This document shows positions 1 to 64,000 of a DNA stretch of 64,000 bases, piece by piece (positions within the stretch are counted from its first letter, which is position 1; every line of letters begins with the position of its first letter). Source of the stretch: Planctomycetota bacterium (GTDB lineage: Bacteria; Planctomycetota; Planctomycetia; Gemmatales; Gemmataceae); the NCBI GenBank assembly GCA_016191165.1, contig JACPPF010000087.1, positions 62,001-126,000 of the forward strand, written 5' to 3'. The translations under genes and the position numbers were made by a program. The notes beneath the pieces were generated by a model that saw only the letters and a program-made list of their open reading frames with translations, was not told the origin of the DNA and ran no database searches.

Positions 1-111
1 CTCCTTCTCCTTGCGGGTGAGAGCAATTTCCGCGGCCGGCGTTGGCTGAGATTCGGACAGGAGGCAAATGCTGCCACAGACGAGATTCCACGGCAAATCG
101 ATGTACGTCAC
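1..111 (-). CDS. possible partial coding region at the left edge
   Basis: Reading leftward from a GTG at 111, one frame stays open to the window edge (37 codons). It starts about 10 bp after the stop of the 122-634 gene, as expected for the next gene of the same minus-strand row. No motif is recognisable in so short a piece. It could also be chance open frame in G+C-rich DNA. Confidence 0.3.
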   Translation of the reverse strand, partial: MTYIDLPWNLVCGSICLLSESQPTPAAEIALTRKEKE

Positions 112-121
112 GACCGACAAA

Positions 122-634
122 TCATAACGGAAACTCCAACTCACCCTGTTTCAGCTCTGGCGGTAGCGCCAAAAACACGGCTCCGTGCGCCGCTCGCCAA
201 AATTCCCCCGGACCCACGCCAAGAATCCGCCGGATTGCCTTCGCCTCGTCCGCCGTCAGATATTTCAGGAAGTCCCCCTTCGTACTTGATTTCGCGTCGC
301 CGACCAACTTCCGGTTCTTGCTGAGCAGTTTCTTAAGCCGTCGCCGCTGATTGAATCGGCGGTTGTACAGGCTCCCCTCTTTGAAGCGATATGTGATGCG
401 GTCGGGGAAGAACCAATCGTCCACATTGAGTGGTAGTACCTGCGGCCCATTTCCCCAGCTCTTGCCAGATGTTGCGGCAAGACACTCTCCGATTCCGCCG
501 ATCGCGACCGCCTGCTCGTACTCAATGCGCACGGTCGGATTTTGAAGAACACTCTGAACGGACCATTGCGGAATGCTCGGATTCGCGATGTATTCCTGAA
601 CGTAGCGGTTCTGAAAGCAAGCCGACACGAGCAC
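122..634 (-). CDS. hypothetical basic protein
   Basis: The reading frame gives 170 residues from a GTG start and looks genuinely coding: mixed hydrophobic and charged residues and a basic stretch around residues 85-120. The same frame is open a further 32 codons upstream to a TGA, with sensible protein sequence but no ATG, so the true start may be a non-ATG codon near 640-720. No family is recognised. It lies last in a minus-strand row of small genes downstream of the plasmid-type transfer ATPase, and a terminator separates it from the gene at 800-1162, so it probably has its own promoter. Function unknown. Confidence 0.55.
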   Translation of the reverse strand: MLVSACFQNRYVQEYIANPSIPQWSVQSVLQNPTVRIEYEQAVAIGGIGECLAATSGKSWGNGPQVLPLNVDDWFFPDRITYRFKEGSLYNRRFNQRRRLKKLLSKNRKLVGDAKSSTKGDFLKYLTADEAKAIRRILGVGPGEFWRAAHGAVFLALPPELKQGELEFPL

Positions 635-752
635 GCGAACAATCCTTGCCGTCCGTTCGGCCCGCTCCCGAAAGTCAGTGTCGGTTTCGCCGGCGAAACG
701 CAGGGAGAGCTTCTCGATGAGTCAAGCATATCAAAGCAGGCAATCTTCATCG

Positions 753-780
753 AAAAACCTCCCGCAAATGCAGGAGGTTT
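753..780 (-). terminator. rho-independent terminator
   Basis: An 8-bp stem (AAACCTCC at 755-762 with GGAGGTTT at 773-780) and a 10-nt loop; on the minus strand it is followed by a run of five T. It sits about 20 bp past the stop of the 800-1162 gene, so it should end transcription of that row. Confidence 0.7.
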
Positions 781-799
781 CGGTGCCTGTCCTTTCTCA

Positions 800-1162
800 T
801 CAGGCACAAAGGTGACAGCGGTGCTTCGGCGCTTCATCGAGCTGAATGGTAACGGGCCATCCCTGCGCATCGAACTCGCCCGCGAGGGCCGCCTCGATGC
901 TTTTCAGGGCTTCGCCGTTCGTCATCCATGAATACGTGACGGATTCGACTTGCAGGAAGCCGTCGGCCGTCCGCTTGAGAATGCCGAATTCAGCCGCCCC
1001 GTCCTCGGACGTTGCATCGTTCAGCCATAGGTAATCGGGGTGGCCTTCGAGAGAAAAGCCTGTGCAGAGACACCAGGTGGTCCCTGTGAGTTTCTCGGCC
1101 AAGTGCCGGGCCGTATCGACGGTGCCGACACGATGGACGCGGGTCTTATGCATCATCGTCAT
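800..1162 (-). CDS. hypothetical small protein
   Basis: A 120-residue protein rich in aromatic and acidic residues, with a C-terminal CHLC motif. Three in-frame ATGs lie close together (1162, 1156, 1153). The GGAGG ribosome-binding site is only 2-3 nt from the first, so the start at 1156 (second ATG) fits better. The 5' end overlaps the end of the upstream zinc-ribbon gene by a few codons, which suggests translational coupling within one operon. No family recognised; role unknown. Confidence 0.6.
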   Translation of the reverse strand: MTMMHKTRVHRVGTVDTARHLAEKLTGTTWCLCTGFSLEGHPDYLWLNDATSEDGAAEFGILKRTADGFLQVESVTYSWMTNGEALKSIEAALAGEFDAQGWPVTIQLDEAPKHRCHLCA

Positions 1163-1355
1163 CGCCTCCTTCCAGTCGTCCGGCCATGAAGCCGACGTAG
1201 TAGGTCATGCAACCGTCGCCGAAGGCATCGGTCTCCACGGTGTACGTGTCTCCGCATTCCGCGCAGGTGACGGTCATCGAAATGTCATCGACGCCGACGA
1301 TTTCGAGCTGGCTGTCGCACGAGCGACACCGGCCATCTTTAGGATCGACAAGCAT
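1146..1355 (-). CDS. small zinc-ribbon protein
   Basis: A 69-residue protein with two CxxC pairs (Cys10/Cys13 and Cys31/Cys34), spaced as in a zinc ribbon, and an acidic GGDDDD tail. The start at 1355 is chosen because AGGAG lies 5 nt before it; the open frame extends further upstream but without a ribosome-binding site. Such ribbons bind nucleic acid or protein; the partner is not evident. It is coupled to the following gene by a short overlap. Confidence 0.65.
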   Translation of the reverse strand: MLVDPKDGRCRSCDSQLEIVGVDDISMTVTCAECGDTYTVETDAFGDGCMTYYVGFMAGRLEGGDDDDA

Positions 1356-1380
1356 GGGGTCTCCTGAAAAAGTGTGATGG

Positions 1381-1704
1381 TTACCACGGAATCGGGATGC
1401 GGGCGAGACGACAGAACTCCTGCGTCTCGTCCCAGGTGAGCTGGCGGCAGACGTAGGTGTCGCCTGTCTGCCAGAAGATGCGAAGGGCCTCGGCGCCTTC
1501 GGCAAAGGCGAAGAGGCTTCCGTGCTGGAACTTCGGGGGCAGAACCTCCAAAAAATACCAGAACGTTTCCTCGTCGATCGCGGCGATCGTGCCGCTGACG
1601 GAAATGCGGGGAATCATCGCGCTCCATTCCTCGCCGTCGGGCCGCGGGACAACCTCGGCCTGATGCAGGAACGCGACGAACTCCGCAAGGGTGCGGTGCT
1701 GCAT
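1381..1704 (-). CDS. hypothetical protein
   Basis: 107 residues from the ATG at 1704, which is preceded by GGAGTGACC; the open frame continues upstream as low-quality basic sequence that I exclude. The protein is rich in Phe, Trp and Glu, appears soluble, and has no motif I recognise. It belongs to the same minus-strand row of small plasmid-type genes as the zinc-ribbon protein downstream (about 25 bp gap). Confidence 0.55.
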   Translation of the reverse strand: MQHRTLAEFVAFLHQAEVVPRPDGEEWSAMIPRISVSGTIAAIDEETFWYFLEVLPPKFQHGSLFAFAEGAEALRIFWQTGDTYVCRQLTWDETQEFCRLARIPIPW

Positions 1705-1811
1705 GGTCACTCCTTGTGCTGGTGATGTGAAAAAACGACAGACGTGCCTCATTCGGAAGAATGAGGAGGCGGAGCTTCTCACAGAACGGCGCGATTGCAA
1801 AGCGCCAATCG

Positions 1812-2261
1812 TTACCCTTTGCCATTGCCCGGAAATCGTTTGTTGGATTTGAGCGCCAGCTGGTGGCGCTCGCTGTTGAATGTGGCGTTGAAGTGCTCCA
1901 GGAAGCCGGAAGACCCAAGGATCGCAACGTCGCGACCATCGAGAAAGCCAACCTCCGTCGGCCAACGGTAGATGCCGTCGCGATGATGGAGTGAGAGTTC
2001 GACCCGACTATACCGGGCGGTCACAACCTGACCGCCCACTCCGCGGAAGTCTGCTTCCGGTGCGTCAATGCCCGCGGCTCCGACGAGAGGCAGCAGGAAG
2101 GATGGAAGAACCGTCACGTCCGAACCGGTATCAACAAGTCCCAGGATGATCTGAGTCCCGAGGGGGCCGCTGACGTGAATGGGAACCATGGGGCGATAGA
2201 TCACGCCTTCATTCTGTCCCGGTATCGGCCGTACTTCGTACTGATGATAGGGGAAAATCAT
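1812..2261 (-). CDS. retropepsin-like aspartic protease domain protein
   Basis: A 149-residue protein with the aspartyl protease signature DTGSD (about residues 44-48) in a hydrophobic strand context (LGLVDTGSDVTVLP) and a later ILGSSGF segment matching the second conserved part of single-domain retropepsin-like proteins. These act as dimers, each subunit giving one catalytic Asp. Start at 2261 rather than further upstream because that ATG overlaps the stop of the preceding gene (ATGA-type coupling, 2258-2261). The substrate is unknown. Retropepsin-like genes next to small DUF5678-like proteins occur in other genomes, possibly as a functional pair. Confidence 0.75.
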   Translation of the reverse strand: MIFPYHQYEVRPIPGQNEGVIYRPMVPIHVSGPLGTQIILGLVDTGSDVTVLPSFLLPLVGAAGIDAPEADFRGVGGQVVTARYSRVELSLHHRDGIYRWPTEVGFLDGRDVAILGSSGFLEHFNATFNSERHQLALKSNKRFPGNGKG

Positions 2262-2491
2262 GAATGCACTGGACCGATGAAACGTTCGTTGGCCGGCGGC
2301 ACCCATTCATAGGCGATGTTCATCGAGGGAATCCAACCGACGGCGGGCACCGCTCCCTTGGCATCCGCCGAATTTCTCGCCTCGGCGGGGGTGTCACCGC
2401 TTCCGAGCAGGTACAGGCCGTCAGGCGTCCACGCCAGCCACTTCCCGGCAAGGTGCTCCGGGACACGTTGTGCGGTTTGAATCGGGGTCAT
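2258..2491 (-). CDS. small DUF5678-like protein
   Basis: 77 residues containing the pattern HLAGKWLAWTPDG followed by GSGDTPAEA, which resembles the short DUF5678 family. Its stop overlaps the start of the retropepsin-like gene by 4 bp, so the two are probably translated together. The family role is not established; pairing with a protease could mean substrate, inhibitor or targeting partner. Family assignment by eye only. Confidence 0.6.
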   Translation of the reverse strand: MTPIQTAQRVPEHLAGKWLAWTPDGLYLLGSGDTPAEARNSADAKGAVPAVGWIPSMNIAYEWVPPANERFIGPVHS

Positions 2492-2582
2492 AGGTAGCGA
2501 AGAAGAGGAATTGACGTCGCCAAGATATCACGCCTGGGGTGATTTCGGCAAGAAAAGAGGGCCGTGTTTTGAGACTGCGGCG

Positions 2583-4877
2583 TCATCGCCCGGATGCATG
2601 GGCCAGTTCCTTTTCAACAGGGGCGATGGGTCGAGCGTGGCGTTGCTGGGAAGTGCGGCGTAGAATCTCCGTCCGCTCCGGATCGAGCACTTGCGACGCT
2701 GGAAGCGTCTGCATCGAAAAGGGCCGGCTCGGGTGGCCGTCCACGAGCAGCCGCACATAAGCGGTGTAATTCGGCAGGTTGCAAAGATCGGACGGAGCAA
2801 GTTGCCCGAGGTGCTTGCTCATCGCCGGCGCCAGCAGTTCGGCGTCTTCAAGCCCAACGCGGAATGATAGGAGGGTGCCGCAGTTGCCGATGACGGCGTG
2901 GTAGGTGTCCGGATCCAGCTGCCGCGTCAATTGGTGACTCAGCGTCAGGCAGAGGCGGTACTTTCGCGATTCGGAAAGCATGATCGCCGTCGAGGGCGTC
3001 GTGAGCGACTGAAACTCATCGAGGTAGAGAAAGTGATCGCGACGGTCCGCCTCCGGCATGTCGGCACGGGTCATCGCTGCCTGCTCGATGGCGGTCAGCA
3101 GCAAGCTCCCAAGCAACGTTGAATTATCCTGTCCGAGCCGCCCGCGGCTCAAGTTCACGATGAGAATCTTCTGCTCGTCCATGACGCGTCGCAAATCGAG
3201 GGAATGTTTCGCGGGTCCGGTCGTGATCGCCCGTAGCTGCCGGCTCGTGAGGAACGGCACGAGCTTGTTCGTGACGGACGATACGGCCTCCGTCCGATAC
3301 TGCAAGCTCCATGCGGCAAACTCGTTCTGCCAGAAAGACCGCACAATCTCGTCCGACACCTTCGCGACGAAACTGTCGCGATACGCTTTGTCGGTCAGCA
3401 ACTGCAGCATGTCGAGAAAACTGCCGTGCTGCTCCACCGTCGCAAAGATGGCCGAGCGGAGCAAATTCTCCAGACGCGGTCCCCACGAATCGTTGAGTTT
3501 CTTGAAGCACGAGACGACCCCGGACACGACCTGGTCGATTCGAGCTGGATCGGAACATGCCAACGGATTGAAGGGGACGACGTGGTCGGCGGCCGCGTCA
3601 AAAATAATGGCGTCGTTCGTGCGGTGTTTGGGCACGCGTTCAATCACGGCGGCCGCCAGGTCGCCGTGGACGTCGATGACGGTGAGCCCGCGGCCGCCGA
3701 GCATGTCTTGATGGATAAGATTCAGAAGCAACGTGGATTTGCCGGCTCCCGTGGAACCGACGACATACAAATGGCGTCTGCGTGCTTCCGCGTCCATGCC
3801 GATCGTGCGAGTGTCGCTACGAAAGAGCAGCCGGCCCAAGGTCAATGTCTCCGGATCCTTTTCGGATGGAAAAGTCGGCGGCGGTTCCAGCTCACGAAAC
3901 TCCATCGTCTGCATCCGCTCGGCGGCGACGGTGGCGGTCGGCGGATGAAAAAGTGTTGCAATCTCCTCATGTGAAAGCAGACTCCCCTCTCCGCTCAAAG
4001 CGGTGGGTATGCCTCGGCGGATTTTCCCAAGATGAAACCGTGCCAATCGCGATTGCGTGAAAGCACCGAAGGCTCCGGCGAGCTGCAGCAGCCGATCCGC
4101 GGCAAGTCCGGCGGCGTCTGCAGGGGCATTCGCTACCAATATTATATGCGTCTCAAATAGGTGCCCGCCGATCTTGGCCGACGCGGCCTGCAGGTCGTCT
4201 TCGCGGTCATGCAGCCGGCTCGTCGAGGTGTCGAGCGTCGTGCGGACGGGATGAGGCGAACGTCGGGCGAGAACTCCCAGGATCCACGCCGCTAACCAGC
4301 CCCGGCGACGAGTAGCGTGCTCGGCATAATATTCGGCAAGGCGATGATGATGACGGAAAAACTCGCGCTCAAGAATTCTGAGCGCGTGCTGCGCGGTCCG
4401 GCGACGACGCCGGCCGGCCGGGACAACGTGAATCTCGACGGAGCATGTAATCCCCTCCTCCGGCTTCACGGCACGAAGGATGGCACTCACCGGGTCGGCG
4501 AACGTGCCGTTCAGAAGATCCTCGAATTGGGCGTGACGCAGAATCGGAAATACCTCGGGCGTCAGTTCCAGGCTGGCACTCCACGTTCTCCATTCGGGCG
4601 GCGGCTGGTCCAGACTCTCGACGGCGGCGAGCGTGCAGTTCGGATAGTTCGCGGCAACGGGGCCGGTGACAACCTCATCGACCGCGTCGGCACACTGCAG
4701 GAACAGTCCGACTCGTCCGGCAATCGCCGCGTACCGGAAAACGATTGGCTCACCGACGCGATGTGATTGGTGAATGGCTGCGAGGGCACGCTCCATGTAG
4801 CGGGGGCTGCGGTCGTTGGTCGCCGGGGCGGTCAAAAGCCTGAGCACGGCGACATGGTACACGAGTAACCGCCCCAT
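2583..4877 (-). CDS. VirD4/TraG-like DNA-transfer ATPase
   Basis: A 764-residue P-loop ATPase. Walker A GSTGAGKST is at residues 374-382, a Walker B-type IDVHGD at 401-406 and a second acidic motif LDEFQ at 619-623, in the order of the HerA/TraD/VirD4 DNA-pumping ATPases. The last 150 residues match the TraM/relaxosome-recognition part. The N-terminal 350 residues form a family-specific domain with no obvious membrane segment. Such coupling proteins move DNA to the conjugation channel or mobilise plasmids. It lies downstream of a replication-relaxation gene on the same strand, the same pairing as at 31.7-34.5 kb. Confidence 0.8.
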   Translation of the reverse strand: MGRLLVYHVAVLRLLTAPATNDRSPRYMERALAAIHQSHRVGEPIVFRYAAIAGRVGLFLQCADAVDEVVTGPVAANYPNCTLAAVESLDQPPPEWRTWSASLELTPEVFPILRHAQFEDLLNGTFADPVSAILRAVKPEEGITCSVEIHVVPAGRRRRRTAQHALRILEREFFRHHHRLAEYYAEHATRRRGWLAAWILGVLARRSPHPVRTTLDTSTSRLHDREDDLQAASAKIGGHLFETHIILVANAPADAAGLAADRLLQLAGAFGAFTQSRLARFHLGKIRRGIPTALSGEGSLLSHEEIATLFHPPTATVAAERMQTMEFRELEPPPTFPSEKDPETLTLGRLLFRSDTRTIGMDAEARRRHLYVVGSTGAGKSTLLLNLIHQDMLGGRGLTVIDVHGDLAAAVIERVPKHRTNDAIIFDAAADHVVPFNPLACSDPARIDQVVSGVVSCFKKLNDSWGPRLENLLRSAIFATVEQHGSFLDMLQLLTDKAYRDSFVAKVSDEIVRSFWQNEFAAWSLQYRTEAVSSVTNKLVPFLTSRQLRAITTGPAKHSLDLRRVMDEQKILIVNLSRGRLGQDNSTLLGSLLLTAIEQAAMTRADMPEADRRDHFLYLDEFQSLTTPSTAIMLSESRKYRLCLTLSHQLTRQLDPDTYHAVIGNCGTLLSFRVGLEDAELLAPAMSKHLGQLAPSDLCNLPNYTAYVRLLVDGHPSRPFSMQTLPASQVLDPERTEILRRTSQQRHARPIAPVEKELAHASGR

Positions 4878-5012
4878 CGAGGTGTATAGCTCGCGTGAGG
4901 CGGATTCGCCGCCAGGCCTTTGTCCTGCGGACCTTGCTCCTCGACCGCTGGGTAAAGGGGCACGGGGTAATAGCCGTACCGGGCTCGCAAGTGCGTTTGG
5001 CGGTCGGGCACC

Positions 5013-5921
5013 TTAGCAGACGGCAAGCGGAGAATCCACGGGTTTTGCCAGGCGAACCGGAGCTTTCAAGCAAGGGGCCGTCGGGTGCAAGTTGACAAGC
5101 GATTGCCAGTTGCCTGCATGGTCGAGAAAGAGAGACGCGAAGAGCGGATCGGAATCCGTGACGAAGGTATCGAGTGGTGCGGCGTACACGAGGCGGCGCG
5201 AGGGCGTTCGTGCAATCTCGGACGCCAGCGCCAGAATGTGATAGGCGCGGGAAATCGACTGAGTGAGAAAAACGACGCGGAATCTCGGCCGCTCCCATTT
5301 CTTCCCTGCGGCGAGCCATTGTGAAAGCAACATCTCTTGGTAGCGTTCATAGGTCGTGAGTTTCTGGCGGATGCTATTTGTGGCGTTGGCATCGACCGAG
5401 GCCATGCTGTTGTCGATTTCAAAGGCGAGATTGAACAAGCGTCTCGCCGCGGCCAGTCGGAAAAAACAATCGGGCTGCACCTGCTTGTCGCCGGCCGTGA
5501 ACGCCAGTTCGTTTTCACGAATGAATCGCTCGATTGTCACGCGGCGTGCGGAACATGCCCGGAATGTCTCGACGATCGCTTCCGCGAGGCGAAACGTATG
5601 CACAACCAGAGACGGCGACACCTCGGCAAAGAACGCCCGCGACGGGCGTGGCGCCTCAATGCCGCACGTCATGTCGAACCCGAGCGGAGTCAGCTTGTAA
5701 TAGTTCTGCAGTCCCCCGCCGGCCTGGGCCATGGGCCAGAAACGGACGGCACCGGCTCCGCACAGCGATTGCAGGCGCTCCCGGAGTCGCCGTTCGTTGA
5801 TAAATGGTTCACCCTCAAAGGCGCTGCTGGCTCGGAATAGCAGTGCCGTGGTCGCGGGCGTCCAGCTCAGGAGGCGCAGCAGCGAGACATCGCGCGGTGA
5901 CAGGTTCACGAGGGTGGACAT
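5013..5921 (-). CDS. replication-relaxation family protein
   Basis: 302 residues. The N-terminal 90 residues resemble a winged helix (SPRDVSLLRLLSWTP...) and the centre has the FALAFEID/YERYQ-type segments seen in replication-relaxation (Replic_Relax) proteins of mobile elements, which are linked to plasmid mobilisation. It directly precedes the VirD4-like ATPase on the same strand. A second, diverged member lies at 31674-32582, also paired with a VirD4-like ATPase. The initiating ATG at 5921 has no strong ribosome-binding site. It is divergent from the primase gene at 5970, so the 48-bp gap must hold both promoters. Confidence 0.7.
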   Translation of the reverse strand: MSTLVNLSPRDVSLLRLLSWTPATTALLFRASSAFEGEPFINERRLRERLQSLCGAGAVRFWPMAQAGGGLQNYYKLTPLGFDMTCGIEAPRPSRAFFAEVSPSLVVHTFRLAEAIVETFRACSARRVTIERFIRENELAFTAGDKQVQPDCFFRLAAARRLFNLAFEIDNSMASVDANATNSIRQKLTTYERYQEMLLSQWLAAGKKWERPRFRVVFLTQSISRAYHILALASEIARTPSRRLVYAAPLDTFVTDSDPLFASLFLDHAGNWQSLVNLHPTAPCLKAPVRLAKPVDSPLAVC

Positions 5922-5969
5922 GGAACGGAACGTAGAATATCATCGGTCCCTTTTTCTTCCCACCTTCGC

Positions 5970-7175
5970 ATGAACAAGCAGTATCAGAGCGTCGATGACG
6001 CTCAGGCGCAGACGACGCTCCCGGAGGCCGCGGCGAAATGCAGCGTCGTCCTCGAAGTCCACGGCAGCGGCCGCCAGATCCGGTTGGACTGCCCGTTCAG
6101 CTGCCCCGGCGATCACGCCGGCAAGCGTGAACTCTCCGTCGATACGGGAAATCCGCAGAAGGTGTTCGCCTGTCACGCGTATCAATGCCAGATGCGCGGC
6201 AACCTCCTCACGTTAATGCACGGCTGGCTCACGGGCACGCGACCCACTGGTGACAAACTCAAGGGCGAAGAATTTAAGCGGGTGCGAGGCGTTCTCCTGG
6301 GCGACTCCCCTTCTCCGGCGGGCGGACCAGTCCCGTCCTCCGTTGCCAAATCCGCGGAATTGAAAACGTTGCCGGCACGCAATGTCCCGCTCGCTCAGAG
6401 TGAGAACGAGAAGGCACGCGAACTCGTGACGCTCGACGAGAAATTCTTGCGAGACGTGGCCCACATGCCGCCGACGGCCGCGAGCTATGTCCGTCGGCAT
6501 GTCTGCCTGACGACGGCGATGATGGAGAAATGGAGGGTGGGCGTCCTGCCGCAGGATGGCGGCCCGGACAAGCGGGGCTGGTCCCTTCGCGGACAGGTCC
6601 TGTACCCGATCCTCGGCGAAGACGGCAAGCTTCTCGCGTGGGCGGCTCGCGATCCGCAGTTCGAGACGAAGGAGCAAGCTTTCAATGCCTTGCGGCCCGA
6701 CGAACGCGCGAAGGAAAAGAAACCCGCGAAGCACCGGTTCCCCGTGGATTTTCACCGCGGCCAGGAACTGTTCGGACAGCACGCGGGCCGGCTCGTTGAG
6801 CCAGGTTTCCGCGAGGTCATCGCCGAGTGCGGCATCCTCGTGGTCGAGGGCTTTAACGATGTCCTCGGACTGGACGGTATCGGCGTGCCGGCCGTGGCGA
6901 TCATGTCGAACAAGATCACCGAGCAGCAGGTGAGCAAGATCGAGCGGTTCGCGAAAAACCTCGGCGGCGGGAAAGTAACGCTCCTGTTCGATAACGACGA
7001 CGCCGGCGACGACGGCGCCAAGGAATCGCTCTGGCTTCTCGGCCAACGAGGGCTAGACGTGCGTCTCGGCTGGAGCCGTGCGATGCACGGCGGAAAGTTT
7101 GCCGGCCGCCAACCGGAGAATCTCACCGGCGACGAGTGGGAGAAAGCAATCCGGCCTGGGATCGTCCGCCAATGA
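5970..7175 (+). CDS. plasmid/phage-type DNA primase (CHC2 zinc finger + Toprim)
   Basis: A 401-residue protein. Cys41, Cys45, Cys68 and Cys73 form a likely CHC2-like zinc site. The Toprim domain shows VVEGFND (291-297) and DNDDAGDDGA (341-350), the acidic residues that bind metal for primer synthesis. It is shorter than chromosomal DnaG (about 600 residues) and lacks a visible DnaB-interacting tail, as is common for element-encoded primases. It is divergent from the transfer operon and convergent with the replication initiator, so it probably serves replication or single-strand conversion of this plasmid-like unit. Confidence 0.8.
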   Translation: MNKQYQSVDDAQAQTTLPEAAAKCSVVLEVHGSGRQIRLDCPFSCPGDHAGKRELSVDTGNPQKVFACHAYQCQMRGNLLTLMHGWLTGTRPTGDKLKGEEFKRVRGVLLGDSPSPAGGPVPSSVAKSAELKTLPARNVPLAQSENEKARELVTLDEKFLRDVAHMPPTAASYVRRHVCLTTAMMEKWRVGVLPQDGGPDKRGWSLRGQVLYPILGEDGKLLAWAARDPQFETKEQAFNALRPDERAKEKKPAKHRFPVDFHRGQELFGQHAGRLVEPGFREVIAECGILVVEGFNDVLGLDGIGVPAVAIMSNKITEQQVSKIERFAKNLGGGKVTLLFDNDDAGDDGAKESLWLLGQRGLDVRLGWSRAMHGGKFAGRQPENLTGDEWEKAIRPGIVRQ

Positions 7176-7912
7176 CGGCGTCCGCCGCGCCTTCGGGCGC
7201 GGACACACCGGACGCCTCTCGCATGGAGGCATGGCACTCGCTCGCGATCCCGCGACTAGCGGGGTCGCATGGAACCGCTCCGCGGTCGTGACGCCGACGG
7301 CGCATGGTGCCGGAGCCACGGAGCGACCCGACGCAGGTCGGGTGCGACCCCCGCCCAGACGCCGCGTCGGTCACGAGGAAGCGAGTGCCAGCGTGTCGGC
7401 CTGTGGCGGGGGTCGCGGCGAAGGTCGCGACGTGGTCTCCCTCATCGCATGGCCCTCCGCGTGGCTTTCGGAAGCCACCCGAACGGTCGATCTCCGATCG
7501 CCTCTTGACCGCCGCTCGATCGCCGTTGCGGGCGATCTCCCGGCGACCGCTTGGCGCCGCTTGACACGAAGCCGCTCCTATCCCCTGCTCGCGGCCGGGA
7601 CCCTTCAACCTCCGAATCGAGTTCTTCTCTCTCGCATAGAAATCCCCGTACCCCAAAACTCTCTCGACGACCGGTTCCTCGTTCGCTTTTTTTTCAAAAG
7701 CAGGCGGGCGTCAGCCCGCAATCCCCTTTGCTTATACAGAATGTATTTGTAGATAGCTTTGTAGGTGATGATCGATGCCTCGATTCGTGGCTTGATACTG
7801 CGACGAAGCTCGGTGTGTGTTTCGAAAAAGGTCCGGCAAATGCCGATAGTAGGTCCGGCAAATGCCGATAGTCCGCTCTGAAAAAGGTCCGGCAAATGCC
7901 GACGCCTTCCCT
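7176..7912. other. non-coding G+C-rich stretch, possible origin region
   Basis: Between the primase and the 3' end of the replication initiator. Open frames here have no coding character. It holds a GCGGGC/GCCCGC hairpin (7704-7719), a locally A+T-richer stretch at about 7620-7790 and three copies of a 17-21-bp repeat (7830-7902). Placement beside primase and rep would suit a replication origin, but no iteron array or DnaA boxes could be confirmed by eye. Confidence 0.4.
7830..7902 (-). repeat. triple terminator-like repeat
   Basis: Three copies of a unit containing CGGCA-AA-TGCCG at 7830-7850, 7852-7872 and 7886-7902. Each unit is a 5-bp inverted repeat with a 2-nt centre. On the minus strand copies one and three run into CCTTTTT, so the set could terminate the rep gene, which ends at 7913. 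The short stems make this weak; they may equally be protein-binding repeats. Confidence 0.5.
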
Positions 7913-9400
7913 TCAAGAATGCGGTGCCATTGCAGTCTGCCGCGTCAGTGCCCAGACCGCGTAGTCCGGGAACCGGAAATCGAATTGCTCGATGCGGGCG
8001 AGCGTTGCTTCATGGGCGGCCTCGCGATACCGCTCTGGGTCGGTGGCCCGGTGGAACGCGAGCAAGGGCGTGTACGTTTGGTCGTATTTCTGTCGGCCCT
8101 CCGTGGACGAAAGATATGTGTGCAATGCCGTCTGCCTCTCTTCGTCGTATACGCGGCGAAGCTCCTGTTCGTCCTGGGACGATGAATCCCGTTCTTGCTC
8201 CCATTGCTTCCGCTCCTGACGTTTTTCATGAGCGTAGAACCAATCGGGCGGCGTGCGATTGTTCTGGATGCCGTCGATGAGGAAGGCGGGGGCCGACACG
8301 CGAAAGCCCGTAAAGCCTCGTGGCTTTTCGTGCATGGCGGCATCGGCAATCCGGACCCAACGTTGAATGAGCGAGCGGGCATGCGTCTTGAGTAAACGCC
8401 GTATGCCCGGTGCATCGACGCCGATTTTTCGAAGCGGCTCGTTCAATGGATCATCGGAAATCGCATTCTTTTGACGCAGGACGCGTCCTGATTCCGATTG
8501 GCGGAAATACTCGCCTTCGTAGAAAACGACGACGTAGGAGCCCTTGCCACGCTTCAGGAACAATTCCTTGGGGTCGGTCTGGCCACGGCCAAGCGCCAGA
8601 ACGTGATGGTCGAGCAGTTCCCGGATGCAACTCGTCAGATCGAATTTCCGCTTCTTGAGCGGACGACTGGCGGCGAAGCCGATGCCGTTGAGCGTGAGGT
8701 CATCGACGTTCATGAAGACACGCTTCGACCGCCAGAAACGGTCCTTGAGTTTCAGGAAGAGTCGCCGCGATGCCGGAGTGAGTTGGCGGAACAAATCGAG
8801 ATCGAAGAGCAGGTTGCCCCCGCTCGCACGGCAGAAACGGTAGAAGGCGGGGTTCCATTCGATCCGCCAACACCGATCATTATCGACCGTCTTCCCCACG
8901 CCGCCGACGGTCGGCAGAAGAATGCTCAGGAACTGGAACGCGGCGAATTCATGCTCCTGCGTTTCGGGATTGTAAAAGCCGTCGTTCTGGTAACTCGTGA
9001 ACGCCAACCGAAAGAGCGAGTCGCGAAGTTCGGCATATTGCGATCCGCCCGTTTCGAGTCCGAGGTGCCGAAGCATCCAGTAGGGCGTCGCGAGCAGCAT
9101 GGGATCGGTATCGCGACGTTCGAGTGTGGCGCCGAGCAGTCCCCAGAGCACCAGTTCATCGACCGACTGCAAACCGGAAGCGGCCCGCACGGTGACGCTG
9201 GCCGTCTTGGCTCCGGCGTCGGTCATGAACCCGTACTGCGTTTCGAATTTATTCGACGGCAACTTACCGCCCTGAATCGGCCAGAGTGCCGTTTCCAAAA
9301 GTGAGAGTTGAGCAACCCCCTCTCGTTCGATACCGGGGAGCCTGTACCGCTTGAGCGGTACGGCGTCAGTGCCAACGGAAAGAAGTTCGGTTGAAGTCAT
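7913..9400 (-). CDS. plasmid replication initiator (RepA-like)
   Basis: 495 residues from the ATG at 9400; the frame is open about 47 codons further but with poor sequence. The pattern resembles winged-helix replication initiators of the RepA/RPA type: an N-terminal SLLETALWPI segment, two winged-helix-like regions across residues 40-300 (including LTPASRRLFLKLKDRFWR) and a charged C-terminal region. It would bind origin repeats to start plasmid replication. A likely KfrA-like regulator lies immediately upstream on the same strand. The repeat set at 7830-7902 lies just past its stop. Confidence 0.7.
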   Translation of the reverse strand: MTSTELLSVGTDAVPLKRYRLPGIEREGVAQLSLLETALWPIQGGKLPSNKFETQYGFMTDAGAKTASVTVRAASGLQSVDELVLWGLLGATLERRDTDPMLLATPYWMLRHLGLETGGSQYAELRDSLFRLAFTSYQNDGFYNPETQEHEFAAFQFLSILLPTVGGVGKTVDNDRCWRIEWNPAFYRFCRASGGNLLFDLDLFRQLTPASRRLFLKLKDRFWRSKRVFMNVDDLTLNGIGFAASRPLKKRKFDLTSCIRELLDHHVLALGRGQTDPKELFLKRGKGSYVVVFYEGEYFRQSESGRVLRQKNAISDDPLNEPLRKIGVDAPGIRRLLKTHARSLIQRWVRIADAAMHEKPRGFTGFRVSAPAFLIDGIQNNRTPPDWFYAHEKRQERKQWEQERDSSSQDEQELRRVYDEERQTALHTYLSSTEGRQKYDQTYTPLLAFHRATDPERYREAAHEATLARIEQFDFRFPDYAVWALTRQTAMAPHS

Positions 9401-9407
9401 GGGCGAC

Positions 9408-9986
9408 CTATCCGAAAATCCGGGCAAGGAATCCCTTCTTCGGCTTCGGGGTCTTGGCGGGAACTGTACTCCCCTTCTCCGGCTCCGTCGAAGGAGCTCG
9501 CTTCGTTTTGGCGGTGATCGGCTGGCTCCCGCCTCGGGCATCGGGCAAGGCGAGATGTTGTTGCAGCGAACCGATCAAAACATTTCCTTCGCGGAGACGT
9601 TCACTGAGGCCGCTGATGAGTTCCATCTGCTTCGAGATGAGTTCGGATTGCTGGCCGATCTGCTTGTTTTTTATTTCCAATTCGCCCCGCAGCATCGCGA
9701 GCAAATCACCGTCGCCGTGTGCGGCGGACTTCGCCGACGAACCGGGGGCGGCGCTCCCCTGCTCCGTGTCGGCGGGCACTTCTCGACGCAACAATTCCTC
9801 GCTCAAACGCCACGCAAAATTCTCGCCTTTGACGCGAAGTTGCATCGCATCGTCAACACTCGGTTGGATCTGGCCTCGGTCGGCGTGAGTGTCATTTTTG
9901 ATGATGGGATAGATGACGCGGCGGATGGAACTTGGTGATTTGCCCGTGAGCTGGGCGGCTTCTTTGACAGTCAGGAATGGTGCCAT
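9408..9986 (-). CDS. HTH protein with coiled coil (KfrA-like)
   Basis: 192 residues from the ATG at 9986. Residues 4-25 (FLTVKEAAQLTGKSPSSIRR) form a MerR/excisionase-type helix-turn-helix. Residues about 95-150 are rich in Leu, Glu and Gln with heptad spacing, consistent with a coiled coil, followed by a Pro/Lys-rich tail. The layout recalls KfrA-type plasmid regulators that combine DNA binding with a long coiled coil and help stability or partition. It lies 8 bp upstream of the replication initiator, so it could control rep expression or copy number. Confidence 0.65.
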   Translation of the reverse strand: MAPFLTVKEAAQLTGKSPSSIRRVIYPIIKNDTHADRGQIQPSVDDAMQLRVKGENFAWRLSEELLRREVPADTEQGSAAPGSSAKSAAHGDGDLLAMLRGELEIKNKQIGQQSELISKQMELISGLSERLREGNVLIGSLQQHLALPDARGGSQPITAKTKRAPSTEPEKGSTVPAKTPKPKKGFLARIFG

Positions 9987-10340
9987 GGGACGGTGGGGGA
10001 GTGGTGGAGGCAGTGTACCATGAGGAGCGGCGGCGGCAACCGATCGCAACCGTTCGACAGGGGATTCCGAAGGCGTTCCATAAAGGGTTTCATGGTGCTT
10101 CCATGACACAGTTCGGCGAGATACGGGAATGGCGGAAAGCCGCTTCCAAAGCCATCAAAACGAGTTTCATCGAAACGCTGCCGACATGATGTCGGTATGC
10201 CATGGTGATGTGCTGATGACAAGTTGCTGACAAGTCGTAATGGAATCCTTCTGGTAGGAAATCTGGAACGGCTCCAAGAGGGGATTGCGGAATGTTCGCG
10301 GAACCGCTTCACCTTCCAAGAGAGTAGTGGCGTCTGAAAA

Positions 10341-10378
10341 AAAGGCCCAAGCACGAATGCTTGAGCCTCATTTTTTTT
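10341..10378. terminator. bidirectional rho-independent terminator
   Basis: A stem of 10 pairs with one mismatch (AGGCCCAAGCA at 10343-10353 and TGCTTGAGCCT at 10358-10368), a 4-nt CGAA loop, eight T on the plus side and seven A on the other, so it can work in both directions. It lies just past the end of the DUF932 C-terminal fragment on the minus strand. Confidence 0.8.
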
Positions 10379-10424
10379 CGTCCTTCGTTGTCGTCATTCC
10401 AGAGAATCCTTTCATGAAGATCGG

Positions 10425-10922
10425 TCACGCCGACTGAGTTGCCTCAACGGGCACCGTGCCGGAAGAGGTCGGCGACGGTAGATGGTCATCGAGCATGCGC
10501 TGCAGGTCCATCGTGAGCGAAGCGAATCGTTGCGGGCTTCGTTTCGCAACCGGCGCGAGCACCGTCGTCCAGGCGTTGAATAATCGCCAGAGGCTCGGTT
10601 CCGGACCGAAGTCATGGCTTGGCTGCCGCCATTCCTGAATGACTGCGGGGAGCGCGCGATAGGACACGAACCCGCGCTCGAACGAACGGAGGATCAGGCT
10701 TTCCGCGCGTTCATCGGATAGCGTCAGGTGCTGGAAGCGCCGGATGCGCTCGGCTTCCACTCGCTGGAACTGGCCCAGCGAAGCGACGGCCTGGGCGATG
10801 GCTTCACGGAAACGGTCCTGCCCGAAGCGAGTGTGCTTGCGGGCAACGAGCAGGTCGGCGCGGAACGCCAAATTATCGCATACGAAACATCGCGATCCGG
10901 CACAGAAGCCCAGTGGGAAACT
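10425..10922 (-). pseudogene. DUF932 gene, C-terminal half (split by insertion)
   Basis: About 165 residues align with residues 103-251 of the intact DUF932 protein at 20637-21392, starting at the shared PLGFCAG segment and including CDNLAFR. The N-terminal half is missing here and is found at 25358-25649 on the same strand, broken at the same point (WDQSY / FPLGF). The frame happens to stay open upstream through a palindrome to 10949. DUF932 proteins are common on plasmids and phages, of unknown function. The stop and a strong terminator remain intact, so this half is otherwise well preserved. Confidence 0.8.
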
Positions 10923-10952
10923 TTTGTTATGCGCTGCAGCGCATAACAAAAG
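10921..10952. repeat. perfect 32-bp palindrome at the element end
   Basis: Each 16-nt arm reads CTTTTGTTATGCGCTG, meeting at a central TGCA. The GTTATGCG half-motif recurs in inverted form at both ends of the neighbouring 14.4-kb element (11028-11041 and 25271-25284), suggesting a recombinase-binding site. It is located exactly where the DUF932 gene is broken. Confidence 0.85.
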
Positions 10953-11041
10953 TTATGTCGAGTTGATCATTATGCTGAGTTCAATCAAGACTCCGTTTCT
11001 GGCCGTCGCAATTGTCGTTGTGAAGTCCGCATAACGAGATT
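10951..11041 (+). repeat. left inverted end of the RIT element
   Basis: 91 bp from AGTTATG to the inner 14-bp CGCATAACGAGATT at 11028-11041. It matches the right end in inverted orientation. Three TTATG-type motifs (10953, 10970, and inverted at 11030) may be recombinase contacts. Confidence 0.75.
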
Positions 11042-11118
11042 TGGCGTCCCCGTCGACTTGCGGCATCGGCTGGATGCGGTCGGACAGGCAACTCGAAAAC
11101 TGAAGAGGGCAGATTGGG

Positions 11119-12648
11119 TCACATTGTGATTCCGAGCTTCTGTCGACGGTAGTGCTCAAGATCGTTGGCACAGAGCATGCGGAAATCGTGACTAGCGAGC
11201 ATCTGAGCCTTCTCGGCCCATTGGATTGCTTCATCGACCTGGCCGAACTCCGCGTACGCTGCAGCCAATGTGCGCAGGCAAGTCCAATCTTCCCAGCCAG
11301 ACAATTCACATGCCTCACGGGCCAGTTCGATAGCAAGACCGCCATCGCGGAAACGCGAGTCGGAGGAGGTGGACCAAAGCTGTGCGAAGTCACGGTAGGC
11401 TTCCGAGGCTGTCAAACCGAGACGTAATGCCTCAATGTGATCAACCGTAGCCGCTTCAAACTCGTGCCGGGCGGCATTGGAGATTGCACGCTGATGGAAG
11501 GCGCGAGCGTATCGAGGATCAAGGCGGATGGCTTCATCGTAGTCGGCGATTGCGCTGTCGTGGTCGTTCAGTCCGGCGTAGGCTAGGCCTCGATTGTTGA
11601 ATGCCGCCGGCGAGTTCGGCTCAAGGTCGATCAGGGCGGAAAAATCAAAGACCGCCAGTTCAACCGCGCCTTTCTCGAAGTGGCATTCTCCTCGACGATA
11701 GAGGCACAGTGCGAATCGCGGGTTGCACGTGAGCGCAGCCGAAAAATCCTCGATGGCTCGGTCATAATCATTCTGCAGGCGATTGAGATCGCCTCGCAGG
11801 TAATAGGCGTTAGCGTAATCGGAACGGCATCGAATAGCATCATCCAGATCGTGCGCGGCGAGACCAAGGTCTCCCTTGATAACATGAACAAAGGCGCGGT
11901 TGAAAAATGCGAAGGGATTATCCGACTGAAGGCGTAGTGTTGCATCGAAATCGGCAATCGCCTTGTCGAATTCCCCAATGGAAATGTAGGCTGCCCCCCG
12001 GTTCTGAAGTACATTGGGAAGTTTCGGATCGAGCAAGAGTGCGGCGTTGAAATCGCTGATGGCGCGTTCGCAATGTCCTTGAGCTGCCAGGGCGAAACCC
12101 CGGTTGTGGTGAGCCAACGCGATAGTGGGATCGAGCTGGATCGCCCGGTCGCAATCCATGATGGCTTGGTCGTAGTCCTTCTTCGCGATCCAGACGAAGC
12201 CCCGATTGTTGAATGCAGTGGCAAAGTGCCGGTCCAATTCAATGGTGATGTTGAAGTCGGCGAGGGCTCTGTCGTATTCCTTTCTCAACATGAAAAGATA
12301 GCCCCGGTTGTTGTAGGCCAGCGCAGACCTCGGATCACATTCGATCGCCGCCTGAAACTCGACCAAGGCCCGATCAAGCTCTCCCTTGGCAGCATGCGCA
12401 GTCCCTCGCGTGATATGCGTAACTGCATTTTCCCTGACAGGCGCCGACGCGAAAGCTTGTGACGAAGGCGGGAACAATTCAGACGTGAGTAGCGGTGCAT
12501 AATGATGTTCACTGAAAACGTGGTCCAGCGCCGCTTGGCTGATCGGCAGCCCTAAACGCCCGCCGCAGTGTGCACAAATCGGTGCCTCCGCTGAAACCAT
12601 TACGTCGCTTTCGACGGTTGTCTGGCACCTTGGGCAACAAAGTTGCAT
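11119..12648 (-). CDS. zinc-ribbon plus tetratricopeptide repeat protein
   Basis: 509 residues from the ATG at 12648; sequence upstream of it in the frame is low quality. Residues 5-28 hold CPRC and CAHC, a small zinc ribbon. From about residue 75 there are roughly ten 34-residue TPR units with the regular pattern ALAYNNRGY...YDRALADFNITIELDP, giving a protein-binding superhelix. No signal peptide or membrane segment is seen. TPR proteins of this N-R-G-x-A-Y type are very common in Planctomycetota. It is carried as cargo on the RIT element; partner unknown. Confidence 0.8.
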   Translation of the reverse strand: MQLCCPRCQTTVESDVMVSAEAPICAHCGGRLGLPISQAALDHVFSEHHYAPLLTSELFPPSSQAFASAPVRENAVTHITRGTAHAAKGELDRALVEFQAAIECDPRSALAYNNRGYLFMLRKEYDRALADFNITIELDRHFATAFNNRGFVWIAKKDYDQAIMDCDRAIQLDPTIALAHHNRGFALAAQGHCERAISDFNAALLLDPKLPNVLQNRGAAYISIGEFDKAIADFDATLRLQSDNPFAFFNRAFVHVIKGDLGLAAHDLDDAIRCRSDYANAYYLRGDLNRLQNDYDRAIEDFSAALTCNPRFALCLYRRGECHFEKGAVELAVFDFSALIDLEPNSPAAFNNRGLAYAGLNDHDSAIADYDEAIRLDPRYARAFHQRAISNAARHEFEAATVDHIEALRLGLTASEAYRDFAQLWSTSSDSRFRDGGLAIELAREACELSGWEDWTCLRTLAAAYAEFGQVDEAIQWAEKAQMLASHDFRMLCANDLEHYRRQKLGITM

Positions 12649-12840
12649 GATGGCGGAATTCTTTCGGACGGTGGAAGCGGTACGAAGGAATCTATCGTTC
12701 GCCAACTGACACGGTTGCAGCCACGGCCGATGGCTTTCTAGCCATCGGCCGCTCTGAAGTTTCGAGTGATGAGTGTCCAGTGGCAATTGCGCAAAGCAAG
12801 TTACTCAGGTACGGACGATCATATCTGAACCTATGCGACC

Positions 12841-15800
12841 CTACGTTGTCCCAACCTCAACTATCAAGTCACCGTTTACGGGATCAACGTGCAAGTACAA
12901 CCCGTCGCCCAAGGCCAAGGCGGGTCCGCTTCCTGTTTGAACCGTTGACGGCCCTTGTTCTAAAGTCGGAATCGTTCCACCTGAGGAACTGGAATTGAAG
13001 TTACTGTCGCCTAAGTAGACGGCAGTGATCGCATGTGAACCGACGGATAGGTTGCTGATGATGATGGTCACGTTTCCGAAACCATCGACCGTCGCTGTGC
13101 CGATCACGGTGTTTCCGTCTCTCAACTCGATGGTGCCGGTCGGAGACACATTGGGCGGCGGCGTTCCTGACGCCATGAGACCGATGGTAAAGGTAAGGCC
13201 TTCGGATGTCATTCCGACCGAGAAGTTGGTCGACGTGCTTGTTCCTGTCGTTGGTGGCGGTGGCGGCGGAGTGACGGTCCAGATGAAGCTTCGCGTCACG
13301 CTGGCTGCGGTGCCGTTGGCGGTCGGGTCGCTCGCCGTGATCGTCACCGTGTAGGCGCCCGCCGCGTCGTTGGCGACGGTGCCGGAAATGACGCCGTCGG
13401 CGTAGGTCAAGCCGGAAGGCAGGGTCCCGCTCACGACGTAGGTCACCGGCGCACCGCTGGTGCTCCAGCCGGACAGGTACAGGCTCGCCCACGTTCCGGC
13501 TGCGCTCGTCTGATCACCAGGATTATCGAACGTGACGAAGGCAGGGTCCCGCTCACGACGTAGGTCACCGGCGCACCGCTGGTGCTCCAGCCGGACAGGT
13601 ACAGGCTCGCCCACGTTCCGGCTGCGCTCGTCTGATCACCAGGATTATCGAACGTGACGACTGGGACAATCATCACGACCACGGTGGCGATGTTGCTTTC
13701 GACGCCGCCAGAAGTGACCATGTAGGTGAATGAGTCCGGTCCAGTGTAATTCGGCTGAGTTGGCGTGTAATCGAACAGACCGGTCACCGGATTGAGGACC
13801 ACGGAGCCGTTTGTTGGTTGCGTGACAACCGACGCGATGAGGGTGCCGTTCCCGCCGGAGCCGTGCGCCACGAGATCGACGGTGGTCACTTGGCCTTGCA
13901 GCGCCTGCACTGTGAAGTAATTGGCGACCGGAACGCTTGGGTCGGGTGGCCCGGAGTCGGCCGTCAAAACAACGTCGCGTCCGCTCACTCCGCCCTGGTA
14001 CGAAAGAACATACTTGACGCCGTTGACAGCCAGGAGCGAACCTTCGGGCAATCCCAGGAAATTGCCGTTGACCGCGGACGGCCCGATATTGCTGATCAGC
14101 GTGATGACCATGCCCGGCGAAGGCGTGAATCCGATTGGGGCATTGAGGTCCAAAATGCCGCTCAACGAAACCACGCCGGCAACCTTTATCGGGGCGCTTG
14201 GGTAAACGAGATCTAGGCTCAGGATGTTGCTGCCAGTCTGCGTAAAATCGTCGGCGTCATCAATCATGCCGCCCGCTACGACCTGGGTAACGCCTCCCGT
14301 AAGGCTGACATTGCCCGTAGCGACAAAAGTCTGTGACGCAGCTACCGACAATTTGCCCGAGCTGACCGAAACATTGGCTGCCGTCGTGGGGCTGACGACA
14401 TCGAAGGCGCCGCCGGTGACGCTCACGTGGGTCGCATACAGGAACGCGACCAGATTGGATGCGACGGCGCCGATATTGAATTGGGCCGTCGCAGGCCCGT
14501 CGAGATCGTTGATCGCGACGGGAGCCGTCAGCGAACCGTTCCTGTCGAAACGGACTGTACTGTTCGGACCATCGGTGTTGATGGTGGTATTGGTTGTGCT
14601 AGCCTGAACGATGACCGTGCCGCGCGGCAGCAGAGGCTGAATGGGGGCGGCCTGGTTAATGGCCACGCTATCGACGAGATACGTGATTTGGGCGACATTT
14701 CGGCCCGGCAGGTTCGTTGAAAAAACGCCGACCGTCGATCCGAACAACGTGAACTGCGCATTGTTGTAGGAGGTTTGCGGATCTCCCAGTCTATCGTCAA
14801 TGGTAAGCGCAAGCGTACCGCCATTCTTGACGACCGTCACGCTTCCCGCGACACCGTCCAGACTGAGAGCGCCAACATTGACGGCGTTTTGCCCAGTTCC
14901 GGACGTGATACTAAGAGGCGTCGTTGCCAGAGTAGATTGGACATTGACAATGTTATTGCCGTTTCCGGTATCGATAGACGCCGATTGGACGCTACTGACA
15001 ATGATCTGTTGAACTGGATCTCCGCCGACATGTGCCGTGATTGTGGTTTCCGCCGTGGCGCCTGCACCGGTTGCCGCTACGGTGTATGTAGTATTCGCGC
15101 CATTCCAGGAGTCGGCGACGTTCACCGTGTTGTTTCCCGGGCCGCCAATTACGGTTGCGCCGAGTCCAAGATTGCCCTGGATGTTGAAGGTGTTATTGTC
15201 AGGCCCGCCGACGATATAAAGTCTCGTGTAATTCGCTGCCGGCGCGTTGAAGTACATACCGGAATATTGTGGACTGCTCGGATCGTTGACCGTGATTTGC
15301 AGGTTTCCTAGGACGTTTCGCACGTTGATGGTGATGTTATCGACACGCCCGTCCAGGCCGAGAGCCTGAAAGTCTTTCATGTTGAGAATGAGGGGCATGG
15401 CCGCTGGCTGGCCCCCTTGATAGATCGGTGCACCGAGCGACGTCAAGAACTTCCCAGGCATCGGCGGCGTCGCTATCCAGGGCGAGTTGCTGACAAAGGC
15501 CCCGACGTTCATCCACTCGCCGAGCATTCCGAACGAATCCAGTCGATTGTTGAGCGTATTGATGGCAGAACCGCCGACGACGGTGCCGACAATGGTTCCA
15601 TTGACAAAGGCCGGACCGCCCGAGTCGCCCTTGGCTGTCTCATATTCGTCGATGCCTGGATTTGTTGTGTCAACAATTACCGGCGGTCCGAAAAATGGAT
15701 TGGTGGGAACGCTGGCGGTTGCTAACAATTGAGGTGCAACAGCTGTTGCCAACTGATTGCGGAAAGTAATGGTATAGAGTCCGAGTGCGGGGCGAGCGAC

Positions 15801-18641
15801 CGTGATGTTCCCATTGAGCGGCTTTCCACCTCCGGTAAGGGCGACAGTGGCTCCAGCGGCGCCAGGATTGGTCAGGTTTCTGGTGGCCCTCGCGGCTGGC
15901 GGCAACGCCAAGAACTGATAGTTGCCGGTGTTGACGACCTCGACATCGGCCACGGGCCCCCTTTGCGCATTGTTGACAATGCCAGTGACCCGCAGGATAG
16001 CCGAGTTGCCGCCAATTGCCCCGCCGACTTCCAAAAGGTCGCCGACACTGTATTGCGCTTGCCCGCCGTTCACGACTTGGGCAAAAGCCACTGCTCCGGC
16101 TGCGGTAGCATTTGACAGGGCATCTTGCACCTCTTGTGCGGTCGCGTTCCATTGTAGGGGTGCCGTTGTAACTGCCGGACTCGAAGGGTATGTGAGTTGG
16201 AAGGTGAACGGTGCATATTGCAGGTTAAGAGTTACCGTTTGAACCTCGGTCGCGGGTGTTAGGCCGGGGAAAAGGTTGGGGTTTCCATCGCCGCTTAGCA
16301 GGTTCAACGTGTCGAATTGAGGTGAAAGGGCGAGGTCGAAATCGCTCATCAACCGATTGGGGGCTGCGGAGCTGATGTTGAACGACGCCCCTTGTCCGGT
16401 GCCGCCGAAGACGGCCGCCGGGTACGATGGTAAAGTTGTGTAGTTGCCAGGAAAAATGATCCGGACGCTCGTCACGCCACCCGCCGCATTAAGGCCGGTG
16501 ACCATGAGCGTGGCAAGACCGCCGTCGCCTGGGACAAACAATAAATCCCCGAGCGTATAGCCTGCTCCGGCTGCCTTGACCGTTGCGTAGGTAATGCCGG
16601 GTGTAATTGGACTGATAGCAAACGTGGCCCCACCATTACCCCCGACGGGTATTCCCTGGGGATTCCATGGCAAGGTTATGTAGTTTCCTGGGTTAACTAC
16701 CTGGACGCCGGTCACCGGCCCCATTGCTTGGTTTCCGCCTATGCTAGTAACCTGAAGCTGGGCTGCAACACCGCCCACGAGAGGAGAGACGCCTCCGACG
16801 ACGGTCAAGACTTGGCCCACCTGATAGTTCTGCCCTCCCGCTAGAACCGATGCGGTGGCGACGCTCGTAAAAGTATTGGTGGCTGGAACACCAATGATGG
16901 TTTGGTTGGCTCTATAACCGGGTACACCGGCTGGCGGCGCAACCAAATTGAAGGTTGCCCCTGCCGCGTTGTTGTTGGCGCCTTGGACTAGCTGAGTTGG
17001 CGCATTGACCAAGTTCGGAAACGCCCCTGGTTCATAATTGCCAAAACTCAACACGTCGAAGCCGACCACCTGACCATTGTCGACATTTGTAACCTTAATG
17101 CGGGCGCGGTTGAAATCTCGCACAGACTCATGAATACCAACAGGTGTGCCCCCCATGATTTGCAAAACGTCGTTCACGGCGTAGTTCGCGCCTCCGACCC
17201 CGAGATTAATGCTTTTCAAAGGAGCGCCGATTCCCAGAGGCATGATCACTTGGTTGGCACGGTTTCCCGTAAATCGGATGAACCAACTGATCGACTGATC
17301 CTGCATGTATCCGCCGGTCACTTCAGTATTTAAGTTTGTCAACGGTGTGAGCAAGTTTGCGTTATTCGGCGCATTAACGAGGGCGGCCTGGACCTCGGCT
17401 GCCGTCGCGTTCCAGGGAATGGGCTGAGTCGTAGAAAAGCCCCCTTGGTCAGGTTGGGCGTACGTGATGGCAAACGTCGGAATGGGATTATTAAGATTCG
17501 GATTGATCAACGCAGGCGTAAGTCCCGTCAACTCGAGTTTCTGGATGGAGTTGCCCATGAACGCGCCGGTGGCTTCCAGGGTGTTGGTGCCCACGCGCAG
17601 GGTACCGGCAGTATCGAAATCGCGGCCGGCAATGTCACCGGTCAGGCCAGTGCCCATATTGCCGTATCCGGAAAATCCGAAATCCGTAGGGTTGGCAACA
17701 GGATCCAATGGGCTCGTGGCCAGTGGATAGCCGACTTGGTTGGGATTGCCGGGCTGGCCGCCATAATAGGGGCCCACCAGCAATCCGGTTGTGCCGCCTG
17801 CGCTTCCCGTGAGCCGCATGACGGCAATGTCGTTCGTCTCGTTGACGGTTGCTACCGGTTGATTGAGTGCTATCGCCGGCGGCAACGCTGTGTAATCGCC
17901 AGCGTCGACCACGATGACACCTGTCACCTGACCGAGTCCGTTCACGGCCGTCACCTGGAGGACGGCCCGACTCCCTGTGTCTGCCCACCCGCCACCTACG
18001 CCTCCCCATGCAGGCGGCCCCGCTGGAGGGGGCGGATCGCCGGGATATGCCGGTCTAGCCACACGACCACCAAGACCTACAGTTCCCGCTGCTCCACGCG
18101 GCACTCTCGGCGTTCCGCCGAGAACAATCAACAGGTCCCCGATTGCGTAATTACCCCATCCGCCGTTGACGATGGGTTGCCCTGCTGGGGGTAGTTTCAG
18201 CGCCACACCGGTGTTGTTGTTGATCGCGATCAAGCGGAATGTGGCCCCAGTGGCGTATTGGAATTGTTGGTCTTGCGGAACGGTATATGTGATGGGGAGC
18301 GGATTACCGTTCACCGGGTTTGCCACATTAAACGTCACGTTGGCGTTGCTACCACCGTCGGCGATGTGCGCAGCTGTCAGGATGTCCGTGCCATCCTGCA
18401 TGAGAGTCCCTGTGCCGATTCCCCCCACGTTGATTCGGGCAATACCGCCCAGGTTCATCGATGTGCCAAGTACGTTTGCGACCCCGCCGGCACCAATCCC
18501 CGGCGGTATGTAGACGGGCCCTATCACCGGAGTGACGCGATCTTCGAGTAACTCCACGTGCGGCCGGAAGCGCGATGGCTTGCGGAAAGTCTTGCAATTT
18601 CTGTGGCCACAAATAGTCTTCCAAATGGCTTTCCATTGCAT
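12841..18641 (-). pseudogene. giant secreted trypsin-like protease / surface protein, frameshifted
   Basis: The N-terminus carries the planctomycete-type LEDRVTP motif (32-38). A trypsin-like triad is visible: His92 in TAAH, Asp271 in NDIAVMRL and Ser1007 in GDSGGP. About 735 residues separate Asp and Ser, filled by repeats of the form NYxVGDLLxVxGG...VVNxGNYxxLP (about 164-254, 487-543, 606-658, 694-740, 864-914). After the protease come a Gly/Asn-rich beta region, a cadherin-like TPNYTGPDSFTYMV segment, an Ig-like He_PIG unit and a Big_3-like SPTGTIELRDGNTVIG unit. An exact 122-bp tandem duplication (13416-13659) shifts the frame, so the upstream frame ends at 13443. Removing one copy gives one continuous 1892-codon gene. 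Probably exported and attached to the cell surface. Confidence 0.75.
13416..13659. repeat. exact 122-bp tandem duplication
   Basis: Copies at 13416-13537 and 13538-13659 appear identical base for base. 122 is not a multiple of three, so the duplication breaks the reading frame of the giant protein. Identity of the copies points to a recent event or an assembly error. Confidence 0.9.
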
Positions 18642-18749
18642 AACGAGGCCCTTTCATTGGTGAGTTCGAAAAACCCCTATGCCACGGTTCCATCGCTAAT
18701 TTGGAGTACTCGGCATTTATGTACGATGCACTATGAGCCACGATGAGCC

Positions 18750-20075
18750 CTACTTAACCCGATGATAGATTCGACACCCGGGCAGCGCCATGCCCAACTC
18801 GACGACACCCCCGTTTGTCACATTGGTGTTTCGAAGGTGGAGCACTTGCAAGCTGTTAAGGCCGCCCAGTTGCTTTAGACCCGCGTCCGTAACCCGCGTT
18901 CCTCCAAGGTTCAGCGATTGTAAGCTCTGCAGGCCGCCCACGTCCTTCAGCCCTGCGTCTGTCACTTGCGTGCCGTAAAGGCCCAGGTATGTTAACCCCT
19001 TCAGGCGGGCGAGTTCCTTCAGCCCCGCGTCCGTCACATCCGTCTCGGTAAGGTTCAGGCGTTGCAACGCCTTCAGGCCTGCGAGTTCTTTCAATCCCGC
19101 GTCCGTCAGTTCCGTATTGCCAACATCCAGATCTTTCAAGCTCTTCAGGCCGGCGAGTTCCTTCATGCCGAAGTCCGTTAATCTCGAGTTTTCGCTAAGT
19201 ACTAGCGTTTGCAAGTTCTTACAGCCGCCCAGTTCCTTCATACCCGCATCGGTCACTTTCGTGCCAATGAGAAATAGCGTTTCCAAGCTCTTTAATTGGG
19301 TTAGGTCTTTCAGACCCGCGTCCGTCACTTGCGACTTGATGAGGTGCAGGCTTTTGAGACCGGCCAATTCCTTGAGCCCCGCGCCCGTCACTTTTGTGTG
19401 ACCAAGGTCGAGCCATTGCAAGTTTTTCAGTCCCGCCAGTTCTTTCACCCCGGCGTCTGTCACTTGCTTGCAATTGTAAAGGTTCAGTCTTTGCAAGCAC
19501 TTGTGCCTAGCCAATTCCTTGAGTCCGGCGTCCGTCACTTGTGCGCCGCTAATGTTGAGGGATCGCAGGCTCTTGAGACCGGTCAGTTCCTTCAGCCCTG
19601 TGTCCGTCACTCGCGTACCGTCAAGCTCCAGGTATTGCAAATTTTCCAGACCGGCCAGCTCCTTCAGACCCCAGTCCGTCACTCCCGTTCTCGCAAGGTC
19701 TAGCACTTGCAGGTTTGTCAGGCCGCGCAGCTCTTTCAGCCCCACATCGGTCACCTTGGTGACGGCAAGGCTGAGTCCAAACGGCACACCGGCATCGGGC
19801 AGGTTGGCTATTGATTTCTCATTCCAAGTGTCAAAACGAACCATTGGCACAGCATCTGTCGAGCCAGCTTCTTGTGTCACTTCAAGGCTTCCATCTTTGC
19901 GCACGCCCATCCAGCCGTGAAACGTCGCCCCGGCGTCTTTCCAGGCTTCGGCGACCTTAGGCGGTAGCGGCTTGGGACCGGCCTTGGCGTCGCCCCCCGC
20001 GTGAACCAAATGCGGCAAGCTGCCAGCGAGGATCAGGGTGAGGGCGATGGTCGCAACGATGAATAAGTGTTTCAT
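18750..20075 (-). CDS. secreted leucine-rich repeat protein
   Basis: 441 residues from the ATG at 20075, preceded by GGGAGGAAGG. Residues 1-27 form a signal peptide (MKHLFIVATIALTLILAG...). After a short AEAWKDAGATF region come about 13 repeats of roughly 24 residues of the type VTDAGLKELAGLKNLQxLxLxxT, the cysteine-less RI/GALA-like pattern typical of Gemmataceae. They form a curved binding solenoid outside the cytoplasm. No catalytic domain is attached. Carried within the RIT element next to the giant protease; whether they work together is unknown. Confidence 0.85.
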   Translation of the reverse strand: MKHLFIVATIALTLILAGSLPHLVHAGGDAKAGPKPLPPKVAEAWKDAGATFHGWMGVRKDGSLEVTQEAGSTDAVPMVRFDTWNEKSIANLPDAGVPFGLSLAVTKVTDVGLKELRGLTNLQVLDLARTGVTDWGLKELAGLENLQYLELDGTRVTDTGLKELTGLKSLRSLNISGAQVTDAGLKELARHKCLQRLNLYNCKQVTDAGVKELAGLKNLQWLDLGHTKVTGAGLKELAGLKSLHLIKSQVTDAGLKDLTQLKSLETLFLIGTKVTDAGMKELGGCKNLQTLVLSENSRLTDFGMKELAGLKSLKDLDVGNTELTDAGLKELAGLKALQRLNLTETDVTDAGLKELARLKGLTYLGLYGTQVTDAGLKDVGGLQSLQSLNLGGTRVTDAGLKQLGGLNSLQVLHLRNTNVTNGGVVELGMALPGCRIYHRVK

Positions 20076-20597
20076 GATCCTTCCTCCCGTTAGAGGCAAG
20101 TCTAACCTGCTGGAGGTTTCACTGGGCCTCTCGATTCATCTGGAGGCACCAGGCGGAACGCCATCTTTTTCTCAAGAACCGGAAGTCACTTTCGGCACAA
20201 GCAAGACGAACCAGAACGGATCTTATTTCCGACTATTTCCGTGTCGGCAGAAAACATTCGGTTTTGATGAAGAAATACCAAAACCAGGATATGGCCTTTC
20301 CCTACCCTAAACAATCCGCGGACAATCGGCAATGTTATTTTCGAAAATTCCAGGAGTCCAACTCCCTGGCAGCCTGCTCACCGACTTGCGGTGATTTTCT
20401 CGTCATTTCATTCCTTCGCTCGCCAATCCCCGGGGGAACTGACTGATCTATAGCAAAACGTGATCGCCGGTGCCACAGTGTGCCCAGCCACCGAGTGCTG
20501 GCACGGAAGTGATCTCAGCAGTTGAGTAGGCAAGCTACGCGGATGGCCCGATCGCTATGGGCACCTCATCGATGCCGGGCCGTTCTTGCTCCTGCCT
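20076..20597. other. intergenic stretch without a recognised gene
   Basis: Between the LRR gene start and the DUF932 terminator. It should contain the LRR gene promoter (minus strand). Open frames on the plus strand here have no ribosome-binding site and no coding character. No repeat was seen. Confidence 0.5.
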
Positions 20598-20628
20598 ATC
20601 GAAAGAACCCCATTCCATTGGAATGGGG
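20598..20628 (-). terminator. rho-independent terminator of the intact DUF932 gene
   Basis: A 9-bp perfect stem (CCCCATTCC at 20608-20616 with GGAATGGGG at 20620-20628) and a 3-nt loop; on the minus strand it runs into TTCTTT. It lies 8 bp past the DUF932 stop. Confidence 0.75.
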
Positions 20629-20636
20629 TGGCCTTC

Positions 20637-21392
20637 TCAAGAAGGCATTGGCGTAGTCGCCAAATTCGCGAGCAGAGCATGCAGGCGCATCGTGCGCCGT
20701 GCGAGGTCGGCGGGGTTGCGTTCCTGAAGCCCGTGCAGAGCCGAGGTGAACGCGTTGAGAAGTGACCAGCCGGTGCGCGGCTGGAATGCCTCGTGCCGGG
20801 GCTCACGCCATTCTTGATAGACCACGGGCAGTTGACGCTGAGCGATGATGCCTTTCGCAAGGCACGCCCGGAGCATGAGGGATTCGGCGCGCTCGTCGGT
20901 CATCGGCGTTTCCTGCATGACCGCGATCCGTCGCGACTCGGTTTCCTTGAAGCTCCCGAGCTGCATCACGGCACTCGCGATGGCGCTACTGAAGTGAGCG
21001 GCACCGTTCACCGTGTGCTTCCGCTTCACCATGAGGTCGGAGCGGAAGGCGAGATTGTCGCAGACGAAAACCCTGGCTCCGGCACAAAACCCCAAGGGAT
21101 AGGTTTTGTCATAACTTGAGCGGATTCCGACCGCAAGTGTGACGGTGCCATCCGTGGTGAGTTCGGTCGCCAGATCGAGAACGCCAAAGAATCGGGAACC
21201 GCTTTTGCTCAGGGCCAGTCGCCTTTGGACGACGGCGTAGCCGGCCTCCGCCAAGGTAGTGACGGCGGTGTCGAGGACGGTGGTGTGCTTGATCGGCACC
21301 CAGGTCTTGGTGGACGTGGGGAGATCGACGCGGGCCAGGTCCTCGTAACTGACTTCTTTGCCCCCAGCGTGGAGCACGAGTTCGGCAGGCAT
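20637..21392 (-). CDS. DUF932 domain protein (intact copy)
   Basis: 251 residues with AGGAGGT upstream of the ATG. It shows the DUF932 pattern: TWVPIKHTTVLDT near residue 30, a beta-rich middle (TLAVGIRSSYDKTYPLGFCAG, about 87-107) and CDNLAFRSD (112-120), then a helical C-terminal half. DUF932 proteins occur widely on plasmids and phages; the biochemical role is not established. It lies 130 bp downstream of the recombinase trio and inside the element, while a related DUF932 gene is the one interrupted by that element. The two differ clearly in sequence (for example GIRSSYDK versus GIRNSWDQ), so this is not a simple duplicate. Confidence 0.8.
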   Translation of the reverse strand: MPAELVLHAGGKEVSYEDLARVDLPTSTKTWVPIKHTTVLDTAVTTLAEAGYAVVQRRLALSKSGSRFFGVLDLATELTTDGTVTLAVGIRSSYDKTYPLGFCAGARVFVCDNLAFRSDLMVKRKHTVNGAAHFSSAIASAVMQLGSFKETESRRIAVMQETPMTDERAESLMLRACLAKGIIAQRQLPVVYQEWREPRHEAFQPRTGWSLLNAFTSALHGLQERNPADLARRTMRLHALLANLATTPMPS

Positions 21393-21522
21393 TGCCTGTA
21401 CCTCCTGTTAATGAGAAGGATCGAGGTCAAGGCGACATGCCTTGACGGGAAGGAGGTTACACGTGCTTGTCAACAAGCGCAAAGGGAAGTTGCCATACGA
21501 TGAAGCTGATCACCACGCCATT

Positions 21523-22539
21523 TCAGAGGGATTCGAGCCATGCAAGGATGTCTACGTCGGATCGCCAAGTGGGTTGAGTTGCCGGGCCGCTGGCGCCGAC
21601 CTCGCAGGTCTCCAGGGCTTTCCGCTTCATCGCCAGGTCGATCTCGATGTAGCGGTTCGTGGTGGTGATGCTGGCGTGGCCGAGCCAGCTTCGAATGACG
21701 TTGACTTCGACACCCGACTGCAGCAGATGCATAGCCGTGGTGTGGCGAAACGTGTGCGGAGTGACTTTCAGGCTTTGCAGTCCCGGCATCGTGGCCGCGG
21801 CCTTCACGGTGTATCGGGCGATCAAATTGGCGATGCCCGACCTGCTGAGCGGCTGGCCGTGCTGATTGACAAACAGGTAACCATCCGCGCCCGGCTTCAA
21901 TCCGCGCTCTTCCACCAACTGGCGCAGGTGTTGGACGGTGCTTTCCCACAGCGGGCACGTGCGCCACTTGCGGCCTTTTCCGAGCAGCTCGACTTTGAAG
22001 GGCGGCGTCAACGTCAGCCAACTGCCGCATGTGTCCGCGACTTCCTGGACGCGGGCGCCGGTGTTGTACATGAAGAGCAGCATGGCGTAATCGCGCCGGC
22101 CCGAGCTGGTTTCTCGGGGCACGCCGCCAAGGATCGCGCCGAGCTGGTCCTTTTCGAGATAGCGGATGGCCGGCAGAGCGGCGCCACGCTTTTTCGGGAT
22201 GGCCACAATCTGATGGCAATGGTCGAGCAGCAACGGCTCGCGCGCGGCGATGTACTCGAACAGCTTGCGAATGCCGGCGAGCCGGTGATTGCGCGTCTGA
22301 ATCGAATTCCCGCGAGTTTGTTCGAGATCCACAAGGAAGGTGAGGACCAAGAGCTCAGTGATGTCCGTGACCAACAGGTTCACGGCCGATTTCTTGGTTT
22401 GTTCTGACGCGAACCGCAGCAGCAATTTCATGCCGTCGCGATAACCTTGGATCGTGTGCCGCGAGGCATTTTGCCGACAAACCAAATGATCTTCGAAGTA
22501 GGAACGAACAAAGGGTGCCAAGTACATTGTCTTCGTCAT
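21523..22539 (-). CDS. tyrosine recombinase, third of the trio
   Basis: 338 residues, the size of a standard XerC/D-type enzyme. An N-terminal SAM-like core-binding domain (FVRSYFEDHLVCRQNASRHTIQGY) is followed by a catalytic domain with all the expected residues: Arg in NTGARVQEV, HTFRHTTA, LGHASITTTNRY with the nucleophilic Tyr. Such enzymes cut and join DNA strands through a 3'-phosphotyrosine. The start overlaps the stop of the second recombinase by 4 bp (22536-22539), so the trio is translated as a unit. Confidence 0.85.
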   Translation of the reverse strand: MTKTMYLAPFVRSYFEDHLVCRQNASRHTIQGYRDGMKLLLRFASEQTKKSAVNLLVTDITELLVLTFLVDLEQTRGNSIQTRNHRLAGIRKLFEYIAAREPLLLDHCHQIVAIPKKRGAALPAIRYLEKDQLGAILGGVPRETSSGRRDYAMLLFMYNTGARVQEVADTCGSWLTLTPPFKVELLGKGRKWRTCPLWESTVQHLRQLVEERGLKPGADGYLFVNQHGQPLSRSGIANLIARYTVKAAATMPGLQSLKVTPHTFRHTTAMHLLQSGVEVNVIRSWLGHASITTTNRYIEIDLAMKRKALETCEVGASGPATQPTWRSDVDILAWLESL

Positions 22540-23945
22540 GGGTGCGTTGCCTCGTCAAAGTGGGAACCGAAGTGCCGGTGGAAGCGCACGTTCGCTTCGC
22601 GGAGCAGATCGGCAGTGATCGTCAGATAAACCTCAGTGCTTTGAGGATCGACATGCCCGAGGAAGGTCGATAAAACCGGCAGCCGGCTCTGCACATCGAC
22701 GCCGTCGCGATACCACCGCAACAGCCGATTAACAGCGCACGTGTGGCGCAGGTCGTGAAGCCGAGGCGGATATTGACCGGGTATGCCACTGATCCTCAAG
22801 GCACACAGAATCTCGCGGAATATGTCGAGCAGCGTCCGGTTGCTGATGGGTCGGCGCCTCTTCGCCACGAAGAGCGGATCGTCGTCGCGGACCGGCAAGA
22901 GAAGCGTCCGTCGCACGTCGAGGTAGCGTTCCAAGCAATGACCCACCTTTGGTCCGAATGGAACGTATCGGCTTTTGTGGAACTTCGTTTGCGCGATGAA
23001 TAGCGTTTGTCGGTCGAATTGAAGATCGCACAAACGAAGGCGCAGCACTTCGCCGTGACGCAATCCCAGAGCGCAAAGAAGCGTCAGCATCGTCGAGAAA
23101 GTCTCGGCGCGACGACTCCACATGTGGTTGTCGGGTAGTTTTTTGGCTTCGGCGAGAATGGCGCCAAGTTGGTCGCGCGTGAAGATGAACGGTTTGAAGG
23201 ACGAGCGCGGCAATCGATGCGGGCTGGTCAAGAACACTGGCACGGGATTTCTCGTCACGAGATTCAGGCTTTGCAGGTAGTCAAAGAAGCGGCGAACGAA
23301 ACGCATCTTGTGAATGCGAGAGCGCGCACAACACGTCAATGTGCCCAGCCACCGCTCCAGGAGATCGGGCGTAACAGCCTGAGCGGAGAGAACGGCTTGA
23401 TCGCGAAGGAAACCGTCGAAGTCTTGAAGCGCGTCTTCCTGGCACCGATAGTCTTTGCCCAGCGCCTGCTGTAAGTCGATATACGAACGAACATGCGCCG
23501 TCAGAGGTCCGGGTGGCGGGGATACAAGGCGCAATTCAGCGAGCGCAGCCTCCGGGTTGTCGGTTTGGAGCGCACGGACCAAACGCTGCCAGCTTTGCCG
23601 TCCTCGGCTTGTACGGTACTCAGCGAGTAAATCGGCGCCAATCAGGCCGGTGCCAGCCAGCACTTTGAGGAAGCGGCCAAGCACCGCAAGCCGCTCCGCC
23701 GCATACGGTATCGCTTTGCCGGCGACGTCACGAATCATCCAATTCAAAATCGTCCGTTGGTTGATTGCCAATAGCTGGATTCCCGATGAATCATTAGCGC
23801 TTACGCCGACCAGGAAGTCTGGGATGACGTGGCGCCCGATGTAGCGTTGGTGCCAGCGCTCGCCCGCCGTCGCCGCCAGATGGTTGTCCCAGACGCGCTC
23901 GACATCGAGTCGCCGCAATTCATAGCATTTGGTTTTGTCGATCAC
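22536..23945 (-). CDS. tyrosine recombinase, second of the trio
   Basis: 469 residues, longer than a typical Xer enzyme because of an extended N-terminal half (about 230 residues before the catalytic part). Catalytic motifs: GLRHGEVLRL (first Arg), LHDLRHTCA (His and second Arg) and LGHVDPQSTEVY (second His and Tyr), so it appears active. Overlaps of 4 bp with both neighbours show tight coupling. In known RIT elements the three enzymes belong to three separate subfamilies in fixed order; this one would be the middle type. Confidence 0.85.
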   Translation of the reverse strand: MIDKTKCYELRRLDVERVWDNHLAATAGERWHQRYIGRHVIPDFLVGVSANDSSGIQLLAINQRTILNWMIRDVAGKAIPYAAERLAVLGRFLKVLAGTGLIGADLLAEYRTSRGRQSWQRLVRALQTDNPEAALAELRLVSPPPGPLTAHVRSYIDLQQALGKDYRCQEDALQDFDGFLRDQAVLSAQAVTPDLLERWLGTLTCCARSRIHKMRFVRRFFDYLQSLNLVTRNPVPVFLTSPHRLPRSSFKPFIFTRDQLGAILAEAKKLPDNHMWSRRAETFSTMLTLLCALGLRHGEVLRLRLCDLQFDRQTLFIAQTKFHKSRYVPFGPKVGHCLERYLDVRRTLLLPVRDDDPLFVAKRRRPISNRTLLDIFREILCALRISGIPGQYPPRLHDLRHTCAVNRLLRWYRDGVDVQSRLPVLSTFLGHVDPQSTEVYLTITADLLREANVRFHRHFGSHFDEATHP

Positions 23946-25183
23946 AGCAATTCCTCGCCATCGCCCATGGCCACTTCTCGCAACTGATCGAGGGCGATCA
24001 TGGTGTACCGTTGTGTCGTGCTGGTGTTGAGATGGCCGAGGTAATCTCCAATGGTCTTCAGAGGGGTGCCAACCTCAAACAAGCGCTGGGCGCAGGAATA
24101 ACGAAACGAATGCGTCCCCGGTTTGGCGACGGCAACTCCAGCTTTGGCAAGATACGCCCTCACCCGACTGGCCAGACCGTCACCCGTAGCGAGCGGTGTA
24201 AACGGCGCTACCGTCGTCAAAAAGACCTCCCGATGCGCGCTGCTGGGCCGATCCTGACGCAAGTAGGCGAGGACCGCCTCACCCACCGGCACCGACAACG
24301 GATAGGTCGTGTTGTTGCCCGCCTTGCGGCCGCGAACATGAAGAAGCTGACGGCGCCAATCCAAATCGTCCAAACGAAGTTGCACGACTTCGATGCCCCG
24401 CACACCATAAACCGCCAGGAGCAAAATCATCGCATAATCCCGGCGACCGACAGGCGTCTGCCGGTCAATCACCACGAGCATCGCGTCGATCTCAGCCCGG
24501 GTCAAGAATCGAGGACATTGTTCGTACCGATACACCCGCGGCGCCAATACCGCGCCTGCCAGATTCACCGCGGTTTTCCCGCGCCGGTGCAAATCGGCAA
24601 GGAAGTCGCGCAGAGCCCCGCATCGGCTGCGCAAAGTAGTTCGGTTGCACGTTTTCGCATGGCAAGCCAGGAAGTGGTGAATCGTCTCAGGTCGCAGTGA
24701 GCGTAAATCGCTGATCCCTTCGGCCGCGACGAATATCATCAACGCCTGACATGGCCGGCGACTCAACTCCAAGCTGTCCAAACAGAGCCCGCGCTGCTCG
24801 CGGACGCGTCGCAGGTAAGCCTCGACAAGATCAGCATGGGGAAGCGCTGATTGACGCGTTTCAGGTATGGGAATGAGTTGTTTCTGCCGCAGATAACGAA
24901 CGAACCGTTGCAACGTCTGCCGAAGTTTTGGGCGATGGCTTTCGAGGCAACACACCTGCGCTACGTAGCGATCGATCCATTCCGGGACAGCGGCAAGCTC
25001 ACGGACTCCTTGCCGCGCCATGAATTCACCAAGCGACAAAAGGCGGTAGGACAGAAGCCGCATGGTCCCTTTGCTGTATCGTTGCCCGGCCATGTCCTTG
25101 AGCAAGTCATCAATTGGCTCCCGCAGCCATGAGCCATGGATGCGCGCGCGACCTCTCTGATTGGACAAGAGCGTGTCCAGCAT
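23942..25183 (-). CDS. tyrosine recombinase, first of the trio
   Basis: 413 residues. The N-terminal half has two core-binding-like regions. The catalytic part includes RDYAMILLLAVYGVRGIEV (first Arg), GTHSFRYSCA (His/Arg) and LGHLNTSTTQRY (His/Tyr nucleophile), all intact. It is first in the co-transcribed trio; its promoter should lie in 25184-25270, next to the right inverted end, so binding of the recombinases there could feed back on their own expression. Confidence 0.85.
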   Translation of the reverse strand: MLDTLLSNQRGRARIHGSWLREPIDDLLKDMAGQRYSKGTMRLLSYRLLSLGEFMARQGVRELAAVPEWIDRYVAQVCCLESHRPKLRQTLQRFVRYLRQKQLIPIPETRQSALPHADLVEAYLRRVREQRGLCLDSLELSRRPCQALMIFVAAEGISDLRSLRPETIHHFLACHAKTCNRTTLRSRCGALRDFLADLHRRGKTAVNLAGAVLAPRVYRYEQCPRFLTRAEIDAMLVVIDRQTPVGRRDYAMILLLAVYGVRGIEVVQLRLDDLDWRRQLLHVRGRKAGNNTTYPLSVPVGEAVLAYLRQDRPSSAHREVFLTTVAPFTPLATGDGLASRVRAYLAKAGVAVAKPGTHSFRYSCAQRLFEVGTPLKTIGDYLGHLNTSTTQRYTMIALDQLREVAMGDGEELL

Positions 25184-25270
25184 TGCGAACCTCTGTTGGT
25201 TGAAAATCTGCGTGGTGTAGTTCGGCGGGAATCCGTTCCTGTGCAGTCAACAAGGACGATGCGAGACCAG

Positions 25271-25361
25271 AATCTCGTTATGCGTTCTTGAAAAAACCGA
25301 AAATGCCTTGCCGATCGGAAATCTCATCGCGATTCAACATAACCCTCGTCTCGCCATAACT
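25271..25361 (-). repeat. right inverted end of the RIT element
   Basis: Read on the minus strand it starts AGTTATGGCGAG and ends with the perfect 14-bp CGCATAACGAGATT (25271-25284). The 91-bp spacing between outer and inner motifs equals that of the left end. Confidence 0.75.
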
Positions 25362-25649
25362 CTGATCCCAACTGTTCCTGATGCCGACGGCGAGCGTGAC
25401 GCCGACGGAGAGGGCCGTCGTCAGATCGAGGGTGGCAAACATCCTCGCCCCGCCTTGTCGCGAAACGGCGTAGGTTGCTTTCTGAATCTCGAAGCCGCCG
25501 TTCTGCAGCAGGTCGGTCACCGACTCGACAACGGTCGAGTGGCGGACCGGAAACCAGGTCTGCGTCGGCGGCGGGGCCTCGATCTGGTTGAGTTCTTCGC
25601 GGCTCACCTCACGCGCGCCGCAGTGCGTGACCAACGTGGTCGTACTCAT
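25278..25649 (-). pseudogene. DUF932 gene, N-terminal half (split by insertion)
   Basis: From a good start at 25649 (GAGGAG upstream), about 97 residues match the first part of the intact DUF932 protein, including TQTWFPVRHSTVVES and TLAVGIRNSWDQSY. Homology stops at 25358, where the RIT element end begins; the following 26 residues are translated element sequence. The missing C-terminal half is at 10425-10922. Rejoining the halves gives QSFPLGFCAG, as the family requires, so one original gene was cut with little or no loss. Confidence 0.8.
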
Positions 25650-25854
25650 CGGATGCTCCTCATGAAACGAAATGTGAAGGAACGATCCAGGAGCAACGTG
25701 CGCCTGGTGGCCGACGCTACGGGAGGGGATTGAGGGGCGCAAGAGAAAATATGGGAGGTGTAGCGGCAATACCGCCTGCTTTGCAACCATTTGCAACCAG
25801 CCTTGAAAAAATGATATACAATGCGAAAATAGCTCTCAATCAACGGAATAGAAG

Positions 25855-26313
25855 ATGGATACTCTTACGAAAGAGCGCCGATCAGAAGTGATGGGCCTAA
25901 TCAGGAATAAGGACACGGTCCCCGAACTCGTCATCCGTAGGCTTCTTCACGGGATGGGTTATCGATTTCGGCTTCACGGCGGTGCGCTACCTGGTAGGCC
26001 GGATATTGTGCTTCGCCGGTGGAAAGCGGTGATTTTCGTTCACGGTTGTTTTTGGCATAGGCATAAGGGGTGTCCGAAGACACGGACGCCGAAATCGAGG
26101 ATTGCGTTTTGGGAAGCCAAATTCGACACGAACATGAAACGGGATCGCGAAGCCGGAAGAAAACTCCGACGTCTGGGTTGGCGGGTGCTCGTCATCTGGG
26201 AATGCCAGCTTCAAAAGCTGGACTGGTTACGGAGTCGGATCGAGACCTTCCTCGAAGAGGAAAAACCGTGCGTTCCATCGAACTCTTCACGGGAGCGGGC
26301 GGGCTCGCGCTAG
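25855..26313 (+). CDS. vsr: very short patch repair endonuclease (Vsr)
   Basis: 152 residues, the normal family size. Family residues are present: SEVMGLIRNKDT near the start, GRPDIVL with the metal-binding Asp50, and the zinc/active region VHGCFWHRHKGC (His63, Cys65, His68, Cys73). Vsr nicks next to T in T:G mismatches that arise by deamination of 5-methylcytosine, so it protects genomes that carry a C5 methyltransferase. That methyltransferase is the next gene and overlaps this one by 46 bp in another frame, which shows co-expression. Confidence 0.9.
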   Translation: MDTLTKERRSEVMGLIRNKDTVPELVIRRLLHGMGYRFRLHGGALPGRPDIVLRRWKAVIFVHGCFWHRHKGCPKTRTPKSRIAFWEAKFDTNMKRDREAGRKLRRLGWRVLVIWECQLQKLDWLRSRIETFLEEEKPCVPSNSSRERAGSR

Positions 26314-27413
26314 GAACCGCTACTGCCGGATTCGATCATGCTGCCGTAGTGGAATTCGACAAGGATTCCTGCGACACACTTCGCCTCAACAAGACCGCTG
26401 GCGCCAAGTATGCGAAAGATTGGACGGTGATCCAGGCGGATGTGCGATGGTTTGATTTCGTTGATCTTGGGGAAATTGACTTCATAGCGGGTGGGGTGCC
26501 TTGTCAGCCTTTCTCGCTGGGCGGCAAGCATCGAGGCCACGAAGACCACCGCGACATGTTTCCGGAATTCGCACGTGCGATCGCTACGCTCCAACCGAAA
26601 GCGTTTCTCATCGAGAACGTCAAAGGGCTCCTCCGCAAGAACTTCGCCGATTATTTCGAGTACATTATTCTTCGCATGTCGCATCCCGCCATCCCCGCGA
26701 AGGGAAGGTCATGGAGAGAACACCGAGCCGAGCTTGAGCGCGTACACACGTCGGGCAAAAAGACTGGCATGGATTATCACGTGGTTTGGCAACTCCTGAA
26801 TGCTGCGGATTTTGGCGTACCGCAACGGCGTGACCGTGTTTTCATCGTCGGCTTCCGATCAGACCTGAAAGTCCGATGGGCCTTTCCGCAGCCGACCCAT
26901 TCGGCAACCGCTTTGCTACGATCGCAATTCCTAACCGAGGAGTATTGGGAGACGCACGAAGTCCCGAAAAGTAAGAGGCCGAAGCCAGACCACGGTATGC
27001 TAGACAAGCTGCCTACAATCTTCAGGGAAGAATGCCGTCCGTGGCGGACCGTTCGAGATGCGATTCAAGGCCTCCCGAAGCTAAAAAGCGGAGGGCGTTC
27101 CCTTGAAGACCCGAATCACTTTCTTAATCCCGGCGCCAGACCCTATAAGGGCCATACCGGAAGCGTTCTCGACGAGCCCGCGAAGACGCTGAAGGCTGGA
27201 GATCACGGCGTCCCAGGCGGTGAGAATACCGTTGTCATGGACGACGGAGAATTTCGGTATTTCTCCGTCCGTGAAGCCGCGAGAATCCAGACTTTCCCAG
27301 ATTCCTACGCATTCGCGGGAGCGTGGACTGAGCAAATGCGACAGGTCGGAAACGCGGTCCCGGTCGATTTAGCTCGGATCGTCGCCTCCGACATCATCGT
27401 CCACCTCATCTGA
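26268..27413 (+). CDS. DNA cytosine-5 methyltransferase
   Basis: 381 residues from the GTG at 26268, chosen because AGAGG lies just before it and because the protein then begins directly with RSIELFTGAGG (motif I, SAM binding). Motif IV GGVPCQPFS has the catalytic Cys79, motif VI is ENVKG (116-120), motif VIII QRRDR and the final GNAVP motif X near the C-terminus are all present. It methylates C5 of cytosine in the sequence cut by the partner nuclease encoded convergently at 27369-27911; the two 3' ends overlap by 45 bp. Confidence 0.9.
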   Translation: MRSIELFTGAGGLALGTATAGFDHAAVVEFDKDSCDTLRLNKTAGAKYAKDWTVIQADVRWFDFVDLGEIDFIAGGVPCQPFSLGGKHRGHEDHRDMFPEFARAIATLQPKAFLIENVKGLLRKNFADYFEYIILRMSHPAIPAKGRSWREHRAELERVHTSGKKTGMDYHVVWQLLNAADFGVPQRRDRVFIVGFRSDLKVRWAFPQPTHSATALLRSQFLTEEYWETHEVPKSKRPKPDHGMLDKLPTIFREECRPWRTVRDAIQGLPKLKSGGRSLEDPNHFLNPGARPYKGHTGSVLDEPAKTLKAGDHGVPGGENTVVMDDGEFRYFSVREAARIQTFPDSYAFAGAWTEQMRQVGNAVPVDLARIVASDIIVHLI

Positions 27414-27911
27414 ATCATCCATGCCGGGCTTCAATGGGAACATCTGGTTCCACTTGCTCACTCGATGCGTTCCGGGTCTGCCCTTGCCTGGAGTCTTGCT
27501 CCCATATCCGCTTCCGTTCCATTCGGGTTGGAAATGATTGATGAGAGCGAATTCGGCCGCCCATACGAACCAATCGCTCTCGATCGTCAGAAATTTGCTG
27601 GCCATGTCTGAAATCTCAAGGTTGTCGCGGTTGGCGAGCTTGCCCGAGTGCTCATTGAGCCTCGCCCGTAACGTTCGTTTGCTCTTCGTGGTCGCCTTCG
27701 ACGCCTTCCCGATGTACACCAGTTTCTTCTTCCAGAAGAGCGCGTAAATGCCGCTCTCCTGAGGTGCGACGTTCCGTTGAAGCGGAAGCATTGGGCTCGC
27801 CTCCAGCGTCTCCAGCACCTGATCCCTGATTGCCTTGTCGAGTTTGAACTCAAACCGATGTGGATCTGGCTGTTGAGGCGGGTCGTCTTGTTGACCAGAT
27901 TTTTTCGCCAT
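27369..27911 (-). CDS. Eco29kI-like GIY-YIG restriction endonuclease
   Basis: 180 residues. GIYALFW (54-60) and LVYIGKA (64-70) are the GIY and YIG strands; a conserved Arg (LRARL, about 81-85), Glu120 in AAEFALI and Asn132 in WNGSGYG complete the expected active site. The pattern fits the Eco29kI family of type II enzymes; Eco29kI itself cuts CCGCGG, but the specificity of this relative cannot be read from sequence. The order Vsr, C5 methyltransferase, convergent nuclease makes a self-contained restriction-modification unit. Confidence 0.8.
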   Translation of the reverse strand: MAKKSGQQDDPPQQPDPHRFEFKLDKAIRDQVLETLEASPMLPLQRNVAPQESGIYALFWKKKLVYIGKASKATTKSKRTLRARLNEHSGKLANRDNLEISDMASKFLTIESDWFVWAAEFALINHFQPEWNGSGYGSKTPGKGRPGTHRVSKWNQMFPLKPGMDDSDEVDDDVGGDDPS

Positions 27912-28091
27912 GGGCGTACCCTTTCCCTGGCACGTCCGGACGGGGTACGCTGACCTCGGCGAGAGCGTGCCGGTGCCTTCGTTGGTGCCACGCTCCTACT
28001 GAGTTCATCTCCCCAGATCGGCCTCAGCGGGAACACACGTTCTCGCCTTTCTACAGCTGGTAAAACCGGAAAGCCACGGTAAAATCAGGAC

Positions 28092-28445
28092 ATGGGAATC
28101 GACCTCAAAATCCTGGCCAGCAACTTCCGCGAACGGCGTGGCGAATTGCTATCAACGGCAAGCCTCCGCGCGGACCGCGATCCACGATTGCTGTCGGTTT
28201 TCTCGACGGAGGCCGCGCCATGCATCGTTCAACCGCTCCCTGAAGGACTCAAGGTAGGGCATTATGAGGACGGCGGGTTGCGGTTTGACGACAAGGACCG
28301 CTACGGACGACCGCTGACGTTCACGACTCCCGACGAACTGAAGGCGCTCCGGGATATTGAGGAAATCAACGAATGGAATCGGGCGATCGTTGCGTTCCTA
28401 TTGGCGTTGCCAGCGGACACGAAGATCATCTTGTATTGGTGCTGA
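28092..28445 (+). CDS. hypothetical protein
   Basis: 117 residues, MGIDLKILASNFRERRGE..., with plausible globular composition and ending in WC. No motif known to me. The next gene starts 2 nt after its stop, so the two form a small operon. The mix of charged and aromatic residues argues for a real protein; role unknown. Confidence 0.6.
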   Translation: MGIDLKILASNFRERRGELLSTASLRADRDPRLLSVFSTEAAPCIVQPLPEGLKVGHYEDGGLRFDDKDRYGRPLTFTTPDELKALRDIEEINEWNRAIVAFLLALPADTKIILYWC

Positions 28446-28446
28446 A

Positions 28447-28662
28447 ATGATCCGGTGCTTTTGCTGTGAACGACGCCTCGGACAGAGCGCCGAATCATGT
28501 GGATGCTCGGAGGAGTTTTGCGCGGGCTGCGCCTATTGCTTGAATCACTGCACGTGCGGCGGCGGTGACGGTGCGGACAATCCGTTCATCGCTTATTCCC
28601 AGGCGCCGCGCCACGACTCGAAACAGGATTCGCCGGGGAGGGGACTTGATCGTTCGAGTTGA
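28447..28662 (+). CDS. small cysteine-rich (treble-clef/zinc) protein
   Basis: 71 residues from the ATG at 28447. The first 45 residues hold ten cysteines in CxCC, CxC, CxxC and CxxHC arrangements, consistent with one or two zinc-binding treble clefs or a RING-like fold; the tail is short and unordered. It is translated directly after the preceding gene (2-nt gap). DNA or protein binding is likely; nothing more specific can be said. Confidence 0.55.
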   Translation: MIRCFCCERRLGQSAESCGCSEEFCAGCAYCLNHCTCGGGDGADNPFIAYSQAPRHDSKQDSPGRGLDRSS

Positions 28663-28781
28663 GCCCGTGCCGACAGTCGGGCCGATGGCTTGAAGTGGTA
28701 GCGATCCAACGCAATTGGGTTGCGAAAACGCAGAGCCATTGGCCCTCGTCGCCGACACCCAAGTCTCTGCCACAGCGCATG

Positions 28782-28813
28782 AAAAAGCCCTCGGTCGGGA
28801 GACCGAAGGCTTT
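28782..28813 (-). terminator. rho-independent terminator
   Basis: A stem pairing AAAGCCCTCGGTC with GACCGAAGGCTTT around a GGGA loop; on the minus strand it ends in five T. It is 4 bp past the stop of the 28817-29215 gene. Confidence 0.8.
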
Positions 28814-28816
28814 GTG

Positions 28817-29215
28817 CTACTTTCCGGTAGCTTGCCCGATGGCCTTTCTGCATTTCGTCAGGAGTGCATTGAAGTGGCCGATCATGTCACGCCACTCGTC
28901 GTCGCCACGCCATTCCTTTTCATCGTCCCGCAGTAGGCTGAGGCGATCTTCACAGGTCATCTGAAACAGCTCCGCGAGGTGTAACAATTCAGGAGCGGCG
29001 GCGATGAGACAGGCATTCGCGGCATATTCAGCTTCGTCTTCTGTCCTCTCTTCCGATGTTAGATCATGCTCCGGAGAATTAAACGCTTTGAATATGTACG
29101 CTATCGGTTTTGAGTTTCGGTCTCCGCGCAACTCCCAAACTTCATCCATGTCATCGGTTTCATGAAGTGTCCACGGGTAGTATGTGTGTTCCGATGGTGT
29201 AGGCATCTTTGCCAT
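28817..29215 (-). CDS. phage/plasmid-type hypothetical protein
   Basis: 132 residues. The segment ANACLIAAAPELLHLAEL (about 66-83) is a recurring motif in small phage- and plasmid-encoded proteins of unknown function. The C-terminal third is helical and rich in Asp, Glu and Trp. It has its own terminator, and an 11-bp inverted repeat (29282-29316) lies upstream that may act in its control. Confidence 0.6.
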   Translation of the reverse strand: MAKMPTPSEHTYYPWTLHETDDMDEVWELRGDRNSKPIAYIFKAFNSPEHDLTSEERTEDEAEYAANACLIAAAPELLHLAELFQMTCEDRLSLLRDDEKEWRGDDEWRDMIGHFNALLTKCRKAIGQATGK

Positions 29216-29281
29216 GATGTGGATTGGAAGGAAGTGAAAAAGGCCCGCGAGGGCAACCTGCGGGCCGCAACGCGAAGCCTC

Positions 29282-29316
29282 GCCGTCAAGGTGGAGACTT
29301 GTACTACCTTGACGGC
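29282..29316. promoter_or_regulatory. inverted repeat upstream of a minus-strand gene
   Basis: GCCGTCAAGGT at 29282-29292 and ACCTTGACGGC at 29306-29316 form a perfect 11-bp inverted repeat with a 13-nt spacer. A near copy is at 30706-30744 and one arm recurs at 30236-30246, each upstream of a small minus-strand gene, so it may be an operator for a shared regulator. Confidence 0.5.
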
Positions 29317-29391
29317 ATAGAGGCGAAGCGGTGCGAGGGTGGTGTTGCCATGAGCGGGGCTGTCCTTCCTTCCCTTTCCTAAAATGGCAGC

Positions 29392-29535
29392 ATGCGCATC
29401 ATCGACTGGCTGATCGATGTACTGTATCCACGGAACGGCGAGCCCGACCGTGCCGGCGTGTGGACGAAGCTGCTCGTACTGGCGGCGCTCGGTGGGCTTA
29501 TGGGTATCGGCATTCTTGCGAGTTGGCGGTGCTGA
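29392..29535 (+). CDS. small predicted membrane protein
   Basis: 47 residues: MRIIDWLIDVLYP, a charged linker, then one hydrophobic helix (LLVLAALGGLMGIGILA) and a short WRC end. The layout of a single membrane segment is convincing but there is no strong ribosome-binding site, so expression is uncertain. Nothing else was seen in the 29216-29600 gap apart from the inverted repeat. Confidence 0.4.
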   Translation: MRIIDWLIDVLYPRNGEPDRAGVWTKLLVLAALGGLMGIGILASWRC

Positions 29536-29600
29536 AGGGATGAGACCCCAGCGAGAATCGTGTGCCCGCTTCGCCCATGTTTTACCGTGGGTGCGACCAC

Positions 29601-29631
29601 AAAAAAAGCCCCCGCGTGGATAGCGGGGGCT
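29601..29631 (-). terminator. rho-independent terminator
   Basis: A 9-bp perfect G+C stem (AGCCCCCGC with GCGGGGGCT) and seven T on the minus strand, 14 bp past the stop of the ArdC-N-like gene. Confidence 0.85.
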
Positions 29632-29644
29632 ATCGGCCTCGGGC

Positions 29645-30037
29645 CTACGCTTTCTTCTCGACTTGAGGAAGAGCGAAAACGAACGCTCGCGCCGGGCGGG
29701 AACCGACGACTTTCTCGTCGCCGGTCGTCGCGTCTTTCTCGGTCACCGGGACCTTGGTGAAGACGCGGATCGCCTTCTCGCCTTTCTTGACGCGGTAGCC
29801 GCGTTGGTTCCATGCCTTGAGGGTCAAGACATTGACGTAGGGCTGACACTGGTCGGCCCAGTCCGGGAACCGCGCCTTAACGGCGTCGAGGACGATCTTC
29901 GAATTCAGTGCGCTGACGTTGTCCTTGTAGGGGACGCCGAGCGTGACGGTGGGGGACGCTCCAGCGGAATTCGTGGGCGCTAGAGTGGGCACGACGATCT
30001 GTGCCTGGGCCGGTGATGTAGGCGAAAGGTTCGCCAT
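29645..30037 (-). CDS. ArdC N-terminal-like ssDNA-binding protein
   Basis: 130 residues from the ATG at 30037. After a low-complexity N-terminus (about 45 residues rich in Pro, Thr and Ala), the core VNVLTLKAWNQRGYRVKKGEKAIRVF...RPARAFVFALPQVE matches the pattern of the ArdC N-terminal domain, which binds single-stranded DNA and, in the full antirestriction protein, protects incoming plasmid DNA. The C-terminal metallopeptidase domain of ArdC is absent. A role in protecting or handling transferred single-stranded DNA suits the surrounding plasmid functions. Confidence 0.65.
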   Translation of the reverse strand: MANLSPTSPAQAQIVVPTLAPTNSAGASPTVTLGVPYKDNVSALNSKIVLDAVKARFPDWADQCQPYVNVLTLKAWNQRGYRVKKGEKAIRVFTKVPVTEKDATTGDEKVVGSRPARAFVFALPQVEKKA

Positions 30038-30450
30038 AAAGAAAAAAGAAAAAGAAATAAAGCGCCTCGGCCGCGTCCGCGTGGATGCGTCGAAGCGCCG
30101 TCTCTCAAGCCGGCCGCATGGCCCGCAGTCAAGAGAGCGAGCGGCGCGGTGATCCCGCAGGTTTGCGAGGCCCTTCCTTCTGTTCTCATCCAGTGACGGC
30201 CGAAGCAAACCTCTTGCGCGGTCACCCCGCGAGCGACCTTGACGGCATCAGGGCACCGGCCGGCTACAATGCGGAAGCTGCGAGCAATTGAGTGGGAAAC
30301 AGAACATCGTACCGCATACAGTTGTCCCGCGCGCATCGGATGCCTCGCCTTGGCCGTGCATCGGCGCTTCAGGGGAACGAAGTGTCCGGGTGGGCGGGAC
30401 CATGCGTACGCGTGCAAAGATGCCCGGCGCCCTACGTGCCGGCGCCAAGA
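30038..30450. other. intergenic stretch
   Basis: No convincing gene. It should contain the control region of the ArdC-like gene and carries one copy of ACCTTGACGGC (30236-30246), shared with the inverted repeats at 29282 and 30706. Confidence 0.4.
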
Positions 30451-30633
30451 TCATCGACCGGTGATGAGTCTCTTCCAAAGCGGCCCCTTATTTTGCCCGA
30501 TGGCCGCGTCTTGCACGTCTCGGATGAAGCTCTCAGGATGCTCCTTCATCGATGCGCACATTTGCTTCATCGCGTCGGCCTTCGAGGAAGCCTGGATGTT
30601 CCGGGCATATTCAAAACGGATGCGGTACAGCAT
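30451..30633 (-). CDS. small hypothetical protein
   Basis: 60 residues from an ATG at 30633. MLYRIRFEYARNIQASSKADAMKQM... looks like one strand and two helices; it ends in RLITGR. The frame is open much further upstream but as low-quality sequence. There is no clear ribosome-binding site. An inverted repeat (30706-30744) precedes it, as for the gene at 28817-29215. Function unknown. Confidence 0.45.
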   Translation of the reverse strand: MLYRIRFEYARNIQASSKADAMKQMCASMKEHPESFIRDVQDAAIGQNKGPLWKRLITGR

Positions 30634-30705
30634 GGAAATGGAGGGAAGGAAGTAGAAGGCGGCGGATCGCTCCGCAGCAGCCGGGCCGCAGCACGCCGTG
30701 GCGCA

Positions 30706-30744
30706 GCGGTCAAGGTGGAGACCCGCAGGTACGACCTTGACGGC
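30706..30744. promoter_or_regulatory. inverted repeat, second copy
   Basis: GCGGTCAAGGT (30706-30716) and ACCTTGACGGC (30734-30744), 11 bp with one mismatch and a 17-nt spacer that shares GGAGAC with the copy at 29282-29316. Confidence 0.5.
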
Positions 30745-31093
30745 GAGCAGGCGTGCTACCATCGCGCGGCTGTGAGCGGGGGGGGGGAACAGAACACCAA
30801 CAGAACAAATACATATTGGTGGGGCGACTTGCCGGTTCAGCGTCGTGCTGAAGCGGCGCGACGCGAGCGGTGCGCAAGCGAGCGGCGCGGGTGCAGGGTG
30901 CGGACACCCTGCTTGCATTTCCGGAACCGATCACCCGAAGCGCCCCGGGTTGGACAGGCGAAGTGAACGGAGTGAACAAGCTTCAAAAGGCAGAAATGCA
31001 AGCAGGGGGTCGAGCGAGGCTCCGACGAGCGAGAGCCCCCTGCACCTAAGTCGCTGGCGGGAAAACACTTACAAAACATGATACAAAAACAAC

Positions 31094-31160
31094 GTGTTCC
31101 CTTTGGTTGTTTCCCGATGGAACACTTTCGGGAACACCTTTTGAAACAACTTAGGGAACA
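31094..31160. repeat. A+T-rich cluster of GGGAACA motifs
   Basis: GTGTTCCC (31094-31101) is the inverted match of GGGAACAC (31130-31137), and further related motifs lie at about 31109-31115 and 31154-31160, in a short A+T-rich island within G+C-rich DNA. It could be an operator or initiator-binding site. No gene was found between 30634 and 31254. Confidence 0.4.
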
Positions 31161-31254
31161 GGTTTCTCATCGTTCGTGTGCGATTGATTTTGGCGGCGAT
31201 CGGGGGTCGAAAGGCCTTCTTGCCGACCTGGATCGCTTCACATAGGTTGCCGCC

Positions 31255-31533
31255 ATGCGTCTATTTCTTTCGCTGGCGATTTGCATTCCCGCTGGTCTAT
31301 TCATGGGCCTGTGCGCTGCGTATGACAGCGGCGCCACGGATCCATACTTACAAGTGGGCCTTGGCGGATTGCTGGGGCTGGTAATGGGCCTCGGCATCGG
31401 CGGATGCCAGCGCTTTGCGGATGTGGTTTACCCTGGGAGCGATGACGATGGAAAGTCCCGTGAAAGTGATCGACCGCATCAAGATCATTCTGGACGACTG
31501 CCCAGGGATTACGGCGAAGGAAGTGGTCGCTAA
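31255..31533 (+). CDS. small predicted membrane protein
   Basis: 92 residues. Residues 2-22 (RLFLSLAICIPAGLFMGLCAA) and about 33-50 (VGLGGLLGLVMGLGIGG) are two hydrophobic segments, followed by a charged tail. The tail overlaps the next gene out of frame by 92 bp, so the last 30 residues may be an accident of the overlap. Similar in style to the single-segment protein at 29392. Function unknown. Confidence 0.45.
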   Translation: MRLFLSLAICIPAGLFMGLCAAYDSGATDPYLQVGLGGLLGLVMGLGIGGCQRFADVVYPGSDDDGKSRESDRPHQDHSGRLPRDYGEGSGR

Positions 31534-31624
31534 ACTTTCGCAAATGGGCATCGCTGTAACCGAGGGCTTTGTCACGTCGGTGCAGGTCATGTTGGAAGAT
31601 CGTCAAAAGCCCAAGACAACATGA
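31442..31624 (+). CDS. small winged-helix-like protein
   Basis: 60 residues from the ATG at 31442 (GGGAG just upstream). KVIDRIKIILDDCPGITAKEVVAKLSQMGIAVTEGFVTSVQVMLEDR has the helix pattern of a small winged helix-turn-helix, with the ITAKEV turn as in MarR/resolvase-like modules. It may be a regulator of the adjacent plasmid genes. Confidence 0.45.
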   Translation: MTMESPVKVIDRIKIILDDCPGITAKEVVAKLSQMGIAVTEGFVTSVQVMLEDRQKPKTT

Positions 31625-31673
31625 TACCGCAATCGGCGACGGAGCCGTGGCCGCAGAGCATGGGCTGTATTGG

Positions 31674-32582
31674 TCACGGCTTCACGAACGGGCTTCGGAG
31701 AATGGGACGAGCATCGCCCGCGACAGTTTTCCAAATGGGGGCGGAAAGAAGACGCTCCGGTTTCATGTCATGCAGGACTGCCAGGCGGACGTGCTCGGCG
31801 CCCTGTAGGTTCTTGATCGCCTCGCGGATGTTGTGAAGGCGTTCTTCGGATTGCGTCACGAAAAACACGCGCACGGCGGGGCGGTCCACGTCGGGCCAGT
31901 GCTTCCGGTAGACGGCGGTCGCCAGGAGTGCGTGGAAACCGGGGATTTTTCCGGCGACCTGTGTCAGAGTTTCCGTCGAGCGATCGTATTCCCAATATAC
32001 GAGTAGGGCGGCTTCGCCCTGGCCGCTTGGATGCGGGATGCGAAGGCAGCACGATGCGTCCGGCCAGCAGGACGCGTAACCGCCATCGGGCGTCAGCAGC
32101 TTCTCGCACAGGATGAATCGCTCGGAAAACTTCGCTTCGAAGTGAACGTTGGGGACCGTGTCATATTCCCCGATCCAGCGTGGCTTCTGAAGTCGTTGCA
32201 GGCCGCAGGCGTCGTTGACGGTGAGGCGAAGCTTCGCAACCCCAAGGCGGTGCATCACGGTCTCTGGCCTCAGCTCCTTGTTTGAGAAGTGTAAATCGCT
32301 ACGACCGGTCATCTCCTGAAGAAGCTCTGCTCCTCGTTCTGTGAGTCGAAAGAGACGGCGCGGCCTGCCGCTTCGTTCCATCGCGAAGGAAACCGACACG
32401 GAAATCGGGAGGAGAATATCGTGTGCGCAGAAAAGCCGAAGGCGACGAAGGCAGGCTTTCCCCGAATGATCGGCCGGGAAGTGCCGCTCCCAGAGCGTTT
32501 CAACGTCGAGGAGCCCGACCTCGCCGATTTCGGACAGGACTGATACGTCACGCGAGTTCACCCGAATTGCTTTGATCGTCAT
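31674..32582 (-). CDS. replication-relaxation family protein (second)
   Basis: 302 residues with GAGGAGG before the ATG. An N-terminal winged helix (SRDVSVLSEIGEVGLLDVETLW..., about 10-100) and a nuclease-like C-terminal half (LLVYWEYDRSTET, VFFVTQS) match the Replic_Relax pattern. It has the same length as the copy at 5013-5921 but is strongly diverged. It is the last gene of the nine-gene minus-strand operon and follows a VirD4-like ATPase by 10 bp, as expected for a mobilisation module. Confidence 0.7.
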   Translation of the reverse strand: MTIKAIRVNSRDVSVLSEIGEVGLLDVETLWERHFPADHSGKACLRRLRLFCAHDILLPISVSVSFAMERSGRPRRLFRLTERGAELLQEMTGRSDLHFSNKELRPETVMHRLGVAKLRLTVNDACGLQRLQKPRWIGEYDTVPNVHFEAKFSERFILCEKLLTPDGGYASCWPDASCCLRIPHPSGQGEAALLVYWEYDRSTETLTQVAGKIPGFHALLATAVYRKHWPDVDRPAVRVFFVTQSEERLHNIREAIKNLQGAEHVRLAVLHDMKPERLLSAPIWKTVAGDARPILRSPFVKP

Positions 32583-32592
32583 GGAAGCCTCC

Positions 32593-34485
32593 TCATATCG
32601 CGAGCGGGGAGCGTGGATCGTCGTCCGGCTTGTCTTCCTCGGCGACGTTAGGAGCCGGGAGAATGCGTGCTTGCCGTTGCCGTTCGATCAGGAGCGCCGA
32701 TAGGTGCCGGGCAAGCGATTGCAGAAACTGTACGCGTTCAGCTTGGATCGACGCCGGCGAGCCGTATTCGGGGCGGGCGAGGACGGTTTCCGTGAGTGCC
32801 TGCAGTTTCTTCCGTCCGAACTTCGGCGTGCGGAGAAACGGCTGCTTTGGCAGCGGGAAGGCGACGCGCATCGTCCCCTTGCCGGCGATGTAGAGAAACG
32901 CCGTGCCGATGGGGAAGCCGGCGATGGCGCTCGCGGCCTGGCTGTATTGCTCTTCGGTCGTGAAGAACTGCACGCTAGTGACGATGTCGCGGACGACAAT
33001 GCGGGGCACGAGCGTTTGCTTAAAAGTCCGGCTGCCGCCGCGGCTGTTGGTTCTCGCCCAGTTCGCCGTGGTTGTATGCGTTTGGCCTTGAGCCGCCGAC
33101 GCGCTGGAACTTGTGCCGCTGGTGTCCGCCCGCGCCTCGCCGACGGTCCGGCGTAGCGTTTCTTCATCGCGTGTCTGCGTCCGCGTCGTGCCGTGGTCGT
33201 CGCGGCGGCCCTGCGTCTCGGTCGTTGTCGCGGTGGTGCCATTCGCCTCGGCCCCGCCCTGCTGGTCGCCTTGCTGCCAGTTTTCGGCCGTGTCTTCGAG
33301 AAGCACGATGTCGTGGCCGTCTTGAAACTGCATCGGCTGCCGCTGGACGTGCTTCACCTTGGTCGGCGACAACTCCGGCAGCTTCACGAGCTTGCCGAAG
33401 TAGGTCGCATCGACTTCGTTCTGATGCCGGAAGAGGATATGCACGCGGCAGGCACCGGTGAGGGCATTCAGCAGCTTATCTTGCGTGCCATCCGGAAAGA
33501 ACTGCGTGCCAGCGTGGGCGCAGCAGAAATGCAGACGGAATTTCCGGACCTGGGTGACGCTTTCCCGGATCAGATTTGCCGACGCCGCAAAGATGGGAAG
33601 CTCGTCGACGAACACGCCGAATGGCCGACGCTGTCCGCGCGGGGTGTTGTAGGCGGCGAAGAGAAATTCGGAGAGCCAGACGTTGGCGAGAATCTCGCGA
33701 TCTTCGTCGCGAAGAACGCCGCCGGGCTCCAAGTTAATAATGACGATGGCGCCTTCCTGAATCAAACGCTGCGCATCGAGGACCGCTCCCAGTTTGCCTA
33801 ACGCCAGTTCGATGAACGGGTTTTTCAGCAGCCCCAGGAAGCGGTTCTTCGTCGAGGCGATGAGGTCTTCGCGGTCAATGAAGCGCATCTCGCCAAGTTC
33901 CTGGAGTTCGAGCTGCGCGATCGGATCGGGGGCGAGCTGCGTGAGCGGGTAATAGATCGGGCTACGGGGATCGAAGAAGTGCCGAACGTCGGGGATCGTG
34001 AGTTGCGCGAGGCCAAGGGTTTCGAGATACCAACTCGTGAACTTGAAGAGCACGGGTTTGGAATTGAAGTCCTTTTCGCCCCAGCAATGAAGCAGGATTT
34101 TACCGCAGTGGCCGGCCTTCTTGAGGACGCGAGCGCGCCAGGTGAGGGGATCAAGTCCTTCCGGATTGACGGCAAGGGGATTCACGCCGGCGATGATGCC
34201 GCCCTGGGCGGGATGGACGATGACGACGGGACGACGGTGACACTCTGGCAAATTGGCGCAGAATGCCTCCATGTCGTTTGCAGAATCGCCGTGCGGATCA
34301 ATCAGGAGGAAACCTGGCCCGTCCGGTTTCATGGCAAGTCGCTGCATGAGAAGCTGCTGCACGCACGACTTGCCGGTGCCGGAATCTCCACTGACCTGGA
34401 TGCCTCCGGCGCTTTCGTCAAAGAGCACGTCGAGATTCAGAAAGGCCGACTGGCTCATCCGCGAATTGATATCTGAACGTTGCAC
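32593..34485 (-). CDS. VirD4/TraG-like transfer ATPase (second)
   Basis: 630 residues from a GTG at 34485 (GGAGG upstream). Walker A SGDSGTGKS is at about residues 32-40 and the Walker B-like LLIDPHGDS at about 60-68, followed by a second acidic motif GVFVDELPIF (about 285-295). The region around 430-500 is a Gln/Thr/Arg-rich low-complexity linker. It lacks the long N-terminal domain of the ATPase at 2583-4877, so the two are not recent copies. It probably pumps DNA, working with the replication-relaxation protein encoded downstream; it is unusual in being transcribed with ubiquitin-system-like genes. Confidence 0.75.
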   Translation of the reverse strand: MQRSDINSRMSQSAFLNLDVLFDESAGGIQVSGDSGTGKSCVQQLLMQRLAMKPDGPGFLLIDPHGDSANDMEAFCANLPECHRRPVVIVHPAQGGIIAGVNPLAVNPEGLDPLTWRARVLKKAGHCGKILLHCWGEKDFNSKPVLFKFTSWYLETLGLAQLTIPDVRHFFDPRSPIYYPLTQLAPDPIAQLELQELGEMRFIDREDLIASTKNRFLGLLKNPFIELALGKLGAVLDAQRLIQEGAIVIINLEPGGVLRDEDREILANVWLSEFLFAAYNTPRGQRRPFGVFVDELPIFAASANLIRESVTQVRKFRLHFCCAHAGTQFFPDGTQDKLLNALTGACRVHILFRHQNEVDATYFGKLVKLPELSPTKVKHVQRQPMQFQDGHDIVLLEDTAENWQQGDQQGGAEANGTTATTTETQGRRDDHGTTRTQTRDEETLRRTVGEARADTSGTSSSASAAQGQTHTTTANWARTNSRGGSRTFKQTLVPRIVVRDIVTSVQFFTTEEQYSQAASAIAGFPIGTAFLYIAGKGTMRVAFPLPKQPFLRTPKFGRKKLQALTETVLARPEYGSPASIQAERVQFLQSLARHLSALLIERQRQARILPAPNVAEEDKPDDDPRSPLAI

Positions 34486-34491
34486 AACTGC

Positions 34492-35139
34492 TTATCCTCC
34501 AACTGCTTGCCCCGGCTCTTGCTGGCCCAGGTTTTCGAGAGCTTCGCGGAAACGGGTTTTCTCGGCTTCGAGAAGCTGCTCGCGAGTTTCGGCATCGAGA
34601 CCGGGGACAGCGCGAAGAGCGTCCATGCGCCGCTGGTGTTCTCGTTGCAGCTGGACCAAACCTGCGGAATATGACACGGGCTGTTGGGTATTTGACGGCA
34701 AATGTCCTTCCGCCTCGTCGCGGATGTAGTCGGCTTCGAACGTATCGACACCCAGAGCTTGGACAAGCGTTTGCAGCGATTCGAGCAGCACGGCGGGATC
34801 GCCTCCGTCCGCAAGTCGGTCGGCGAAACGCCGCACGAGGCGAGGTCGGAATCGACGGAACTGCCGCTGACGGAAGGCCAAGGGAACATCCTGCGCCTGG
34901 GCGGCCCAGGATGCGGCGCGGCGAAAATCAGGCGCCTCGGCAAGCTTGAACAGTGCGACCTGGAGCGCACGCGCTTTCTGGTTGAGTCGGCGAAGGTTTT
35001 CACGTTGCCTCAGTTCGATCGGGGAGAGCAGGTGCTGAGTGACGCCCCTGCCAACAGGGGTTGCCACCATCCACCGGATTATCCAGTAGCCGGCATACGC
35101 CACGGCGCCCAGGGTTGCCAATCCGCAAAGTATCTCCAT
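34492..35139 (-). CDS. membrane-anchored helical protein of the transfer operon
   Basis: 215 residues. Residues 3-20 (ILCGLATLGAVAYAGYWII) form one N-terminal membrane anchor; the rest is helical, rich in Arg, Gln and Glu and probably coiled coil in its last third. GAGGTGG precedes the start. It lies between the E1-like gene (12-bp gap) and the VirD4-like ATPase (6-bp gap), so it could tether the ATPase or its substrate to the membrane. No family recognised. Confidence 0.65.
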   Translation of the reverse strand: MEILCGLATLGAVAYAGYWIIRWMVATPVGRGVTQHLLSPIELRQRENLRRLNQKARALQVALFKLAEAPDFRRAASWAAQAQDVPLAFRQRQFRRFRPRLVRRFADRLADGGDPAVLLESLQTLVQALGVDTFEADYIRDEAEGHLPSNTQQPVSYSAGLVQLQREHQRRMDALRAVPGLDAETREQLLEAEKTRFREALENLGQQEPGQAVGG

Positions 35140-35151
35140 GTTCCACCTCTT

Positions 35152-36057
35152 TTACACGATGGCACCGTCCGGTATTGGAATGATGCCAGTTTTGGGAGTC
35201 CGGCCTCGGTACTTCACGCAATCCGGACACGGCGGCTCGCCGCCGTCCGGGTCGCGGCGGACGATGGTGTTCCAGGCGAAGTAAGCGTCGCACGTCTCGG
35301 CGATGCCGAGCTGCTCCCGCACAATGTCATGGTCACGCAGGGTCCACGAGGGATCGATCTTCACCTGGAGAAAATTACGGTCGCCGAGTTGTTCGATGAG
35401 CCGGCCATAGCGATTGTCGGCTCCGCGCGTGAGCTGCCCGAGCGAAACCATGCCGACGATGCTGTCAAGAAAGTGGATCGTAAAGATATCCGCGCCGTCG
35501 CTCGGCGGATCAAGGCGGATGCCTTGCGTCTGGGCTTGTTCATGGGCGCCATACCGCGATGCACAAATGCAGCGAAAGCACGGTCGCAAATCCTCATGCC
35601 AGAAGATGACTTCTCCGGCTCGGCCGCCGCGATATAGGCCCACCCAGATCGCCGGGATTCCTAAGCGCAGTGCGACTTGGTTGCCGAAAGCTTGTGCCTT
35701 AAACGAATCCGTGCAGAACAGCAGCAAGTTACAATCGCCGAAGTGGGCGTCGATTGCCTCCTCGGAGAGTGTTGTGAAATCCACCGGCAACCCGAGGACC
35801 TCGGCCTCCCGGTTGATGCTCGCGACCAGCGCGGCGGCGGCTTCGACCTTGAAGTGGCCGACGTGGGCGGCCATGTGTCCTTGCCGCGCAAGATTTGCGG
35901 ATTCGAGCATGTCAGGATCCGCGAGGACGAAATGCTGAATGCCGCAGCGGGCAAGGTCGCAAATGAGTCCCATGCTGCCACCAGCTCCAATGACGCCCAC
36001 TTTGGCGTTCAGGGTGCGTTCGATGTCGAGCGAGCTTTTCAGTCGATTGAGATTCAT
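35152..36057 (-). CDS. E1/ThiF-like adenylating enzyme
   Basis: 301 residues. The Rossmann loop VGVIGAGGSMG (20-30), the DPD strand end and the LARQGH segment (ATP/Arg-finger region) are those of the ThiF/MoeB/E1 superfamily, which adenylates the C-terminus of a ubiquitin-like protein or peptide. Two cysteine pairs, CFRC (about 171-174) and CPDC (about 276-279), probably bind zinc. GAGGAG precedes the start. Neighbouring JAMM and E2-like genes indicate a ubiquitin-like conjugation pathway rather than sulfur transfer for thiamine or molybdopterin. Confidence 0.8.
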   Translation of the reverse strand: MNLNRLKSSLDIERTLNAKVGVIGAGGSMGLICDLARCGIQHFVLADPDMLESANLARQGHMAAHVGHFKVEAAAALVASINREAEVLGLPVDFTTLSEEAIDAHFGDCNLLLFCTDSFKAQAFGNQVALRLGIPAIWVGLYRGGRAGEVIFWHEDLRPCFRCICASRYGAHEQAQTQGIRLDPPSDGADIFTIHFLDSIVGMVSLGQLTRGADNRYGRLIEQLGDRNFLQVKIDPSWTLRDHDIVREQLGIAETCDAYFAWNTIVRRDPDGGEPPCPDCVKYRGRTPKTGIIPIPDGAIV

Positions 36058-36119
36058 GGTTGTTCTCCTCGCATTGAAAGTTTGAACAAGGCCGGCCGAA
36101 CACGTACCGGCCTGGAAAG

Positions 36120-36758
36120 TCAGAACAGGATTAACTGCGCGGCTTGCACGACACGTTGCTCGTGCGGACGGACGACGTAGGGAATCAGAATTCCGTCACA
36201 GAAGATGGGCAAAAGGAACTCCTTGAGATCCTTGTTTTTTTCGTTCGCGAAGGATTTTCGAACATACGCAAGGTCGCCGCTGCTTGGTTGTCCGCAGCCT
36301 GGGGGATGGGAATGAACCAGGCCTTTGCAATCGAGTCCGCATTCGAGCATCCTCTTAAGCACGCGATTGAGGCCTGCGGCGTCCAGAGTGAAGGACGCTG
36401 CGGTTGCCTTTCCGTTCTTATCGGGAACATAGTGCGTTACGACGGGTGACCCTTTGAGTCCGATGAGTGCGCCGCCGGCTTCGTGCGGGACTGATGCGAG
36501 GTGCCGCATGATGTCGAGGTACGGCGCCTGTAGCATTCGAATGGACGGAAGCGGACGAGACCACGTTGCGACCTTCGGAGGATCGTCACACTTCTGGTCG
36601 CTCGTGCTGGCGTGGGGGATTCGTGGGTTGTCGTCGGGCAGCTCGTCGTCCGGCGAAAAGAGGTCGTAGGGCGGCAGGCCAAATGGAAATTCGGGGTCGA
36701 ACGGGAAGGCGCCGCACTGAAGTAATTCAGGGAATTGGCGGAAAAGGAACGGGGCCAT
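36120..36758 (-). CDS. JAMM/MPN+ (JAB) metalloprotease
   Basis: 212 residues from the ATG at 36758 (CGGAG upstream). The full JAMM zinc signature is visible: Glu93 in HEAGGALIG, then His149, His151, Ser159 and Asp162 in HSHPPGCGQPSSGD. These residues bind zinc and activate water to cut isopeptide or peptide bonds after ubiquitin-like proteins. A Pro/Asp-rich N-terminal region of about 60 residues precedes the domain. Together with the E1-like gene downstream and the E2-like gene upstream it suggests reversible tagging of proteins, or processing of a precursor. Confidence 0.85.
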   Translation of the reverse strand: MAPFLFRQFPELLQCGAFPFDPEFPFGLPPYDLFSPDDELPDDNPRIPHASTSDQKCDDPPKVATWSRPLPSIRMLQAPYLDIMRHLASVPHEAGGALIGLKGSPVVTHYVPDKNGKATAASFTLDAAGLNRVLKRMLECGLDCKGLVHSHPPGCGQPSSGDLAYVRKSFANEKNKDLKEFLLPIFCDGILIPYVVRPHEQRVVQAAQLILF

Positions 36759-36829
36759 TTGAATGCTCCGAGTGATGTGGTTGGTCGAAAGGGGAGAGAC
36801 CATCTCTCCCCTTGGGCTTGGCGGGTTGG

Positions 36830-36931
36830 CTACCGATGGAGCGTGCCATCATCGATTTCCTCGATGCCGTGCAGCGTTCCGTCGTCGATCTCTTCGATGC
36901 CGAAGAGAACACCGGGCAGGATTTCGGTCAT
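36830..36931 (-). CDS. 33-residue peptide with a tandem repeat
   Basis: The ATG at 36931 follows an ideal ribosome-binding site (AAGGAGGTGAT, 6 nt before). The peptide starts MTEILPGVLF and then repeats GIEEIDDGTLH twice, ending HR. The two DNA copies differ at several third positions, so selection on the peptide rather than a fresh duplication is likely. It lies between the E2-like and JAMM genes. It could be a substrate tag, a modified-peptide precursor or an assembly factor. Confidence 0.6.
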   Translation of the reverse strand: MTEILPGVLFGIEEIDDGTLHGIEEIDDGTLHR

Positions 36932-36979
36932 GGTTATCACCTCCTTTCGCGATGTTGAAGGCTCGGGGCGAGCGATGGT

Positions 36980-37273
36980 TTACACATCAACGCTGCCGCC
37001 GGAGTTGTCAAAGCGGCCCGTGCGGATGTACCGGGAGTACCGCTTCATCCAGAGCGAAGCGATGGCTTTGGCGCGATCGAGGGTCCTGGGCTCGTACCCT
37101 GGCTTCACGCAGATTTCTCCGCTGTCGTAGCGGTGATGGGTCTGAGAGTCGTTGCCATAGGGATCGCCGGGGCACCCAACGGCAACGATCTTGAGGTAAC
37201 TTCCGACCGGCCGATATTCGATCGTGTACTCGTCGGCGCCGTCGATGCGGTAGCGTTTCGTAACAGTTGCCAT
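36980..37273 (-). CDS. E2-like (ubiquitin-conjugating-fold) protein
   Basis: 97 residues. The C-terminal half HHRYDSGEICVKPGYEPRTLDRAKAIASLWMKRYSRYIRTGRF follows the bacterial E2-like pattern: a His-rich turn, a G-x-I-C strand with candidate catalytic Cys55, a helix and a Trp/Tyr-rich end with TGRF. The N-terminal half supplies strands (YTIEYRPVGSYLKIVAVG). AAAGGA precedes the start. Assignment is by pattern and context with E1-like and JAMM genes; structure prediction would settle it. Confidence 0.55.
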   Translation of the reverse strand: MATVTKRYRIDGADEYTIEYRPVGSYLKIVAVGCPGDPYGNDSQTHHRYDSGEICVKPGYEPRTLDRAKAIASLWMKRYSRYIRTGRFDNSGGSVDV

Positions 37274-37312
37274 GGGAATCGTGTCCTTTCTGATAGGGCG
37301 ATGACGCGGGAT

Positions 37313-37537
37313 CTACTCGGCAACTTTGCCGTTGCCATTCTGTTTCTCGTGCTGGCGGTGACGGAAGCGAAGGAGCTTCGTCAGTTCGGGAATGCAGATG
37401 ACGGCGTGCTGGATCGTCCCGTCGGTCGTCGAGATCTCCACAGCCTCGCCGGTCTTTTGCGAATACTCGCATTCGGCGTCGCTGTGAAACGCATGGATGA
37501 GAATGTCCTTCGCCTCGGTTGCGACTTGCTGTGTCAT
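37313..37537 (-). CDS. small hypothetical protein of the ubiquitin-like operon
   Basis: 74 residues, GAGGAG upstream. IQHAVICIPELTKLLRFRH in the second half may form a strand and a helix; the tail is Gly/Asn/Lys-rich and lacks a di-glycine end. By position it could be the ubiquitin-like modifier or an adaptor, but the sequence alone does not show a beta-grasp fold. Confidence 0.5.
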   Translation of the reverse strand: MTQQVATEAKDILIHAFHSDAECEYSQKTGEAVEISTTDGTIQHAVICIPELTKLLRFRHRQHEKQNGNGKVAE

Positions 37538-37573
37538 TTTTGCTCCTCGTGAGTTACGTGTTGATCGACTCTA

Positions 37574-37738
37574 TTAAGAAGGACAAACAACTTCCCGTTG
37601 CACTACAGTTGCCGCGGAAATTTCCGGGAAATTATCATCGCGTACTTCCTGCGTCGCATCCTCGGGATCATCGGGCACTGGGCCGCCGTCGGTTCCCCAT
37701 TGGTCCAGGGAATATCGATGAAATTCGGAATCGGTCAT
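37574..37738 (-). CDS. 54-residue acidic protein, first gene of the operon
   Basis: The ATG at 37738 follows GAAGGAG. The product MTDSEFHRYSLDQWGTDGG... is acidic and probably unstructured. It is 36 bp upstream of the next gene on the same strand and appears to open the nine-gene operon. No family recognised. Good ribosome-binding site and clean spacing support it despite the short length. Confidence 0.5.
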   Translation of the reverse strand: MTDSEFHRYSLDQWGTDGGPVPDDPEDATQEVRDDNFPEISAATVVQREVVCPS

Positions 37739-37936
37739 GGAAGTTCTCCTTCAATCGAGGAAAAGGGCGAAAGCGTGACTGCCTAAAGGAGAGACAGCGG
37801 AGCGGGTTGACCGGCTACAGAAGGGAGATAAAGATTTCGGAAGACGTGTAGTAGTGGTCGTCGCGTCAGTGTCATTGCTCATACCACCGGCCAGAATGCC
37901 GGTGCTTCAAAAAGCACAGCGAATGGGCAAATCCAA

Positions 37937-38173
37937 ATGGGCAAACTTAAGAGGAATGGCCAGGAGAAAGCCGTAGTTGGCGACTGCGGAATGACACCGG
38001 ACGATTTGTCAGATTGGTTTGTTGCTTTCGATCCGGACGCCTTTGAGCGTTGGTGTAACGAGCAAGGGATAGCACCGAATAGACGCGATAAAGCGGCTGT
38101 TCGGACATGGACAGGCGCATGGTTGTTCGGGCCGGTTTCGCTCCGAGAAAGGGAACTTGATATGCATCGATAG
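37937..38173 (+). CDS. small hypothetical protein
   Basis: 78 residues. DDLSDWFVAFDPDAFERWCNEQGIAPNRRDKAAVRTWTGAWLFG reads like a real helical protein, whereas the opposite strand reads poorly. There is no clear ribosome-binding site at the first ATG; an internal ATG (37991) is an alternative start. Role unknown. Confidence 0.4.
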   Translation: MGKLKRNGQEKAVVGDCGMTPDDLSDWFVAFDPDAFERWCNEQGIAPNRRDKAAVRTWTGAWLFGPVSLRERELDMHR

Positions 38174-38226
38174 TTCACGAAAGGGTGTGCAGACGAGAAC
38201 GACCTTGAAGTGATGAAAAAAATGAA

Positions 38227-41200
38227 TCATGAATCAATCTCTTCAATTGCCCATGCATATCCTATGCGTCGCGATTCTTCAATCGCTTTTTGCAAGACAA
38301 CGGTCCCATTCGGATCGTCTCGTTCAGCCATCAATCGGCCACGCGCAATCTCTGTGTCAATGAGAAGATGTTGATAATTGCCGGTGCGGGCGTAACGGTC
38401 CGACGTAGCAAGGGCACCGTAAGCCTCTTGCGCGTCACCCGCGTTCGCTCCGGGCAATGCGGCGACAAGAGCGCATGCTTGTGCTTTCAACAATTGGATG
38501 ACGGACCGATGATAAAACGTGTTGTATCGTCGCTCCGGAAAATCTTTATAGGTTTGTTCAACTGCCTGGCTGAATTCGTGAGGGGTCATTTCACCGCTGA
38601 TGGTTTTTCTGCGAACAAGGAAAAGCTTGGCGGTTATCACAGAGGTACGCCAATCGTAATGAGTTCCATGCTTGTCCGGTGCGGGTTCTTGAGAGGACAT
38701 GACATCTAGGTACTTGGACATGTCCTCGAATGAAGTTGCATGATGGATCATTGACAACCATTTGCAATATAAGACTCTGATGGAAAGGAGTGGTGCCAAT
38801 GCCGATGCGGCGTCGAAGTCGATCTGAGCACCCACCCAATCGCCGGCCAAATCCTTCGCATACGCTCGAAGTCCAAGACAGTCAGCCTGTTGCTGAGGGG
38901 TGCCAGAAAGCGGAAATGCCAGATCTGCAAATTCTGTCGCACGTTGAATCTCCCCGGTATACAGTTCCAGCATGGCCGTACCGAATTGTGCTAAGAACAT
39001 CGCAGGTCTAAGACGTATCACCGACAGACGATCGCACGCCCGATATGCGACCTGTTTTGCGTCCGCTGTTCGTCCGACATGCGCTAAGCAAGTTGCCGTC
39101 GCCAAGTCAAAGAGTGATGACGTGAGAGGGTCATCGAAAATGGGCCCAGCCGCAAAACTGTGTCCGCGATAGAAATGGCTTGCAATAGAAAGACGCAAAT
39201 CCCACTCTTGCAAGCGAGTGACCATATAAAACGACGTCGGCAAATGAATTTGCTTGGTTGGCTGGTACAAAAAACTCAGTGGTCCCCACCCAAACCGGCC
39301 CATTAATTTTGCAAGAAAAATGCACACAGACTCTCCGAGTGGCAGGTGAGTAAGAAAGCCCCAGGTGCGCATCTGTGTTGTCAGCCACGCTTCGCCGGAA
39401 AGATGGTCTGGCTCGTCCAACCTAGCAGTCAAAACTGCCAAAGCATGCCAAATCAAATCACCCGCGCACCCGTGTCCAATGGCTTCGGCAATGGTCCGCG
39501 CTGCGGCCTTCTGATTTTCGATTTGGATTTTGAACTCTATCGTGGAATCTTCAAGCACCGACAGCCTCTCTTTGCATTGCGCGAGAATCGCGTAGAAGAG
39601 CTGACGGTTTGCAATCTTCCAGGCGTCAGATTTACCTTCCTGAATTCGCTTTCTGAAAAAGTTCCTCACAATAGGATGGACATCGAGGATTCGCGAAACG
39701 CGTTCCTTCGAAACGCGTTCCTCGTACTCTGACAGAAGCCCGTACTGACGCAGCCTTCCGATGGCTTCATTCAGTTCTAGGCAAATGACCTCTTTCGGTG
39801 ATGAACAGATGCCTTCGATCGGGATTTCCATTAGGGGATCCAGTTCGGGAAGTGCAATCGGATGGTCGAAGACTGCAAGGGCTCGCAAGACGAACAATTC
39901 TGTGTAGCGTTTGTCGGATTCGAGCGCTTGTTCATACGCCGCGATGACCCGCTCGGCATGGCGGCCAGGTCCTGTCGTCGGAGATATAGGGATCTCGCGT
40001 CGGGGATCGCCTTCAAGGTAGGTGACTAGGTATTTGCCTGCAAGTATCAACCCGAGTGGATAGCCTTCGTATTCTTTGATTAACGACAGGATGGAAGGTC
40101 GGTCATCCGCATCAAGCAAATCTGATTGAACACCGATGTCATTCAATAACGCCCGTGCCGCGTCTTCCAACAGCTCCTCCAGGGCAAAGGTGGATACGCC
40201 TCGTCGATCGGTCGTCAAGTCCGACGGCTTAAAGCGAGTCGTCAAAATGCAAATGCCCTGGAAATCTCGCTCAAGCAGACGCATTAGAAAATCAACGAAA
40301 GCTGCATCTCGAAAATGAGTGCCGCGGTTTGTTTCCGGCGGGTTTTGAATTACTTCCGTCCCGTCAATTACGAGGACCGTCGGTTGTCTTGTTACAAGTG
40401 CGGCAAGCCTTTCCGATTGCTCATGCAATGTTCCGCCGGTTGGATCGGGATCGCCGAAGTGGGCCAGTGCGGATCGAAAGAAAAAACTCGAATCAATGCC
40501 TCCAGACTCTTTTTGGCCCTGTCGATAAAACGAATAGCCGAAGCCACAGACCATGTTTTTCCAACCGGACTCTTTTAGGTCATTCACCCACCTCTTCACT
40601 AATGCAGTCTTGCCGAAGCCACCGAAGGCATGGATTACGACAATCTTGTTCTCGCCTTCTGCCAAGGATTGATTCAAGAATTGCAGTTCATCGACTCTCC
40701 CGAAAAGTGGCGACTCGGTCGCAACACGATCGAGGAAACTGAAATTGAAGGCCTTGCCCAAGTCAATCGGATCGCCTGCCTGCGCGGAAGTCTCTTGATT
40801 GACACCCACCCCTGCGACCGAGACCGGTTTCGTGGCAGCTCTGTGATCCGTCGGAGTGCACTCGGCGATGTTCGGCGGTGTCGCATGAGGCTCTGCACGG
40901 CTCTCTGATCCTGTCCACCGCGCGTTCAATGCAGTTGCAAGTGATTTCAGGCTTGCTGGCTCGTTCGAGATACAGTTACCGTCCCAAAAAAGGTCGATCT
41001 CATTTGGTGAGAGCTGATTGTAATCAAATAGAACGTAGTACCCGCCATTCCTTTTTCCTTTCTTAATGCACGTGTGAATGAAGCGGCGCTTGGTACTTTT
41101 TTCCCTCCCGAATAGTTCCTCGTGCCAATTGTTCGGTTTCTCCAATGAGTTATGCAACGAAGCCGCGGGACTTGCGTTTCCACCAGTCAGAGCCACAGGT

Positions 41201-41397
41201 TGGTCGTCCTTGTTAACAACAATTGCTGCCCTGGCGGCTACTGCAAGGAGGCCGACAGCCTGTATGGCCTGTCGATCCCGAATAGTCTTTCGGTCGCTGG
41301 AGCGAACTTTGTCAATGGCGTCGTGCGTGAGCGTCGTCGCCACCAGCAAAGGATCCGCCTTACCTTCAAACCACAGCGAAAAATTTCTATTTTGCAT
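38227..41397 (-). CDS. STAND/NLR-type NTPase, candidate antiphage sensor
   Basis: 1056 residues. A central NB-ARC/NACHT-like module has Walker A AFGGFGKTA (257-265), Walker B VLVIDGTE (341-348), a sensor-like ICILTTRFK (382-390) and a GYPLGL motif typical of STAND proteins. The region 224-240 (FLDRVATESPLFGRVDEL) matches the usual lead-in. Residues 1-200 form an N-terminal domain I do not recognise, ending in a low-complexity linker (165-210). The last 400 residues are helical, TPR-like repeats that would sense a ligand. Such architectures act in bacterial abortive-infection immunity (Avs/NLR-related), but also in regulation. Stand-alone gene beside mobile-element genes. Confidence 0.7.
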   Translation of the reverse strand: MQNRNFSLWFEGKADPLLVATTLTHDAIDKVRSSDRKTIRDRQAIQAVGLLAVAARAAIVVNKDDQPVALTGGNASPAASLHNSLEKPNNWHEELFGREKSTKRRFIHTCIKKGKRNGGYYVLFDYNQLSPNEIDLFWDGNCISNEPASLKSLATALNARWTGSESRAEPHATPPNIAECTPTDHRAATKPVSVAGVGVNQETSAQAGDPIDLGKAFNFSFLDRVATESPLFGRVDELQFLNQSLAEGENKIVVIHAFGGFGKTALVKRWVNDLKESGWKNMVCGFGYSFYRQGQKESGGIDSSFFFRSALAHFGDPDPTGGTLHEQSERLAALVTRQPTVLVIDGTEVIQNPPETNRGTHFRDAAFVDFLMRLLERDFQGICILTTRFKPSDLTTDRRGVSTFALEELLEDAARALLNDIGVQSDLLDADDRPSILSLIKEYEGYPLGLILAGKYLVTYLEGDPRREIPISPTTGPGRHAERVIAAYEQALESDKRYTELFVLRALAVFDHPIALPELDPLMEIPIEGICSSPKEVICLELNEAIGRLRQYGLLSEYEERVSKERVSRILDVHPIVRNFFRKRIQEGKSDAWKIANRQLFYAILAQCKERLSVLEDSTIEFKIQIENQKAAARTIAEAIGHGCAGDLIWHALAVLTARLDEPDHLSGEAWLTTQMRTWGFLTHLPLGESVCIFLAKLMGRFGWGPLSFLYQPTKQIHLPTSFYMVTRLQEWDLRLSIASHFYRGHSFAAGPIFDDPLTSSLFDLATATCLAHVGRTADAKQVAYRACDRLSVIRLRPAMFLAQFGTAMLELYTGEIQRATEFADLAFPLSGTPQQQADCLGLRAYAKDLAGDWVGAQIDFDAASALAPLLSIRVLYCKWLSMIHHATSFEDMSKYLDVMSSQEPAPDKHGTHYDWRTSVITAKLFLVRRKTISGEMTPHEFSQAVEQTYKDFPERRYNTFYHRSVIQLLKAQACALVAALPGANAGDAQEAYGALATSDRYARTGNYQHLLIDTEIARGRLMAERDDPNGTVVLQKAIEESRRIGYAWAIEEIDS

Positions 41398-41748
41398 GAC
41401 TGTGCGTTCCCTTCATTAGCCCATGCGAAGAAAAGAGTTACGACTCGGGCCGGAAGTAGAGCGGAACCAAGCGGAACTCGGCCGGAACTCGCAACGGTGG
41501 ACGACTTTTGCGCGCATGATAAACCGCCAACGTCGGAAAAATTTATGTCTGGCGGCATGCGTATGATGCACGGGAAATCCCAAAGGATTGGGACCGAGCT
41601 GTAACGAAGCTCGGCCCCGTGCCGCACCAGACCGGAAAGCACCCAGTCTGAGCGACCCGAGACCATCAGGTTGGTTCCTTGTCATCATCCATGATGACCG
41701 TGGGCCGATCAGTGCATGGTTAGATTGTCGTAAAGATGTACGCTTGTC
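41398..41748. other. non-coding stretch with structured-RNA features
   Basis: The left part should hold the NLR promoter (minus strand). On the plus strand a stem CCGAGCT/AGCTCGG (about 41602-41622) is followed, 130 bp later, by a strong terminator, with no open frame between, which would suit a small RNA or an attenuated leader for the genes at 41799 and 42130. Confidence 0.35.
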
Positions 41749-41780
41749 AAGGGTGCTTCCGGAGGAAGCACCCTTTTTTT
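41749..41780 (+). terminator. rho-independent terminator
   Basis: AAGGGTGCTTCC pairs with GGAAGCACCCTT (12 bp including the last A-T pairs) and runs into seven T. No protein gene ends just before it on this strand. Confidence 0.8.
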
Positions 41781-41798
41781 GTTTGAAGGAGTTTTCCC

Positions 41799-42038
41799 AT
41801 GCCAAATTGCACTGCGGTTCTCGCCGACGAATCCTCCGTGGACGGCAGCATGATTCGGCGGCCGCCGATTTCGTCCACTGGCGGCGGATCGGCCGTAGCC
41901 GTTCATGCCGGTGCGCCGAAACGTTGGAAACGGAAAAAAGAAGGTGGAAGAAAGCCAACCGTTTGCAGCACCTGCGGCAATCCCTTGTTCGGAGAGGGCA
42001 CGGTCGTGGTTCGTTGCGGATGGTGCGGATGGTGCTGA
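41799..42038 (+). CDS. small zinc-ribbon-like protein
   Basis: 79 residues with GAAGGAG before the ATG. The first half is Ser/Gly-rich; the end has CSTCGNPLFGEGTVVVRCGWCGWC, two CxxC pairs plus a final Cys, as in a zinc ribbon. A basic KRWKRKKEGGRK stretch would suit nucleic-acid binding. It lies directly upstream of a sigma-region-4-like gene. Moderately sure it is real because of the ribosome-binding site. Confidence 0.5.
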   Translation: MPNCTAVLADESSVDGSMIRRPPISSTGGGSAVAVHAGAPKRWKRKKEGGRKPTVCSTCGNPLFGEGTVVVRCGWCGWC

Positions 42039-42129
42039 AACCTCGAAGGATTCGCTCTGTCTCGTCGTTGCGGTTGTGCAAAAACTCTTCGCCCGTTCTC
42101 GTCACTGGTATCAAACGGAGGAATCAGCC

Positions 42130-42492
42130 ATGGCTACTCGTCACTTACGACGTTCCGAAGATCATGAGTTGTCGGCCATTTGGCCGGTCGCCTGTACGAC
42201 ACGTTGGTGCTCGATGAACGCCCAGTGCGGTAAGGAATTCGACAAAACTGACGTTCGGCGCCTACAGGTCGGGCTCCTCCTGGAGGCTGTCATCGATAAG
42301 ATCCGGGGCACGAAGTGCCGGCGGACGATTCGAACGTTGTGGCTCAATCAATGGGACAAGAAGGAGACTGCCAAGGACCTTGGTGTCTCCGAAAAGGCCA
42401 TCTCGGTGGCCCTATGTAGGTTCAAGAAAGCGGCTGCTGGAATCGTGGCGGCTCCGGAATTCCAAGAGGTTTACGAGCGTATTTTCTGCTAA
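42130..42492 (+). CDS. sigma-70 region 4-like HTH protein
   Basis: 120 residues from the ATG at 42130 (GAGGAAT upstream). Residues 75-105 (TIRTLWLNQWDKKETAKDLGVSEKAISVALCRFKKA) form a helix-turn-helix of the sigma region 4 / small-terminase type; a CTTRWCSMNAQC segment precedes it. Region 2 is missing, so it is more likely a regulator than a full sigma factor. Its 3' end overlaps the convergent serine recombinase by 4 bp; it may control that integrase. Confidence 0.6.
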   Translation: MATRHLRRSEDHELSAIWPVACTTRWCSMNAQCGKEFDKTDVRRLQVGLLLEAVIDKIRGTKCRRTIRTLWLNQWDKKETAKDLGVSEKAISVALCRFKKAAAGIVAAPEFQEVYERIFC

Positions 42493-44300
42493 CCCGGCGC
42501 ATTCAAAGCGTTGCTCGTTTCTTCATCCTGGCCCTGAGACATCTTGGGGCCTTTTGTTTTTGCCGGCATTGGCGGCGGTTCTGAACACGTTCGACATACT
42601 TCCTCGACATACTTCTCGATGATTTTGGCAGACCCCTTGTTCCGAAAATCCACCGGCCCTTTGTATCGCATCGACCGTACAATCGTTCGCGATTCCTTTC
42701 GTCGCGACGCTTCGCAGCCGTTGAACGCAAAGTGCGCACGATGATGGACGATGACATAGTCGCGAGTTGTGGCCTGACCGTGGAAATGGACCTGCACGAA
42801 CGCCAACCGTTTGGTACCGTCGGCAATGAAGAGGCAATAGATATTCGACACAAGGCGGCGGATCGCCGCGCGAAGCCGGAGACGCGCGTCATCCTGGTCC
42901 GGAGCCTGGTTCAACAGGTCGATGAGAGAGTGGCACGTTGCCCATGCGGACATGAGCGGGGTTGCCGCCTGTCGCCTTGCTTCGTCGAGTTCTTTCGTGA
43001 TGGCAACCTTCTCTGCCTCCAAGGTCTTCGCTGCGGTCGCGAGCGCATCGATGTCGCCCTTGTCGAGGAGCGCCGCCGATATTTTCGTCAAACGGCCGTC
43101 GATGCCCGCAAGTCGGCCCGTGAGAGCCAGCACGGCGTCGACCGTCTTGGGACCCCTGGGCACGAGGGAGTCCACGTCGATTTCCTTGAGTTGGGAAAGG
43201 ATGGCACGTTCAAACGGGACTGACGGGAAGCTCGTCATCTTCGCACCTTCAATGCCCTGATAGGCGCGATAGGACGCCAGTATTTTTCCGCTGCTCTTCT
43301 TGCCCCTGTCCAGTTGGAAGAATGTTCCTCCGTCCCGCGCGTCACGCAATAGATTGGCAAACAAATTGATCCCGCCTGCGGCCGGCCGTCCCGGTTTATT
43401 GTGCCGATTGGCGAGTGCGGCTCTCGCCGCGTACCACTCTTTCTCTGACACGATCACCGGGTAGTAATCGGGGATGAGTTCCCCGGTAGGGTGACGTTTT
43501 TGCCCGTGTGCGATCGTGTGGGGCTGGTATTCGCCGACAACGGCCCGATTTGAAAGAATCTTGGCGATGTATGATCTGGCCCAGTAATCGGCACGACCGA
43601 TGGCCGGGATCTTTTCGGCGTTGAGTTGTTTGGCAATTCTCCCGAGTCCGTACCCGTTGATCGCCATTTCGTAGATTCGGCGCACAGCGGCCGCCGCTGG
43701 CTCGTTGACAACGAAGGCACCGTCCTTCACGTGAAGCCATCCGGGCGTCCGCTTCGTCAAGACTTCTCCGTCACGCCCCGCCCTCTCCCGCTTGGCAGAC
43801 CAGGCTCGGCCGACCCGCTCCGACTTCATGCGGGACTCGCTATGCCCGCGACTCAATTCCATGATCGCCATCATGAGCGTCATCGGCTCGACGGCTTCGT
43901 CATAGATCGTCTCGACGGGCAGAAGCTGCACGATGCGGATGCCGTTGTCGATCAAGTTGAGGAGCAAGGTGAGTGCCGGCCGGATATGTTCGCGCGTGAG
44001 CCGATCCAGCGATTCGACGATAAGATAGGAGCCGCGGGCGATGCGGCCGGCGTGGACGAGTTCGAGGAACGTTGCCAGGGCATGGCGGTCTGGGTTCTCC
44101 CGGTGCTTGCCGGAAAAGCCGCTGATGCCCTCATCGCGTAGCGTCAACGTAGTGTTGAGCATGACGCCGTTGCGGTCGAGCCATTGATCCCGCAATTCGG
44201 TCTGGCGCCGAACGGAGTCGCCTTTTGATTGCTCGGGTGAGCTGAACCGGAGATACGAATATGCCGTGGCCGGGGTGCTGTTCTTGGTTTTCATCGCCAT
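42489..44300 (-). CDS. large serine recombinase 1
   Basis: 603 residues. The N-terminal resolvase domain has YLRFSSPEQ with the catalytic Ser20, then [11 protein letters not shown], as in large serine integrases. A recombinase domain ([42 protein letters not shown]) follows at about 190-240, with a zinc-ribbon-like region and a long helical C-terminus (about 370-470). The 5' end is about 50 bp from the left edge of the comM fragment, so it is probably the integrase of the element to the left of 44353. Confidence 0.85.
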
Positions 44301-44353
44301 CGCTCCCTGTAATGTGGACCGTGTTGCTCCTCCTCGCGCTACACAATTTTATC

Positions 44354-44776
44354 CACAACATGTTGATGATCGGCACGCCCGGTTCGGGCAAGACGATGCT
44401 GACGCGGCGAATGCCGACGATTCTCCCGCCGTTGACGCCCAGCGAAAGCCTGGAGACGACGCGCATCTACAGTGCGATGGGCCGGCTCGCGCCGGGCGAG
44501 GCGCTGCTGGCGACTCGGCCTTTCCGCTCGCCGCATCATACCATCAGCGACGCCGGCATGGTCGGCGGCGGCACGATCCCGACGCCCGGCGAGATTTCCC
44601 TCGCCCATCATGGCGTCCTGTTCCTGGACGAGCTGCCCGAATTCAATCGCCGCAGTCTCGAAGTGCTTCGGCAACCTCTCGAAGAGGGCAAAGTGACGAT
44701 CTCGCGCGCGCTGAACTCGTCCACCTTCCCGGCGAGCTTCGTGCTGGTGGCCGCGATGAACCCGTGCCCGTGCGGC
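44354..44776 (+). pseudogene. comM/yifB (Mg-chelatase-like AAA+ ATPase), central fragment
   Basis: 141 codons match the ATPase core of ComM/YifB, from [14 protein letters not shown] (Walker A) through [19 protein letters not shown] and [11 protein letters not shown] (Walker B) to [11 protein letters not shown]. Both ends stop abruptly: the left in the GGHN region before Walker A, the right directly after NPCPCG, where family members continue with an aromatic residue. Each broken edge adjoins a serine recombinase gene, so the gene appears cut twice by integration. ComM aids branch migration in transformation and is a known insertion target for genomic islands. Confidence 0.85.
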
Positions 44777-46937
44777 TAACGCTGATTTTCATTTCGTCTG
44801 GAAGTACCCGTTTCGCAGCATCCGTGTCCTTGGGCACGAACCTGTAGCTGACTACCTCCGTCCGACGCTTTTTCTTGGGGCCGGTCAGCTTTACGTCGAA
44901 GACGGGGTAGACCCGTTCCACGAAGCTGGCGAGCAGTAGGCCGATTTGGGTTTTGTCCGCCGCAAGGATCGTTTCTCGAATCGAGTTGAGTTGTTCGAGG
45001 GTTGCCCGTGCCTTTTGTGTAATCGGGACAAGTTGCGGTTCGATCTCGGCTCGGCGTTTGTCTAGTTCCTCAGCCCGCTTGTCGAGGCGTTCTGCCATGC
45101 TCTGGTTCTTTCTTCTTTGAACGACGATCTCTGAGGCAATCCCGTCTAGTTCATCGTTGATGGCAGTGAGTTCGGCCTTCAGAGCGGCGACGGTGGTGGT
45201 GAACTCCTGGTCGTAGAAGTCGAAGGCCCACGAAAAGACCTTGGTAGCGTCCGGCCTTTCGAGGATACCGTCTTTGAATTCGATCTTCTTGACTGTGAAT
45301 TCGGTTTCGACGTGTAGCTTCTGAGCAAGGAAGCCGTAGATGGCGTGCGAGGCGGGGTTCTCCGGGTGGTGGCCTTTGCCGAGTACAGCCCAAATGATGC
45401 TGAGGATGGTCTTGCCGAGTTCGGACTTCTTCAGCCATTCGGCTTCCGTCAAGGAGTTCAAGTCACCCCGGCTAATCGTGTCGATGCGGTCGGCAACTCT
45501 CTTCAACATTTCTTCTATGGCGGCGTCGAGAGTTTCCCACCGTACCGTGTTGGCGTTGCACTTCGCCCGGATGGTCTTGCGGTAAGTCCCGCAAACAAAA
45601 CAGCGGTAACGCTTCGCTTTGCCCTTCGTTTTCTGAAGTGTTTTGGTTCCCGGCATGAATGAACCGAGAACCATCGGGGCGTCACAGTCAGGGCAGAAGA
45701 GTTTGCCGTTCAGCGGGTGGGTTGCCTTGTCACGGGTCCGTCGCTTGCCAAAGCTGTCATTGACCTGGGGGCGGTTGTCGAGTTTCTGCTTCACACTGGC
45801 GAAAAGATCGGGCTTGATGATCGGGGCGAACACGGGGCGTTTCGGGAAGATGTACTGGTCCTCCGTCTTCTTCATGACAAGCGTTTCGTCCTTTTTCCGC
45901 TTCACCGGCATCGGCATCTTATCCAAGGTGATGCGGTATTCACCGACTCCCACCTTCCCCCACGCCGGAAGGCCGACGTAGGCCGAATTTCTCAGGATGG
46001 TTTCGACACCGTGGTAGCCGAACGGCTTGTCATAGTGGCCGAGACGCTGATTCCAAAGGCTTTCGGAGATGGCTCCGAACTCAAGCCCCGAATGATACAT
46101 CTCGAACATCTGGCGAACGGCTTCGAGCCTGTTGACCTCGACGGATGGTTCGTACCTGTATCCCGTGGTCTTCTTGTCACGGGGCGGCATGTTGTTCTGG
46201 ATGACTTCCCGTTCGACTTCGAGCCGGGCGTTGACGATGAATCCGGCATTATCACGGTCTACACAGCTTTTGTCTGTGTAATAGATGACTCGATATTCGT
46301 GAGGCTTCTTGTACCGGGTCCGCACGACACGCCAAAGCGGACGGGTCAGGTCATTCAGCGGGTAAAGTACCAAGTCGATTCCAAACGGATTGTTCCCGGT
46401 CGTCGCCCACCCTGCTTCCGCCATCTGAATCATCTTCTGGATGTTTTTGTCAGCCATACCGGAGACGTAGCGGGTACTCCCTTCAGCGGCAGCGGCGACA
46501 CGCCAAAAATCACCGTCTTCCAGCCCCGTGACGTTGAGTTGATCCACGACGGCGTACAGTCCAACGTCGTACTCTCGGAGTTTGCTGCGGAAGACGAAAA
46601 CTTCGTCCTTGTCACGGATGCCCCAGCGGTCGAAGTTGGAAATCACGATCCAGTCGATGGAACCCGCCTCGACGAGTTGCATCATGTCGTCAAAGCGATA
46701 CCGCTTCCGACCCGTGTTTTGCTTTCTCTTGTCCCAATCCCGAAAGAAGCTGGCAGATTCGTGCCGCCTGATCTTGTCCTCGAAGCGGAGTTCGTCGGGA
46801 ATGTGTAGATCGTGGGAATCAAGCCAACGCTGGACCGGCTCCCAATGGTGTTCCAGGCGTTGCTTGGGCGTGCTAACTCGACCGAAATAGGCGAGGCGGT
46901 CGCCGGACTGTGGACAGTTCTTGATGCGTGTTTCCAT
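44643..46937 (-). CDS. large serine recombinase 2
   Basis: 764 residues from the ATG at 46937 (GGGAG upstream). The resolvase domain shows [10 protein letters not shown] with the catalytic Ser, then [12 protein letters not shown]. The recombinase domain includes [21 protein letters not shown], and a zinc ribbon ([11 protein letters not shown] ... CFVCGTYRK) and coiled coil follow, as in large serine integrases. The last 45 or so residues (after KISVS) are read from the antisense strand of the comM fragment, so the present C-terminus is formed by the integration junction at about 44776. It is probably the integrase of the element to the right. Confidence 0.85.
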
Positions 46938-47418
46938 ACTCGATCTCCCTGTCACGCACAAATGGCGTGAGTCGTGGATTTCTGGTAATCCTTCGCAGGG
47001 AGTCGTGAAAAGAGTAGATTCGACGGCATGAAGCCTGAAGCCACACGTTCAGACAATCCCCTGCCCGCACCATCGCAGTGCGGTTGATTACGCAGGAAAT
47101 TGCCTGAAGGGGGTCGGGCCGTCGTCCCTAGAGGCAGAACCGGGAAGCTCGCAAAGCGGCCACAAAAAAGAATTTCCCGATCCGTCCCATTCTAGTGCGG
47201 AGACGTGTGCTTGTAAACCTGCGTTGCCATCTTCCTTGTTCCGATTGCGTTCTGAATGCCGCATGGTTGCCCTGCTCGCAGCGGGTTTCTGGTGATACCT
47301 CGTGCCGAGAAAGAGGGTCGAATCTGAGCAGTTTCGTCCCAGGAGTTCAGTGGTACAAAAAAAGGCGGGCAAGGGGTTGTTGACCCCGGCCTGTGACCGG
47401 AGGTTGAAAGATTCTTGC
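46938..47418. other. non-coding stretch at the start of the right element
   Basis: Holds the serine recombinase promoter (minus). The long minus-strand open frame here (47088-47576) has no coding character. No further gene was seen. Confidence 0.45.
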
Positions 47419-47447
47419 TTAACACACCCCTTTCTCCGCACTAGAAT
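47419..47447 (+). promoter_or_regulatory. predicted sigma-70 promoter
   Basis: TTAACA (47419-47424), a 17-bp spacer and TAGAAT (47442-47447). It would drive the ParB-like/methyltransferase operon, leaving a leader of about 250 nt. Confidence 0.4.
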
Positions 47448-47703
47448 GTCCGGTGTTGAGATGAAGAGTGACTCGAAAACCATCCAGAGGGTTGAGTCAC
47501 GCCAACTCTGGCAGGCACGGCCAGCAAGTGGCGACCCTGGGCAGCCGCAAGGCTGATCCATCTCAAAAGGTGCCAATCAGATTACCTGATCGATCCCCTT
47601 CAGGCTGAGCATTTCTGCCAGCCTCGAACCCGGTGCGTACCTCGTGGGGCCAGTGCGTAACTGGTCGGCGTGGAAGGTACGTCCACAACAAAAGGAGAAC
47701 ACA

Positions 47704-49038
47704 ATGTCGCAACTTCCCGATGGTTTCTGGCACGACAACGGCGTGGCAGTCTACGACTATCCGCCCCAGCACCAACCGAAGTACCAGCTTCTCGGCTGGA
47801 TGCCGGTCGAAGAGTTCCGGTCGCTCAAGCTCAGCATCGCCATCAGCGGTAAGATGCTCACGCCCATCGTCGTGGACGAGGATGGCGAGATCATCGACGG
47901 GCATCATCGAGACTTGGCTTTCGTGCAACTCACCAACGAGGGCATCAAGATCGAGAGGCCGGTGCCTCACATTCTCAAGGGCCTGTCAGAAGAAGAAAAG
48001 CGGCACTTCGCTCTCCGGGCAAACATGGTCAGGCGGCAGATCACTCGCCAGAAGCGTCGGGAGATCATCGCCGAAGAACTGCGTCGGTCTCCCGATCTGG
48101 CCAACCAGTGGATCGCCGAAATCTCTGGCTGCGATGGCAAGACGGTCGCCGAGGTCCGCAAGGAGCTAGAGTCACGGTCGGAGATTCCCACCGTGGCCAC
48201 GTTTCGCAGGCGAGATGGCAAGACGTGCCCGGCCAAGGTGATCGTGCCACGGACGGCGAGGCAGGCCGAGGACGTTCGCAAGCACCTGAAGGTGATCGGC
48301 ACGGACGTGAGTACCTGCTCTCCGAAGATGATAAAGTTCCTCGCCGACGAAAAGGCACGAAACGAGGCAGCCGCCAGCCTACCTCCGATTACGCTCAAGG
48401 ACATCGACATTCGCAACTGCTGGTTCCAAGACCTGGACCTCGCACCTGAGTCCGTCCACGCAATCATCACGGACATTCCGTGGGAGCAGGACTTCACCGA
48501 ATCCGGCCAACTCGCCGAACTCGCTGCTATGGCAGATCGTGTTCTAGTTCCTGGCGGTTTCCTGGTCACGTATAGCGGCCAACTCTACCTCGACGTGGTG
48601 ATGGCCGAGTTCTGCAAGAAGCTGAAGTGGGGTTGGCAGCTTTGCTCGTCCTGGGAGGGTGAAGCCTCCATCATCCACCATCGTCAGGTCGTCAACAAGC
48701 ACCTGCCGATTCTGGTCTTCTCGAAAGGCGAGTGGAAGAAACGCCGGAAGTGGGTTGACCGACTTCCGCCGACGACAAAAGACAAGTCGCTCTACCGAGA
48801 TCAGCGACCGCTTCCAGAGGTCGATTATCTCGTTGAGAAGTTCAGTGATCCGGGCGACCTCGTGTGCGACCCGATGCTTGGCAGCGGGTCTACAGCCATA
48901 AGCTGTTTTAGGCTGAATCGGCGGTTTGTTGGTTCAGAGATGAAAGACGACATCTTCAAGCGTGCGATGGCCCGGTTGCACAAAGAAGTCCGTAACGACG
49001 AACCACAATCCGATCATGCTCAACAAAAGGAGATTTGA
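47704..49038 (+). CDS. ParB/Srx-like nuclease domain fused to DNA methyltransferase
   Basis: 444 residues from the ATG at 47704 (AGGAG upstream). Residues 25-110 are ParB/Srx-like, with VVDEDGEIIDGHHRDLAF (56-73) as the core motif. After a helical linker, residues 230-420 form an amino-methyltransferase: DIPW (257-260) as motif IV (N4-cytosine/N6-adenine type) and DPMLGSGSTAISC (389-401) as the SAM-binding motif I, so the order of motifs is the permuted beta class. Such fusions occur on phages and integrative elements and may modify DNA against restriction or control replication. First gene of the right-element operon. Confidence 0.75.
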   Translation: MSQLPDGFWHDNGVAVYDYPPQHQPKYQLLGWMPVEEFRSLKLSIAISGKMLTPIVVDEDGEIIDGHHRDLAFVQLTNEGIKIERPVPHILKGLSEEEKRHFALRANMVRRQITRQKRREIIAEELRRSPDLANQWIAEISGCDGKTVAEVRKELESRSEIPTVATFRRRDGKTCPAKVIVPRTARQAEDVRKHLKVIGTDVSTCSPKMIKFLADEKARNEAAASLPPITLKDIDIRNCWFQDLDLAPESVHAIITDIPWEQDFTESGQLAELAAMADRVLVPGGFLVTYSGQLYLDVVMAEFCKKLKWGWQLCSSWEGEASIIHHRQVVNKHLPILVFSKGEWKKRRKWVDRLPPTTKDKSLYRDQRPLPEVDYLVEKFSDPGDLVCDPMLGSGSTAISCFRLNRRFVGSEMKDDIFKRAMARLHKEVRNDEPQSDHAQQKEI

Positions 49039-49144
49039 AAAATATGGAATTGGTTTACACAGCCTTGACAGGGCCTATAGTGGTTCCCGTTGAGGTTGTT
49101 GAGGTAATCGCACGAGGACCACCAATGACGACGTTCATTTATCA

Positions 49145-49177
49145 GTTCCAGGGTGCAACCACATTGCACCCTGGAAC
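49145..49177. terminator. perfect 14-bp hairpin between genes
   Basis: GTTCCAGGGTGCAA (49145-49158) and TTGCACCCTGGAAC (49164-49177) with a 5-nt loop. There is no T run, so it may be an attenuator, RNA-processing site or protein site rather than a terminator. It lies just upstream of the AAA+ gene. Confidence 0.5.
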
Positions 49178-49194
49178 CAGAAAGAGGGTGATTT

Positions 49195-50157
49195 GTGGTC
49201 AACATGAAGCATCGGTCGTCCTCAGTGCCCATACTCTCTGCTGCGGACCAGTTGGCCTACGCCGAACTGGACCGTCGCCTTGCTGTCGTCCGTGATCGTG
49301 TCCGTGGTGTAGCCAAGGGCCACCACACAGGGTTCTACCTGTTCGGGCGTCCCGGCACGTCGAAGACCTACACGGTACGGAAGACACTGGACGAGTTAGC
49401 GGTCCCATACTGTTACCACGATGGGCACTTGACGCCCATCGGCCTGTTTGACTTGCTCGAAGAACAGCACGACCGAGTGATTGTCCTTGATGACGTGTCG
49501 GCGATCTTCAACCAGCAGATTGCCCTCCAGCTTCTTCTCGCCGCCCTGGGCAACCAGCCCGACGAGTCTGGCACAAGAATCGTCAAATATCGCCGTAGCC
49601 AACGGAACGAGGTCGTCCGCTTCACTGGCGGGGTGATCTGTGTTTCCAACCTGGACCTGCAAGGCGATCCGATAGTCAACGCCGTCAAAAGCCGGGTGCA
49701 TTACCTGGAGTACGACCCGACCGACGAGCAACTCGCCGCCCTGATGAGGATGGTTGCGGTGAAGGGGTGGCCTGCCTCATCGCCTGTCATCAACCCGACC
49801 GAGGGTTTAGAAATTGCAGAATTCCTGATTTCCGAATCCAAGAAACTAGATGTGCGTCTCGACATGAGGCATCTAGTAGACAAGGCGTTCCCCGACTATC
49901 TCCAGCATAGAAACGGCGACGCCGAGACGCACTGGAAAGATTTGATCCGCACCACCCTGGAAGAACACCTTCTCGATCTTCACCACACGCCGGTGAAGCC
50001 TCGGTCACGCCAGGACCAGAAGGCCCTGGAGCAGCAGATCGTGCGTGAGATCGTCGGCATCTACAACACGAAGGACGAACGGCTGACTGCTTGGGATCAA
50101 CGAACAGGCAAATCTAGTCGGGCTTTTTACCGCCGTCTTCAAGAGATCGAGCGGTGA
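49195..50157 (+). CDS. AAA+ ATPase
   Basis: 320 residues from the GTG at 49195 (AGAGGGTG upstream); an ATG at 49204 is possible. Walker A FGRPGTSKT lies at about residues 50-58 (Ser for the usual Gly before Lys) and Walker B VIVLDDVS follows at about 95-102, then a sensor-like GGVICVSN. The C-terminal 120 residues are helical. It resembles small AAA+ helicase loaders or transposition-type ATPases carried by integrative elements. Between the ParB-methyltransferase and the replication protein, a role in replication start is likely. Confidence 0.65.
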   Translation: MVNMKHRSSSVPILSAADQLAYAELDRRLAVVRDRVRGVAKGHHTGFYLFGRPGTSKTYTVRKTLDELAVPYCYHDGHLTPIGLFDLLEEQHDRVIVLDDVSAIFNQQIALQLLLAALGNQPDESGTRIVKYRRSQRNEVVRFTGGVICVSNLDLQGDPIVNAVKSRVHYLEYDPTDEQLAALMRMVAVKGWPASSPVINPTEGLEIAEFLISESKKLDVRLDMRHLVDKAFPDYLQHRNGDAETHWKDLIRTTLEEHLLDLHHTPVKPRSRQDQKALEQQIVREIVGIYNTKDERLTAWDQRTGKSSRAFYRRLQEIER

Positions 50158-50160
50158 CAG

Positions 50161-50215
50161 AGTGACACTTGTCAGAAGTGTCAATGTGTCGCTGCCTTTT
50201 TTCTTTTTTTCTTGT
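50161..50215 (+). terminator. rho-independent terminator-like hairpin
   Basis: TGACACTT (50163-50170) pairs with AAGTGTCA (50176-50183), followed after 13 nt by a T-rich tail. It ends the AAA+ transcript or limits read-through. Confidence 0.45.
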
Positions 50216-50272
50216 CGCATTCATTGCGAGAAATGGAAGTGAGATGCTTACCTACTTCAAAGGAGATCAACC

Positions 50273-50494
50273 ATGACCCAGCTTCTATCAACGAAGGACT
50301 GCATTCGTCTTTTGCAAATCCCAGAACACCGATTGGTCTATGCCTATCGCACTGGCAAGCTGCCGGAACCTAGTTTCATCATCGGCGGCACGAGGGTCTT
50401 CACGAAGGACGACGTGCGACGTGTCGCCGTCTACTTCGGGATCGATCTCCGAAAACTAGACGCACAAGGAGAAACCCAAAATGTACGAAATTGA
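50273..50494 (+). CDS. excisionase/MerR-like HTH protein
   Basis: 73 residues with AAAGGAG before the ATG. LSTKDCIRLLQIPEHRLVYAYRTGKLPEPSFIIGGTRVFTKDDVRRVAVYFGI is the typical winged-helix pattern of excisionases and MerR-type domains (helix, turn, R-x-G-K-L wing, F-x-x-D-D-V). It overlaps the start of the next gene by 14 bp. A role as excisionase (directionality factor) or regulator of this element is likely. Confidence 0.7.
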   Translation: MTQLLSTKDCIRLLQIPEHRLVYAYRTGKLPEPSFIIGGTRVFTKDDVRRVAVYFGIDLRKLDAQGETQNVRN

Positions 50495-50951
50495 AAACCC
50501 GGTTCCGAGCGATGCGGTCGAGGCTGCTCAGTGGTTCATGAGCAACCACCCCGACCACAACCCGTACTGCACGTTGCCGGAAATTGGCAAGGCGTTCGAC
50601 GTAGACGGCATCCAGGTCGCCAAGTGGCTTGGGCTGTTCGGGCTGCGGTACTGGAATGGCTACCCAACTATGACGGCGATCAAACGTGGCTTCGTAAAGC
50701 CGGATGGGAAGAAGTGGTTGTGGAATAAGAACAGAACAACCGCCATCGTCAACGACTGCCTGTGTTCACGGACGCTGCTCGTCAAACTTCGAGGACCGAT
50801 CAAAGCCAAGAAACTTGAGACCGGCGAGTGCGTTGTCGAGATGGCTGACGGGACCGAACTAGCCCGCACAAAGGAAGCAGTGGTCGCCTACGTCATTGCG
50901 GCCTGCTTGAACACGGCGACAAGAGACCCGATGTTCGCCAACCCGCAGTAA
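50481..50951 (+). CDS. hypothetical protein
   Basis: 156 residues. The first 70 residues look like a helix-turn-helix (TLPEIGKAFDVDGIQVAKWLGLFGLRYWNG), followed by KPDGKKWLWNKNRTTAIV and a beta-rich end. The overlap with the excisionase-like gene suggests coupled translation. A DNA-binding role is plausible; no family recognised. A strong terminator follows. Confidence 0.55.
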   Translation: MYEIENPVPSDAVEAAQWFMSNHPDHNPYCTLPEIGKAFDVDGIQVAKWLGLFGLRYWNGYPTMTAIKRGFVKPDGKKWLWNKNRTTAIVNDCLCSRTLLVKLRGPIKAKKLETGECVVEMADGTELARTKEAVVAYVIAACLNTATRDPMFANPQ

Positions 50952-50959
50952 CACCAAGA

Positions 50960-50993
50960 CCCACGGCCCCCGCAGGGGCCGTGGGTCGTTCTT
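50960..50993 (+). terminator. rho-independent terminator
   Basis: CCCACGGCCCC (50960-50970) and GGGGCCGTGGG (50975-50985), an 11-bp perfect stem with loop CGCA, followed by TCGTTCTT. Confidence 0.75.
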
Positions 50994-51018
50994 CATAGGC
51001 ATTTGCACAAGGATACCA

Positions 51019-52926
51019 ATGAGACATGATATGATAGTATCGTCGCCGCCGATTTTGGTGGACACGGCTCGGTACTTTCAAGAATGGTCCACTGCCAAGC
51101 TACACGGCTACCAGACCCGGAACCAGTGGTCGCTTGAAGACCGCAAACCCATCAAGGGCGAGAAGGCATCTGCCTTCTTCATTGACCTCGAACACATCGA
51201 GGAGTTCCATCGGAAGCTGGGCGTCGGCCTCGTTGACGTAATCGACTACAACGGCCACGAGTACCGGGTGACGGCCAGGATTCCGCTCTTCCACCAGAGC
51301 CAGACCCGACCGGCCAAGATTCAGCAGCGGACGAAAGATTACGTTCACTTTTCTCGGCTCTACAACCTGTCGCTCCACAAGTACATCGAAAATCAGGATC
51401 ACTGGAAGCACCATCGCAGCCAGGAGCTTTTCGAGTCAGAACCTTGGAAGCAAAACTTTTTCGGTGTCAGCAAGATCAAAAGGCACATCAACGGTCTGGA
51501 AGTTTTGGGCGGCTTTGCCGGGGATCGGGTGAAGGTCTGCTACCTGGACCTCGATTTACACAAGGGCGAGTCAGCTTCCGTGTTTCTCGATGGTGTGCGG
51601 GTGATCCTGGCGGCGATCCCTGAGTTGCTTCAAGACCTTCACGGTTCACGACTACACTTCCAAATCGCCGACCGGGACGCTGCTGGTATCCACGTCGGGT
51701 TCCTTCTCGATCAGCCAAGCGAGAGCGAGGATATGGCGGCGGCTGTCCGGCTCTGGCTTGGCGAACTAGCTGACCGGCACCACGAACTACATGAAGCATG
51801 GATCACATCCGGCTTCCGACCCTGGATCAAGACGGAAGTCTTCCCGTGCAAGACCAATGGATTCAGGCTTCCTCTCTGTCGAGGCCGGACCATGCTGGTA
51901 GATCGGCCCCTGGTCCTTTTGCCCAACGGCAAGCAAGACCTGTGTGCGTTCATGGCGTTCTTAAACGGCACCACACCCACGATGCCCACCGATAACGTGG
52001 TGAAGTATCTTGCCGAACGTCTGAAAACGCCTGATCCAGCCCCGGCGAAAGTAAATCAACAAGGACCAACCAAGACCGGCCCCAGGCTGGCCACACCCAA
52101 GCCGGACACGCTCTCACAAAAAACTAGGATTATCTGGAAAGGCCGAACCCGCCCGACCCTCGTCCGCTTCTGGCTCGGCCACTACAACCCCAAAGGATCA
52201 CTGAACGAAGTCCTGGCGGTCAACTGCCGTCTAGCTACGCTGTTTCTTCCTGAACAGGAAGAGCGAGCCGCCGAGTGCCTCGACACGTTCGTGAAGGAAC
52301 TACCCGAACACGCCTGGGCCTGTTCGAGTAGACTAGAACGCCAGGATTGGGCGACGATCAGCAATGACTTGCACCGTATCCTGTCCAGAGCGTACAAGGG
52401 CACCCTGAAGCAGAAATACGAACACGAGTCGGCTCAAAAACTAAACCTTGTGGCCTCGCACTGGCGGTCCATTGGCTTCAACCCCTTCGACAAAACGACA
52501 TGGCACCAGACGGAAGAAAAGGTTAAGCTCGTGATCGACTGGACTGAAAAAGATATTGCTGACTTCCAGGTTCTACGTCATCACTTCGGGCGTGCCAGAG
52601 ACATCGCACCGGTGACGCTTGTGAACCGATGCGTTGAGCTAGTCATCAGGAAGGAACAAGAAAACAAGCCAATCGCTCTGAACTACTGGCAAATCTTCTT
52701 TGAGGACCGTTTTGGCCTTGCGTGTAGGGACACTGGCAATAGGAAGCACCAGCGTCTCGTTCAAGAGTTAATAGAACTTGGCATCATGGCAGTTACACAC
52801 AAGCACATCTACACGACTCACAAAGCGACGAAGTATGATGTTGGTCGCCGAGTATATGAGCGAAAAGGTTGGTCGCTGCATCCGCTCACCTTCGAGGAGC
52901 AGCTAGAAAGGGTGTTGGCGGCGTGA
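51019..52926 (+). CDS. archaeo-eukaryotic-primase-like replication protein
   Basis: 635 residues. Residues 170-260 show a primase/PrimPol-like core: CYLDLDLHKG with the D-x-D pair Asp177/Asp179, then RLHFQIADRDAAGIHVGFLL with a candidate catalytic His. The C-terminal 250 residues include winged-helix-like stretches (ALNYWQIFFEDRFGLA..., LVQELIELGIMAVTHKHIYTT), as in replication initiators of integrative plasmids. It could prime or start replication of the excised element. Domain call is from motif order only. AAGGA lies upstream of the start. Confidence 0.55.
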   Translation: MRHDMIVSSPPILVDTARYFQEWSTAKLHGYQTRNQWSLEDRKPIKGEKASAFFIDLEHIEEFHRKLGVGLVDVIDYNGHEYRVTARIPLFHQSQTRPAKIQQRTKDYVHFSRLYNLSLHKYIENQDHWKHHRSQELFESEPWKQNFFGVSKIKRHINGLEVLGGFAGDRVKVCYLDLDLHKGESASVFLDGVRVILAAIPELLQDLHGSRLHFQIADRDAAGIHVGFLLDQPSESEDMAAAVRLWLGELADRHHELHEAWITSGFRPWIKTEVFPCKTNGFRLPLCRGRTMLVDRPLVLLPNGKQDLCAFMAFLNGTTPTMPTDNVVKYLAERLKTPDPAPAKVNQQGPTKTGPRLATPKPDTLSQKTRIIWKGRTRPTLVRFWLGHYNPKGSLNEVLAVNCRLATLFLPEQEERAAECLDTFVKELPEHAWACSSRLERQDWATISNDLHRILSRAYKGTLKQKYEHESAQKLNLVASHWRSIGFNPFDKTTWHQTEEKVKLVIDWTEKDIADFQVLRHHFGRARDIAPVTLVNRCVELVIRKEQENKPIALNYWQIFFEDRFGLACRDTGNRKHQRLVQELIELGIMAVTHKHIYTTHKATKYDVGRRVYERKGWSLHPLTFEEQLERVLAA

Positions 52927-53632
52927 TGAGCAAAGACAAACACCAACAACCAACTTGATCTATTATAGTAAAAGATTGGTTTGTTCTTCATTTCACTGTA
53001 ACGTCTTTGCGTATCCCACGTTGCGTCCCCAGCAAAAAGATACTGTTTCTTGTTGCCCTGTTGCTACGAATCCAGGGCGTTCTTCAACCTTAATAACGTC
53101 ACTTCACGACCTTGTTCCTCGATCCAGGCGTGCTTTCTCTTGCTGTTTCAGGACCGGGGGCGTCAGCCCTGACACGCAGAAGGTTGAAGGGCGGCTGTTG
53201 TATAGTTGTTGTATCATGTTTTTTGCACGGCCAGGAGCCACTTCTATTGCCGAGACGAGAGCCGAGGAGCCAAGTGAAGGAGTTCCGGTTAATAGGGAAG
53301 ATGTTTCAGTGAGCATAGTGGGCCAGGATCACCGGCCCCGACAGGGGCCGGTGATCGGTCAATCTAGTAATCCCGTCTAGTAATCCCATCTGGTAGGTAG
53401 TGTGTGCATTTTGCGACATTGTAGAAGCCGAAAGGCTGTAGAAAAGCATTCCACAAGAGTAAGGAAAGGCGTCCATCTCTGCTTAGTCCATATTTCTGCA
53501 TTTGTGATTTATCGTTTTCTCATTTACTGCTCTACACACGCCTTCAACGTGTATCTATATTCAACTAGAACGTGTTCTATACGCTGTGTGATATACAAAT
53601 CGCCATGTCACTATGGCACTGTTGAAACCAAT
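52927..53632. other. A+T-richer non-coding stretch
   Basis: About 700 bp between the replication protein and parB. Short open frames lack coding character. It contains a perfect 13-bp hairpin (53327-53356) and a twice-repeated TCTAGTAATCCC just after it (53363 and 53378). Its lower G+C content next to rep and parB would suit an origin or centromere (parS). Confidence 0.45.
53327..53356. repeat. perfect 13-bp inverted repeat
   Basis: GATCACCGGCCCC (53327-53339) and GGGGCCGGTGATC (53344-53356) around GACA. The outer bases resemble other transcript-end hairpins of this element (50960), but no T run follows, and a short direct repeat does. Either a terminator or a ParB/replication site. Confidence 0.55.
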
Positions 53633-53661
53633 TTGCAACACATTGTCATTTATGTTATACT
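53633..53661 (+). promoter_or_regulatory. predicted sigma-70 promoter of parB
   Basis: TTGCAA (53633-53638), a 17-bp spacer and TATACT (53656-53661), 73 bp before the parB start. Close to consensus and in the right place. Confidence 0.6.
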
Positions 53662-53733
53662 CCCGCCTGTTGAATCGGCGACTAACCAGCCGATCTGACA
53701 TCGCCCTTATTAACTTCGCAAAGGAGAACTACA

Positions 53734-54588
53734 ATGAAAAAGACAGAAAGAATGTATGTGGAACTGGACCTAGCCTCAATCGTGGGGGCCAAGGAGAACC
53801 TGCGGGATACAGTCCCGTGGTTGAGCCAGCTTGGGTATGGCATGTTCCACAACACAAAGGACAAACCGATGTCCCTGGTGTCGATGGCCTTGTCAGACGA
53901 CGCTCAGGAACAAGCGGGGTTTGTCGCCCTGATCGATGAAAAGGAGCCGGGTATCAAGGAGTTGGCTGACAACATGACGACTACCGGCCAGTTAGAGCCG
54001 ATTCGGGTCAGGCCGACTGACCAGAAGGGAGAATACGATCTTGTGTTTGGTGCCCGGCGTATGCTGGCTCGTATGTATATCTACGCTAAGAGTGCGGGCA
54101 AAGTGCCCGCCCGACTCACAGCGGAGATCGCAGAACACGATGGCAGGGATGCTTTGTACGCCTCAATCTCCGAGAACATTCGGGCCGAACCTAGCCCGAT
54201 TGACGATGCCCGGAGCTACGATAGGCTCAAGAAGAGTTTCAACATGACCGCAGGGGAGATTGCTGACGCTACTGGCAAAGGCGTAAAGGCTGTACGAACT
54301 CGCCTCAAGCTGTTGAGGCTGCCAAAGGAACTTCAGGAGAAGGTTCACTTGGGAAAGATCGGTGTCGAACGTGCGATCAAGCACTTCGACGGCAAAGATC
54401 AAGATGACCAGACGGACAAGGACCGTCGCAAAGCACCGTCGCTCGCTGAGATTCGGCGGTATTATTCGGCACCACAGGATGACTTGCCGGATGAGATTCG
54501 TCCGTTAATCACCGAAGAGGTTCGCCAACTGTTTGCGTACTGGCTTGGCCTTCAATATGAACCTTGCCATGAAGAACAGGTGGTGTAG
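53734..54588 (+). CDS. parB: ParB-like partition protein
   Basis: 284 residues with AAAGGAG before the ATG. ParB motifs in order: GQLEPIRVRP, the CTP-binding FGARRMLAR (usually GERR), SENIRAEPSPIDDARSY and a helix-turn-helix MTAGEIADATGKGVKAVRTRLKLLRLP for parS binding. No ParA gene is visible nearby, so it may act alone, use a host ParA or serve as a regulator. Its own promoter and terminator make it a single-gene unit. Confidence 0.8.
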   Translation: MKKTERMYVELDLASIVGAKENLRDTVPWLSQLGYGMFHNTKDKPMSLVSMALSDDAQEQAGFVALIDEKEPGIKELADNMTTTGQLEPIRVRPTDQKGEYDLVFGARRMLARMYIYAKSAGKVPARLTAEIAEHDGRDALYASISENIRAEPSPIDDARSYDRLKKSFNMTAGEIADATGKGVKAVRTRLKLLRLPKELQEKVHLGKIGVERAIKHFDGKDQDDQTDKDRRKAPSLAEIRRYYSAPQDDLPDEIRPLITEEVRQLFAYWLGLQYEPCHEEQVV

Positions 54589-54602
54589 TTCTCTGTAGTG
54601 GA

Positions 54603-54642
54603 GAACCCCCGGCCTTTGTAAGAGGTCGGGGGTTCTTTTGTT
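54603..54642 (+). terminator. rho-independent terminator of parB
   Basis: GAACCCCCGGCCT and AGGTCGGGGGTTC pair (one mismatch) around a 7-nt loop, followed by TTTTGTT. Confidence 0.85.
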
Positions 54643-54731
54643 ATTACCACAACGAGTTCACAGAGACCGCTCTTTTCCATTCATTCAATCATAACCTATC
54701 TCGTGTATACAATCAGGAAGCACCAAGCCGA

Positions 54732-55730
54732 CTACTGACCCATCTTCTCGAACAGCTTCGTGGTGAGCCTGATATATTCGCTCTTTCCACCGCCCAGCCG
54801 CCTCACGCTATCACTGAGGTCATGGGAACCGCCCAGGATCACAAACCCGACCGGTCCATTCTCTAGCACGGCCTTCACCTGGGCATCGTTCCTTGCCTTT
54901 ACCTTCCCAGGATCGAACCTCAGCTTACCATCCGGCGTGACAGGCTTGGCCTTGTCGAGTAGATCAGTGTCTTCAATGGGCACCACATCCTCGATCTCGC
55001 CGGTGATGAGAAGCCTTCCAGACACACCCACTTCGAGCAAGCGGACCTCGTGTTCACGGATCATCGTCTTGATCTGGTCCTCGATCTTCCTGGCCTCGTC
55101 TCCCTTGAGGGCCTGCACATCAATCAACTGCTTCCGTAGCTGACTGACCTGATCCTTCTCCATCTTGCGAAGGACGCTGATCCTGTCCTTGTAGTTCTCC
55201 ATGTCCTTCGATGAGAACCCCTCGCTGAAGACCCGCTTCAAGCCGTGGTGTTTGATGAGGCACCGGACGAGGGTCAGTTGTTCAAGCTGAACGGCGTCAA
55301 GTTCAAGCAGATGCTCCTCGTAGAGCCGGTCTAGTTCCTCATCGCCGATCTCACGGCCCAGGGCGGCACGCATGTCGATGGCGAAGGGGTTGCGTTGAAC
55401 AAAGTGCCAGTCACGAAGGTGTATTAACCTGTGCGTGGGCTTGTTGGCCTTGACCAAGACCTCGACCTGGATGACGCCGGGGACGGCACGCAGGAGGTCA
55501 TCTACGTGGGCCGACAGGTCATCCAGGCGAGCCGTGATCTTCGGTTTGTAGTTGGTGAGGGCTTGAGCGGACTCGGCCTCCTGGTCGGCGACGAGCTTCC
55601 TCAGTTTCGGACGGCGGTCTTCGGTCGTTGGCTGCTGAGATGGTCGATGGCGGGTAGTGTAAATGTAGATCGCAAGGGCGACCAAGCCGACCGTCATCAG
55701 GCCCAGAGCTATAGAACCAACCCGACGCAT
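54732..55730 (-). CDS. membrane-anchored protein, possibly TIKI/EreA/ChaN-like
   Basis: 332 residues. Residues 4-24 (VGSIALGLMTVGLVALAIYIY) form an N-terminal membrane anchor. The soluble part has LIHLRDWHF near residue 103 and GFVILGGSHDLSDSV near 310, a spacing of paired His motifs that recalls the TIKI/TraB/EreA/ChaN hydrolase group, with a long charged helical region (160-235) between. The similarity is weak and the enzyme role uncertain. It lies between parB and the defence cluster. Confidence 0.5.
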   Translation of the reverse strand: MRRVGSIALGLMTVGLVALAIYIYTTRHRPSQQPTTEDRRPKLRKLVADQEAESAQALTNYKPKITARLDDLSAHVDDLLRAVPGVIQVEVLVKANKPTHRLIHLRDWHFVQRNPFAIDMRAALGREIGDEELDRLYEEHLLELDAVQLEQLTLVRCLIKHHGLKRVFSEGFSSKDMENYKDRISVLRKMEKDQVSQLRKQLIDVQALKGDEARKIEDQIKTMIREHEVRLLEVGVSGRLLITGEIEDVVPIEDTDLLDKAKPVTPDGKLRFDPGKVKARNDAQVKAVLENGPVGFVILGGSHDLSDSVRRLGGGKSEYIRLTTKLFEKMGQ

Positions 55731-55741
55731 CTAGTCTCCCA

Positions 55742-56185
55742 TCAAATGTGCGTGTCAAGGTCATCGCTATCGTTGACCTCGTATGGCCCCAAATAAAACA
55801 CCCTGTTGTGCGGGAAGGGTATCCCAGAAAAGAACCGCTCATGATACAGTTCGCCGTGTTTGGGTAGCTTGTAAAACGCAGGTTCTAGTTCCCTCCACCG
55901 CTTGCCAACAAATACCGAGTATAGACATGCCCATTCAACATTACCTCTGAGGACCGGTTCGGCCTCAACCCAGCGTCCGAACACAACCCTGCGAGCATAG
56001 AGATATGCCCATTTCGGATGCGTTCTAATAAAGGGTTCCGCATCGACCCAGCGTGTGTTCATGAACTTGATGGCGTAGAGACAGAGCCATTTTGGGTCTT
56101 TCGACGCAAGAATAATCTGCTCGGCCTCGCTGAAGTTCGAGTCTGGATCATTCAACACATAAAAATAAGCGGCTTTGGCGTCCAT
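55742..56185 (-). CDS. repeat protein of unknown function
   Basis: 147 residues with four imperfect repeats of about 25 residues of the type WxxLYAxxxxxxRWxxAEPxI (WLCLYAIKFMNTRWVDAEPFI, WAYLYARRVVFGRWVEAEPVL, WACLYSVFVGKRWRELEPAF). Similar repeats occur in phage and bacterial proteins of unknown role. It lies 21 bp downstream of the GmrSD-like gene, so it could be co-transcribed with the defence cluster. Confidence 0.55.
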   Translation of the reverse strand: MDAKAAYFYVLNDPDSNFSEAEQIILASKDPKWLCLYAIKFMNTRWVDAEPFIRTHPKWAYLYARRVVFGRWVEAEPVLRGNVEWACLYSVFVGKRWRELEPAFYKLPKHGELYHERFFSGIPFPHNRVFYLGPYEVNDSDDLDTHI

Positions 56186-56206
56186 GATGTAAAATGCGAA
56201 GGCACG

Positions 56207-57961
56207 TTAGTCAGCCAGTTTTCCAAAGCCATCTCGAATTACCTTGGCGATCAGCTTCCGCCGCTCCTGCAAGAAGTTCTGGTACTCCATCTTCTCCCAG
56301 CCCGCAGGCAAGGCGTGCCAGTAGCACATCTGCTTGAGTTCATCGGGTGAGAACCGGGCGGCGTAGAGTGGGAAGTAGACTTCTGGCCCGTCATCAGAGA
56401 TGGCAATGTTGTCCGACCATTCGACCAGAGCGTAGTTGGCGATCTGGTTCGTGTCCCTGGTCTCTGTGATGCCCTTCCTCGCCAGATACGCCTTCGGATT
56501 CAGGTGGTGCCGCTCCGTGGCCGACTTCTTCGCATGGTGAGCAGGGTCGAGGAGTTCGGACACCTTCATCTTCGAGAACAACACACGAGCATCGAGCAGG
56601 TTGAGCGAGGCATAGTAGGCAAAGAGCGAAGGACTTCTGGCCGACGACGTTGCCAGTTCGTTGGGCAGGCCGATGTTCCAGAAGTCTTCCGTCAGGGTGT
56701 TGGTGATCGTCTTGTCGAGGAGGGCGAGGAACTGCTTGCCTTCTTGAAGCTCCCGCAGTGCAGCCAAGTCCTGCTCCATGACGGATTCCGGCGACCCGGT
56801 ATACCGGCTCGTGAGCGAGGTCATGAAGAACCATCGAGCGATGGCGTTTCTTAGGGTATACGGCTCGACGCCGAAGGTATATCTGCCAAGCAGGTAGTAG
56901 GAGTAGCAGTAGAGCAAGTTGATCTGTGAGGAGATGTGATCGCCCTGCCGATAGCCCGCTCGAATCAGTGTTTTCAGGAACTCGTGCCAGTCTTGAAGCC
57001 CAAGCACTTTGGCCTGAGCTTCTTTCAAAACGGCGAACTGCTTGTCACGGCGTTCGTCCGAGAAAACCCCGGTGTCCAGGTCTTTGCCACGCAGCAGCGA
57101 GTACACATGCTGTAGTCTGGCTCGCCGGTGCCCAAAAGCCACGCTGACTCGAAGCAGGTGATCTGGGTCGGGCTGGATGAAGTGATTGAACGGAGACGCC
57201 GCCCCGGTAGACGGAACACGAGTCGCACGACAGAATGCTTCGAGGTCAGCACGGCCTTCGTCCCAGAAGACGGACATCAGAGTAAGGATGAAGTCAGCTT
57301 GGTTGAGCGGTTGGCCCTTGCTGTTGATGCGAACGAAGATGTCCGCAACCTGCTCTTCATTGACCGTGGCCGAAAGCTCCATCGCCGTGAACGGGTAGTC
57401 CTGCAAGTTGAAAAGTCGGTCGATGGTTTCGGAGAGGCGGTCTTCTTCGTCCTCTGCAACTTGCCGCTTGTCTCGAAGCCGTTGCAGGAAGTCCTTCGTA
57501 AAGCGATTGCGTGAGACCGTGCCCGACCAGAGTTCGCTGATGTCAATGATGAACTCCGGGTCTCGCCGGGTTGCTGCATTGGCGACCTCGAAGGTGCAGT
57601 CGGATGGCCGGAAGGAGATGGCGATCTTCTCTTTCTTGAAGTCCTCTCGAACAACCGGGATTCCCTTCAAGACGGCGAACAGCGAGGTCAGCCGTTGCTG
57701 CCCGTCTACGATCAGAAGGCGTGCGTACTTTTGCTTCTCGTCGGTGCCGATCTGTTTCTGGCCGTTGTTGGCTGCACTAGCCCAAAAAAGCAGGTAGCCG
57801 ACCGGGAACCCCTTGAACATCGAGTCGAAGAGGTCACGGACTTTGTTGTTGTGCCAGACGAATGGCCGCTGGATGTCGGGCAGCCCGATCTCGCCCATCT
57901 CGATGTCATGGACGAGCTTCGACAAGGAGTATTTGACTTCTTTGAAGAGCGTGGCAGCCAT
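56207..57961 (-). CDS. GmrSD/DUF262-type nuclease
   Basis: 584 residues from the ATG at 57961 (GAGG upstream). The DUF262 (GmrS-like) domain is clear: LPDIQRPFVWHNNKVRDLFDS near residues 27-47 and IVDGQQRLTSLF (84-95), a ParB-like nucleotide-hydrolysing motif. The C-terminus has ATERHHLNPKAYL with a His pair (485-486), matching the HNH-like DUF1524 (GmrD-like) part. GmrSD enzymes cut modified phage DNA. It is the last gene of the operon that also encodes the Argonaute and SIR2 proteins. Confidence 0.8.
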   Translation of the reverse strand: MAATLFKEVKYSLSKLVHDIEMGEIGLPDIQRPFVWHNNKVRDLFDSMFKGFPVGYLLFWASAANNGQKQIGTDEKQKYARLLIVDGQQRLTSLFAVLKGIPVVREDFKKEKIAISFRPSDCTFEVANAATRRDPEFIIDISELWSGTVSRNRFTKDFLQRLRDKRQVAEDEEDRLSETIDRLFNLQDYPFTAMELSATVNEEQVADIFVRINSKGQPLNQADFILTLMSVFWDEGRADLEAFCRATRVPSTGAASPFNHFIQPDPDHLLRVSVAFGHRRARLQHVYSLLRGKDLDTGVFSDERRDKQFAVLKEAQAKVLGLQDWHEFLKTLIRAGYRQGDHISSQINLLYCYSYYLLGRYTFGVEPYTLRNAIARWFFMTSLTSRYTGSPESVMEQDLAALRELQEGKQFLALLDKTITNTLTEDFWNIGLPNELATSSARSPSLFAYYASLNLLDARVLFSKMKVSELLDPAHHAKKSATERHHLNPKAYLARKGITETRDTNQIANYALVEWSDNIAISDDGPEVYFPLYAARFSPDELKQMCYWHALPAGWEKMEYQNFLQERRKLIAKVIRDGFGKLAD

Positions 57962-58395
57962 GTGAACCTCGAAACGAGACGATGATTTCCTGTTGGTGCA
58001 TCCAGAGCCCACTTCTGCCTCTTAACCTCGGCGACCTTGCCCAGCAGGTAGCCCACTTCGTCACCATCCAATTCGGCGACCGGGGCAACCCCGTGGATGT
58101 TGCGGATCAGGTCTTCCTCAGCACCCAAGAAGGTCGAGCAACCCGGCTGTCCCTCGGAACGTCCAATCATGTGGCCTTTGGGTAAGATCATCATTTCGAG
58201 AAGCCTGGGCGTGGTCCAGTCTTCGCCCAGCAAGCAGCCCAGGATCGCCTGGAAGTGTTCGCTGATCTGGACAGCCCGCAACTTGCGTGCGGCGTCCTGG
58301 CGAATTTGTTCGGGTTCTCGGATGGTGGGTTCGGTCATGGTCTCGTTTCCCTGGTGTCCTATTCGTCTGGCATCGAACCTATTGTCCTCGCCCAT
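57712..58395 (-). CDS. hypothetical protein coupled to SIR2, 3' part overlapping GmrSD
   Basis: 227 codons. The ATG at 58395 overlaps the SIR2 stop as TAATG, so the two are translationally coupled. The first 120 or so residues (VQISEHFQAILGCLLGEDWTTPRLLEMM...LDGDEVGYLLGKVAEVKRQKW) look like a real soluble protein. The last 100 are Ser/Arg/Thr-rich, the appearance of an out-of-frame reading of the GmrSD gene, which they overlap by 250 bp. Either the original stop was lost or a frameshift lies near 57980-58010. Function unknown. Confidence 0.5.
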   Translation of the reverse strand: MGEDNRFDARRIGHQGNETMTEPTIREPEQIRQDAARKLRAVQISEHFQAILGCLLGEDWTTPRLLEMMILPKGHMIGRSEGQPGCSTFLGAEEDLIRNIHGVAPVAELDGDEVGYLLGKVAEVKRQKWALDAPTGNHRLVSRFTWLPRSSKKSNTPCRSSSMTSRWARSGCPTSSGHSSGTTTKSVTSSTRCSRGSRSATCFFGLVQPTTARNRSAPTRSKSTHAF

Positions 58396-59525
58396 TATTG
58401 AAACGGGACGCCTTCCGGCTGCGTTTCACATGCTTCTTTTACTTTGTTCAAGAGGACGTTTTTTTCCAGGGCAAGTTGTACGCCTAGCACTTCACCGTTC
58501 GCCCCTTGATAGATATTGTGGAATCTCTCATTGGCGATTTCTTCCTTGAGTTGGCTCGGCAGATAATCTGTTATGCTGCCTTTTCGGTTGGCGATGACAC
58601 ACTGCAACTGAGGCCGTCGCCGCAAGGCGTCGAGTAACATGGTATTCACATGATCGTCACCGAAGCTGTAACCGAGAATCACAACACATTCGCAGCGGTA
58701 AAGCTCGCTGCGGAACTTCGTCAGCAAGGTCAGGTAAGGATCACGGGGGATGACCTTCATCGCCGTCGCAAAAATGAGCAACGAATCGTAGGTACTCGGA
58801 ACCTCCTCGGCACGCTCTGCCATCGGCCACTTCACGCTGCATACACCAAGTTCTTCATCTTCGACCCAATCGAGTGAACCGTGAAGTTTGTAGAGCAGGG
58901 CCTCAAACTTGTGTCGCTTGTTTTCAAATAGATCAGGCTTCCAACCCTTATGGTCAAAGCCTGTCGTCCACTTGCCATTGATCTCACCGAGAGCATCATT
59001 CAGGGCCTGCTCAACGCATTCGTCGTAGTTGAGCGTGAACAGATGAAGGCGATACCCACCAGCAAGGAAATCTTTCAGGCTTCGGAAATACTTTACACTT
59101 GAAGGATCGCCGATAGTGAGCCATTCACGAAGGCGTTGTTTGCAATAGCCAGAAACGAAGTCGAAGGAGTTTCCGGCGTTGCTGTCAGCAATTTCGGCGG
59201 GTAGCTTACCAAGATCAGCAAGACGCTCGTGCCAAGATGCCACAAAGGGGTAAAGCGAGGAGGAACCTCGGCGAGCCAGGTCTTGGCAAGCCATGAGAAA
59301 TTCTTCGATGTTTACAGGAAGACTTGGCACCTTGCCCGCACACCCTCGACCAAAACAGATTCCTCCATGAACGAATCGCATTAAGGGCAGGAGGCAAGGG
59401 TAATTGCGATCAATGTCCGTTGTAATGCGGTCAGTGATCTCTGTTGCGAGTGGCATTCCCGCATCCTTGGAGGCACCGGCCCCAAGAAGGAACAAGAGAT
59501 CACGTTTGGTATCTTTTGCTGCCAT
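58395..59525 (-). CDS. SIR2-family protein (candidate NADase effector)
   Basis: 376 residues from the ATG at 59525, which overlaps the stop of the PIWI gene as TAATG. LLFLLGAGASKDAGMP (10-25) is the NAD-binding GAG-S motif; LHLFTLNYD and KLHGSLDW carry the expected Asn and catalytic His region, and CVVILGYSFGDDHVN is the SIR2_2-type strand near the C-terminus. In bacterial immunity such proteins destroy NAD+ when their partner senses invading nucleic acid, as in SIR2-APAZ/short Argonaute systems. Here no APAZ domain is fused to it; the nearest candidate is the separate protein at 60853-61758. Confidence 0.8.
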   Translation of the reverse strand: MAAKDTKRDLLFLLGAGASKDAGMPLATEITDRITTDIDRNYPCLLPLMRFVHGGICFGRGCAGKVPSLPVNIEEFLMACQDLARRGSSSLYPFVASWHERLADLGKLPAEIADSNAGNSFDFVSGYCKQRLREWLTIGDPSSVKYFRSLKDFLAGGYRLHLFTLNYDECVEQALNDALGEINGKWTTGFDHKGWKPDLFENKRHKFEALLYKLHGSLDWVEDEELGVCSVKWPMAERAEEVPSTYDSLLIFATAMKVIPRDPYLTLLTKFRSELYRCECVVILGYSFGDDHVNTMLLDALRRRPQLQCVIANRKGSITDYLPSQLKEEIANERFHNIYQGANGEVLGVQLALEKNVLLNKVKEACETQPEGVPFQ

Positions 59526-60850
59526 TACAGGAACCACAGGCTTGATCCGAAGGAAACATTTGTTTCAATGGAGTCAATAATTGACGGAACCACGGCAGCC
59601 ATATCCGCTACACGCTCCGAAAGCAGTTTTGCGTAGGCGAGGGTCGCCGGTTTGGTCTTGGTTCCGAACCCTCGCCAGTTTACGAATCCCAGATGGAACA
59701 CATCCCGAAGTGAATCGGGAAAGGACAAGGAAGGGTTCGAGACATACTCACGATGCACTTCTAGGGTTACTGGCTTCCGCCCCCTCCACGCAGCCTTTTC
59801 CTGCCGCCCCTCCATTACAACAAGCGAGTGACGTGGTGCTAGATCGACCACGCTGCCTTCCTCGGCAACAAACCCAGGGTCATCGAAATCCATGACGGTG
59901 AACGAGGAGTCGTGAGAAAGCCGAAGAAGTTCAAATGGCACCGGCGATGGCTGAGCCTGCTTCCGTTTGCCTAGAAGGTTCGCAATGGCAGAGATTGTAT
60001 CGTACCGCTCGAACTGAGATACATGCAGAGATATTCTCGATACCTTGCTTTGTGCTTTCTCCAAGCGGTCGAGCGTGCTGCCAAGGCCCTCGGTCAACTT
60101 CGGCAGAAACTCATTGTGCGAAGTGCTTGCCCCAAAGAATGAAAGATCGAGGAAAAGTCCGTTCGACAACATGCAAATGGCATAGCCCAGATACCGTTCC
60201 TTCGTTTGGCCGGTGGGGTTCCTCACCGTGGTCGTCCCGATACCAATTACCAATGCGGGCGGTTCGGTAGAACGCTGAATGAGCCAAGGAACGCCGCCGA
60301 GCTTAGCGAGGGCACTTAATGCAATGTTCGGGATGGCGAAACGAAACTGCGATCCAGCTTGAAGCAACTGCCTTGTCACCATCTGGGAGGGAACACCGTG
60401 TTGTAGCAACGCAGCCTTTATCGCACCATAGGGACTTGGGCGATGGTATTTCCAATTACTGCTTCCGATGATATAGGCAAAATCCGCCTTCTTCTGGGAC
60501 TTTTCCAGGTGAGCGTAAACCGACGAATACAGTTGTTTCTCGTTCCCAGGCTGGAAGCATGTCGTTGGCAGGCGGCAGGGTTCTAGCTGGTCTTTGCTGA
60601 TAGATAGCCCTACAAATTGATGCGATCCTGGGAACGATGCCATACCACTACGAAGTGCCGTGTACAGGCTGTTTGCGTAGTCACGGTCGTCCTGACAAAA
60701 AATGAACAGGTAGTGTGGGTCCGGCGTCTTGGCAGGTTTCAGCGGGGAGTGCTTTAGAATTCCACGGAACTTATCGACGTGGGTTTGCTTCCCATCTTCG
60801 GAGAAGACGTAAACAGGACGCCTGATTTGTCGAACACTTGGAAATCGCAT
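59525..60850 (-). CDS. MID-PIWI Argonaute protein, probably catalytically inactive
   Basis: 441 residues, the size of a short prokaryotic Argonaute. The MID part includes YGAIKAALLQHGVPSQMVTRQLL and IPNIALSALAKLGGVPW (174-190), the usual guide-5'-end pocket. The PIWI part runs from ALVIGIGTTT (199-208) to FVNWRGFGTKTKPATLAYAKLLSERV (389-414). The first catalytic Asp is replaced (VIGIG) and the second strand reads ISLHVSQFE without the RDG motif, so no slicing is expected. It starts 2 nt after the stop of the N/APAZ-like gene and is coupled to SIR2, so it should act as guide-directed sensor for SIR2. Confidence 0.75.
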   Translation of the reverse strand: MRFPSVRQIRRPVYVFSEDGKQTHVDKFRGILKHSPLKPAKTPDPHYLFIFCQDDRDYANSLYTALRSGMASFPGSHQFVGLSISKDQLEPCRLPTTCFQPGNEKQLYSSVYAHLEKSQKKADFAYIIGSSNWKYHRPSPYGAIKAALLQHGVPSQMVTRQLLQAGSQFRFAIPNIALSALAKLGGVPWLIQRSTEPPALVIGIGTTTVRNPTGQTKERYLGYAICMLSNGLFLDLSFFGASTSHNEFLPKLTEGLGSTLDRLEKAQSKVSRISLHVSQFERYDTISAIANLLGKRKQAQPSPVPFELLRLSHDSSFTVMDFDDPGFVAEEGSVVDLAPRHSLVVMEGRQEKAAWRGRKPVTLEVHREYVSNPSLSFPDSLRDVFHLGFVNWRGFGTKTKPATLAYAKLLSERVADMAAVVPSIIDSIETNVSFGSSLWFL

Positions 60851-60852
60851 GG

Positions 60853-61758
60853 CTACTCGGCTATCACAAGTGGTTGGTCGGAAAGAGAAACTGGAGGATC
60901 ATTTGGGAGCGGAAGGCAAAACTTTGCCAGGCTGTGGTCATGCAATACCTGTTGAACAGCCCGAAGCTGATCTTTTGCGAGTGCTGTGTTCATTCGGCCA
61001 GCTTTCGTCAAGGAAAATCCCGCAACTTGCAAGTGGCGTGTAACATCCGCACTCGCTTTGGGACCGTGAGCCTGCTGTAAGTAGTCGTTCAATAATTCTC
61101 GGCGGCAAGGAAGAGTCCATTCGCCCAAAGGAGCCTGAATGGGAGCGTTCTTGCCTTGCTCGATCACAGCCTGTTGGCCTTGGACGGAGACAAGGATTCC
61201 AGACCGACGACCATCATCTTCATCTGCGGAAGGGATCGCCGAAATCGGCACGACACGCTTGCCGATAGCCAGTTGTCTAAGTTGTGGGTCTTCGAGCGTA
61301 ATGCAAAACCGCTGAGACGTAGCATAATTAAGGATAAGGCCCCAGCGATCTGGCCGTGGCCCAAACCCATAGAAAGATCGGAAGGAAACGCCACGGAAGA
61401 AGGTATAGACATTTGGAAACATCGACTCGGACGTTGGAGTATAACCCGTGCAGCCAACGTGCTGGCGACAAACGATGAACTCCTTCCCTTTGAGTAGACG
61501 AGCAAACCCCTCTTCCACGGCAATCTTTACAAACGAAGGATCGTCAAAAATGTTAAGGGCCTGCTCGGTAGTGTTGCTGGGTGGATTATTGGTCAGGTGC
61601 AGGAAGCGAAACGTCGATTCATTTTGACGCCGAACGACACGATGGGCGTGGTGAGGCGTTTTCGGCGGTTCGTCCCTACCACCGTCCACGACTTCAACGG
61701 CTACCTTGAACTCTGTTGCTGGCAGAGTCACTTCAAACCAGTTTAATGCGAGTTTCAT
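60853..61758 (-). CDS. Argonaute N-terminal/APAZ-like protein
   Basis: 301 residues. FFRGVSFRSFYGFGPRPDRWGLILNYATSQRF (about 120-151) and LGEWTLPCRRELLNDYL (about 218-234) resemble the N/PAZ-side half of Argonautes or the APAZ domain that accompanies short Argonautes. It begins directly with beta-rich sequence and has no nuclease motif. The stop is 2 nt before the MID-PIWI gene. Together the two proteins (742 residues) equal one long Argonaute, so either a long Argonaute has been split or this is a free-standing APAZ protein. Assignment rests on pattern and neighbourhood. Confidence 0.55.
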   Translation of the reverse strand: MKLALNWFEVTLPATEFKVAVEVVDGGRDEPPKTPHHAHRVVRRQNESTFRFLHLTNNPPSNTTEQALNIFDDPSFVKIAVEEGFARLLKGKEFIVCRQHVGCTGYTPTSESMFPNVYTFFRGVSFRSFYGFGPRPDRWGLILNYATSQRFCITLEDPQLRQLAIGKRVVPISAIPSADEDDGRRSGILVSVQGQQAVIEQGKNAPIQAPLGEWTLPCRRELLNDYLQQAHGPKASADVTRHLQVAGFSLTKAGRMNTALAKDQLRAVQQVLHDHSLAKFCLPLPNDPPVSLSDQPLVIAE

Positions 61759-61842
61759 GGGTAGCTTACCCTAATCCTAGTAATGACCTGAGCTTCTTTC
61801 GCTCGTGATCCGCATTAGTCGAGGCACGGACTTTCGCAGCGA

Positions 61843-64000
61843 TCACCCGGTCTCAATCTCGGCGTCGATCCCCCGCTGGCTCAACGATTCCTTGATCCCC
61901 AACTCGACGGTGTTTTCTCTGATGGCCGCATCGCCCTGGGCGATGATGATGACCTGGCAGTGGAGTTCGGCACCCTCCTGCACGAGCGGGTCGATGACTT
62001 CGTTGTAAATGTCGTTCCAGTTTTCCCAGGGAACCGATTTCAGGTTCAGGCGAACCTTGTTGAGACGGCGTTCGCCCTTCACGATCTTCACACCCCCGCC
62101 GCCGCCTTTCCAGCCGTCGTCCAGGCCCACCTTGCCGTCGCTGGTATCGTCGCTGGTGCCGGTGGCTTCACCGGTCGTACCCACGACCGCTGGCTCTGGT
62201 TTGGGCATCAGGGTCTTTGCCAGATCGGGCCGCAGTAGCCAGGCCGACTCGGTGATCTCGCAGCGGTCGCCGGTGATCGTCTTGTCGCCGAAGTAGATCG
62301 TGTCGAACTTCTTCTTCTCGCCATCGCCGAGGGCGTAACCGAACAAGCCACGCTGGACGCCCTTGGCAAAACATTCCGGCAGCACCTGGGCACCATGCAG
62401 CCGAGGCAGGTGAGTCAGTTGCGTGAAGTAGTCGGCCAGGGTGCGGACGTTGATGACTTCTTGATCTTCGGGCCACAAGCCGAATCGTTTACCCAATGCA
62501 CTCGTGGGCACTAGGAAATCGGGATCGAGCTTGTCCAGCAGCGAGCCTTCGTCAATCAGCTTTTCCAGCACCTTGCTGCTGAGCGTCGTGCGGCCACTGT
62601 ACGATGAGATGCCCATGTCAAGGCACCGCACCGTCTTCTTCTCAGCGGGGACGAGGATGTGGCGGTAAGCCGTCGTCAGGGCACCAGGCAAGCGGGCCTG
62701 AGCGTCTTTCAGACGGTCGGCCAGGTCTTTCATCTGCTCCTCGGAAAGTTGCTTCTTGGTAGCCTTGTCGTCGTCAATGCTCCGCAGGGCCAGCAAGCGG
62801 CGGGCGGCGTCGATGATCTCGCTGGATCGCTGTTGGTCAGGGGCCAGGAACACGAGCATGTTGGCGTGCTTGCGGAAGCCCTTGCCGTGCTGCTTCAAGA
62901 TGCGTGTGACGAGTTCTTCGGTTTCCTTTGGCAGACCGTCTTCCGTCGCTGGTTGGTTCAGGTCGAGGACGACCAGGCTCAGGCGTGGTTCATCAGCTAC
63001 GAAGTTGTCGTCGCCGACTTCGGGGTAACGGAAGACACGGAACGTAGCATCGCCGATTAGATCGTTCAGCGTGGTCTTGGCGAAGTCACGTACCTTCTCT
63101 GGTTCGGAGCGAACGAGTTCCTCACGATCCACGAGGATGCGATTGAGGTTGGGTCGAGAATCGAAACGGTACAGACCGCCGTCCTGGTAAAGAAACCACA
63201 GTCGCTCGGTCATGCGACCCAGGGCGTCGGAGATGAACGGTGGGGCCATTTCGGGATTGAGGACGGCCAGGCGAATTTGCGGCAAGGTGCAACCACGCTG
63301 TTGCCCGCCGCCGAACGAATACATGAACACAGTGCGGGCACACTTCTCGGCCACGCTTTCCTTGGCATACTCGCTGCCTAGCTGCCGGTCGATCTCAGGG
63401 GCCTTTGCCATCTTGCCAGCAATATCGCTGTCCACGACGGAATGAAAGGTGTTGCCGGTGCCGGTGTGCTTGACCAACTCGCTCCGAACGGCAGGCGAGC
63501 CGAGGTTGATGGAACTGCTTTCGATCAGCGGTTCGTTCACCTTGGCCTGGTACTGGTCGCTGATTACGTCAGCCAGGAGCCGCAAAACGCCACGAGTCCT
63601 CTGGAAGCTCGGCAGGGTGCCCCAGCGTTCATACAGCACAGAAATCAGTTCGGGGTGAAAGGGGTACGCCGCCAGCAAGTCGTCCTTGTAGGCCATCTCA
63701 CGGCAAGCGGCAGGCACGTCCTCGCCGAGCTTGCGGTACATGGCCCAATACGCCTCGGCGGTCGCACGGTGGTCCTCCTTGTTGCCGAGGTCTTCAAACA
63801 GTCTGCGGCGAATGACCTCATAGATTTCCTTTCCCTGCACCGTCTGCCGAATCATCTCGACTCGGCCCATTACTTTTTCCAACGATTGGTAGGCAAGCTG
63901 GGCGTTGTCGTCCATGAACTCGGCAAGCTGGCTGGTCAGTGTGGCGATCATGACGGCGTGAGGGCAGTTGGCGACGGCAATCGTCAACTGCTGAAGGAAC
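61843..64000 (-). CDS. DUF499-like ATP-binding protein (5' end outside window)
   Basis: At least 718 residues; the frame is open to the window edge, so the N-terminus with the expected ATP-binding loop is not seen. The visible part begins with PHAVMIATLTSQLAEF, has an AAA-like lid (LLAAYPFHPELISVLYERWGTLPSFQRTRGVLRLLADVI) and continues with TLNDLIGDATFRVFRYPE, LVFLAPD and a Gly-rich segment (GGGGGVKI) before a beta-rich end. This fits the large DUF499 proteins, often found with DUF1156 methyltransferases and helicases in restriction-like defence loci. It is 84 bp upstream of the Argonaute genes on the same strand. Confidence 0.6.
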   Translation of the reverse strand, partial: FLQQLTIAVANCPHAVMIATLTSQLAEFMDDNAQLAYQSLEKVMGRVEMIRQTVQGKEIYEVIRRRLFEDLGNKEDHRATAEAYWAMYRKLGEDVPAACREMAYKDDLLAAYPFHPELISVLYERWGTLPSFQRTRGVLRLLADVISDQYQAKVNEPLIESSSINLGSPAVRSELVKHTGTGNTFHSVVDSDIAGKMAKAPEIDRQLGSEYAKESVAEKCARTVFMYSFGGGQQRGCTLPQIRLAVLNPEMAPPFISDALGRMTERLWFLYQDGGLYRFDSRPNLNRILVDREELVRSEPEKVRDFAKTTLNDLIGDATFRVFRYPEVGDDNFVADEPRLSLVVLDLNQPATEDGLPKETEELVTRILKQHGKGFRKHANMLVFLAPDQQRSSEIIDAARRLLALRSIDDDKATKKQLSEEQMKDLADRLKDAQARLPGALTTAYRHILVPAEKKTVRCLDMGISSYSGRTTLSSKVLEKLIDEGSLLDKLDPDFLVPTSALGKRFGLWPEDQEVINVRTLADYFTQLTHLPRLHGAQVLPECFAKGVQRGLFGYALGDGEKKKFDTIYFGDKTITGDRCEITESAWLLRPDLAKTLMPKPEPAVVGTTGEATGTSDDTSDGKVGLDDGWKGGGGGVKIVKGERRLNKVRLNLKSVPWENWNDIYNEVIDPLVQEGAELHCQVIIIAQGDAAIRENTVELGIKESLSQRGIDAEIETG

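Follow-up and report, generated by a model that had tools for sequence, protein, structure and literature searches.

An 11-residue repeat peptide as candidate modifier in bacterial operons that link E1 and JAB enzymes to ring motors

Introduction

What serves as the modifier in an operon that combines an E1-type adenylating enzyme and a JAB/JAMM protease with a DNA-transfer ATPase? The beta-grasp fold is, to our knowledge, common to every known protein modifier of the E1-E2 type. A preliminary description of the window, that is, the whole 64,000-nucleotide stretch of planctomycete DNA analysed here, had placed nine minus-strand genes in one such operon, with the modifier expected among its 74- and 54-residue proteins. 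Our analysis points instead to a repeat peptide that had been mentioned only in passing. The best explanation, to which we assign a probability of about 0.6, is ubiquitin-like peptide tagging with an 11-residue modifier in place of a beta-grasp protein. In its widest form the proposal is an even bet, namely, that in at least six phyla a reversible covalent tag of 11 residues, often encoded in tandem, is served by an E1, a Cys/His carrier, a JAMM protease and ring motors without any ubiquitin fold.

Results

The operon and its conservation

The gene coordinates, the minus strand and the short spacing reported before were all confirmed, with intergenic gaps measured at 6 to 62 bp, as follows:

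31674-32582, minus strand: Replic_Relax (replication-relaxation) protein, 302 aa (Pfam PF13814, 3.6e-12)
32593-34485, minus strand: VirD4/TrwB-like ATPase, 630 aa (weak DUF87 match, a relative in locus L074, gene order)
34492-35139, minus strand: membrane-anchored protein, 215 aa (one N-terminal hydrophobic segment)
35152-36057, minus strand: E1/ThiF-type adenylating enzyme, 301 aa (Pfam PF00899, 3.2e-25)
36120-36803, minus strand: JAB/JAMM metalloprotease, 227 aa (Pfam PF14464, 4.2e-8)
36830-36931, minus strand: peptide gene, 33 aa, candidate modifier precursor (repeat units, counterparts in 33 of 36 loci)
36980-37273, minus strand: E2-like protein, 97 aa, candidate thioester carrier (invariant His47 and Cys55)
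37313-37537, minus strand: accessory protein, 74 aa (strong conservation in the four nearest loci, L033-L036)
37574-37738, minus strand: open reading frame, 54 aa, which may not belong (relatives searched, none found)

First, the genes for the E2-like protein, the peptide, JAB, E1, the membrane protein, the VirD4-like ATPase and Replic_Relax occur in the same order in 11 of 11 planctomycete loci, namely, the window, two complete chromosomes with four copies between them, and six more genomes from the family. Conservation of the whole gene order in 10 further loci is far beyond chance, and the operon is real. The 54-residue frame has no counterpart in the relatives examined. Second, terminator-like and promoter-like sites were looked for on the minus strand at the junction of the E1 and ATPase genes, the break against which the preliminary description had cautioned, and none is present. 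Third, a search with E1 only retrieved 36 related loci from planctomycetes, Bacteroidetes, Verrucomicrobia/Kiritimatiellae, Acidobacteria, Firmicutes and spirochaetes, and all 36 E1s form one supported group in the tree (96/92). Cultured bacteria with the system include Chryseobacterium defluvii and Dokdonia pacifica.

The suggested plasmid setting was not borne out, since four close relatives sit on single contigs of 7.7 Mb, that is, on chromosomes. The E2-like protein had no match in viral contigs or plasmids; the E1 retrieved only general ThiF proteins from plasmids (<37% identity), and two other E1 types had no plasmid match.

Enzymes and motor partners

Both enzyme assignments stood up. 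The JAB protein belongs to the Pfam Prok-JAB family, and all of its zinc and catalytic residues (E108, H164, H166, S174 and D177) are invariant in 14 aligned proteins, as expected of the JAMM protease with complete zinc ligands that had been proposed. The E1 is a single ThiF domain in which G26, G27, D47, D49, N55, Q59, K70 and D117 are invariant in 20 sequences; four Zn-type cysteines (160, 163, 277 and 280) are also invariant, and the alignment contains no invariant catalytic cysteine. JAB and E1 are fused in one branch of loci.

The Replic_Relax and membrane-anchored proteins were likewise as first described, the latter being kept in 11 of 11 loci of its branch. The VirD4-like assignment of the ATPase is weak in the window copy, which gives only a DUF87 match (E 0.0015) and has no membrane segments of its own, but is strengthened by the relative in L074, which carries the T4SS coupling-protein domain TrwB_AAD_bind (PF10412, 2.4e-7). 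In all 11 loci of the planctomycete branch, the membrane protein, this ATPase and Replic_Relax come after E2-like-JAB-E1, and relatives from Bacteroidetes and Firmicutes carry a type IV coupling-protein ATPase after the same three genes; such ATPases match T4SS-DNA_transf (PF02534) in L073 (1.9e-55), L042 (7.9e-37) and L047 (2e-63). In the fused JAB-E1 branch, a Clp/Cdc48-type AAA+ gene adjoins in 11 loci (AAA_2, 1e-28 to 1e-37), and a motor gene next to the module is absent from L037, L038, L056 and the Phycisphaerales loci. This linkage supports grouping the transfer-type ATPase with the tagging enzymes. The association put forward before thus holds throughout the planctomycete branch but is not universal: E1, E2-like protein and JAMM are not always ATPase-linked, some loci having an AAA+ gene or neither.

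The repeat peptide

The peptide of the window, MTEILPGVLF-GIEEIDDGTLH-GIEEIDDGTLH-R, consists of 33 residues with two 11-residue units, encoded by a 33-bp DNA repeat, and a one-residue tail; its frame starts with the ATG at 36931, preceded by AAGGAGGTGAT, and stops at 36830. Its size and repeats, already recorded, were confirmed; what had gone unremarked is its conservation. Peptides with the unit consensus GxEE[ILV]xxGT[LF]H are encoded in 33 of the 36 E1-defined loci, the divergent ones being assigned by eye (L045, SVQDESFHA; L054 and L093, GVFC; L056, GTFR within a fusion; L053 and L055, GTWY/GTWH). They take the form of a tiny gene, a run of 11-residue repeats or a fusion to the E2-like protein. 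As for the three loci that lack one, the contigs of L040 and L041 start at the E2-like gene, and L072 has a truncated E2-like gene.

Selection on the units is clear from their codons. Adjacent repeat copies across loci differ by 106 synonymous versus 10 nonsynonymous changes (P about 1e-52 for this split, at a neutral synonymous fraction of 0.25), and the two copies of the window by 7 and 0, respectively; the units are under purifying selection. At the ends of open reading frames the strict motif occurs 17 times in 130 kb of operon strand, once in 923 kb elsewhere and not at all in 165 kb of control ThiF surroundings, an enrichment that is weakened because the motif was first drawn from these same loci. 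Free of this fault is a hold-out of two loci only, found by E1 profile alone, both of which encode the peptide.

The -GT[LF]H end is followed by the end of the protein, by a variable tail of 1-3 residues or by the next unit, much as in ubiquitin precursors, where a conserved end likewise precedes nothing, a short tail or another unit. A diglycine mature end ('...GTLHGG') was rejected, because neither the last units of arrays nor the single-unit genes end in GG; they stop with GT[LF]H or no more than three residues away from it. Taken together, the sequences make the repeat peptide, rather than the 74- or 54-residue protein, the conserved candidate modifier. Searches of open-licence papers, which may miss a preprint or subscription article, turned up no account of a peptide of this kind.

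The candidate carrier is the 97-residue protein, in which an alignment of 23 relatives leaves just two residues invariant, His47 and Cys55; its AF2 model (pLDDT 78) shows three strands and then a helix. The E2 identity proposed for it could not be confirmed: no Pfam family matches any of the 23 relatives, a PDB sequence profile search gave no E2, Foldseek of the model returned nothing below E 1.8, and HHalign against three eukaryotic E2s gave 4%. No method detected E2 homology, so that the transfer step from E1 onto this protein is an assumption.

Alternative explanations

Three other readings were weighed. First, it is possible, albeit unlikely, that we are dealing with a RiPP-like pathway, in which JAB would excise 11-residue cores and E1 would adenylate or modify their C-terminus, the product being a free small molecule or signal. 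Short precursors, tandem cores and degenerate first units would fit, and the PDB matches of the E1 profile include the peptide-activating E1s MccB and PaaA (microcin C, pantocin), for which, as here, short peptides are the likely adenylation substrate. Unlike those systems, however, these loci have a linked JAB, a Cys/His carrier and partners that are DNA-transfer or Clp-type motors; exporter and immunity genes were looked for in the neighbourhoods examined and none recurs. Toxin cores usually diversify, whereas the tandem units here are closely alike across phyla.

Second, the system could be a conventional one, with a cryptic beta-grasp modifier (the 74-residue or another protein), a true E2 in the 97-residue protein and the peptide as an accessory, such as a JAB-processed regulator. 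Known systems have related E1 and JAB proteins, and the gene order recalls BilA-BilB-BilC-BilD (PMC11354881), but we give this reading little credence. Only five of the 36 loci have a strong match to the 74-residue protein, with a weak one in a sixth; the protein lacks a diglycine end, and its AF2 model (pLDDT 71) matched no fold, ubiquitin-like or other. Among 118 small open reading frames around at least 15 loci, none matched the ubiquitin, ThiS or Prok-Ub families, although a cryptic or distant member is conceivable. The expectation of a modifier in the 74- or 54-residue protein was therefore not upheld.

Third, the peptide could be an N-terminal or trans-acting inhibitor whose removal by JAB activates a non-E2 Cys/His enzyme, with E1 modifying something else, a reading suggested by that protein's lack of E2 homology and by the units fused ahead of it (L047 and L051, besides one GTLH-like unit each in L042, L044 and L048), yet improbable given that the peptide is a separate gene in most loci, with up to five exact units that a propeptide would not need, and that E1 is present in every locus.

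Proposed mechanism and relation to known systems

Peptide tagging, our preferred explanation, builds on the gene linkage, the near-universal peptide, its purifying selection, the invariant catalytic residues and the motor partners. The precursor would be one unit with a short tail, a tandem array, or units at the N-terminus of the E2-like protein, and JAB would cleave behind -GT[LF]H to leave peptides ending in this motif. MccB, a relative of E1, adenylates a heptapeptide; by analogy, and given its conserved adenylation residues, E1 with ATP may adenylate the newly freed C-terminus. The peptide could then move to Cys55 of the E2-like protein, assisted by His47, and onto a target protein, from which JAB might also strip it. 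Linkage suggests that the ring motor handles the tagged protein: in the window this would be the VirD4-like ATPase, anchored via the membrane protein and with Replic_Relax as DNA-transfer partner, and a Clp-type AAA+ unfoldase or a coupling-protein ATPase would take that part elsewhere among the branches. Several observations count against this scheme, namely, an E1 without a conserved catalytic cysteine, a proposed JAB cut after His or Arg, unlike that of JAMM enzymes, which usually cut after glycine, the undetected E2 homology, the few divergent peptides and the loci with no adjoining motor gene.

If an 11-residue tag is indeed served by E1 and JAB, E1-driven tagging would need no beta-grasp fold, a minimal and easily synthesised tag would be available for study and engineering, and mobile DNA elements would contain a hidden layer of control that is easily missed, the genes for the peptide having no more than about 17 to 36 codons. 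Peptide, JAB and ring motor would make a miniature likeness of ubiquitin, Rpn11 and the proteasome ring.

One comparison is with pupylation (Pup-PafA-Mpa), which also employs a small non-beta-grasp tag and an AAA+ unfoldase, the latter recalling the fused JAB-E1 branch. Pup has about 64 residues and a glutamine-synthetase-like ligase; here the tag would have 11 and be served by E1 and JAB, and no operon gene has a Pfam match to a PafA-type ligase. Operon types 6a-6e (Iyer et al., 2006; PMC1779556) and BilABCD share with these loci an E1, a JAB and a Cys/His protein in the E2 position within one operon, often on mobile elements, as well as likely precursor cleavage by JAB. They differ in that here the peptide would replace the beta-grasp modifier, E2 homology is undetectable, the E1 consists of one ThiF domain and has no conserved catalytic cysteine, and the module is usually partnered by a motor ATPase. 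BilA has two ubiquitin-like domains, and the E1 of that system has inactive and active adenylation domains and a Cys domain (PMC11354881), so that the 301-residue E1 does not fit BilABCD. CBASS type II and other PADLOC E1-E2 systems, which have a fused E2-E1 protein, were rejected, the E1 part alone matching (best 4.8e-17) and the 97-residue protein not at all. The PRTRC cassette, with E1 and JAB on plasmid-type DNA, was also rejected, in agreement with the preliminary description, as its ThiF model TIGR03736 gives 18.4 bits, far short of the 144.75 cut-off. Finally, the transfer-type ATPases resemble type IV coupling proteins (VirD4/TrwB/TraG) in carrying PF02534 or PF10412 in relatives and in lying near relaxase, MobC or Replic_Relax genes, but these copies lack membrane helices of their own and a separate small membrane protein adjoins them.

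Conservation of the operon

All nine minus-strand genes that the preliminary description had read as a ubiquitin-like tagging operon joined to a DNA-transfer module are present at window 31674-37738, with intergenic gaps of 6 to 62 bp. The boundary between the genes of E1, a ThiF-type adenylating enzyme, and the VirD4-like ATPase, checked for separation, carries no minus-strand terminator-like or promoter-like site. Pfam matches were obtained for the JAMM-type metalloprotease, or JAB (PF14464, 4e-8), for E1 (ThiF, 3e-25) and for the last gene (Replic_Relax, 3.6e-12), with none over the cut-off for the remaining operon genes. The gene of the repeat peptide, a candidate modifier precursor, is located as follows:

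36931 (ATG) to 36830 (stop), minus strand, repeat-peptide gene, preceded by AAGGAGGTGAT

An E1 search across the phylum returned four full-length relatives (49-53% identity), located on two complete chromosomes from another planctomycete family, all with the order 74-aa protein, E2-like protein, peptide, JAB, E1, membrane protein, VirD4-like ATPase and Replic_Relax. Six further loci with an intact E2-like-to-Replic_Relax run came from a profile search in the same planctomycete family, and this block is thus intact in 11 of 11 loci, the window counted. The 54-aa ORF, previously taken for an operon member, falls outside the conserved block when relatives are compared. A large NB-ARC/STAND-like ATPase gene directly upstream on the same strand (38227-41397, minus) was rejected as a block member, as it is not conserved with the operon in relatives.

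A single genome-collection scan, using an alignment of E1s as query, yielded 17 loci from Bacteroidetes, Phycisphaerales, Verrucomicrobia/Kiritimatiellae, Acidobacteria, Bythopirellula, Lachnospiraceae and Spirochaetaceae, in every one of which E1 is accompanied by an E2-like protein and a JAB. The system is rare across the genome groups searched: carriers, counted with the genome already known to carry it in each group, number 12/170 in the planctomycete family, 1/299 in the Flavobacterium family, and 4/319, 2/324, 1/189 and 1/191 in the other groups. Five loci (L079, L080, L045, L050 and L087) have at least two E2-like genes each, some with an N-terminal membrane segment.

The repeat peptide

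The peptide is a constant component of the system, being present in 33 of the 36 E1-defined loci; two of the other three lie on contigs that start at the E2-like gene, and in the third the E2-like gene is truncated. The window peptide reads MTEILPGVLF GIEEIDDGTLH GIEEIDDGTLH R, and its two 33-bp copies differ at seven codons, all synonymously (7/7). Peptides of the same branch include MFKHVPGVEELPDGTLH, MADVLKGVEELPSGTLH and MRRQCMGIEEIPDGTLH, and the complete Flavobacterium gene (L042) is MRKSNRKGVDELEPGTLHA. Elsewhere we found repeats of GEDVVPPGTFH (L037), five exact units of GGESVPSGTFR (L050), GDDELPEGGFR x4 (L052) and GEEVLPPGGFR x3 (L075). Most arrays are built of 11-residue tandem units, whereas those of L088 are 12 residues long; in L047 and L051 the E2-like protein carries the units as an N-terminal fusion. 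Degeneracy is common in the first unit (MTEILPGVLF in the window, SEGTLC in L047, IPPGSFC in L049, IPVGGFR in L075), which often ends in a non-His residue immediately before the first G(G) and may represent a leader or first cut site.

Codon comparison indicates that the peptide is translated and under selection. Between neighbouring copies, 106 changes are synonymous and 10 nonsynonymous, against an expected synonymous share of 25% (P about 1e-52, treating codon changes as independent). It is the amino acids that are kept, not the DNA, since serine is encoded by TCT or AGC in copies from L036. The operon strand (130 kb) contains 17 matches to a strict end-of-ORF motif, compared with a single match in 923 kb of other sequence and none in the 165 kb that surround control ThiF genes; as this motif was derived from the same loci, a cleaner test is given by two held-out loci found afterwards by E1 profile only (L087 and L088), both of which have the peptide (2/2).

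Enzymes of the module

The JAB residues E108, H164, H166, S174 and D177 are kept in 14 of 14 aligned proteins. E1 retains its adenylation residues, and its closest solved relatives are UBA5, MoeB and ThiF, followed by the peptide-activating MccB. Its invariant cysteines are the four of zinc type, and with no other such cysteine a thioester on E1 is doubtful. In the 97-aa protein only His47 and Cys55 are invariant among 23 relatives, a pattern that might fit a carrier role. The E2 fold proposed for it earlier found no support, all tests for such a fold being negative, and 'E2-like' therefore denotes place and residues, not ancestry.

E1 branches and their motor partners

In the E1 tree, all 36 E1s of the system form one group, separate from 26 control ThiF proteins (96/92). 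In branch I, where JAB and E1 are fused, a Clp/Cdc48-type AAA+ gene follows directly in 11 loci, the assignment in L045 being a match by the N-terminal part only; the partner is PF02534 in L073, and L054 and L093 have VirD4-like and Replic_Relax genes in addition to the AAA+. Branch II (Bacteroidetes), whose JAB has C-terminal membrane segments, has a PF02534 coupling-protein ATPase directly next in L042-L044 and L046 and farther along in L047 and L051, with a MobA/VirD2 relaxase also in L042. Branch III (Phycisphaerales) encodes a Cys-rich RING-like protein after E1, recognized by inspection (L041:1958-2518, L040, L072); it has no Pfam match and is possibly an E3. Branch IV consists of planctomycetes whose loci encode the membrane protein, the VirD4-like ATPase and Replic_Relax. 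No membrane helices are present in the coupling ATPases themselves, which are adjoined by a small separate membrane protein.

The linkage of tagging genes to an ATPase is not constant, L037, L038, L056 and the Phycisphaerales having no such motor beside the module; where a partner does adjoin, it is a ring motor. The AAA+ proteins of L049 (9103-10536), L052, L053, L054, L075, L087, L088 and L093 have in common some 165 conserved N-terminal residues that match no family and form a possible tag receptor. An MT-A70 DNA methyltransferase-like gene, assigned by reading, lies between the AAA+ and VirD4-like genes of L054 and L093.

Relation to known systems and proposed mechanism

The system is not PRTRC, as already held in the preliminary description; BilABCD is ruled out by E1 architecture, and the match to PADLOC E1-E2 models is confined to the common E1 domain. 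E1-E2-JAB operons on mobile elements were listed by Iyer et al. 2006 (PMC1779556), the portion of which consulted here does not mention such a peptide, and a search of openly licensed papers returned no report of one. We propose a logic similar to that of ubiquitin conjugation, yet do not class the system as a member, because a beta-grasp modifier was searched for among small ORFs near the operons and none was found, and the E2 fold is unproven.

Linkage of these genes, together with selection on the peptide, is what the loci demonstrate; the chemistry and the targets are inferred. Probably, JAB would cleave the precursors behind -GT[LF]H, E1 would adenylate the freed C-terminus and Cys55 of the E2-like protein would take over the peptide, so that a target protein is then tagged, which JAB could undo. 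The tag, or its removal, would be coupled to the motor, namely, to unfolding in the Clp-type branch and, in the VirD4-type branch, to the transfer of DNA or proteins. The main rivals to this tagging route are that the peptide yields a RiPP-like product, that a conventional ubiquitin-like modifier is hidden, or that the peptide has a propeptide role.

Other features of the window

Several further genes were noted in the window:

2583-5921, minus strand, second TrwB/VirD4-like ATPase (PF10412, 4e-10), adjoined by a second Replic_Relax-sized protein with no Pfam match; tagging genes absent
21523-25183 and 42489-46961, minus strand, three tandem integrase-like genes and two large serine recombinase-like genes, flanking the operon region
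56207-63987, minus strand, defence-like island with a GmrSD restriction protein, a SIR2-like protein, a short Piwi/Argonaute-like protein, whose gene is adjoined by an unknown gene, and a DUF499 protein

Among the recombinases, one phage integrase and one serine recombinase were confirmed.

Follow-up and report, generated by a model that had tools for sequence, protein, structure and literature searches.

The peptide gene and its operon

The window, the whole stretch of 64,000 nucleotides that was analyzed, carries on its minus strand a series of genes in the order p54, p74, the E2-like protein p97, a short peptide, a JAMM peptidase, an E1-like enzyme, p215, a TraG/HerA-like ATPase, and a replication-relaxation protein. 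The features of this operon are as follows:

37574–37738 (−), p54, a 54-aa frame with a good Shine-Dalgarno sequence
37313–37537 (−), p74, a conserved 74-aa protein of type A operons with an invariant Cys23
36980–37273 (−), p97, a 97-aa E2-like protein with a predicted minimal UBC fold, Cys55, and His47
36936–36947 (−), Shine-Dalgarno sequence AAAGGAGGTGAT, a 12-nt anti-Shine-Dalgarno match located 4 nt before the ATG of the peptide gene
36830–36931 (−), peptide gene, 33 aa, MTEILPGVLF-GIEEIDDGTLH-GIEEIDDGTLH-R, with a motif kept in 18 of 18 E2-containing loci
36869–36901 (−), motif copy 1 (GIEEIDDGTLH)
36836–36868 (−), motif copy 2 (GIEEIDDGTLH), with seven synonymous and no non-synonymous differences from copy 1
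36120–36803 (−), JAMM/JAB peptidase (Prok-JAB, E = 4e-8)
35152–36057 (−), E1-like/ThiF adenylating enzyme, 301 aa (ThiF, E = 3e-25)
34492–35139 (−), p215, a partner conserved in all type A loci
32593–34485 (−), TraG/HerA-like ATPase, a partner conserved in all type A loci
31674–32582 (−), replication-relaxation protein (PF13814), a partner conserved in type A loci

The peptide gene runs from the ATG at 36931 to the stop codon at 36832–36830 of the minus strand. The first-pass annotation had placed a 33-residue frame at these coordinates, leaving out the strand, and had described it as lying between the E2-like and JAMM genes and as containing GIEEIDDGTLH twice in a row; the gene order agrees, and the two copies are exact and directly adjacent. 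Its ribosome-binding site had been called the best in the neighborhood and is so, with an anti-Shine-Dalgarno match of 12 nt versus 4–6 nt for the other operon genes. The 12-mer is the sole occurrence of its kind in the window (0.02 expected), and of the 1826 ATGs on both strands, only that of the peptide gene is preceded by a match longer than 7 nt.

A degenerate DNA pattern for the motif matches twice in the window versus never in 100 shuffles. Seven of 33 nt distinguish the two copies, all of them in the third codon position and all synonymous. About 22% of random changes in these codons would be synonymous, which places the chance of seven synonymous changes out of seven at ~3e-5 if the changes were neutral. 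Enough time has therefore passed since the duplication for the copies to drift, while the peptide has been held constant.

The E1-like enzyme retains its GxGG, N55-x2-RQ, K70, D117, and CxxC...CxxC elements, and its ThiF match begins at residue 11 of 301. The domain scores best to MoeB, UBA5, and ThiF, and its relatives in the PDB include MccB and PaaA. No conserved cysteine is found in the E1 alignment outside of the zinc-type CxxC pairs, and a classical E1 thioester is thus not evident. The JAMM motif, H164-x-H166-x7-S174-x2-D177, is intact and the Glu is present; the true start of this protein may be the internal ATG at 36758. Assignment of the operon to the PRTRC cassettes was rejected, since the PRTRC ThiF family TIGR03736 scores 18 bits where 145 is the cut-off.

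No Pfam or NCBIfam family scores above its cut-off for p97, p74, or the peptide. The AlphaFold model of p97, built from 18 natural sequences, has a mean pLDDT of 89 and a pTM of 0.81. Foldseek alone gives no significant E2 match for this model. When VIA-align is run over the Foldseek candidates, the E2 from a CBASS CdnG-E2 complex ranks first (8hsb; rmsd 3.1, 91 of 97 residues aligned) with a Z of 7.5, which is below 8, where chance similarity is possible; the matches that follow are mainly UFC1 and UBE2 enzymes. The protein models as a probable UBC/E2 fold and is termed E2-like here. Its cysteine (Cys55 in the window) is present in all p97 copies except one duplicate, and in type A operons a conserved histidine precedes this cysteine by eight residues, the spacing at which classical E2s have the asparagine of the HPN motif. 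Tandem p97/E2-like genes occur in two loci (L061:4083–4403 and 4674–5042; L062:6287–6622 and 5913–6284, minus strand), and the exceptional copy in L061 reads VSV instead of VCV, as an inactive E2 partner might.

The protein p74, found only in type A operons, is predicted to adopt a beta-beta-beta-alpha arrangement (pLDDT 75). Its reading as a hidden ubiquitin fold is not supported by this topology or by any ubiquitin-fold match. No ubiquitin-fold protein was found in the operon, and with p74 not predicted to be one, the operon is without an evident folded modifier. The frame p54 has no relative in the other loci and may represent an additional small gene in this operon.

Large NB-ARC/STAND-type NTPases adjoin the operons in the window (38227–41397, minus strand) and in L058 (5743–7188), and a WD40-repeat protein adjoins that of L036 (8015–11989, minus strand); these neighbors recall bacterial conflict systems and are not conserved as orthologues. 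Farther along the window, at 42489–46961, two large serine-recombinase-like genes flank a ComM/YifB-like fragment (44261–44779, plus strand), an arrangement in the ORF list that suggests a mobile element inserted in comM.

Related operons and the conserved peptide motif

Relatives of the operon were sought with the JAMM and E1 proteins and never with the peptide, so that conservation of the peptide is an independent test. The search covered samples of 392 genomes of the phylum and 397 of the class, as well as genome contigs and 396 genomes from the phylum to which an acidobacterial MAG belongs. Among genome contigs, a single E1 protein retrieved no relative; those reported here were found with the alignment of type B E1s, the alignment of all E1s being too divergent. 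The JAMM profile matched 16 of the 397 class genomes, not all of the p97 lineage, and 2 of the 396 genomes in the acidobacterial sample. The peptide/E1/E2/JAMM system is rare. No JAMM relative was found in the plasmid collection, where the JAMM-E1 query gave only generic MoeB-like matches, or in viral contigs, where two peptide patterns gave no match and one match, the latter a stray frame.

The same E2-like gene is present at 18 loci from 15 genomes, window included, whose hosts belong to the phylum of the window (Planctomycetota-type) and to the Acidobacteria. Ten loci (the window, L032–L035, and L058–L062) constitute type A, with separate JAMM and E1 genes followed by the p215, TraG-like, and replication-relaxation genes. 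In the other eight, type B (L036, L037, L063–L066, L074, and L102), the JAMM is fused to the E1. Types A and B separate with full support in an E1 tree of 13 rows. Two related genomes, G389 and G299, each contain two copies of the whole type A module (L032–L035), consistent with a mobile cassette. A reverse transcriptase lies beside two of these copies (L033:2574–3659 and L035:2676–3761, with an RVT_1 match in L035), and both resemble those of diversity-generating retroelements.

The first-pass annotation had proposed looking for the small frame in related operons, and it is kept at the same place in 18 of 18 E2-like loci, a count that leaves out the truncated contigs L069 and L070. The motif is likewise kept between relatives rather than changing freely. 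The frames encode 17–63 residues, with a variable N-terminal part and a fixed C-terminal end, and they end in, or mostly within three residues of, [DE]x[LIV]xxGT[LFW]H (GGFR in one). There are one to four copies per frame of a unit of about 11 residues, with a period that is mostly 11. In 32 units from 17 loci, position 8 is Gly and position 5 is Leu, Ile, or Val without exception, and position 3 is acidic in 31. Position 11 of the C-terminal unit is His in 16 of the 17 loci and Arg in the remaining one. A stop codon directly follows the motif in seven loci, and one to three extra residues follow it in nine.

In addition to that of the window, the type A peptides are MKIVLFGIEELDGGTLHSDN, MKFVLNGIEELDSGTLHGIEELDSGTLHA, MKYVVYGIEELEDGTLHTGR, MKYVVFGIEELEDGTLHTGR, MFKHVPGVEELPDGTLH, MTRKLVVRGVEELPPGTLHRD, MTRKPVVRGVEELPAGTLHQPQ, MRRQCMGIEEIPDGTLH, and MQSVRMGIEEVDSGTLH. 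Type B peptides include MIPAWRDVVPEGTFH(GEDVVPPGTFH)x3AG, ...DKDEIPPGTFHGESSDKDEIPPGTFHVL, MVTTDAACDQIPVGGFR(GEEVLPPGGFR)x3, MRRVYDGECIPPGSFC(GGDSVPPGTFH)x2, ...(GGDAIPxGTFH)x3, and ...PDVVPVGTFH, as well as GTWY/GTWH versions with a longer, 16-residue tail in the two Bythopirellula copies; Bythopirellula polymerisocia is one carrier that is in culture. Multi-copy loci diverge between copies almost exclusively by synonymous changes, as judged from identical-peptide copies picked by the motif, with the strongest cases being the window and L033, in which all copies were used. The variable copy number, together with this nearly synonymous-only divergence, indicates that the repeat is kept at the peptide level. 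The peptide gene is real.

Across 198 related genomes, the type A motif DNA pattern has nine matches, seven of which fall in these operons; the other two lie elsewhere, at unrelated loci whose surroundings have no E1, E2, or JAMM relative. Pattern matches L103, L105, and L106 were ruled out as peptide loci, having no E1, E2, or JAMM relative. No such peptide was found in the divergent E1/JAMM loci L038, L067, L068, and L076. Of these, L076 does possess an AAA_2 ATPase along with E2-like genes, so that the p97 lineage may be the only one with the peptide. A different arrangement is visualized in a Spirochaetaceae MAG (L100:2914–5055, minus strand), where E2, JAMM, and E1 parts occupy one 714-aa ORF. 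In this ORF, VLPTGTFR precedes the E2 part and FLLRGTFR separates the E2 from the JAMM part, which gives the look of a polyprotein with the peptide motif built into it; no separate peptide is present.

A Clp-type AAA_2 ATPase of ~460 aa is the next gene after JAMM-E1 in five of the eight fused-type contigs compared, all of which extend past the 3′ end of JAMM-E1; it is missing at this place from L036, L037, and L063. These ATPases, of the Clp/Cdc48 subfamily, are located as follows:

L065:6901–8292, AAA_2 ATPase
L066:6648–8039, AAA_2 ATPase
L069:1788–3158, AAA_2 ATPase
L074:6437–7834, AAA_2 ATPase
L064:2412–3773 (−), AAA_2 ATPase

The N-terminal parts of the ATPases of L064, L069, and L074 contain [ML]PPGS, which resembles the peptide motif. 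No AAA+ unfoldase is found in the operons of type A, the lineage of the window.

Comparison with known conjugation systems

One of the closest known counterparts is type II CBASS. There, Cap2 conjugates cGAS, which has no ubiquitin fold, through its C terminus, with the JAB protease Cap3 cleaving tandem fusions of cGAS at that same C terminus (PMC10097602). E1, E2, and JAB are therefore able to use a partner without a ubiquitin fold (PMC10097602). Similar to Cap2 and Cap3, the enzymes described here are proposed to act on the C terminus of a non-ubiquitin-fold partner, and an E2 from a CBASS complex is the best structural match of p97. The differences are that the CBASS partner is a nucleotide cyclase ending in Gly or Ala rather than a peptide of 17–63 residues whose 11-residue unit ends in GT[LFW]H, and that Cap2 is an E1-E2 fusion, whereas E1 and E2 are separate genes here. 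Membership in type II CBASS was rejected on this separation and on the absence of a CD-NTase or CBASS effector among the operon genes scanned.

Among the operon types 6a–6e of Iyer, Burroughs, and Aravind, type 6e combines a polyUbl with a JAB-E1 fusion; there, two or three folded ubiquitin-like domains make up the modifier, and the E2-like domain lacks activity (PMC1779556). Type 6e resembles the present operons in the fusion of JAB to E1, in an E2-fold partner and a repeated modifier, both of them predicted in the present case, and in a frequent location on mobile elements, and differs from them in that the repeat here is an 11-residue peptide and the E2 cysteine is kept. With a repeat unit of 11 residues and no tandem ubiquitin-fold domains, the operons were not assigned to this type. 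The bacterial ubiquitin-like operons Bub and Bil (named in PMC13373217) are likewise ubiquitin-type conjugation gene sets that are partly linked to defense. Unlike the peptide here, the Bub and Bil modifiers are ubiquitin-fold proteins.

Pup modifies proteins as a small, unfolded protein and is linked to an AAA+ ATPase. The peptide modifier proposed here would share these features; Pup differs in its length of ~64 residues, its ligation by PafA rather than by E1/E2, and the lack of a JAMM. The ssrA tag of tmRNA, an 11-residue tag recognized by Clp AAA+ unfoldases, is a functional analogy only, as it is added during translation and not by enzymes. In microcin C biosynthesis, a short ribosomal peptide, MccA, is found beside an E1-like adenylating enzyme, MccB, as is the case here; that system has neither an E2 nor a JAMM, its MccB carries a peptide-binding domain at the N terminus, and the last residue of MccA is Asn. 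The E1-like enzyme of the window was not grouped with MccB, since its ThiF match begins so close to the N terminus that this domain is absent. The open-access literature searched contains no such peptide/E1/E2/JAMM system, and we place the operons with the E1-E2-JAMM kind rather than in any named system.

A proposed peptide modifier and its alternatives

The conserved linkage makes it well supported that the peptide is a substrate of the neighboring E1-like and JAMM enzymes, as sequence comparison indicates. This part of the first-pass annotation is strengthened by its recurrence in all 18 loci, whereas the parallel with MccA and MccB drawn there is weaker: the E1 has no room for the MccB-type N-terminal domain, and the operon also contains a JAMM and an E2-like protein with a conserved cysteine. 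A tag fits better. The E1-like, E2-like, and JAMM proteins probably act on a bare peptide rather than on a folded ubiquitin-like protein. The reading that we favor, with somewhat better than even confidence, is that the gene encodes a precursor from which the JAMM produces a minimal unfolded modifier, to be adenylated by the E1 and conjugated via the E2. The wider proposal, in which ubiquitin-type E1 and E2 enzymes attach an unfolded tag of ~11 residues, encoded head to tail, and a Clp-type AAA+ unfoldase acts on the tagged proteins in some operons, is more tentative and falls a little short of an even chance.

For processing, activation, transfer, conjugation, and the role of the Clp-type ATPase, we infer the following scheme. 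The JAMM would cut the head-to-tail copies apart and trim the short tail after the motif, for which deubiquitinases acting on polyubiquitin precursors serve as a model. The E1-like enzyme would then adenylate the freed C terminus, and the small E2-like protein would take the peptide on its conserved cysteine. The peptide would be joined to target proteins, from which the JAMM could also remove it. In operons with a Clp-type AAA+ ATPase, the tag would hand its targets to the unfoldase, much like the ssrA tag. The two candidates for the mature C terminus are His at motif position 11, where many frames stop, and Gly at position 8, left after removal of TLH; the latter is the sole invariant residue, and Gly is usually the one activated.

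A fixed end, a free start, a variable number of units, and linkage to E1, E2, and JAMM are what would be expected of a polyubiquitin-like precursor of which just the C-terminal tail is left. A C-terminal His speaks against a modifier, as it would be unusual for one, although Gly8 offers an alternative; known modifiers end in Gly, and the CBASS partner ends in Gly or Ala (PMC10097602). Also weighing against this reading are an E1 with no conserved cysteine beyond its CxxC pairs, the lack of a significant Foldseek match for p97 together with a Z below 8, and type A operons devoid of an AAA+ unfoldase. The peptide is not a beta-grasp protein, and thus not a classical ubiquitin-like modifier, yet it may work like one.

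The main rival, which we regard as unlikely, is a RiPP-like or microcin-C-like pathway, in which the E1 would activate the C terminus to add a small group or a crosslink, the JAMM would cut leader and follower, and the GIEEIDDGTLH core would be a secreted antibiotic or signal. The peptide does have a leader-core-follower look with tandem cores, and MccB and PaaA are among the PDB relatives of the E1, MccB acting on a short peptide. Such a pathway accounts poorly for the E2-like partner with a conserved cysteine in every locus, for an E1 without an N-terminal peptide-binding domain, and for a core that hardly changes from genus to genus, in contrast to most RiPP cores. Furthermore, no exporter was seen in a non-exhaustive examination of neighboring genes, and both the fusion of JAMM to E1 and the linkage of a Clp ATPase suggest protein handling.

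It is quite improbable that the peptide stays unmodified and is a small regulator or inhibitor, a pseudosubstrate that binds the JAMM or E1/E2 via its GT[LFW]H end while the real modifier lies elsewhere. A short linear motif with a fixed end would suit this role, and type A has in p74 another conserved small protein; however, p74 is not predicted to have a ubiquitin fold and was found only in type A, and copies joined head to tail at the same junction are more in keeping with a precursor than with an inhibitor. Similarly improbable is a sulfur carrier, whose C terminus the E1 would adenylate en route to a thiocarboxylate sulfur donor, with the tail removed by the JAMM in the way that QbsD trims QbsE. 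The affinity of the E1 domain for MoeB, UBA5, and ThiF, its lack of a conserved catalytic cysteine, and the short C-terminal tails are all compatible with this role, but sulfur carriers have a beta-grasp fold, the E2-like partner is conserved, and no sulfurtransferase or biosynthesis gene was seen in the operons examined. That the ORF is spurious or the repeat due to chance has a negligible probability; nothing but the small size of the frame speaks for it. Conservation at all 18 loci, synonymous-only divergence of the copies, and the 12-nt Shine-Dalgarno match speak against it, and the comparison of loci has already refuted it.

If the peptide is a conjugated modifier, it would be the smallest ubiquitin-like modifier known. 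It would amount to an ssrA tag added after translation, and a conjugation tag of very small size could be genetically encoded. Through the linked Clp ATPase, the path from tag to unfolding would be directly testable. The ubiquitin fold would be dispensable for E1-E2-JAMM conjugation, with a C-terminal peptide being enough, which would extend the surprise of a non-ubiquitin protein being conjugated in CBASS and would bear on the origin of ubiquitin systems.
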